Below are positions 1-24,618 of a stretch of 24,618 bases of DNA, one piece after another. This DNA comes from a virus: positions 1 through 24,618 of the IMG/VR virus record IMGVR_UViG_3300029267_001041. One strand, written 5' to 3'. The translations under genes were made by a program, and so were the position numbers. The notes beneath the pieces are model-generated. The model worked only from the letters and a program-made list of their open reading frames with translations, had not been told where the DNA came from and made no database searches. Within the stretch, counting starts at the first letter, position 1. Every line of letters starts with the position of its first letter.

Positions 1-1
1 T

Positions 2-241
2 ATCCCCCATGATTGTGATTTAACGTCAGAGGGAATCGGGCCGTGTCCGGGTTGTGGTAATCCGCTGTCGAATGATAATTATACGTTTATCACCCGAGAG
101 CAGGAAACCACAGCAATTATTGAAGAAACTGACGATTACGAAGGTACTGAATGCCGATACTGCGGTGAACTATTTCCGACTTCAAAGGGTAGAATCATAC
201 ATGAAAAACGATGGTGTAAAAAACGTCCAGATGCCGAGTGA
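2..241 (+). CDS. Zinc-finger protein, C-terminal part (5' end outside window)
   Basis: An open frame enters from the window edge and stops at 239-241, giving about 79 residues. It carries two metal-binding clusters: an N-terminal H-x-C followed by CPGCG, and a C-terminal C-x2-C-x12-H-x4-C finger (CRYCG ... HEKRWC). That spacing is a C2HC/C2H2-like zinc finger. The stretch between is acidic. The remainder of the protein lies upstream, so its job cannot be fixed; in this position (just before the portal) the missing part could be a terminase-region protein or a stand-alone zinc-binding accessory protein, and neither is shown. The next gene starts inside it (overlap 201-241), which suggests translational coupling. 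The frame and metal ligands are seen directly; function is unknown. Confidence 0.7.
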   Translation: MPHDCDLTSEGIGPCPGCGNPLSNDNYTFITREQETTAIIEETDDYEGTECRYCGELFPTSKGRIIHEKRWCKKRPDAE

Positions 242-407
242 AGCTTTCTCCCGGCGCTTGAATAATCTGATAGCTAAATATTCCAAACAGCTGACCAAGG
301 CCCATTTTAAGGGCATGACCGGGCCTGTCAATCTTGAAGTCAATATGACGCAGGGTATGATTAATAATGCTTATTTGATGCCTAAGAGGAAGTTGGAAAT
401 TGAATAA
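201..407 (+). CDS. Small hypothetical phage protein (68 aa)
   Basis: I do not recognise a family. The frame is open further upstream to 54, but that extension lies over the zinc-finger reading frame, so ATG 201 is preferred: an AAGGG-like site lies about 10 nt before it, and the resulting overlap with the upstream gene is typical of this operon. A later ATG at 231 is possible. The product is basic (MKNDGVKN..., YSKQLTKAHFKG, ending PKRKLEIE), with no membrane segment or signal peptide. It is the last gene before the first structured intergenic element and the portal gene, so it belongs to the upstream (packaging-side) transcript. Function not inferred. Confidence 0.6.
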   Translation: MKNDGVKNVQMPSEAFSRRLNNLIAKYSKQLTKAHFKGMTGPVNLEVNMTQGMINNAYLMPKRKLEIE

Positions 408-420
408 ATAACATAAACTC

Positions 421-446
421 GGTTACCCCTTAACCCGGAAACGGGT
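421..446 (+). promoter_or_regulatory. Structured intergenic element, copy A: overlapping alternative hairpins
   Basis: GGTTA (421-425) can pair with TAACC (431-435). The ACC of that arm is also part of ACCCG (433-437), which pairs with CGGGT (442-446) across a GAAA (GNRA) tetraloop. The two hairpins cannot form together. Copies B (3665) and C (7889) keep both pairings with different bases. A terminator follows at once. The pairings are seen; a regulatory role is inferred. Confidence 0.55.
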
Positions 447-453
447 ATTACGC

Positions 454-514
454 GGCCCGATAGAACGTGCAGAGTGCCACCTCCCACTCGTGCAGAGTTT
501 TATCGGGCCTTTTT
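454..514 (+). terminator. Rho-independent terminator before portal gene (copy A)
   Basis: GGCCCGAT (454-461) pairs perfectly with ATCGGGCC (502-509), followed by a run of five T (510-514). The 40-nt interior is unusual: it holds a 10-nt direct repeat CGTGCAGAGT (466-475 and 489-498) and an AGTG/CACT mini-stem. The same GCCCG...CGGGC plus T-run design recurs at 3699 and 7926. The portal start codon follows 17 nt after the T-run, so readthrough or a new start must feed the portal gene. Confidence 0.75.
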
Positions 515-530
515 CGTTTGAGGACGTTGA

Positions 531-2480
531 ATGTTTAAAACTTACAATATTGCGAATTTACCGCCGGACACAGACAAGGAAGCGGTTGGAAAGTTCGGCC
601 AGCTTCTATTCGAAGATGCCCAAAGGGAAAAGGAGCGCCAGGGACTTCCGCACAAGTGGACACACGCATACGCCATGTATCGAGGCGACCACTGGCAAAA
701 AGGCGCGGCCTTTCGCAAGAAAAGCAAGTCAAAGGTTACGGTCAACCTGTTTTTTACCAACGTCATACGAACCGTATCCAACATAACCGCCCGGCGTCCG
801 GTGGCCGAAGTCGTTGACCTTGAATCCGGTGAAGACAATGCGGATATGGCCTTGACCGCCCGTAATCGTAAATGGTGGAAAGAGACCAAACAGCAAGTCA
901 AGCTCAAAGAAACCGCCCTCAAGATGGAAAAGTACGGAATCACCGTCGAGCATCCGGTGTGGATGGGCAAGAAAAACGATTGCGACATTGTTGTCATGGA
1001 TTGTTTTGCCTGTTTCCCGGCACCCGGTAACTGGAAGAATTTTGATGAGGATTGCCCGTATTTTTGCAAAGCGTTTGCCGAAAACTGCGATGTGCTGGAA
1101 AAACGATACGGATTAGATCCGGGAACGATTAAACCTGACGAAGTTTATTCTTCCATGGGAGAGGCCAGGTCCGAGACCCGCCCCGTACCGACAGACACCT
1201 ATCCGGGATCGGTGGCCGCAGCCGGGAATTATACAGATCCAAACATGCACCCGGTTGTGGATGGAAGTACCTATCTTCAGAAAAGAGCTCTTGTCGTAGA
1301 GTTGTGGGTGCGAGATCCCTATACCAAGACAACTACCTCCGAGAATGTAGTGGGCGAGGACCTTGAGGGCAACCCGGTTATTGAGAAAACCACGAAAAAG
1401 AAATACCCGGACGATATCCGGCGAATCCTTTTCACCAATCAAGGGCAATTGGTTTTAGAGGACACGCCTAATCCAAATATAAACTGGGCACTACCGATGG
1501 ACCGGGTAAAAGAAACTCACGCATGGGGGAGATTCCCTTTCTATAAAGTCAATTCGTACCTTGATACCACATCGCCATGGGGATTCAGTGCACTCGATCA
1601 AGTGGGAGATCTCAATAAAAAGGTTGATGAAATCATGTCGCGTCTTTTGGCATGGGTTATGCGGGTCATGTTTCCGCCGCTGATCGTGGCAAAAGAGACC
1701 GGATTGACAAAAGCCATGATCAACTCTGATCCGAACCGGGTCTATATGGTTGAAAAGGTGGCGCATGTCAACGGTATTCGATTTGAGCCGGTACCGAATC
1801 TGCCGAGCAACTTCATTGAGATATTGAACCTCGTTTTAACATTCTTTGACCGTATTTACCAGATTGAAGACGCTGATCGCGGTGTAGGCCCCAGGGGAGT
1901 CGTTGCCGCTTCCGCTATTGTCGCCCTTCAGGAGCGAAACGCCGTACTGATTCAAGAGAAGATTATCGCCGTTGACGGTTTGGTGGAGAACAGGGGCAAG
2001 TGGAAAATCTCAATGGATCAGAACTTTGGATTCATTAAGGAACCGATTGAGGTTGACGGTGACCGAATGGATTTCCGGGGAACTGATCTTGTAGGCCGAA
2101 AGTTTAACTTTGTGGTTGAATCCGGGTCCACCATGCCGAGGACATCATTACAGGTCGAAGAACAGGCCAAGGATCTTTATGATAAAGGCGCAATTGACAG
2201 GCAAGCCCTTCTTGAAGCGTTGAACTTCCCGAACTGGAAGAAGATTATCGAACGTGCCGGCGAGGGCCAGGTTGACCAGGCATTGCAGATTCTAATCGCT
2301 GCGGGTCTGGATGAAGAAACGGCATATGCTTTGAAACAATATGTCATGCAGCCGGATCAAGGCCCGGGTGGGTCAAAAGAAAAATCCGGTGTTGAGTCTG
2401 TTGGGAAACCCAAAGGCATACAGGGGAAAACGCCTCCGGCGGGTGTTAGGCAGAATCCGGCGGTGGGGAAAGGGGTATAG
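531..2480 (+). CDS. Portal protein
   Basis: 649 residues, the expected size for a podovirus-type portal. The portal forms the dodecameric ring at one capsid vertex through which DNA is packaged and ejected, and docks the terminase and the head-tail adaptor. Characteristic stretches are YRGDHWQKG near the N-terminus; the WGFSALDQVGDLNKKVDEI core and following long helix at about residues 345-365; the region with the DADRGVGPRG turn and ASAIVALQERN helix (about 450-475); and a flexible Gly/Lys/Pro-rich tail. ATG 531 has GAGG 8 nt upstream. It sits immediately after intergenic element A and abuts the zinc protein at 2481 without a gap. Identity rests on recognised sequence pattern, size and the following scaffold/coat/adaptor order; no search was run. 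Confidence 0.87.
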   Translation: MFKTYNIANLPPDTDKEAVGKFGQLLFEDAQREKERQGLPHKWTHAYAMYRGDHWQKGAAFRKKSKSKVTVNLFFTNVIRTVSNITARRPVAEVVDLESGEDNADMALTARNRKWWKETKQQVKLKETALKMEKYGITVEHPVWMGKKNDCDIVVMDCFACFPAPGNWKNFDEDCPYFCKAFAENCDVLEKRYGLDPGTIKPDEVYSSMGEARSETRPVPTDTYPGSVAAAGNYTDPNMHPVVDGSTYLQKRALVVELWVRDPYTKTTTSENVVGEDLEGNPVIEKTTKKKYPDDIRRILFTNQGQLVLEDTPNPNINWALPMDRVKETHAWGRFPFYKVNSYLDTTSPWGFSALDQVGDLNKKVDEIMSRLLAWVMRVMFPPLIVAKETGLTKAMINSDPNRVYMVEKVAHVNGIRFEPVPNLPSNFIEILNLVLTFFDRIYQIEDADRGVGPRGVVAASAIVALQERNAVLIQEKIIAVDGLVENRGKWKISMDQNFGFIKEPIEVDGDRMDFRGTDLVGRKFNFVVESGSTMPRTSLQVEEQAKDLYDKGAIDRQALLEALNFPNWKKIIERAGEGQVDQALQILIAAGLDEETAYALKQYVMQPDQGPGGSKEKSGVESVGKPKGIQGKTPPAGVRQNPAVGKGV

Positions 2481-2738
2481 ATGAGACAAGCAAAAATTCA
2501 ATATAAATGTCGTAATTGTGGCGCTGTTTTTGAAGATGATCTTTTTGTAACTGAAGAAATGGCCAATATTGTTTTGGCGGCTATTGTAGAGCTGAAACAA
2601 TTACCGACAGTGGGCTGCACAACACCGCCTTATTTTCCTTCAATATACTCCATTCATGTGTGCAAGGAAACAGATGATGAAGTTCAAAAGGGTATTGCGG
2701 AAGTAATAGGCTATAGAATCCAAAAGGAAGGAGTATAA
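2481..2738 (+). CDS. Small zinc-binding protein (85 aa)
   Basis: A small protein starting right after the portal stop codon, with AAAGGGG as its ribosome site inside the end of the portal gene. It has an N-terminal CRNCG knuckle (C10, C13) and further possible ligands C46, H59 and C61, so it can bind one zinc ion. The middle (residues 25-40) is a predicted helix. There is no DNA-binding helix-turn-helix and no membrane segment. Its neighbour at 2740 is another zinc-ribbon protein, so the two may act together or in succession near the portal, for example as assembly or packaging accessories. That role is inference only; no family was recognised. Confidence 0.75.
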   Translation: MRQAKIQYKCRNCGAVFEDDLFVTEEMANIVLAAIVELKQLPTVGCTTPPYFPSIYSIHVCKETDDEVQKGIAEVIGYRIQKEGV

Positions 2739-2739
2739 A

Positions 2740-3036
2740 TTGCCTATTTATGAATACGAGTGTCAAGCCTGCGGAAACATCGACGAGCTAATCGAAATAA
2801 AATACAACAGCTCAAAGTTTAAGAAATGCTCCGAGTGCGGTGGCCGGTCAAAACGGATTATCTCCGCCGGTGCTATTCATACGGATACCCCGAGCTGGAT
2901 CAATGATGAACTCAGAGGGAGTATCCAGGGTGATGATGAGCGACCGATTGTGAACCGTAAGGATCTGGCCGAGGTTGTGGCCAAGAAAAAGATCGAGCCC
3001 ATTGAAAAAGGACATCGAAATCTAAGGATGATATAA
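2740..3036 (+). CDS. FmdB-like zinc-ribbon protein (TTG start)
   Basis: 98 residues. The first 40 are the small FmdB-type zinc ribbon: MPIYEYEC, C8-x2-C11 and C30-x2-C33 with glycines after each pair, ending in KRIISAG. The C-terminal 55 residues are charged and not part of that family. The start is TTG at 2740: the family's invariant MPIYEY begins exactly there, and a strong AGGAAGGAG site lies about 6 nt upstream, with no ATG in frame that keeps the ribbon. FmdB-like ribbons are common next to phage portal genes, but their function there is unproven; transcriptional or assembly roles have only been guessed. It overlaps the next gene by one base (TAATG). Confidence 0.85.
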   Translation: MPIYEYECQACGNIDELIEIKYNSSKFKKCSECGGRSKRIISAGAIHTDTPSWINDELRGSIQGDDERPIVNRKDLAEVVAKKKIEPIEKGHRNLRMI

Positions 3037-3242
3037 TGGGATTACTTGACAGAGCGAGAAAGAAGATAAGCAAAACCGTCGAGAATTTACGACCAATGAA
3101 ACGGTTGTCCGAGGGTTTGGGCGGTGGACCGTCGAATAAACCCAAGGTGACGCCGGCCAGTAAGCGCAAAAAGGTTAAGCCTAAAGGTGAAGGTACTATT
3201 TTCAGAGGGAAAGACGGAAAGCTTTATCGCCGCGCCGAATAA
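3036..3242 (+). CDS. Small basic hypothetical protein (68 aa)
   Basis: The start codon shares one base with the preceding stop (TAATG), so translation is probably coupled. The product is strongly basic and low in complexity: MGLLDRARKK at the start, a GLGGGPSNKP loop, then KRKKVKPKG, ending with FRGKDGKLYRRAE. Such a charge pattern fits nucleic-acid or capsid-interior contact, but no domain was recognised. No cysteines, membrane segment or signal peptide. It closes the portal-zinc ribbon cluster before a 50-nt gap. Confidence 0.7.
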   Translation: MGLLDRARKKISKTVENLRPMKRLSEGLGGGPSNKPKVTPASKRKKVKPKGEGTIFRGKDGKLYRRAE

Positions 3243-3258
3243 CAGATTTTTTAGAAGG

Positions 3259-3642
3259 AAACAGACAGGCAGTAGATAGAAAGGAGATAGACATGATAGT
3301 AAAGGTAGAAAGGTATTCAGGAAGAGAGGAATATATTATGATTGACAATATTAAAGAGGTTCACAAGTCTAACGGATTTGACAATGCCGAACCTTTAAGG
3401 GCGACAGACATTTTAATTCAGGATTGTGGCGAACAGGTATCAAACGTAGTTGGGGGCGCAACCTGTATGGAGGCATGCAAAATGCGCTTGAACTGCGTCA
3501 AGAATGACGGTTCAGAGATTGATATAATTTTTGATACAGTTGCTTATATTCTTAACGATAACGGTAAGACCATAGAGCGTGTTTTGGCGAATCAAAGAAG
3601 TGTAATGTGCTCAAACGAATAGAATAAACCTACTGTCTGTTT
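3259..3642. repeat. Imperfect inverted repeat flanking the gene at 3293
   Basis: AAACAGACAGGCAGTAG (3259-3275) is matched on the other side of the gene by CTACTGTCTGTTT (3630-3642), its reverse complement except for a two-base gap (GC). The two arms lie 17 nt before the start codon and 7 nt after the stop codon. They could pair in the mRNA, or be the scar of an inserted unit. Arms are seen; meaning is inferred. Confidence 0.5.
3293..3622 (+). CDS. Hypothetical cysteine-containing protein (109 aa)
   Basis: Not recognised. ATG 3293 has a near-ideal AAAGGAG site 8 nt upstream; an internal ATG at 3338 (Met16) is a less likely start. The N-terminal 25 residues look like a beta hairpin (MIVKVERYSGREEY...). 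The middle has four cysteines, C45, C58, C62 and C68, a spacing that could bind a metal or form disulfides. The last third (IDIIFDTVAYILNDNGKTIE) reads as two beta strands with a turn. The gene stands apart from its neighbours by 50 nt upstream and more than 200 nt downstream and is bracketed by an inverted repeat, so it may be an accessory (moron-like) gene. Function unknown. Confidence 0.7.
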   Translation: MIVKVERYSGREEYIMIDNIKEVHKSNGFDNAEPLRATDILIQDCGEQVSNVVGGATCMEACKMRLNCVKNDGSEIDIIFDTVAYILNDNGKTIERVLANQRSVMCSNE

Positions 3643-3664
3643 GTTTTTTAAGGTTTAACATAAC

Positions 3665-3690
3665 GGATACTTTTTAATCCCGAGAGGGAT
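3665..3690 (+). promoter_or_regulatory. Structured intergenic element, copy B: overlapping alternative hairpins
   Basis: GGAT (3665-3668) can pair with ATCC (3677-3680) across an ACTTTTTA loop. The same ATCCC (3677-3681) can instead pair with GGGAT (3686-3690) across a GAGA (GNRA) tetraloop. Compared with copy A the paired bases change from GGTT/AACC/GGGT to GGAT/ATCC/GGAT, keeping both helices. It is joined by an AAAC linker to the terminator at 3699. Pairings are seen; regulation is inferred. Confidence 0.6.
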
Positions 3691-3698
3691 ATTAAACA

Positions 3699-3750
3699 GC
3701 CCGGATGGAATGGATAATGCGAAGGCACCCATTTTATACCGGGCTTTTTT
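3699..3750 (+). terminator. Rho-independent terminator before scaffold gene (copy B)
   Basis: GCCCGG (3699-3704) pairs with CCGGGC (3739-3744), followed by six T. An inner AATGG/CCATT helix and a TGC/GCA tip extend the stem. It ends the transcript from the portal cluster and the orphan gene, and is followed by about 80 nt of leader before the scaffold gene. Confidence 0.78.
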
Positions 3751-3786
3751 ATTAACACTTAACGAAGGGGTAGCTTGAAATACAGT

Positions 3787-3814
3787 CCCTAACCACAGGG
3801 TAGCCGTATAACGG
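3787..3814 (+). other. Two small hairpins in the scaffold-gene leader
   Basis: CCCT (3787-3790) pairs with AGGG (3797-3800), and CCGT (3804-3807) pairs with ACGG (3811-3814) across a 3-base loop. GGGTAGC occurs twice nearby (about 3769 and 3798) and again in the hairpin at 5645. These could shape the leader of the scaffold mRNA; short stems like these also occur by chance. Confidence 0.3.
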
Positions 3815-3833
3815 TCCTGAAAGAGAGGCAAAG

Positions 3834-4622
3834 ATGCCAGGAACCAAAGACGACGAAGGAACGAAAAAGGTTGCTCCCGTTGACGAACCCAATAACAAGG
3901 ATGCCCCGGCAAAGCCGGACAAGCAACCTGATGAGGGTAAGAAAAAGGAAGAGCAAACCTTTGGTCAATTCAAAACTGCTGAAGAGCTTGCAAAAGGCTA
4001 TTCCGATCTTGAGAAGAAGTTCGGAACTCAGGGCAAGGAGTTAGGGACCCTGAGAAATGAAGTCGCTCAACACCGTGCGGCCTTGGCCGAGAGGGACAAA
4101 GCCGACAAGCAGAAACAGGAACCGATCACCGATTATGACGCAAAGCTCAATGAGATTTACGAAAAATTGGAGGTCGGGGATATTTCAGTCACGGAAGCGG
4201 TGAAACAGTCCAATGCGTTGACCGCCGAAATGACCATGGCGAAAGCCGTTGCCGAGTCCAACAAGCGCACACAGGAGATTCTAATCGACAAGGACGCTGA
4301 AACCGCCGAATCAGAGTGGCACAGAGACCATCCGGACTATGCCGAGGTTGTGGCCTCCGGGGTATTACAGCCCTATATCGACAAGAATCCTATCCTGGTC
4401 GATGAGACCGTTGCCTATTTTCAGTACAAGGCCGATCAGCGCTTTGAAGAGGGCAAGGCCGAAGCCGAAAGAATTGCCAAGGGAGCCGATATCGCGGACA
4501 CCGTTGTCAAAGAACCTGGGGGTTTAGCACCAAGAACACCAACTAGGCAAGAACCCCTGTCCGAAGACAAAATGCTTGCAGCGCAAATGGAAACGCTGAA
4601 GAAAATGAGGGGTCAGGCTTAG
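3834..4622 (+). CDS. Probable capsid scaffolding protein
   Basis: 262 residues directly before the major capsid gene, the usual place for scaffold. The first 40 residues are disordered and Lys/Asp/Pro-rich. The FGQFKTAEELAKGYSDLEKK segment (about 43-62) and the following heptad-rich helix with GKELGTLRNEV are typical of phage scaffold proteins, which guide coat assembly from inside the procapsid and then leave. More helices follow (residues 95-150 and 185-220), and the C-terminus is a short charged helix (DKMLAAQMETLKKMRGQA), the part that usually contacts coat protein. ATG 3834 has GAGAGG about 5 nt upstream. No protease motif is visible. An alternative is a head-maturation accessory, but position and composition favour scaffold. 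Confidence 0.78.
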   Translation: MPGTKDDEGTKKVAPVDEPNNKDAPAKPDKQPDEGKKKEEQTFGQFKTAEELAKGYSDLEKKFGTQGKELGTLRNEVAQHRAALAERDKADKQKQEPITDYDAKLNEIYEKLEVGDISVTEAVKQSNALTAEMTMAKAVAESNKRTQEILIDKDAETAESEWHRDHPDYAEVVASGVLQPYIDKNPILVDETVAYFQYKADQRFEEGKAEAERIAKGADIADTVVKEPGGLAPRTPTRQEPLSEDKMLAAQMETLKKMRGQA

Positions 4623-4624
4623 TT

Positions 4625-4638
4625 CTCACTATAGGAGA
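4625..4638 (+). promoter_or_regulatory. T7-promoter-core-like sequence overlapping the coat-gene ribosome site
   Basis: CTCACTATAGG followed by AGA lies 9 nt before the coat ATG. It matches the core of the T7 RNA polymerase promoter from -9 to +2, but the upstream recognition part (-17 to -10) matches poorly. The AGGAGA is also the ribosome site, so part of the match is explained by that. Probably chance unless copies recur elsewhere in the genome. Confidence 0.15.
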
Positions 4639-4646
4639 ATTTAACG

Positions 4647-5615
4647 ATGGCACTTACATTAGATGAACTTAACGCGACAACTTTAGACTATTGGGAAAGA
4701 ACGACTACTGATATTTACTTTCTCGATAACGTACTGCTTTGGAAACTGCTAGGAAATGGCAACCTCGACAACGAGCTTGTCAAGGCCCATGAAACCGTTG
4801 ACGGCGGTATGATGATTCGAGTTCCGCTCGAATACGCAGAATCCAACAGCGGATCTTATGGAAACGTCACAAGGATTGACCAGGGGAAGGTTGACCTTGC
4901 CAATGCCGCTCGGTTCAGATGGGCGGGGTATTTTTCAAGTAACACCATTGACCTTAACGACAAAATCAAGAATGCCGGTGATGCCGCAATGATCAACCTG
5001 GCCAACCTGAAGATTAAAAATATCCAGAAAACCATCCGGAAAAAGATGGGGACGGATATTTACGCTTCTGCAGCGGATAGTTATTCATTCCTCGGCCTGG
5101 GAAACCTGTTTAGCACGGTAACGGCAACCGCATACGGTTCAATCGCAGAGGATGATATGGCCGATTGGAAGGCGAATCTTATTGATACCGCCGAGGCAAT
5201 CAACTTCAAGAACCTTCAGAAGTGCCGTCGAACCCCGAATATCGGCCAGAACGATAAGGATAAGCCGAACCTGTATATCACCACGGATCTTTTGAAGGAC
5301 GGTTTTGAAAGAACCCTTCAGGTCCAGGCGCGGTATAAAGATGTGGATATGGCCGATGCTGGATTTGAGAATGTTCTTTTCAAGGGTCAGCCGGTTGTGG
5401 CCGATGATCGCCAGACCGCTGGGTACTGCGATTGCTTGAATACTCGATATCTGAGGCTTCGAGCGCACAGTATGTATAACTTTACGCCTCCGGTGTGGAA
5501 AGCCAACAACGATCAGCCCGATGTGTGGACGGCGGATCAGCGGTTCATGGGGCAGTTGACCACGAACCACAGAAAGGCCCATGTACGGCACACGAATTTT
5601 GATGAGCCTGCGTAA
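4647..5615 (+). CDS. Probable major capsid protein
   Basis: 322 residues, in the size range of HK97-fold coat proteins, directly after the scaffold gene and with a strong AGGAG ribosome site. The N-terminus (ALTLDELNATTLDYW, LWKLLGNGNLDNELV) is followed by a region with the alternating pattern of an HK97 P-domain/E-loop (VDGGMMIRVPLEYAESNSGSYG, then the FRWAGYFSSNTID strand). A long spine-like helix spans about residues 108-135 (AAMINLANLKIKNIQKTIRKK). The A-domain-like C-terminal half contains NLYITTDLLKDGFERTLQVQ, QPVVADDRQ and a C-terminal beta region ending in FMGQLTTNHRKAHVRHTNFDEPA. There is no N-terminal delta domain, consistent with separate scaffold. The identification is from position, size and pattern; mass spectrometry of virions would settle it. 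Confidence 0.82.
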   Translation: MALTLDELNATTLDYWERTTTDIYFLDNVLLWKLLGNGNLDNELVKAHETVDGGMMIRVPLEYAESNSGSYGNVTRIDQGKVDLANAARFRWAGYFSSNTIDLNDKIKNAGDAAMINLANLKIKNIQKTIRKKMGTDIYASAADSYSFLGLGNLFSTVTATAYGSIAEDDMADWKANLIDTAEAINFKNLQKCRRTPNIGQNDKDKPNLYITTDLLKDGFERTLQVQARYKDVDMADAGFENVLFKGQPVVADDRQTAGYCDCLNTRYLRLRAHSMYNFTPPVWKANNDQPDVWTADQRFMGQLTTNHRKAHVRHTNFDEPA

Positions 5616-5639
5616 GGTTGTGTAAGGTTTGAATAACTC

Positions 5640-5669
5640 CGACTGGGTAGCGCAACTGTTACCCAGTCG
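5640..5669 (+). other. Strong stem-loop between coat gene and next gene
   Basis: CGACTGGGTA (5640-5649) pairs perfectly with TACCCAGTCG (5660-5669) across a 10-base loop. No T-run follows, so it is not a standard terminator. A processing or mRNA-stabilising hairpin after the highly expressed coat gene is the simplest reading. Confidence 0.6.
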
Positions 5670-5699
5670 TAAATAACCATTATTATAAGGAGAACCAAC

Positions 5700-6059
5700 A
5701 TGGATGAAGACATCAGATTTCCAGTACATCTTTTAGGCGTTGCCGGAGTTGAAACGCTACCCTTCATATGCCCGTACAGATGCACGGTACGGGACTTGAT
5801 CGGGGTTGTTGACGCTGATCCCGGCGACGACGAAACCGTAACGCTTACCAATAACACTCAATCCGTGACCTTGGGAGTATTGCTTTTTGGCAATGATATT
5901 GCGGCCAACACAGCGCATGTATCATGGACGCCGGACGCCACAAACGGGAATACAGTTTGTGAAGAGGGCGACATTCTCTTGTTTACGACTTCGGATTGTG
6001 CGGCCATTGCGGTATTCAACATGATCCTCGAACTTGATCCAAAGTGTAGAGTGCCCTGA
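5700..6059 (+). CDS. Small beta-rich virion protein, possible capsid decoration protein
   Basis: 119 residues with an AAGGAGAA site before ATG 5700, in the slot after the coat gene where decoration or head-completion proteins often lie. The sequence alternates hydrophobic strands with Gly/Asp/Asn turns (LLGVAGVETLPFICPYRCTV; DETVTLTNNTQSVTLGVLLF; GDILLFTTSDCAAIAVFNMI), which looks like a small beta sandwich. Five cysteines (FICPYRC, VCEEG, DCAA, KCRVP) are more than usual for a capsid protein of this size. There is no signal peptide. The stop codon shares a base with the adaptor start (TGATG). The decoration role is inference from position and strand pattern, not from a recognised family. Confidence 0.6.
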   Translation: MDEDIRFPVHLLGVAGVETLPFICPYRCTVRDLIGVVDADPGDDETVTLTNNTQSVTLGVLLFGNDIAANTAHVSWTPDATNGNTVCEEGDILLFTTSDCAAIAVFNMILELDPKCRVP

Positions 6060-6721
6060 TGAAAAGCCGTGAATTAATAGAACGTGTCAAGGAAAAGATC
6101 CACGATGCGTCCTTTACGCCCAAGAGGATTCTTGACAAGCTCAACAAAGGCGTCGGGAGGATCGCCAACCTGGTTGATCTTCCCGACCTTAAATCGTCTG
6201 ACACGGTTGAAACGAGTACAGACCCGTATGTTTCCCTGCCGTCTGATGAGGGTAATGTCTTCCACAAGAAAGACAAAAGCCTTTTCTTTGTTTCGAGCGC
6301 CAGCCAAGACAATGAGGTTTACATCGAAGAATCGTGGATCAAATTCTTGGGCAAGTGGCCGACCCTCGATGATGCGGGAGACGTTCAACAGGTGTGCGTT
6401 CGCGCAAGCCGGTTGTATTTTCAGCCGATCCCGTCGGATGCGGACACGTTGACGCTTCATTTTTTCAGGCGCCCGGTGGCCATGACCGCCAATTCAGACG
6501 ATGAGCCGGACGGTATTCCAGAAGACTTACAGGAAGACCTTTTGGTTAATTTCGCCTGTTGGGATATTTTTTCGGAGAAAGAAGACGAAGACGGAAAGAC
6601 CCCTGAAACGGATAAATACCAAAGGTTGTTTGCCCAGGCGCTTGCCGAACTGAAGATGTTTGTAGGTCCGAGAGATGCCAAACCGGATTATTACGATTAT
6701 AACGAAGAGGATTTTATATGA
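6059..6721 (+). CDS. Head-tail adaptor (connector) protein
   Basis: 220 residues. It binds under the portal ring and seals the packaged head for tail attachment. The N-terminus is helical (SRELIERVKEKIHD, then a helix leading to LPDLKSSDTV). A central beta region (YVSLPSDEGNVFHKKDKSLFF ... VRASRLYFQPIPSDADTLTL) is followed by the FFRRPVAMTANSDDEPDGIP stretch and a C-terminal helix pair (EDLQEDLLVNFACWDIF). This 'strand - RxP - IP - helix' order is typical of podovirus adaptor proteins of the SU10/P22-gp4 functional class. It begins on the last base of the preceding stop and overlaps the next gene by four bases (ATGA). The acidic tyrosine-rich tail (YYDYNEEDFI) is notable. Confidence 0.72.
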   Translation: MKSRELIERVKEKIHDASFTPKRILDKLNKGVGRIANLVDLPDLKSSDTVETSTDPYVSLPSDEGNVFHKKDKSLFFVSSASQDNEVYIEESWIKFLGKWPTLDDAGDVQQVCVRASRLYFQPIPSDADTLTLHFFRRPVAMTANSDDEPDGIPEDLQEDLLVNFACWDIFSEKEDEDGKTPETDKYQRLFAQALAELKMFVGPRDAKPDYYDYNEEDFI

Positions 6722-6960
6722 CTGACGAAGAAAAACCCAAGATGCCGGAATTAACCCCGGAGCAAAAAGCGGCGATGGAAACCGTTAAAAATAGTGTTTC
6801 CAAGTTCAATCAGGTCGTGTCCTTCTACCTTTTTAATCAGCTTCAAATGATTAACGATGGAGAGATCCATATTTCTTTAACGGTTAAGAATCGACAGATC
6901 GATAACATTGAACTGCACTCACGGATGTCAAGGAAGATGGTTAATGGCCAAAAAGATTAG
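6718..6960 (+). CDS. Small hypothetical protein coupled to the adaptor gene (80 aa)
   Basis: Starts in a four-base ATGA overlap with the adaptor and runs 17 bases into the next gene, so all three are translationally coupled. An acidic, Pro/Lys-rich N-terminus (TDEEKPKMPELTPEQKAA) leads to a helix (residues 18-45, VKNSVSKFNQVVSFYLFNQL) and a short beta stretch (EIHISLTVKNRQIDNIELH). No family recognised. The position suggests a minor connector or assembly factor, which is inference only. Confidence 0.65.
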   Translation: MTDEEKPKMPELTPEQKAAMETVKNSVSKFNQVVSFYLFNQLQMINDGEIHISLTVKNRQIDNIELHSRMSRKMVNGQKD

Positions 6961-7873
6961 ACTCTTTACCGGGTCCACAGGGCTAAACACCCAAGAAGAT
7001 CCGGCAAGGATTCAATATAACACCAAGACAGGCGTTCAGGAACTTGCTGCTTGCGAGAATATTGATATCAGCGACGACGGAAGGATATCAAGACGCAAGG
7101 GATTTACGCAGCAGGTTGATTTGTCTGGATGCCACAGTTTGTTTTGTGAGGGCAGGGATTGTCTTTTTGTCCATGGCGACGCGCTTTGTGTGCTGAATAA
7201 GGATTACAGCTATACCGCAATCCGGAATGTTACGCCTAATGCACGGCTCAGATGCCGACAGGTGGATGATATCGTTTATTACTGTAATGGGTTTGAGCGC
7301 GGATATGTCTTTGAAGGCACAAGCTACGGCTGGAATATGCCGACTTATTACGGTCCTGTTACCACAAAAGCGTTTACCGATCCTCCTATAGGCACTGACC
7401 TCGAGTATTATGCCGGGCGTATGTTTGTTGTTCAGGGCAAGATCGTGCCGTATAGCGAACTGTTTGACATTTCGACATTTGAGCGCAAAAGCTATCTTCC
7501 GTTCGACCGTGAAGTCGTGATGTTTAAAGCGGTTAAGGACGGTATTTATGTTAGCACCGATAAAGAGACCTTGTTTTTATCCGGAAACGACGCCAAAGCT
7601 TTGGATATCACAAAAATTGCCGATTACCCGGCGATCAAGTGGACTGAGGTTAAAATTATCGGTCGCCTAATTTTTACCAAGGACGGAAACGCCATGATTT
7701 TAGACAAGGGCGGAAGTGCCTGCCTGTTGTGGCTGTCCAAAGAAGGTGTTTGCTTTGGTGGTCCTGGCGGCGAGTTCGTTAATTTAACCGAGCATAAGGT
7801 TGATTTGCCAACCGCTTTAACCGGATGCGGTTTTATGTACGATCACAGATATATCGGAATTATGGACCCATAA
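6944..7873 (+). CDS. Beta-rich head/tail connector or stabilisation protein
   Basis: 309 residues from ATG 6944, which has AAGGAAG about 8 nt upstream; the frame extends to a TTG at 6908 but that start has no ribosome site and lies inside the previous gene. It opens MAKKIRLFTGSTGLNTQEDP, followed by ENIDISDDGRISRRKGF, a pattern I associate with podovirus proteins located between adaptor and tail. Repeated four-strand units with a 'GR/GK + aromatic' signature (YYCNGFERGYVFEGTSYG; YYAGRMFVVQGKIVPYSELF; DGIYVSTDKETLFLSG; IIGRLIFTKDGNAMILDKG) suggest a beta propeller. It ends right before intergenic element C, so it closes this transcription unit. The fold is inferred from strand periodicity; the exact role (stabilisation, hub or nozzle) is not settled. 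Confidence 0.65.
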   Translation: MAKKIRLFTGSTGLNTQEDPARIQYNTKTGVQELAACENIDISDDGRISRRKGFTQQVDLSGCHSLFCEGRDCLFVHGDALCVLNKDYSYTAIRNVTPNARLRCRQVDDIVYYCNGFERGYVFEGTSYGWNMPTYYGPVTTKAFTDPPIGTDLEYYAGRMFVVQGKIVPYSELFDISTFERKSYLPFDREVVMFKAVKDGIYVSTDKETLFLSGNDAKALDITKIADYPAIKWTEVKIIGRLIFTKDGNAMILDKGGSACLLWLSKEGVCFGGPGGEFVNLTEHKVDLPTALTGCGFMYDHRYIGIMDP

Positions 7874-7888
7874 ACAAAATATTATAAC

Positions 7889-7916
7889 GGATACTTTTTG
7901 ATCCTCTTTAAGAGGA
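7889..7916 (+). promoter_or_regulatory. Structured intergenic element, copy C: overlapping alternative hairpins
   Basis: GGAT (7889-7892) can pair with ATCC (7901-7904) across ACTTTTTG; alternatively TCCTC (7902-7906) pairs with GAGGA (7912-7916). TCC is shared, so the two exclude each other. The 17 bases from 7884 (ATAACGGATACTTTTTG) are the same as in copy B except for the last base, while the second stem has completely different bases yet still pairs. An AAAC linker joins it to the terminator. Confidence 0.6.
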
Positions 7917-7925
7917 CCCCAAACG

Positions 7926-7960
7926 GCCCGATTGAGATGTATTTCTCATTCGGGCTTTTT
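7926..7960 (+). terminator. Rho-independent terminator before the tail-region genes (copy C)
   Basis: GCCCGATTGAGA (7926-7937) pairs with TCTCATTCGGGC (7944-7955) with one mismatch across a 6-base loop, followed by five T. It is the cleanest of the three terminators. An AAAGGAG ribosome site begins about 6 nt after the T-run and serves the next gene at 7979. Confidence 0.85.
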
Positions 7961-7978
7961 ATTTGAAAGGAGAACAAA

Positions 7979-8737
7979 ATGGCTTTACGACTTTCAACAG
8001 GATTGAGAAATTTAATGCTTGGCGGGCAGGCAACGGTGACCGCAATTACCACAGGAAGTGATGCGTCAATCGAATTGAATATTACTGGTGGTGATGACAC
8101 CATTACCAGGGATGCAGGCAGTTGGATCACTGACGGATTTGTAGCTGGGGATATAATCAAAGTAACAGGGTGTACTACAGCCGCCAATGATACAGCACTT
8201 ACCGACCTTCGGATCAAAACTGTGGCTGCGCTGACATTGACTTTCGATGGTGCGGTTATTAATACGGACGAAGCACTTGCCGCCGCAGGCGTTATTTGTG
8301 CCGCCAAGGGTGGATGCCTGAAAGACATTTTCAGGAATGGTATTCTGTATATCTATACCGGTTCCCAGCCTGCTACGGCTGACACCGCCGCTTCGGGTAC
8401 GAATGTTGTAAAAATTACCGATTCTTCCGGTGCGTGGGTTGCCGGTGCCGAGGCCAACGGCCTTGAATTTGGCGATTATTCAGCCGGAACTTTATCGAAA
8501 TGCGCGGATCAAACATGGTCCGGGGTTGGTATTGGTGGCGGTGGTACAGCCGGATGGTTCAGGCTTTGTGCCAATGCGACAGATGCCGGAGCCCTTAGTA
8601 CCACATTGCCGAGAATTGATGGAAGTATCGGAACAAGCGGTGCAAACCTGAATATGTCCAGTACAACCATTGTGGACGATGCCACTTACACCATTGATAC
8701 GTTTACGCTGACATTGCCGTTGCAGTACGGTTCCTAA
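7979..8737 (+). CDS. Phage virion/tail protein with an inserted beta domain (252 aa)
   Basis: The N-terminus (MALRLSTGLRNLMLGG) and the part from residue 112 on (LKDIFRNGILYIYTGSQPATADTAASGT, NGLEFGDYSAGTL, WSGVGIGGGGTAGWFRL, DGSIGTSGANLNMSS, TYTIDTFTLTLPLQYGS) together make a protein type I recognise as common in phage structural modules, usually about 150 residues. Here about 95 residues (roughly 17-111) are inserted between the two conserved parts. The insert has its own beta pattern (DDTITRDAGSWITDGFVAGDIIKVTG ... IKTVAALTLTF), like the small Ig-like/tail-tube-associated modules found in phage tail proteins. Strong AAAGGAG site before ATG 7979. Part of a tail or virion-surface role is likely; the exact place in the particle is not known. 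Confidence 0.65.
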   Translation: MALRLSTGLRNLMLGGQATVTAITTGSDASIELNITGGDDTITRDAGSWITDGFVAGDIIKVTGCTTAANDTALTDLRIKTVAALTLTFDGAVINTDEALAAAGVICAAKGGCLKDIFRNGILYIYTGSQPATADTAASGTNVVKITDSSGAWVAGAEANGLEFGDYSAGTLSKCADQTWSGVGIGGGGTAGWFRLCANATDAGALSTTLPRIDGSIGTSGANLNMSSTTIVDDATYTIDTFTLTLPLQYGS

Positions 8738-8770
8738 TCTTAATCTTTTTCAAACGAAAGGGGTTAAGTT

Positions 8771-11290
8771 ATGGGGCAGCTTGTATTTGGGCCATATGAT
8801 AACAGTGTTTTCGATGCGTATTATTACGACGACGATTATACGTTTCGGGTATGGATACCCCCGGCCCTTTTAACCGAGTGTAGTAAATTTCGAATTGGTT
8901 TTGGGTATTATTCAACTCAAAACGTTTATATTGACGCAGTATATGTCGGTCAATCATCGGGAGCAACAGCGGATTCCGCCTTTGACGGAACTCCTACTGC
9001 TGTTTTGTTTAGCGGTGTTGCCGCTGTTACCTACAATAGCGCCGTAAAGTACTCGGATTATGTGGAATATGATATAGACCCTACCAAGGGTCTTATCATT
9101 TCTATGGAATTTGGGGCGTCTCATTCCTATATGCCGTATGTGGAAGTGGCAACCGGGGATGAGGCCGATATCGTCACTTATCGGGATTATGGTGACTATG
9201 CTGATTCATCCTCATTTTCGGCAGATGCGACTTATGAAACCCGGAGACATTTAGTTGTCAGTATCGGAAATGTATTTGAATTAGACGACGATTTATCTAA
9301 CCTGAAGTCTGATGCCAATATTAACCATGCGCATCAGTCGAACGCCATTTCCGCGACCGCCGATATCGGGGCCGGTGATAACGGTGTAGTTACAACAACC
9401 GTTGATACCGCCGGAACTGACGGGAATAATTATACCATTGAGGTTGTGGCCGGTGTCGGTGTAGATCAGGCAATGTCAGCGGCTATTTTAGCTAAGGCCG
9501 TTACCGTTACCCTGGGAACCGATGGGGCCGGCGATCCTGACGATACCAAAAATACAGCTACGCTTATTACCGCAGCGATTGAGGCTTTGGCAAATGTCAG
9601 TGCAAGTGCTTCCGGCACCGGTGCAACTCCATTAACTGGTGCAGAAGGTCCGACCTCTTTTACCGGGGGTGTGGATCAGTGGAGAACGTTCGATGCTCTT
9701 TCGGACATGGAATCAACCGGCGAAGTCGAGTGGAATTATGTTGTTGATGACTTGCCGGATGTTCAATTAACCGGTTTCGGGAAAATCGGCTTTATCGATC
9801 TTGACGATGGAGTGTTGTCAGACCTTCAATGCACGGGGCGAACAGGGGATAATGGCGAATTGGGTTATTATGAACCTGTTTATCTTCCAGATATGCGTTG
9901 CGAAGGTCAGACAGGGGAACGTGCGGATTTAGACGCCAATCTTCCAGATCTTCAATGCACCGGATATACCGGGGCTCAGGCAGATAACACATTGCCGGAC
10001 CTGGAAATTTCCGCAACCGGGACCGCCGGGCAGGTTGGAAACCTGGATGAAACACTTCCCGACTTAGATTGTACGGCTTATGCCGGATCCAGATGCGGAA
10101 TATTAACACTGCCTGATCTTCAGATCGAGGCTACCGCTTCAGGGTCTTACGCCACCCTTGACGCCAAGATCCCTGCATTGATAATCGAGGCTGAAGGATC
10201 GACACCGACAACCGGTGTTTTGGATATGGATTTGACATTTCCTACATTCGATGGGGAAATGTCTTTGGATTGTCGGTTGAACCTGAATGCTGATCTTTCA
10301 AATTTAAAAATATCTTCAACACTTTATGGACCACGGACTTTAATACTCGATGCAACACTTCCAGATTTAAAGGTCAATGCTGAACTGAAAAGAGAAGTTG
10401 CCGGGGAGTTGGATGACAATCTTCCTGGCCTGCGGATAGAATCAACAGCCCATTGTACACCTGAAATCAGTCTTGAAAGCGACCTTCCGGCTCTTAAACT
10501 TTCTTCAACGCTTTATGGTCCGAGAACTTTAAATCTTGATGCGACACTTTCAGATCTAAAAATAGAAGCTGAACTTAAACGGGAGGTTTCGGGAGAATTA
10601 GACACCGATCTTCCGGGATTACGAATAGAGGGAACAGCTCATTGTACGCCTGAGATCAGTCTTGAAAATGATTTACCGAATTTAAAACTTTCTTCTACAG
10701 CCTATGGTCCGAGAACCTTAGTTCTTGACGCCACGTTATCGGATTTAAAAATTGAGGCTGAACTCAAACGTGAAGTTTCGGGAAATCTTGATACCATTCT
10801 TCCGGGGTTGCGAATAGAATCAACAGCGCATTGTACTCCTGAAATAAGCCTTGAAAGTGATTTACCAAACTTAAAATTATCTTCTACAGCATACGGCCCA
10901 AGAACATTAACCCTTGATGCAACATTATCAGACTTAAAGATCGAAGCCGAACTTAGAAGAGAAGTTACCGGAAGTTTGGATACCGACCTTCCAGGTTTGA
11001 GGATAGAAGGCGCCGGCCATTGTGACCTTGATACAATCAGTCTTGACGAAAATCTTCCGATCTTAGGCCTTGAGGCCAGTGGTTACTCGGGCGAAGTCGG
11101 AACTCTTGACGCAACACTTTCAAACCTGACAATCGAAGCGTCTATTCTTTCTGAAGAAATCGGAGATCTTGACGCGACACTCCCGGCTTTGGTGATGGGC
11201 GACACCCGGACCGGGGGAACCGGAGGAGAAAGCGGAACTATTTCTTATCTTAGCAGATTTGCGGATTATATTTTAAGGCATACGAGGTAA
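8771..11290 (+). CDS. Long repeat-containing tail/fibre-like protein (839 aa)
   Basis: Three regions are visible. Residues 1-180: an aromatic, Asp-rich beta region of unknown type (YDNSVFDAYYYDDDYTFRVW...). Residues about 195-305: a module with GTDGNNYTIEVVAG, TVTLGTDGAGDPDDTKNTA and AAIEAL, the 'GTxGN' beta module found repeatedly in phage sheath and fibre proteins. Residues about 325-810: repeats of 17-21 residues with the core LDxxLPxLxIEA, becoming a strict 21-residue repeat from 505 on. The repeat has alternating Leu and Asp, which suits a beta-solenoid or repeated strand-turn stack. ATG 8771 has AAAGGGG upstream. A tail fibre or appendage is the likely role; no receptor-binding or enzymatic motif was seen. 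It ends in a helix-like YLSRFADYILRHTR. Confidence 0.6.
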   Translation: MGQLVFGPYDNSVFDAYYYDDDYTFRVWIPPALLTECSKFRIGFGYYSTQNVYIDAVYVGQSSGATADSAFDGTPTAVLFSGVAAVTYNSAVKYSDYVEYDIDPTKGLIISMEFGASHSYMPYVEVATGDEADIVTYRDYGDYADSSSFSADATYETRRHLVVSIGNVFELDDDLSNLKSDANINHAHQSNAISATADIGAGDNGVVTTTVDTAGTDGNNYTIEVVAGVGVDQAMSAAILAKAVTVTLGTDGAGDPDDTKNTATLITAAIEALANVSASASGTGATPLTGAEGPTSFTGGVDQWRTFDALSDMESTGEVEWNYVVDDLPDVQLTGFGKIGFIDLDDGVLSDLQCTGRTGDNGELGYYEPVYLPDMRCEGQTGERADLDANLPDLQCTGYTGAQADNTLPDLEISATGTAGQVGNLDETLPDLDCTAYAGSRCGILTLPDLQIEATASGSYATLDAKIPALIIEAEGSTPTTGVLDMDLTFPTFDGEMSLDCRLNLNADLSNLKISSTLYGPRTLILDATLPDLKVNAELKREVAGELDDNLPGLRIESTAHCTPEISLESDLPALKLSSTLYGPRTLNLDATLSDLKIEAELKREVSGELDTDLPGLRIEGTAHCTPEISLENDLPNLKLSSTAYGPRTLVLDATLSDLKIEAELKREVSGNLDTILPGLRIESTAHCTPEISLESDLPNLKLSSTAYGPRTLTLDATLSDLKIEAELRREVTGSLDTDLPGLRIEGAGHCDLDTISLDENLPILGLEASGYSGEVGTLDATLSNLTIEASILSEEIGDLDATLPALVMGDTRTGGTGGESGTISYLSRFADYILRHTR
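10283..11197 (+). repeat. Coding tandem repeats: 21-residue units in a 63-residue (189 bp) super-repeat
   Basis: Three 21-residue units alternate: one containing LKIEAELKREVSG, one containing LPGLRIE(S/G)TAHCTPE and one containing LKLSST(L/A)YGPRTL. The LDAT unit starts at 10346, 10535, 10724 and 10913, exactly 189 bp apart. Outside this core the units drift (9749-10282 and after 11030). The protein copies are nearly identical while codons differ throughout. Confidence 0.9.
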
Positions 11291-11292
11291 TT

Positions 11293-11769
11293 ATGGCAAC
11301 TGAAAGACTTACCATTGCCCTGAACGCAAAAATAAACGCTTTGTATCAGTGGTCAAACTTTAATTTTAACAGCATGATCATGTTTAACGGTGTTCCGATT
11401 GCTGCAAACGAAGATGGTATTTATTCCCTGTTCGATGCCGATGACGACGATGGAACGGATATCGACGCTTTTTTTGAATTGGCTACAACAGACTGGGGGA
11501 TGCCTGAGACTAAAAAGGTTAGATTTGCCTATGTCAGCGGTGAAACTTCCGGGGATTTGAAATTAAAATTAAAGGTCGATGATGATCAGGAACAAACCTA
11601 TTTAGTCCCGGCAAGAAAGACCGGGCAACTTCAACACCGATACCATAGGGTTGATGGTCGTAATGATTTGAGAGGCGTTTATTGGCGGCCACGGATAGAG
11701 AACACAAAGGGATGTGATTTCAGCGTGGACGCCATGGATGCAATTGTAATGTTTTTGGGGAATAGATAA
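11293..11769 (+). CDS. Phage structural protein of unknown role (158 aa)
   Basis: Follows the repeat protein by two bases, with GAGG just inside its end. The second half has a pattern I recognise from phage tail-module proteins: KKVRFAYVSGETSGDLKLKL, then YHRVDGRNDLRGVYWRPRIEN and GCDFSVDAMDAIVMFLGNR, that is, strands, an 'R-G-x-Y-W' strand, a 'N-x-x-G-x-D-F' turn and a final strand. The N-terminal half includes FNGVPIAANEDGIYSLFDAD and an Asp-rich loop (DADDDDGTDID) that could hold calcium. There is no signal peptide or membrane segment. Its stop shares a base with the next start. Likely a small tail or tail-fibre-associated protein; the exact role is unknown. Confidence 0.6.
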   Translation: MATERLTIALNAKINALYQWSNFNFNSMIMFNGVPIAANEDGIYSLFDADDDDGTDIDAFFELATTDWGMPETKKVRFAYVSGETSGDLKLKLKVDDDQEQTYLVPARKTGQLQHRYHRVDGRNDLRGVYWRPRIENTKGCDFSVDAMDAIVMFLGNR

Positions 11770-13628
11770 TGACCGAAGGGCCGAAACAAGTCAACATGTA
11801 CGGAATCCGTTATTTTATTAACGGCGATTTGTCGGACCCGTATGTCAAAAAACTGATGGTTCAGGCCCGGAATGACCTTCGGGGGATGAAGGATAGAAAC
11901 ATAAACGATATTGATCATATCTGGATGAACAAACCCAAGGCGTATAAGATTGATAGCCAGTTTGGGATTGATTCGGTTTATATTGATGTGCCGACTTTTG
12001 GGGAAAAAATTAAACGTAAGGTTGTCCTCGAAGAAAAAAAAGAAAAGAAAGACTTAAATGTTTATCTTACTCCTGCATTTGAGGCTTATGATAGCGACTG
12101 GAATCAGATAGGATATGTTATTTGTTCTCCTGGAACTTGGAATGCTCCCTACACGCTTATAGTAACTGATAATGTCATACCACCTGATGAAGATGGTGTT
12201 GCACTGGCAATAGCAAGAGAAGCTGGTGTTACAGTAGATCCATTCTACTTTCCATCTTGGAAAGATATGTGGTCAAGATATTGGGATGTAGATCCTGACG
12301 ATAAGCCATACGAAGGAATTCTTGAAAATAAAGATGTTTATACTGGCTATCCCGTATCTGGTATCTATGGCGGAGATATTAGGGTTAATCTTTTTGAAAT
12401 AGCTTCTACGTTTGAAGAAGTCTTCAGAGAGATGTGGGATATAGAAGGTTTTGCTTACCCGGAAGAAGTTATTACTCAGGTTGGTGAATGGGCTGGAGGT
12501 GATTATTTACTAAGCATTGTTTTCCAAAACCAAGATGCATATGGCGAAGATTTAGATCATTGCTCTTGTGGTGATGTTTGCAGGTCTTTGCGAGATATGT
12601 CTGGAATTTATACGCTTAATGACTCTTTTACGTCCTACCTTGTATTTACTGGCGCTGATGATCCCATTTCAACGACTTACTTTGATGGTTATTCTGTCGA
12701 TCAACAAGAAAATAGAACAGATTATATTCCAATGGTACACTGGTTAGCCAACTGCTTTGGTGTTGGGGCCGATTGGGACGATAGGTTTGCAGAACATAAA
12801 GCTTTACATATGCACTGGTATGCCGAGACGGTTGAGCCTGGATGTCCACCTAACGGCACATTAACTCATCCAGAAGCTCATGCTTGGGGCGATGCAATAG
12901 CACAAGATCATGTTAGCATATCCTTTGAACATTCTGGTATTGCGTATGGAACTAAGTCTGAAACATACTTATCGTGGAATAGTTATTGGGCTAACGCTTA
13001 TGATATAAATAAGTATTCCTGTTTCTTTCTTGAGCGTTTATGGACAAATGATTATAGCGTAGAAACCACTTTTCATCATATGCCTGACTATGGGTATCAG
13101 CCGTATATAACACCACTTCCATATCCACAAGCGGATTATCCAGAATACTGGGATTGGTATCAGACAACAGAGTCGAGTAGTATTAATTTGAATATTTATA
13201 AGTACTGGATAGCCATTAATGGAGATAAGGTTTTATGGAAGGAAAGTTTGCCAATTGAAGATGCGTGGGATGGTAACTGGGAGTGGCATGTTCAAGATAT
13301 GTATATTCGTTACTTTGAACTTGATAAAACTGGGGATAACTTTTGGGTGCTTTTAGCGATACATAATAGGCCACAGGATGAAGACCTTGGGATTAATAGA
13401 TGGATATACCATATCTATAAATCGTCTTCATTAGAATTAAGCGAGCCTGTAATGTTTGACAATTTACAATATAGTGGTCCCCCAGAATACTATACTCATG
13501 AAATTCCAAACTTAGTAGCTCCCAATAGTGGGCCAGTATATGCTCGTGGAACTTTTAGATTGTTTCAAGTAACTGAAGATGATGAAAAAATCAAGATAAC
13601 AACAAAAAAATGCGAGTATGAAATATAG
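11769..13628 (+). CDS. Probable receptor-binding/tail-tip protein, chimeric (619 aa)
   Basis: Starts on the last base of the preceding stop, with GGGGAA upstream. Residues 1 to about 92 (MTEGPKQVNMYGIRYFINGD ... GIDSVYIDVPTFGEKIKRKVVLEE) have the composition and codon use of the neighbouring genes. A KKEKKD linker follows, then about 520 residues with a very different feel: AT-rich codons, many Trp and Tyr, low charge, and no internal repeats. One sampled 60-base line at 12061 has 22 G+C and one at 13141 has 19, while neighbours are well above 40%. Residues 265-271 carry a C-x-C-x3-C cluster. A conserved N-terminal anchor joined to a foreign aromatic-rich C-terminal part is the usual build of phage receptor-binding proteins. 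No peptidase, lyase or hydrolase motif was recognised. Role is inferred. Confidence 0.55.
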   Translation: MTEGPKQVNMYGIRYFINGDLSDPYVKKLMVQARNDLRGMKDRNINDIDHIWMNKPKAYKIDSQFGIDSVYIDVPTFGEKIKRKVVLEEKKEKKDLNVYLTPAFEAYDSDWNQIGYVICSPGTWNAPYTLIVTDNVIPPDEDGVALAIAREAGVTVDPFYFPSWKDMWSRYWDVDPDDKPYEGILENKDVYTGYPVSGIYGGDIRVNLFEIASTFEEVFREMWDIEGFAYPEEVITQVGEWAGGDYLLSIVFQNQDAYGEDLDHCSCGDVCRSLRDMSGIYTLNDSFTSYLVFTGADDPISTTYFDGYSVDQQENRTDYIPMVHWLANCFGVGADWDDRFAEHKALHMHWYAETVEPGCPPNGTLTHPEAHAWGDAIAQDHVSISFEHSGIAYGTKSETYLSWNSYWANAYDINKYSCFFLERLWTNDYSVETTFHHMPDYGYQPYITPLPYPQADYPEYWDWYQTTESSSINLNIYKYWIAINGDKVLWKESLPIEDAWDGNWEWHVQDMYIRYFELDKTGDNFWVLLAIHNRPQDEDLGINRWIYHIYKSSSLELSEPVMFDNLQYSGPPEYYTHEIPNLVAPNSGPVYARGTFRLFQVTEDDEKIKITTKKCEYEI

Positions 13629-13637
13629 GAGCCAAAA

Positions 13638-16600
13638 ATGTCAATAGGACCAATGGGAAGCGCAAACGACTTAACACCTCCGGCGGCGGTTTCAAGTGCC
13701 GGAACATTGGTTTCGGAGCGATTTGAAATAGCTGAAATTTACGGCACTGAGTCATGGGACAGGGCGTTAACATATTTGGCTCAAATTGCCGGGTTTAGTT
13801 TTTATATGCCGTGGACCGCTGTTGAAATGGACGATATTCCGACAACCGGATTAGACGCCATTAATGCAAACGAACCCACACTTCCCGAAATCAGTCCGAT
13901 AGATATTTTTATCCCGACACTGGATGCGGTTGCCCCGGAAATGGAAGACGTTGAAACCGACATCGGAGATGTACCTAATTTTGTTCCGATAGATCCTAAC
14001 TTTAATATTCCAGACACGCCGAGCGTAACCTGGCCGGAACTTTTAGACGAAGCGCAACCGTTATCAGATGTAACCATACCCGCAAAGCCAAGCTACACAA
14101 GTCCGGCGGCGCCGGTTATGTCAGGGGTAAGCATACCGTCTGTTCCTGAACTCAACATGCCGACATTTGAAGGCGTTGAACCCGAGATAGACTATGGTGA
14201 GGCACCGATAGCACCGTCAGTCAGTCTTCCGGATCTTGAACTTATTTCACCGGAAACACCCGATATAGATGTTCCGAGTCCTCCCGAGCTTGATCTTCCG
14301 GCATTTGAAGGTGTCAGGCCGATTATGGACACACTGACAATCCCATCTCCCCCCGAATACGATATGCCTAACTTTGAGGGTGTCGAGCCGGATATAAGCG
14401 ATTTTTCAGCACCGATAGCACCGGAAGCAAGCATACCGGATCTTGAACTTATTTCGCCAGAGACACCGGATGTTGATATTCCTTCGCCGCCCACGTTTGA
14501 TCTTTCGGAATTTGATGGCATTAAACCGGTGATGGATACATTAACGATTCCTTCACCGCCGGAATATAATATGCCTAATTTTGAAGGAGTTGAACCAGAT
14601 ATAGAAGACTTCTCTGCGCCAGTAGCACCGGAAGCAAGTATCCCCGATCTTTCATTAACGGCACCCGAAACACCAGACATTGATATTCCTTCGCCGCCGG
14701 AACTCGACCTTCAGGAATTTGATGGTGTTAAACCGATAATGGATACACTAAGCATACCAACCCCGCCAACCTTGAACATTCCATCCTTTGAAGGGGTTGA
14801 ACCAGACATAGGAGATTTTTCTGCGCCTATTGCTCCTGAAGCAAATATACCGGATCTTGTGCTTACATCTCCCGAAACACCGGATATTTCAGTTCCGGGT
14901 GCGCCGGAGTTAAACCTGCCGACATTTAGCGGAGTTAGGCCGGTAATGGACGCATTGAGCATACCTTCACCGCCGGAGTTTAATGTTCCATCGTTTGACG
15001 GTGATCTTCCGGTCACGGATTTAACACCGCCGGAACCCATGTTTTATTACAATGAAACCCGGTATGACAGCGATCTTTTAAACGAATTAACCAGCAAACT
15101 TTTAACGGATATCCGAGCCGGGGGAACCGGTCTTGATGCTGACACCGAACAGGCTATATGGGATCGGGCAACTGCCAGACAGACAGAAGAAAATGAAATT
15201 GCATTTGAAGAAGCGAAAAACTTTTGGGCTTCAAAAGGATGGGAATTGCCACCGGGCGCTCTTGTAGGTGCGGTGATTGACGTCAGAAACAAAATTGACC
15301 GCCGAAACACCGATCTTAACAATGATATTTTAATTCAGCAATCCAAGTTGGCACAGGAAAATACCCATTTCATTATACAGTCCTGTCTTAATCACGAAAA
15401 AATGATGATAGACGACACCAATACCTATCAGCAAAGAGCGTTTGAGGCGGCCAAGGCCGTAGTGGATTATGCTATTAAGGTTTATTTGGGAAAGGTTGAA
15501 GCGTACAAGGCCCGGATGGAAGGGTACAAAGTTCAGGCCGATGTATTTGAGTCGAGGATTCGTGCCGAAGTTGCTAAAGCCGATTTCTATAAAAGCCAGA
15601 TCGAGGGCATAAAGGCCGTGGTTGAGGTATTCCTTGGGGAAATGGAAGGATATAAGGCGGACGCTTCTGTTTATGAAACCATCGCAAAGACCGAGCTTGT
15701 AAAGCCTGAATTCTTCAAAGCTGAAATAGACGGCAAGCGTTTAATTCTTGATCTTTACATTGCACAATTAGAAAGAGACAAGGTTCGGGCTTCGGTATTT
15801 GATTCTGTTGTCAAAGGCGAAATGATAAAGCCCGAGTTTTATAAAGCTGAAGTCGCTGGTATGCAGGCGGAAGTCGATGCAGAAAAATTAAAACTCGCAA
15901 AGTATGAGACACAGGCGAACGTATTTGAAACCCTTGTAAAAGCAGAGGGAATAAAGCCAGAATTTTATCGAAGTCAGATCGAGGGCGCAAAAGCAACCGT
16001 TGATGTATTCCTTGGGGAAATGGAGGGGTATAAAACCGAAGCATCCGTTTATGATACTTTAGCAAAAAATGAACTGATAAAAACAGAGTTTTATAAAACC
16101 GAAATCGAGGGCAAAAGATTAAACCTTGACCTTTATACCGCACAACTGGAACGGGATAAAATCAGGGCAATTATATTCGATTCGATAGTCAAGGGTGAAT
16201 CAATAAAACCAGAATTCTATAAGGCAGAAATAGCCGGTATGCAAGCGGAGGTCGATGCTGAAAAACTTAAACTCGCCAAATATGAAACCCAGGCAAGCGT
16301 TTTTGAAACCAAAGCCAAGGCCGAGGGATTAAAAGCTGATTTTTACCGAAGTCAGATTGAAGGAACGAAAGCGGTTGTTGATGTATTCTTGGGCGAGATC
16401 GAAGGGTACAAGGCCGACGCATCCATATATGACACACTGGCAAAAACCGAACTGATAAAAACAGAGTTTTACAAAACAGAAATTGAAGGTAAACGGTTAA
16501 ATCTCGATCTTTACACCGCACAGCTTGAACGGGACAAAATAAGGGCAATTGTGTTTGACTCAATAATTAAAGGAGAATCAATTAAACCCGAGTTTTACAA

Positions 16601-17993
16601 AGCCGAAATTGAAGGACTTCAGGCCGAAGTTGACGCCGAAAAACTTAAACTTGCTAAATACGAAACCCAAGCGAATGTTTTTGAAACCAAAGCCAAGGCC
16701 GAGGGATTAAAAGCTGATTTTTACCGAAGTCAAATCGAAGGTACAAAGGCCGTAGTCGATGTATTTCTTGGCGAAGTTGAGGGGTACAAAGCCGATGCTT
16801 CCATATTCGATACAATAGCGAAGACTGAATTAATAAAGCCTGAATTTTACAAGACTGAAATCGACGGAAAGCGGTTGAATCTTGATTATTATGTTGCTCA
16901 ACTGGAACGGGACAAGATCAGAGCGTCCATATTCGATTCAATAGTAAAAGGTGAGCTGGCAAAACCGGAGTTTTACAAGGCCGAGATTGCAGGTTATCAG
17001 GCCGAGCTTGATTCGCAGAAATTAAAACTTGATAAATACGAGACACAGGCAAAGATATTTGAGACTAAAGCCCGGACAGAAGGATTGAAACCCGAATTTT
17101 ACAAAGCAACCATAGACGGTATTCGTGTGGGGGTGGATGCCGAGGCCAGGTTGATTGATCTGTATAAAGCCCAACTTGCCGGTATTCAGAATATCATTGA
17201 CCTATATCGTGCCGAAATGGAGGGTGCTAACATCGAGGCCAAAATCAACCGGGAAAAGGTCGAAATATTTAAAGCCCAGGTAGAAGCGTACTCCGCAGAG
17301 ATAGGGGCCTTGACCGCAAGGTATAACGCATATCAGGCCGAAGTTGCCGGGGAAGCGGAAAAGGTTAAAATGTACCTTGCCCAGGCCCAGGCATACGAGG
17401 CAGAAGTCAGAGGATATAAGGCAAAGGCCGATGTTGAGTTAGCAAAGGTTCAGGTCGAGGTTGAAAAGAATAAGGGTGAGGTGGAAACCTATAAGGCCAA
17501 CATTGAGAAATATCGCGCGGACATTCAACGATCAATTGCCCAGGGAGAAATCGAATCAAAAGAAATGGGATACCGTGTATCTCTTTATGAAGCCGATACC
17601 AAACGATATGCTACAGAAATTGATGCCCTGGTTCGTTCATATCTTGGAAGAATTGAAGAAACAAAAGCACAGGTTGAGCTACAGATTAAGGATGCTGATG
17701 TACAGTTAAAAGCGGCGATTGCCGAGGCCGAAATACAGTCCAACAATCTTCAGTCTCTTGCCAGGGTATCCGCGCAACTGGCATCCAGCGCCATGTCCAG
17801 TGTATCAGCGTCGGCTCATCTTGGGTTTGGCGAAAGTCGGGGTGATACACGATCTTATGGTGTCCGTGTTGGATCGTCAGAAAACTACAGCGAGTCATTT
17901 TCAAGCGATTTGACAAAGGGCGTAAAAGAAAAAAGATGCACCGAAACCCACCACTATAGCGAGGAAGCCACCGGTGAAGGATGTGAGGATTAA
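13638..17993 (+). CDS. Giant repeat protein: proline-rich repeats then long coiled coil (1451 aa)
   Basis: ATG 13638 has AGGAG 6 nt upstream. Residues 1-60 hold a short hydrophobic patch (YLAQIAGFSFYMPW). Residues about 60-455 are acidic and proline-rich, with four exact-length 69-residue repeats (177-452). Residues 470-640 are helical (DADTEQAIWDRATARQ, then a KGWELPPGALVG turn). Residues 647-1150 are twelve 42-residue coiled-coil units; further Ala/Glu/Lys helices run to about 1375. The tail is Ser/Gly-rich (SSAMSSVSASAHLGFG) and ends in a Cys/His-rich patch. This 'proline-rich + coiled coil + Ser/Ala tail' build occurs in phage structural modules without an agreed function. A fibre, a whisker or a tape-measure-like internal protein are all possible; the position after the probable receptor-binding gene favours an extended appendage or internal virion protein. 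Confidence 0.6.
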   Translation: MSIGPMGSANDLTPPAAVSSAGTLVSERFEIAEIYGTESWDRALTYLAQIAGFSFYMPWTAVEMDDIPTTGLDAINANEPTLPEISPIDIFIPTLDAVAPEMEDVETDIGDVPNFVPIDPNFNIPDTPSVTWPELLDEAQPLSDVTIPAKPSYTSPAAPVMSGVSIPSVPELNMPTFEGVEPEIDYGEAPIAPSVSLPDLELISPETPDIDVPSPPELDLPAFEGVRPIMDTLTIPSPPEYDMPNFEGVEPDISDFSAPIAPEASIPDLELISPETPDVDIPSPPTFDLSEFDGIKPVMDTLTIPSPPEYNMPNFEGVEPDIEDFSAPVAPEASIPDLSLTAPETPDIDIPSPPELDLQEFDGVKPIMDTLSIPTPPTLNIPSFEGVEPDIGDFSAPIAPEANIPDLVLTSPETPDISVPGAPELNLPTFSGVRPVMDALSIPSPPEFNVPSFDGDLPVTDLTPPEPMFYYNETRYDSDLLNELTSKLLTDIRAGGTGLDADTEQAIWDRATARQTEENEIAFEEAKNFWASKGWELPPGALVGAVIDVRNKIDRRNTDLNNDILIQQSKLAQENTHFIIQSCLNHEKMMIDDTNTYQQRAFEAAKAVVDYAIKVYLGKVEAYKARMEGYKVQADVFESRIRAEVAKADFYKSQIEGIKAVVEVFLGEMEGYKADASVYETIAKTELVKPEFFKAEIDGKRLILDLYIAQLERDKVRASVFDSVVKGEMIKPEFYKAEVAGMQAEVDAEKLKLAKYETQANVFETLVKAEGIKPEFYRSQIEGAKATVDVFLGEMEGYKTEASVYDTLAKNELIKTEFYKTEIEGKRLNLDLYTAQLERDKIRAIIFDSIVKGESIKPEFYKAEIAGMQAEVDAEKLKLAKYETQASVFETKAKAEGLKADFYRSQIEGTKAVVDVFLGEIEGYKADASIYDTLAKTELIKTEFYKTEIEGKRLNLDLYTAQLERDKIRAIVFDSIIKGESIKPEFYKAEIEGLQAEVDAEKLKLAKYETQANVFETKAKAEGLKADFYRSQIEGTKAVVDVFLGEVEGYKADASIFDTIAKTELIKPEFYKTEIDGKRLNLDYYVAQLERDKIRASIFDSIVKGELAKPEFYKAEIAGYQAELDSQKLKLDKYETQAKIFETKARTEGLKPEFYKATIDGIRVGVDAEARLIDLYKAQLAGIQNIIDLYRAEMEGANIEAKINREKVEIFKAQVEAYSAEIGALTARYNAYQAEVAGEAEKVKMYLAQAQAYEAEVRGYKAKADVELAKVQVEVEKNKGEVETYKANIEKYRADIQRSIAQGEIESKEMGYRVSLYEADTKRYATEIDALVRSYLGRIEETKAQVELQIKDADVQLKAAIAEAEIQSNNLQSLARVSAQLASSAMSSVSASAHLGFGESRGDTRSYGVRVGSSENYSESFSSDLTKGVKEKRCTETHHYSEEATGEGCED
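14166..14993 (+). repeat. Coding tandem repeats: four copies of 69 residues (207 bp)
   Basis: Copies start at 14166, 14373, 14580 and 14787, each beginning FEGVEPxI and containing a (L/I)PDL core, PETPD, PPxxxL and a VxPxMDxLxIPxPP core. Length is constant with no insertion or deletion. Each copy contains several 'IP(S/D)xP' sub-motifs 20-25 residues apart. Confidence 0.92.
15576..17087 (+). repeat. Coding tandem repeats: twelve 42-residue units arranged as (A-B-C) x 4
   Basis: Every unit is exactly 42 residues (126 bp, six heptads) and begins K(P/A/T)(E/D)F(Y/F). A units contain GEMEGYKADAS, B units LDLYxAQLERDK and C units VDAEKLKLAKYETQA. The order A-B-C repeats four times with a 378-bp period and no length change. 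The next unit (17088) starts the same way, then diverges. Confidence 0.95.
16299..16732 (+). repeat. Exact 56-bp direct repeat, 378 bp apart, inside the coiled-coil repeats
   Basis: 16299-16354 and 16677-16732 are identical over 56 bases, at the boundary of a C and an A unit. Most other copies of the same protein units differ at synonymous positions, so this stretch is either recently converted or under extra constraint. Confidence 0.85.
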
Positions 17994-18007
17994 AGGGAGA
18001 ATATAAA

Positions 18008-19147
18008 ATGGCTGGAATATTTGATCGAATAAAAACCGCATATGAAAACAGGGGCGAGACAGACGATTGGGAAAAGATTAAAGATCAATTCAACCCAAAG
18101 ACGCAAATGCAAAAATTTGAGCAAAGGGGAGAGCGCGAACCCGCAAAGACATCCTTAATGGAACGGGCAACGAAGAAAAAGCCAGCCATTGCCAAACCCC
18201 TAGAAGCTGGCGCGGCGTCGGCTCCGTCGGTTGTGGCTACAAAAAAAGCAAGGCAACCTATCAATAAACGGAACACCGTCGATCCATCGGCATACGAGAC
18301 CCCATCAAAAGGATATGCCAAAAATATAACGGAATCCAACACGTTCAGGGGTGGACGGCCATTGCTGAACCCAAACGCAACACCATCTTTTAACGCAAGG
18401 GATACCGTTCCGAGGTCTTTAATTTTCACCCGTGCCAGGGAAAACATACAACGGCGAATCGGCGGCGGTGATGTTAAAGATCCTCGAACCGGAGAAATCC
18501 TTGAATCGTCCGACTGGATACCACAGGGCAAAGCATATTCAAGCAACGCATGGGAAAAGACCGTGGGCGGTCAACCGAATATGAACTATGACAAAAACGC
18601 TATCATGCCAGAGGGGTATTATAATGACGCGGGAACGTTTATTCCCGGACCGAGGGTTAAGGCTTGGGAGCCACTTTATAATGCAAGGAATCAGGGAGAA
18701 AGAAATATAGCAATGAAGGCATTTGCCGAAAAAGCTGGAACCCTTGACCCCGAAACCGGAAGAATCGGAAGTGAGCTGGCTCGGCGCGGTGAACAGAAAC
18801 TTGCCAATATTCGGGGGAAATATGCGGAACGGGTTGCAAATATTGGGGCTAATGCGGATATCGAAAGTACGAGGATTGCGGCTGATGCCACACGCGACAA
18901 GACAACAACGGTACCCCTGAAACAATTTGGCGGCACGTTAACGACTGAAGACATAGAGGGCAATAAAACACAGGTTCCGTACAACGAATATACCGGCCAG
19001 GTAGCGCCGGGGTATGGCGATGCAGAACTTCCTCCGGAGGCCAAGGCCGCCATTGAAAAGATTAGAAACAATCCCGAAAAAATGAAGAAATTTTACATGG
19101 AAAACCCTCAATATAGATCTGCAATAAAAAGGCTATACGGCTATTAA
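18008..19147 (+). CDS. Hypothetical phage virion-module protein (379 aa)
   Basis: ATG 18008 has AAAGGGAGAA upstream. The protein is basic and mostly disordered in the first 160 residues (MAGIFDRIKTAYENRGETDD, MERATKKKPAIAKPL, several RGGRPLLNPNATPS-type loops). A middle section has DWIPQGKAYSSNAWEKT and AIMPEGYYNDAGTFIPGP. A helix spans about 250-300 (ELARRGEQKLANIRGKYAERVANIGANADIES), and a short helical C-terminus has ELPPEAKAAIEKIRNNPEKM. No family recognised, no membrane segment. It lies one base before the giant polyvalent gene, so it may be co-injected or may chaperone that protein, which is inference from position only. Confidence 0.6.
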   Translation: MAGIFDRIKTAYENRGETDDWEKIKDQFNPKTQMQKFEQRGEREPAKTSLMERATKKKPAIAKPLEAGAASAPSVVATKKARQPINKRNTVDPSAYETPSKGYAKNITESNTFRGGRPLLNPNATPSFNARDTVPRSLIFTRARENIQRRIGGGDVKDPRTGEILESSDWIPQGKAYSSNAWEKTVGGQPNMNYDKNAIMPEGYYNDAGTFIPGPRVKAWEPLYNARNQGERNIAMKAFAEKAGTLDPETGRIGSELARRGEQKLANIRGKYAERVANIGANADIESTRIAADATRDKTTTVPLKQFGGTLTTEDIEGNKTQVPYNEYTGQVAPGYGDAELPPEAKAAIEKIRNNPEKMKKFYMENPQYRSAIKRLYGY

Positions 19148-19148
19148 T

Positions 19149-22100
19149 ATGGGAATTGAAGCTGGAAAAATAGATTTTGACGCTTGGGACAAAGAGATAG
19201 CTGAACAAAAGCCACAGAAATCAACTGGGATGGACTTCGATTCGTGGGATAAAGAGATATCGGCGGGCGAAGAGGTAGAACAACGAGGCTTGCCCGGTGA
19301 CATTGTTTCCGGGATCGTTCGCGGTGTTGCCGTTGAAATGCCGAGTTTGTTTCTGGATACGGTGGGGGCCACCGAAAGAATAGCCAGAAAAGCCCTTGGT
19401 TATGAAAAGGAACAAGAGGTTGGGCCTATTGGAGAAATGGCCAGGGCTGGGAAAGAAGGCCTTGAACAATTCAGGTCCGAACATTCTATTTTAAGAGCCA
19501 AAGAAAAACCCGGTATTATCTCCCAGGGCGTTGAGGCGGCGGCCATGTCCATAAGTTCCGGCGCTCCGGGTGCCGTAGCCGGTTTTGGAATCGGTTCATT
19601 GTTTGGCCCGGCGTCCCCGGTTACCGCACCCATGGGCGCATTGATCGGTTTTGCCATGTCCGGGGGTCTTACGTTTGGTCTTGCCGAGTACGAAAATGTC
19701 ATACAGCTTGCCGATGAGCAGGGCATTGACCGGGCGGAAAGCGAACCGGCGGCTATTTGGTCGGGATTGGCTGAAGGTGGTTTTGAATTCGCTTCCGACC
19801 TGATAACCGGTGGATTGCTAAAGGTTGCCAAACCATTGACCGCCCCGGCAAAAGAAGGATTAAAGTCGGGAATTCGCCAAGTGTTTAAAATGGGAGTCAA
19901 GGAAGCCCTTGCAAGATCTGGTGCGGTTCTTGCCTCTGAAACTTCAATGGAAATGCTGACCGCCGGTGTCCAGGCAGAGCAATATAAAAAGATCGGTCTC
20001 GGAGACGCTACCTTTTGGGAGGGAGCGAAACAGGCCATGGGTCCGGCGTTTGTCGCGTCTGTAATCTTTGCCGGGATCGGAACCGGTGCCACACGTTTAC
20101 ACCAGGTTTCAATCAGAAGAAAGATCGAGAATGGTGCTATAGATCCAAAGAAACGTATGCAGGCGGCTAATGAAGTTGGTGAAATCCTCGGCCAGGTTGA
20201 CAAGGACCTTGCTAAAGTGTGGCGGATTAACGCTACTGAGGCCATAAAGAATAAAGAAAATATCGATATTGACGATCCTGACCTGATACGGGCAACCGCT
20301 GTTAATCGTGCCGACCAGGAACCCGGCGGAGCAACACCGGAAAACATTGAGGTTAAAGAACAGGAAATCAAGCAGGAGATTCACACCGAGAAACAGGACG
20401 ATATCAGAAACCATATATCCCTTGCCGTTGCCATAGGGGAAATAAACGATGTTCAGGCGCATGAGTTAGGCAGAAGCGTAGGTCTTGGCCTTGACGAAGT
20501 GAACCAGGCGCTTATTCGCGGTACTGGCGTACAGCAAATGTTCAACGATGCGGACCCCATTGAACTCAGACCCTTTGCCGTTCATAACGATATTGCCATT
20601 CCCGATTCCATAACCGACGGCAATCAAATGGCGGCTATCATTCAGGAAGGCTTGAAAGAGGAAGGGTCGGTTGTCTCTGAACTGGCCAAACAGGTAAAAA
20701 ACCTTGAACAGACCGCAAAAACACGGGGCATGGAACATGCGGCGGAAACTCTTGCGAAGAAGAAAGCGGCATTGGATAAGATGTTGCCGGAACCGGATGA
20801 GGTTTACGGGGAAGCTCCGCCGATAGAGAAGGGATTTGAAAAGGAGGCCGAAGGTGATCGTGAAGAAGGGAAACAATTGGTGGGTGAAGTCGGAAAAGGG
20901 GAAGAACCTGGGGGGGCCATACCAAAGCCGGAAACAGGCGGTGAAGAGGTTGAAACAGGTGGAGTACTTCAAACACCGGAAGAAATAACTCCTGAGACGC
21001 CCGTAGTCGAGCTGGAGACTGAACCCGTACCAGAAGTCGCAAAACCTGAGAAAGTCGAAGGAACGGCGGCTGATGAATCGGTGGAGGCTGAAAAGCCAAT
21101 TTCTGTAAGATTAAACAATGGCGAGGTCGTCACTCGGTCTGCCCGTACAAAGGGTAAGTTTCAAACAACAAGATTTACAGAAGAGGGGGAACCTGCTGGA
21201 CACGAAGAGCATAACACCCTTTCTGAAGCAATTAAAGATAATTACAAAGAGCTTGACAATCCTGTTTCAAGGCTTGCAAAAAATACTCCAAACGCAGTTG
21301 AGTCATGGGAAGAAGCGACATTTGAACATCCACATAAAGACGAATTGCAAAAGGCTCCATATGCCTATGTTTCACCGTTAAGACCGCTTACAGGCGTTGG
21401 TGTCAAAGGAAAAGTATCTGCTGATAAGTCTGGAAGGGTTGGTGTTTTATACAGAGACACGCCACTTCCTGTTGAAAAAATGGAATCGTTATCATTAATT
21501 CCTGTTACACCAAAAGCTGTGGAATCGTTTGCCGTAGATATGGCTAACAAATATGAAGGGATAAAACCCAAAGCCACCAAGCCCGAACTTTCAGCAGAAG
21601 ACAAAGCCATGCGAGACATGCTCAAGCCGGGAACGGGTGAATTTCTTAGGAAGAACGGGTTGATTGGGCCTGAGAAGACCGTACACGATTACAGCAATAC
21701 GCAAGTTAATCTTCCTGAAGAATCTGCAAAACCCATTAAGGATCTTGCTCAAAAAATACCCGAAGAAGAACTTTATACCGAACCAGATAATAATGATTAC
21801 GGTCGTGAGGATGCACCACACATTACCGTTCGTTATGGACTCGAAACAACAAATCCTAAAGATATTGAACCCGCATTTAAAGACTTGGGGCCGGTAAAAG
21901 TAAAGTTCGGCAAGGTCTCTATTTTTGAAACCGACAATTACGACGTCGTTAAGGTCGATATTGAAAGCCCTGATTTAGAGAAGGCCAATAAGAAAGTTGG
22001 CGAAACGGTAGATCTTCCGGGCGAAACCTTTAAAGATTACAAACCCCATGCCACTATTGCCTATGTAAAAAAAGGTGAGGGTAAAAAATATATAGGCGAT

Positions 22101-24618
22101 AAGTCTCTTGAAGGCCAAGAAACGGTTATTGATAGTATCTTCCTATCTTCTAAAGATGGAAAGATGCACGAAATCAAACTGACCCCGGAATCCACCGAAC
22201 CCACCAACCCCCCATGGGAAATGAACATCGATGAGTTTGAAAAGTTTGCCGAGGGCGGTAAAATCCACAAGGCGACCGGGAAAGAGTTGCCCGGAGAGGA
22301 TAAAGCGAAAACTCCTCTGGCCTTGGGTGAGATAAATAAATATTCGCCACAGGACATTGCCAAGTTCTATCAGGAAACCCATGGGAAGGATGCCCACAGG
22401 GAATTGCTCCGTGACGCAAAGGCAGAGGGTAAGGCCGTACCTGAAGAGTTGTTGGGTAAGTATGCTGAGGCGGAGGCTGAAAAGCCCGTTATTGCTGAAG
22501 AGGGCGAGGGTAAGGCGAAAGAGCCTTGGGAGATGACAAGGAGCGAATATGGAAAAGAAAGACTTCCAGAGGTTCTAAGATCCGTCAAAAAAACTTCTCC
22601 AATAACAAAGACATCTGCTTTGCAAAAGAAAGCAGAAGATATTGTTTCAATGGAGCATGAAGCGTCTATTCGTAAAGCCAAATTAGAGGGTAAAATTCCT
22701 TCTAAGGATATTGGATGGCAACAGACAAAAGCAGAGATTCAAGAAAAGATTGATAGTGGTATATTACCTAAAGACTATTTGACAGGTGGTTCTCACGAAA
22801 GGTTTGTCAAGCACGCCATTAACGAAGGCAAACCCGTACCCAAAGAAGTTCTTGCCGAGTATCCTGATTTAAAGCCCCCTCCCTCCCCCGAAGGGACAAA
22901 GGTAGCTCCCGAGGGGAAGGAAGAGAAAGAACCCATAGGCACAGCATGGGTAAAGAACGCTCAAAAACCCATCATAGCCGCAAGGGAAATCAAGAGTGGT
23001 AAACACAAGGGCAAGGTTGAAGTTACCCTGACCGCTGGCAGGGATGCACAAGGGAATGTCAAGCCGGGGAAGAAAGTTAAGGTTGACAGGAAGTCTGTTG
23101 TTGAGTGGCCGGGGGAAGCTAAGAAACCCAAAGAAGAAATCAAAATTACCGGCAAGGAAGACAAGACCGTATCCGTTGAAATGCTTGAGTCAAAGGCTGA
23201 AGACCTGACACCGAAAGAGCAGAAGAAATATCTTTTGGCTGAGATTGATAAGGCGATTGATACGGCAGTTGATAATCATATTAAAGGGAATAATCTTAAA
23301 GGAAGTGTTGCACAGATACGAAAACAATTTGAAACAGAAAAGTATATGGGGAGTCTTGGGTCTCAATTCTACAAATTTGAAGTTCCCGGTGATGGTGAAT
23401 TTGATATTGCCGCAGATAGTTTGATTGATTTTAAAAAGCGTGTGAAATCTCAATTCCCTGCTGCTGTAAGAAATGAAAAATTCAGGCCATCTACCGAAGG
23501 GCGTATTAATTATGGAGCCGAGATTAACAAATACAAAAAACTCATAGGCAAGCCTGTTGAGAAATTAAAACCTTCTGATATTGCAGATATTAACGAAAAG
23601 GTTAGAGAGGCAAAAGTATATGATTCTAACCATTTTACCAACTGGCTTTTAAATGAAAAAGTTTCCGAGGATGTTAAAAAGGAAATATTAAAGCAAGAGG
23701 GTATTGAAGCCAAACCCAAGCTGGCAGAAGGCGAGAAAGAACCCCTTTACTCCACAGCCGAACCCAAAAACAAAACCACCGAAGACCAGGTATGGGATAT
23801 CATTCTGCCATACATGCAAAACATGACCCAATTTCCAACGGTCAAGTTTGCTCAATCAGAGGAACAACTTTCCGGCCGGATACGAAAACAGGTTGTAGCG
23901 TTTTCCAAGAAAAGTAACAAGAAAATCGAGGGATTCTATGACAAGCTTACTGATACGGTTTGGTTTATTGGTAACAATCTATCAAAAGGCCGCGTATTGC
24001 CCGTTTTTAAGCATGAAGGCGAAGGCCATAGGGGAATAAGGCTTTTATTGGGACCGGAGCTGGACGGCTTTCTGGACGGCATTTCCAAGGCTAAAAAGGA
24101 TGAACTTCTAAAGCATGATCCCAAGTTAAACTTCAAAGATCAAAACGCGGTCCGGGTGGCCGCAGACGAATGGTGCGCCCGAAAGATCGAGGCCGGAAAC
24201 CTTGGCAAGTCGTTTTGGGATGATTTGGTTCGGATATTTAGAAAATGGTTGAGAAAGTTTGTTCCTAACTTGAACCTGACTGACGGTGAAATACGGTCGG
24301 TTTTGACGGACACGGTTAAGAATGTGAGAGAGGGGCGGATTGACCGGATGGGAGAGGCACAGGGGGTCTTGTATTCCGGTAAAAAAGGTGATAAAGAACA
24401 GGCCATGACCTCTAAAAAGGGGCCGGGCGACATAACCACCACAGAAACCTCTAAAAGCCCGATGGGTGGAAATCCGTTTAAAGATTCAAAAATTAAAAAG
24501 ATAGTTTATCATGGGACTGATAAAAGTTTTGATGAATTTAATAAGTCAAAAAGTGACAAGTTTTTTATTAATGAATTAAATGAACTCTACTATTTTTCAC
24601 CATCAAAAAAAGTCGCTA
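19149..24618 (+). CDS. Polyvalent (probably injected) protein with 2H phosphoesterase, metallopeptidase and ADP-ribosyltransferase domains, 3' truncated
   Basis: The frame is open from ATG 19149 to the window end: 1823 residues and no stop. I read every codon. The start follows the previous stop by one base, with only a weak, distant AAAGG, so coupling is likely. Order: duplicated DFD(A/S)WDKEI at 9-17 and 29-37; a Gly/Ala-rich hydrophobic region at about 127-175 and a second hydrophobic helix near 300, typical of ejection proteins; Glu/Pro linkers (about 560-650); a 2H phosphoesterase-like domain (H891-x-T, H967-x-T); two PWEM...(K/G)xVPxE(E/V)L modules (about 1022-1240); a VPGDGEFDIA-type segment (about 1415); a metallopeptidase-like HEGEGH at 1622-1627; and the start of an ADP-ribosyltransferase domain (YHGT at 1787-1790). 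Such multi-enzyme phage proteins are thought to enter the cell with the DNA and blunt host defences. Confidence 0.8.
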   Translation, partial: MGIEAGKIDFDAWDKEIAEQKPQKSTGMDFDSWDKEISAGEEVEQRGLPGDIVSGIVRGVAVEMPSLFLDTVGATERIARKALGYEKEQEVGPIGEMARAGKEGLEQFRSEHSILRAKEKPGIISQGVEAAAMSISSGAPGAVAGFGIGSLFGPASPVTAPMGALIGFAMSGGLTFGLAEYENVIQLADEQGIDRAESEPAAIWSGLAEGGFEFASDLITGGLLKVAKPLTAPAKEGLKSGIRQVFKMGVKEALARSGAVLASETSMEMLTAGVQAEQYKKIGLGDATFWEGAKQAMGPAFVASVIFAGIGTGATRLHQVSIRRKIENGAIDPKKRMQAANEVGEILGQVDKDLAKVWRINATEAIKNKENIDIDDPDLIRATAVNRADQEPGGATPENIEVKEQEIKQEIHTEKQDDIRNHISLAVAIGEINDVQAHELGRSVGLGLDEVNQALIRGTGVQQMFNDADPIELRPFAVHNDIAIPDSITDGNQMAAIIQEGLKEEGSVVSELAKQVKNLEQTAKTRGMEHAAETLAKKKAALDKMLPEPDEVYGEAPPIEKGFEKEAEGDREEGKQLVGEVGKGEEPGGAIPKPETGGEEVETGGVLQTPEEITPETPVVELETEPVPEVAKPEKVEGTAADESVEAEKPISVRLNNGEVVTRSARTKGKFQTTRFTEEGEPAGHEEHNTLSEAIKDNYKELDNPVSRLAKNTPNAVESWEEATFEHPHKDELQKAPYAYVSPLRPLTGVGVKGKVSADKSGRVGVLYRDTPLPVEKMESLSLIPVTPKAVESFAVDMANKYEGIKPKATKPELSAEDKAMRDMLKPGTGEFLRKNGLIGPEKTVHDYSNTQVNLPEESAKPIKDLAQKIPEEELYTEPDNNDYGREDAPHITVRYGLETTNPKDIEPAFKDLGPVKVKFGKVSIFETDNYDVVKVDIESPDLEKANKKVGETVDLPGETFKDYKPHATIAYVKKGEGKKYIGDKSLEGQETVIDSIFLSSKDGKMHEIKLTPESTEPTNPPWEMNIDEFEKFAEGGKIHKATGKELPGEDKAKTPLALGEINKYSPQDIAKFYQETHGKDAHRELLRDAKAEGKAVPEELLGKYAEAEAEKPVIAEEGEGKAKEPWEMTRSEYGKERLPEVLRSVKKTSPITKTSALQKKAEDIVSMEHEASIRKAKLEGKIPSKDIGWQQTKAEIQEKIDSGILPKDYLTGGSHERFVKHAINEGKPVPKEVLAEYPDLKPPPSPEGTKVAPEGKEEKEPIGTAWVKNAQKPIIAAREIKSGKHKGKVEVTLTAGRDAQGNVKPGKKVKVDRKSVVEWPGEAKKPKEEIKITGKEDKTVSVEMLESKAEDLTPKEQKKYLLAEIDKAIDTAVDNHIKGNNLKGSVAQIRKQFETEKYMGSLGSQFYKFEVPGDGEFDIAADSLIDFKKRVKSQFPAAVRNEKFRPSTEGRINYGAEINKYKKLIGKPVEKLKPSDIADINEKVREAKVYDSNHFTNWLLNEKVSEDVKKEILKQEGIEAKPKLAEGEKEPLYSTAEPKNKTTEDQVWDIILPYMQNMTQFPTVKFAQSEEQLSGRIRKQVVAFSKKSNKKIEGFYDKLTDTVWFIGNNLSKGRVLPVFKHEGEGHRGIRLLLGPELDGFLDGISKAKKDELLKHDPKLNFKDQNAVRVAADEWCARKIEAGNLGKSFWDDLVRIFRKWLRKFVPNLNLTDGEIRSVLTDTVKNVREGRIDRMGEAQGVLYSGKKGDKEQAMTSKKGPGDITTTETSKSPMGGNPFKDSKIKKIVYHGTDKSFDEFNKSKSDKFFINELNELYYFSPSKKVA
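21726..22185 (+). other. 2H phosphoesterase-like domain within the polyvalent protein
   Basis: Residues about 860-1012. Two H-x-T motifs, PHITVRYGL (H891, T893) and PHATIAYV (H967, T969), lie 76 residues apart, as in LigT/2H enzymes that cut 2',3'-cyclic or 3'-5' phosphodiester bonds. Between them is the expected strand-helix stretch (DVVKVDIESPDLEKANKKV), and before the first motif the helix with KIPEEELYTE. T4 Acb1, which degrades CBASS signals, belongs to the same superfamily; the substrate here is unknown. Confidence 0.78.
23787..24340 (+). other. Polyvalent-type metallopeptidase domain
   Basis: Residues about 1547-1730. The core is FKHEGEGHRGIRLLLG (H1622, E1623, H1627), the H-E-x-x-G-H variant I know from metallopeptidases of phage polyvalent proteins, rather than classical HExxH. 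A downstream AADEWCARKIE offers the acidic third ligand, followed by the usual FWDDLVRIFRKWLRKF helix. Likely cuts either a host protein or the polyvalent chain itself. Confidence 0.68.
24492..24618 (+). other. Start of an ADP-ribosyltransferase domain (cut by window end)
   Basis: IVYHGTDKSFDEFNKSK (H1788-G-T) followed 27 residues later by YYFSPSKKVA matches the first two parts of the H-Y-E type ADP-ribosyltransferase core found in polyvalent and MuF-like proteins. The catalytic glutamate would lie beyond the window. The DNA turns sharply AT-rich here (12 of 60 bases G+C at 24541-24600). Confidence 0.7.

Follow-up and report, generated by a model that had tools for sequence, protein, structure and literature searches.

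Structured RNA elements, in each of which a small hairpin precedes a GC-rich hairpin with a U-run, were identified at virion-gene boundaries of a tailed phage and its relatives. We regard the case as evenly balanced that they constitute an undescribed family of phage cis-regulatory RNAs, in which a conditional terminator is tied to a translational operator and whose ligand and functions we infer. The RNA is probably bound by a phage protein, and the findings suggest that the phages meter virion protein production via an RNA switch. The window analyzed here comprises 24,618 nucleotides of the IMG/VR viral record IMGVR_UViG_3300029267_001041 and represents the structural region of the phage. The portal gene (531-2480) is followed by small genes, among them one on the plus strand (2740-3036) encoding an FmdB-type zinc-ribbon protein (Zn_ribbon_8; Pfam PF09723, E 9e-11); a pattern search detected homologues 5' of the scaffold gene in 32 of 79 loci. 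The scaffold gene itself (3834-4622, plus strand; phrog_13678, unknown function) was assigned by position and size and lies directly 5' of the major capsid protein gene (4647-5615, plus strand; phrog_9953, E 2.1e-21), a gene order that is kept in all relatives parsed. Genes for an SU10-type adaptor (6059-6721), head closure (6944-7873) and a virion structural protein (7979-8737) follow, and later virion genes are located beyond head closure.

The three intergenic copies described in the initial annotation are present both in sequence and in the predicted folds, and they precede structural-gene boundaries as proposed there. All are encoded on the plus strand and share a common plan of a 5' GGWUAC, a small hairpin (hairpin I), an A-rich linker and a GC-rich hairpin (hairpin II) with U-run. 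Copy A (421-514), supported also by its folds, lies 5' of the portal gene and is composed of GGTTAC (421-426), hairpin I (433-446; ACCCG GAAA CGGGT), terminator hairpin II (454-509) and U-run (510-514). Copy B (3665-3750) is found 5' of the scaffold gene and is supported by covariation in relatives; it comprises GGATAC (3665-3670), hairpin I (3677-3690; ATCCC GAGA GGGAT, flanked by TTTAA/TTAAA), terminator hairpin II (3699-3744) and U-run (3745-3750). Copy C (7889-7960), 5' of the virion structural gene, contains GGATAC (7889-7894), hairpin I (7902-7916), a short terminator hairpin II (7925-7955) and U-run (7956-7960). The GNRA loop noted earlier for two copies is that of hairpin I, namely GAAA in copy A and GAGA in copy B. 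An exact 19-mer, AACGGATACTTTTTRATCC, is common to copies B and C, for which 0.03 matches would be expected by chance in the window. The phage is also represented by a longer contig (63.5 kb, G002), on which a fourth copy, D (L086:901-991), is located ahead of an open frame. In most copies the gap between the upstream stop codon and GG amounts to 2-17 nt, and the non-scaffold copies end 16-26 nt 5' of the next start codon.

All copies have an AT-rich stretch ahead of GG, which would agree with stand-alone small RNAs or with late promoters starting at GG. This explanation is highly improbable in our view: the short distance from the stop codon leaves little room for a promoter in most copies, promoter-like sites occurred at chance level and the AT-rich stretch itself varies. 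A search for single-subunit RNA polymerases (PF00940) yielded zero matches, as did its positive control.

For the determination of the element's distribution two covariance models were used. Model R1 was built from 10 copies of the window and of close relatives retrieved via the capsid protein, model R2 from 28 copies. With R1, copies A, B and C scored 60.7, 87.8 and 61.5 bits, respectively, and copy A reached 57.3 bits with R2. Outside its training set R1 detected a copy before a portal gene (L092, E 4e-7), the fourth copy of the phage (E 1e-5) and about 20 further copies, nearly all of them 5' of the scaffold gene, in viruses with mostly 48-64% identity in the capsid protein. R2 was then applied to 61 loci retrieved later by means of a different capsid alignment, and 45 of them contained a match (E<=0.035, best E 3e-9), a proportion which does not reflect the natural frequency, because the query was made from element-bearing viruses. 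All 45 matches lie on the plus strand about 1 kb 5' of the capsid gene and hence before the scaffold gene. Related phages therefore carry the element ahead of their structural genes as well, which had been proposed as a check on it. Whole records carried four copies (G002), two copies (G023) or one copy (others). Within five MAG genomes (about 17 Mb) only three matches were obtained, two on known viral contigs and one, a second copy, on another contig of the same MAG; the specificity of the covariance models for the element is high. Methanosarcina virus MetMV gave a weak match (E 0.29 with R1, 0.005 with R2) and is the only named record with a match to the element. Cultured phages bearing the element did not come to light; it is absent from Myxococcus Mx9, Bradyrhizobium ppBjS10J-1, Stenotrophomonas BUCT555 and Ruegeria 45A6, whose capsid proteins are distantly related. 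Most exact matches of GGATACTTTTTRATCC in other viral contigs are located where the hairpins are missing and were discarded as due to chance. Rfam 15 gave no covariance-model match in the window at E<=1 and, for eight relatives, a single chance match away from the element, in line with the earlier view of a phage-specific structured RNA that bears no Rfam name.

Comparison of the copies showed hairpin I and the terminator stem to be conserved structures, as judged from aligned sequences. Covariation reached 0.502 in an alignment of 28 copies (A4), compared with 0.191±0.016 for shuffles, and 0.536 in 40 copies outside the training set of R2 (A7; 38 distinct rows, as some held-out contigs are near duplicates), compared with 0.174±0.015 and attained by none of 500 shuffles; slid versions of the A7 structure scored <=0.13. 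Changes on both sides were seen at five or six of the six pairs of hairpin I, and the terminator helix was paired at 99.4% in the 28 copies and at 100% in the held-out set, while its first bases (GCCC) hardly vary. The covariance model and covariation check suggested initially thus speak for both hairpins, and for hairpin I further copies, covariation and maintained upstream arms were found alike, the lack of which had been named as grounds for giving up the RNA.

In all copies the GC-rich stem is directly followed by a U-run, as expected for intrinsic terminators, and the A-rich linker preceding this hairpin, also part of the first description, is seen in copies A, B and C. Elements of mRNA processing or stability, in which the hairpins would mark cleavage sites and protect 3' ends so that segments decay at different rates, are improbable. 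Their intergenic position between adjacent genes and the stable hairpins followed by U-rich single strand would suit such a role, but T5-T6 directly adjoins the GC stem nearly everywhere, as terminators require, and a conserved cleavage motif was not noticed in an unsystematic look at the alignments. Sites of the CsrA type were rejected as well, as many copies carry GGT or GGG instead of GGA.

The initial annotation had further postulated mutually exclusive hairpins, in which a middle arm pairs back to the 5' arm, both changing together (GGTT/AACC against GGAT/ATCC). The arms do change together among the three copies of the window. Across 28 copies a full match of the four bases occurred in seven, compared with 5.7±1.8 for swapped arms (p 0.32), which is chance level, and this pairing is therefore not conserved. 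The idea of mutual exclusion fails for the 5' and middle arms but gains support from covariation for a different pairing, namely of the 5' arm with the base of the terminator stem. In this outer pairing 5' GG-[WUA]-CU would join AG-[C]-CC, located at the terminator foot, and thereby enclose hairpin I; for copy B the proposed antiterminator pairs are 3665/3702, 3666/3701, 3670/3699 and 3671/3698. GG and the three-base loop (WUA) are followed by a nearly invariant C and then usually by U or C, and the CCC of the terminator is preceded by an invariant G, itself usually preceded by A or G. The first outer pair changes jointly from G-C to A-U in L225, L208 and the second copy of L223 (p 0.00025 by shuffling), in at least two and possibly only two independent events, and the second one (p 0.006) shows an A-A mismatch in about a quarter to a third of the copies; these shuffle p-values take no account of shared ancestry. 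The outer stem is also longer than with swapped arms (z 4.1 for all copies; z 3.7, p 0.0002 after dereplication). Both the antiterminator pattern and the leader pattern described below were spotted by eye first and then tested partly on the same sequences.

These data support a 5' arm that is able to pair with the terminator foot and may compete with the terminator. As the nested fold uses the first G and two Cs of the terminator, the two structures would exclude each other, and the conservation of GCCC beyond the needs of a terminator would fit such a double use. As in attenuators, an upstream arm pairs with a terminator arm and the pairing is conserved by covariation, although the stem is short, consisting of GG/CC plus two to four pairs. 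In unconstrained folds free-energy models strongly favor the finished terminator over the outer stem, so that formation of the latter would require a ligand or kinetic control.

The dominance of the terminator fold, together with the strong U-run terminators between co-directional genes, could also indicate constitutive partial terminators, which insulate the modules and set stoichiometry passively, hairpin I being a folding or roadblock aid, with neither ligand nor switch. The late gene clusters of SPP1 are likewise bounded by putative terminators (PMC6316719), which we count for this explanation. It nevertheless appears rather unlikely: GGNNAC and the loop adjoining hairpin I persist even among very divergent viruses, the outer pairing covaries and its motif recurs in a translation leader. 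Moreover, to place a strong stop ahead of the proteins in greatest demand would hardly be sensible without a bypass.

The recurring motif is a short asymmetric internal loop (WUA/ANAA opposite one base) adjoining G-C pairs. It is common to the outer stem, hairpin I (as a three-base 3' loop), the terminator hairpins at scaffold sites, each of which contains a single module as read from the sequences, and the scaffold leader; copies A, C and D lack the terminal module of hairpin II. In most copies the leader between U-run and scaffold gene extends over about 80-100 nt. An operator-like bulged hairpin was located in the window just 5' of the Shine-Dalgarno sequence (3797-3818, plus strand; AGG-GTAG-CCGT ATA ACGG-T-CCT; p=0.005 compared with shuffles), and, judging from relatives with tandem or nested leaders, a probable second, weaker module, not significant alone in the window, precedes it (3768-3789, plus strand; GGG-TAG-CT...AG-T-CCC). 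Hairpins of the Shine-Dalgarno-proximal type follow the pattern GGG-ANAA-stem-loop-stem-(N)-CCC and beat shuffles in 41 of 57 scaffold leaders (p<0.05) in an unbiased search allowing any four-base loop, with ACAA (15), ATAA (6), ATAC (5), ACAC (4) and AGAA (3) as loops. The module is mostly located 33-42 nt 5' of the scaffold start and, apart from scattered matches in coding regions, this form was found before the scaffold gene in the scanned records. A nested double form (GG-ANAA-P ... Q-CC-loop-GG-ANAA-Q' ... P'-CC; loops ACAA/ATAA/GCAA/GTA) was detected in 30 of 49 leaders, each with p of about 0.01. One or two leader hairpins with the motif are present even in relatives without the terminator element. 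The scaffold leaders thus contain a conserved structured site adjoining the Shine-Dalgarno sequence, as is typical of translational operators, and a single recognition motif may be used repeatedly across element and leader.

Attenuation is the most natural reading of the element, since a U-run terminator is placed within co-directional genes and the element starts, in most copies, 2-17 nt past the upstream stop codon. The conditional intrinsic terminator would act right after this codon and before modules of virion genes, most consistently those of scaffold and capsid. As most copies begin close to the upstream stop and those at non-scaffold sites end close to the next start, downstream genes would be reached only via read-through, and a strong stop ahead of the capsid genes would be useful only if conditional. 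In the nascent RNA 5' GG-[WUA]-CU would pair with the terminator foot and block the terminator. One phage protein may recognize the internal loop, candidates being the scaffold protein and the zinc-ribbon protein whose gene lies between those of portal and scaffold. Its binding to the 5' half of the nascent RNA would favor read-through, the direction of the effect being a guess, and its binding beside the Shine-Dalgarno sequence would limit scaffold translation, so that dose and timing of the virion proteins would be set in combination. That a single RNA-binding protein acts via one loop motif at two levels, on the antiterminator before virion modules and on the translational operator of the scaffold gene, is proposed tentatively.

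Tailed phages require hundreds of capsid subunits and only one portal ring, and, beyond a few models, the setting of the capsid/portal ratio is to our knowledge largely unexplained. An RNA that is widespread, covaries strongly and is placed at virion-gene boundaries offers a concrete and testable control point. If the proposal holds true, the elements form a new RNA family that can be recognized by its loop motif, and possibly a rare example of a motif shared by transcription termination and translation; under the two-level reading capsid assembly would be coupled to transcription and translation. Many uncultivated phages can be annotated with the covariance models.

Among known systems, the put RNA of HK022 (putL/putR) consists of about 70 nt with two bulged stem-loops, lies downstream of early promoters and ahead of distant terminators and binds the zinc-binding domain of the RNA polymerase beta' subunit (PMC9378689). 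Like put, the present element is a phage RNA with two bulged hairpins, about 70-95 nt long, and presumably acts in cis on termination. A put-like mode, in which the nascent RNA binds RNA polymerase directly and renders it insensitive to pauses and terminators, no phage protein being required, would be compatible with this architecture, with the lack of a known dedicated protein and with the occurrence in phages associated with varied hosts. We nevertheless consider it decidedly improbable. Unlike put, hairpin II carries its own U-run and forms a terminator with which the 5' arm can compete. The copies are intergenic and precede structural genes deep within gene blocks, not after early promoters, and the allied motif at the ribosome-binding site would not be explained by polymerase binding.

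Terminator/antiterminator leaders under the control of RNA-binding proteins are known from the RAT sequences of BglG/SacY and from trp TRAP. Like these, the phage element has an upstream portion overlapping with one arm of an intrinsic terminator, but it differs in sequence, fold and setting and occupies several operon positions in a virus; the RAT and TRAP families were not among the Rfam matches. The scaffolding protein of P22 is autoregulated, its synthesis being limited after transcription, and a post-transcriptional limitation of scaffold synthesis is likewise proposed for the tailed phages described here; they are unrelated to P22 and the system is known from RNA alone. In the RNA phages MS2/R17 and Qbeta coat proteins bind translational operators. 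Common features are the bulged hairpin adjoining the start of a phage gene and the binding of a structural protein, which is presumed in our case, whereas the leaders identified here belong to dsDNA tailed phages and display an asymmetric internal loop of 3-4 nt, often in two nested modules.

Operator-like hairpins adjoining the Shine-Dalgarno sequence of the scaffold gene were observed at 3768-3818 of the window and in the scaffold leaders of the L-series, the loci from related viruses or the same phage. They occur in either a single or a nested double form, share a conserved internal loop (ANAA/ANAC) and are present also in relatives without the terminator element. Within the scaffold proteins the N-terminal stretch FKT.EEL..GY.NLEKK.G.QGNELG.LR is conserved and the remainder is very divergent (alignment A8); this stretch may be a functional or RNA-binding segment. 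Upstream of the scaffold gene, an FmdB-type zinc-ribbon gene (window 2740-3036) recurs in relatives. In these viruses its C-terminal segment, W(L/I)(D/N)(D/N)..RG.LQ....PI..R..Y...L, is conserved.

Directly 3' of the capsid gene lies a perfect hairpin, ACTGGGTA...TACCCAGT (window about 5640-5668), whose counterpart in a relative (L006:2399-2423) is followed by a short T-run. The hairpin could be another expression step-down.

Beyond the window, this phage has a fourth copy of the element at L086:901-991, corresponding to 60301-60391 of the 63.5 kb contig G002, and an open frame starts downstream of it at L086:1011. Two large virion genes of the window (8771-11290 and 13638-17993) encode products with many tandem repeats (LPDLKIEA..., and EFYKAEIAG.../PSPPE...). 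The giant open frame at 19149-24617 exceeds 1,800 codons and continues past the window end; its probable product is a multi-domain protein, either internal to the virion or polyvalent.

With R2, the covariance model built from 28 copies, the element was also found in Methanosarcina virus MetMV (L100, MK170447; E 0.003-0.005). The label of this record is that of an archaeal virus; it also has the nested leader, with a bacterial-style Shine-Dalgarno sequence, and its host assignment should be checked.
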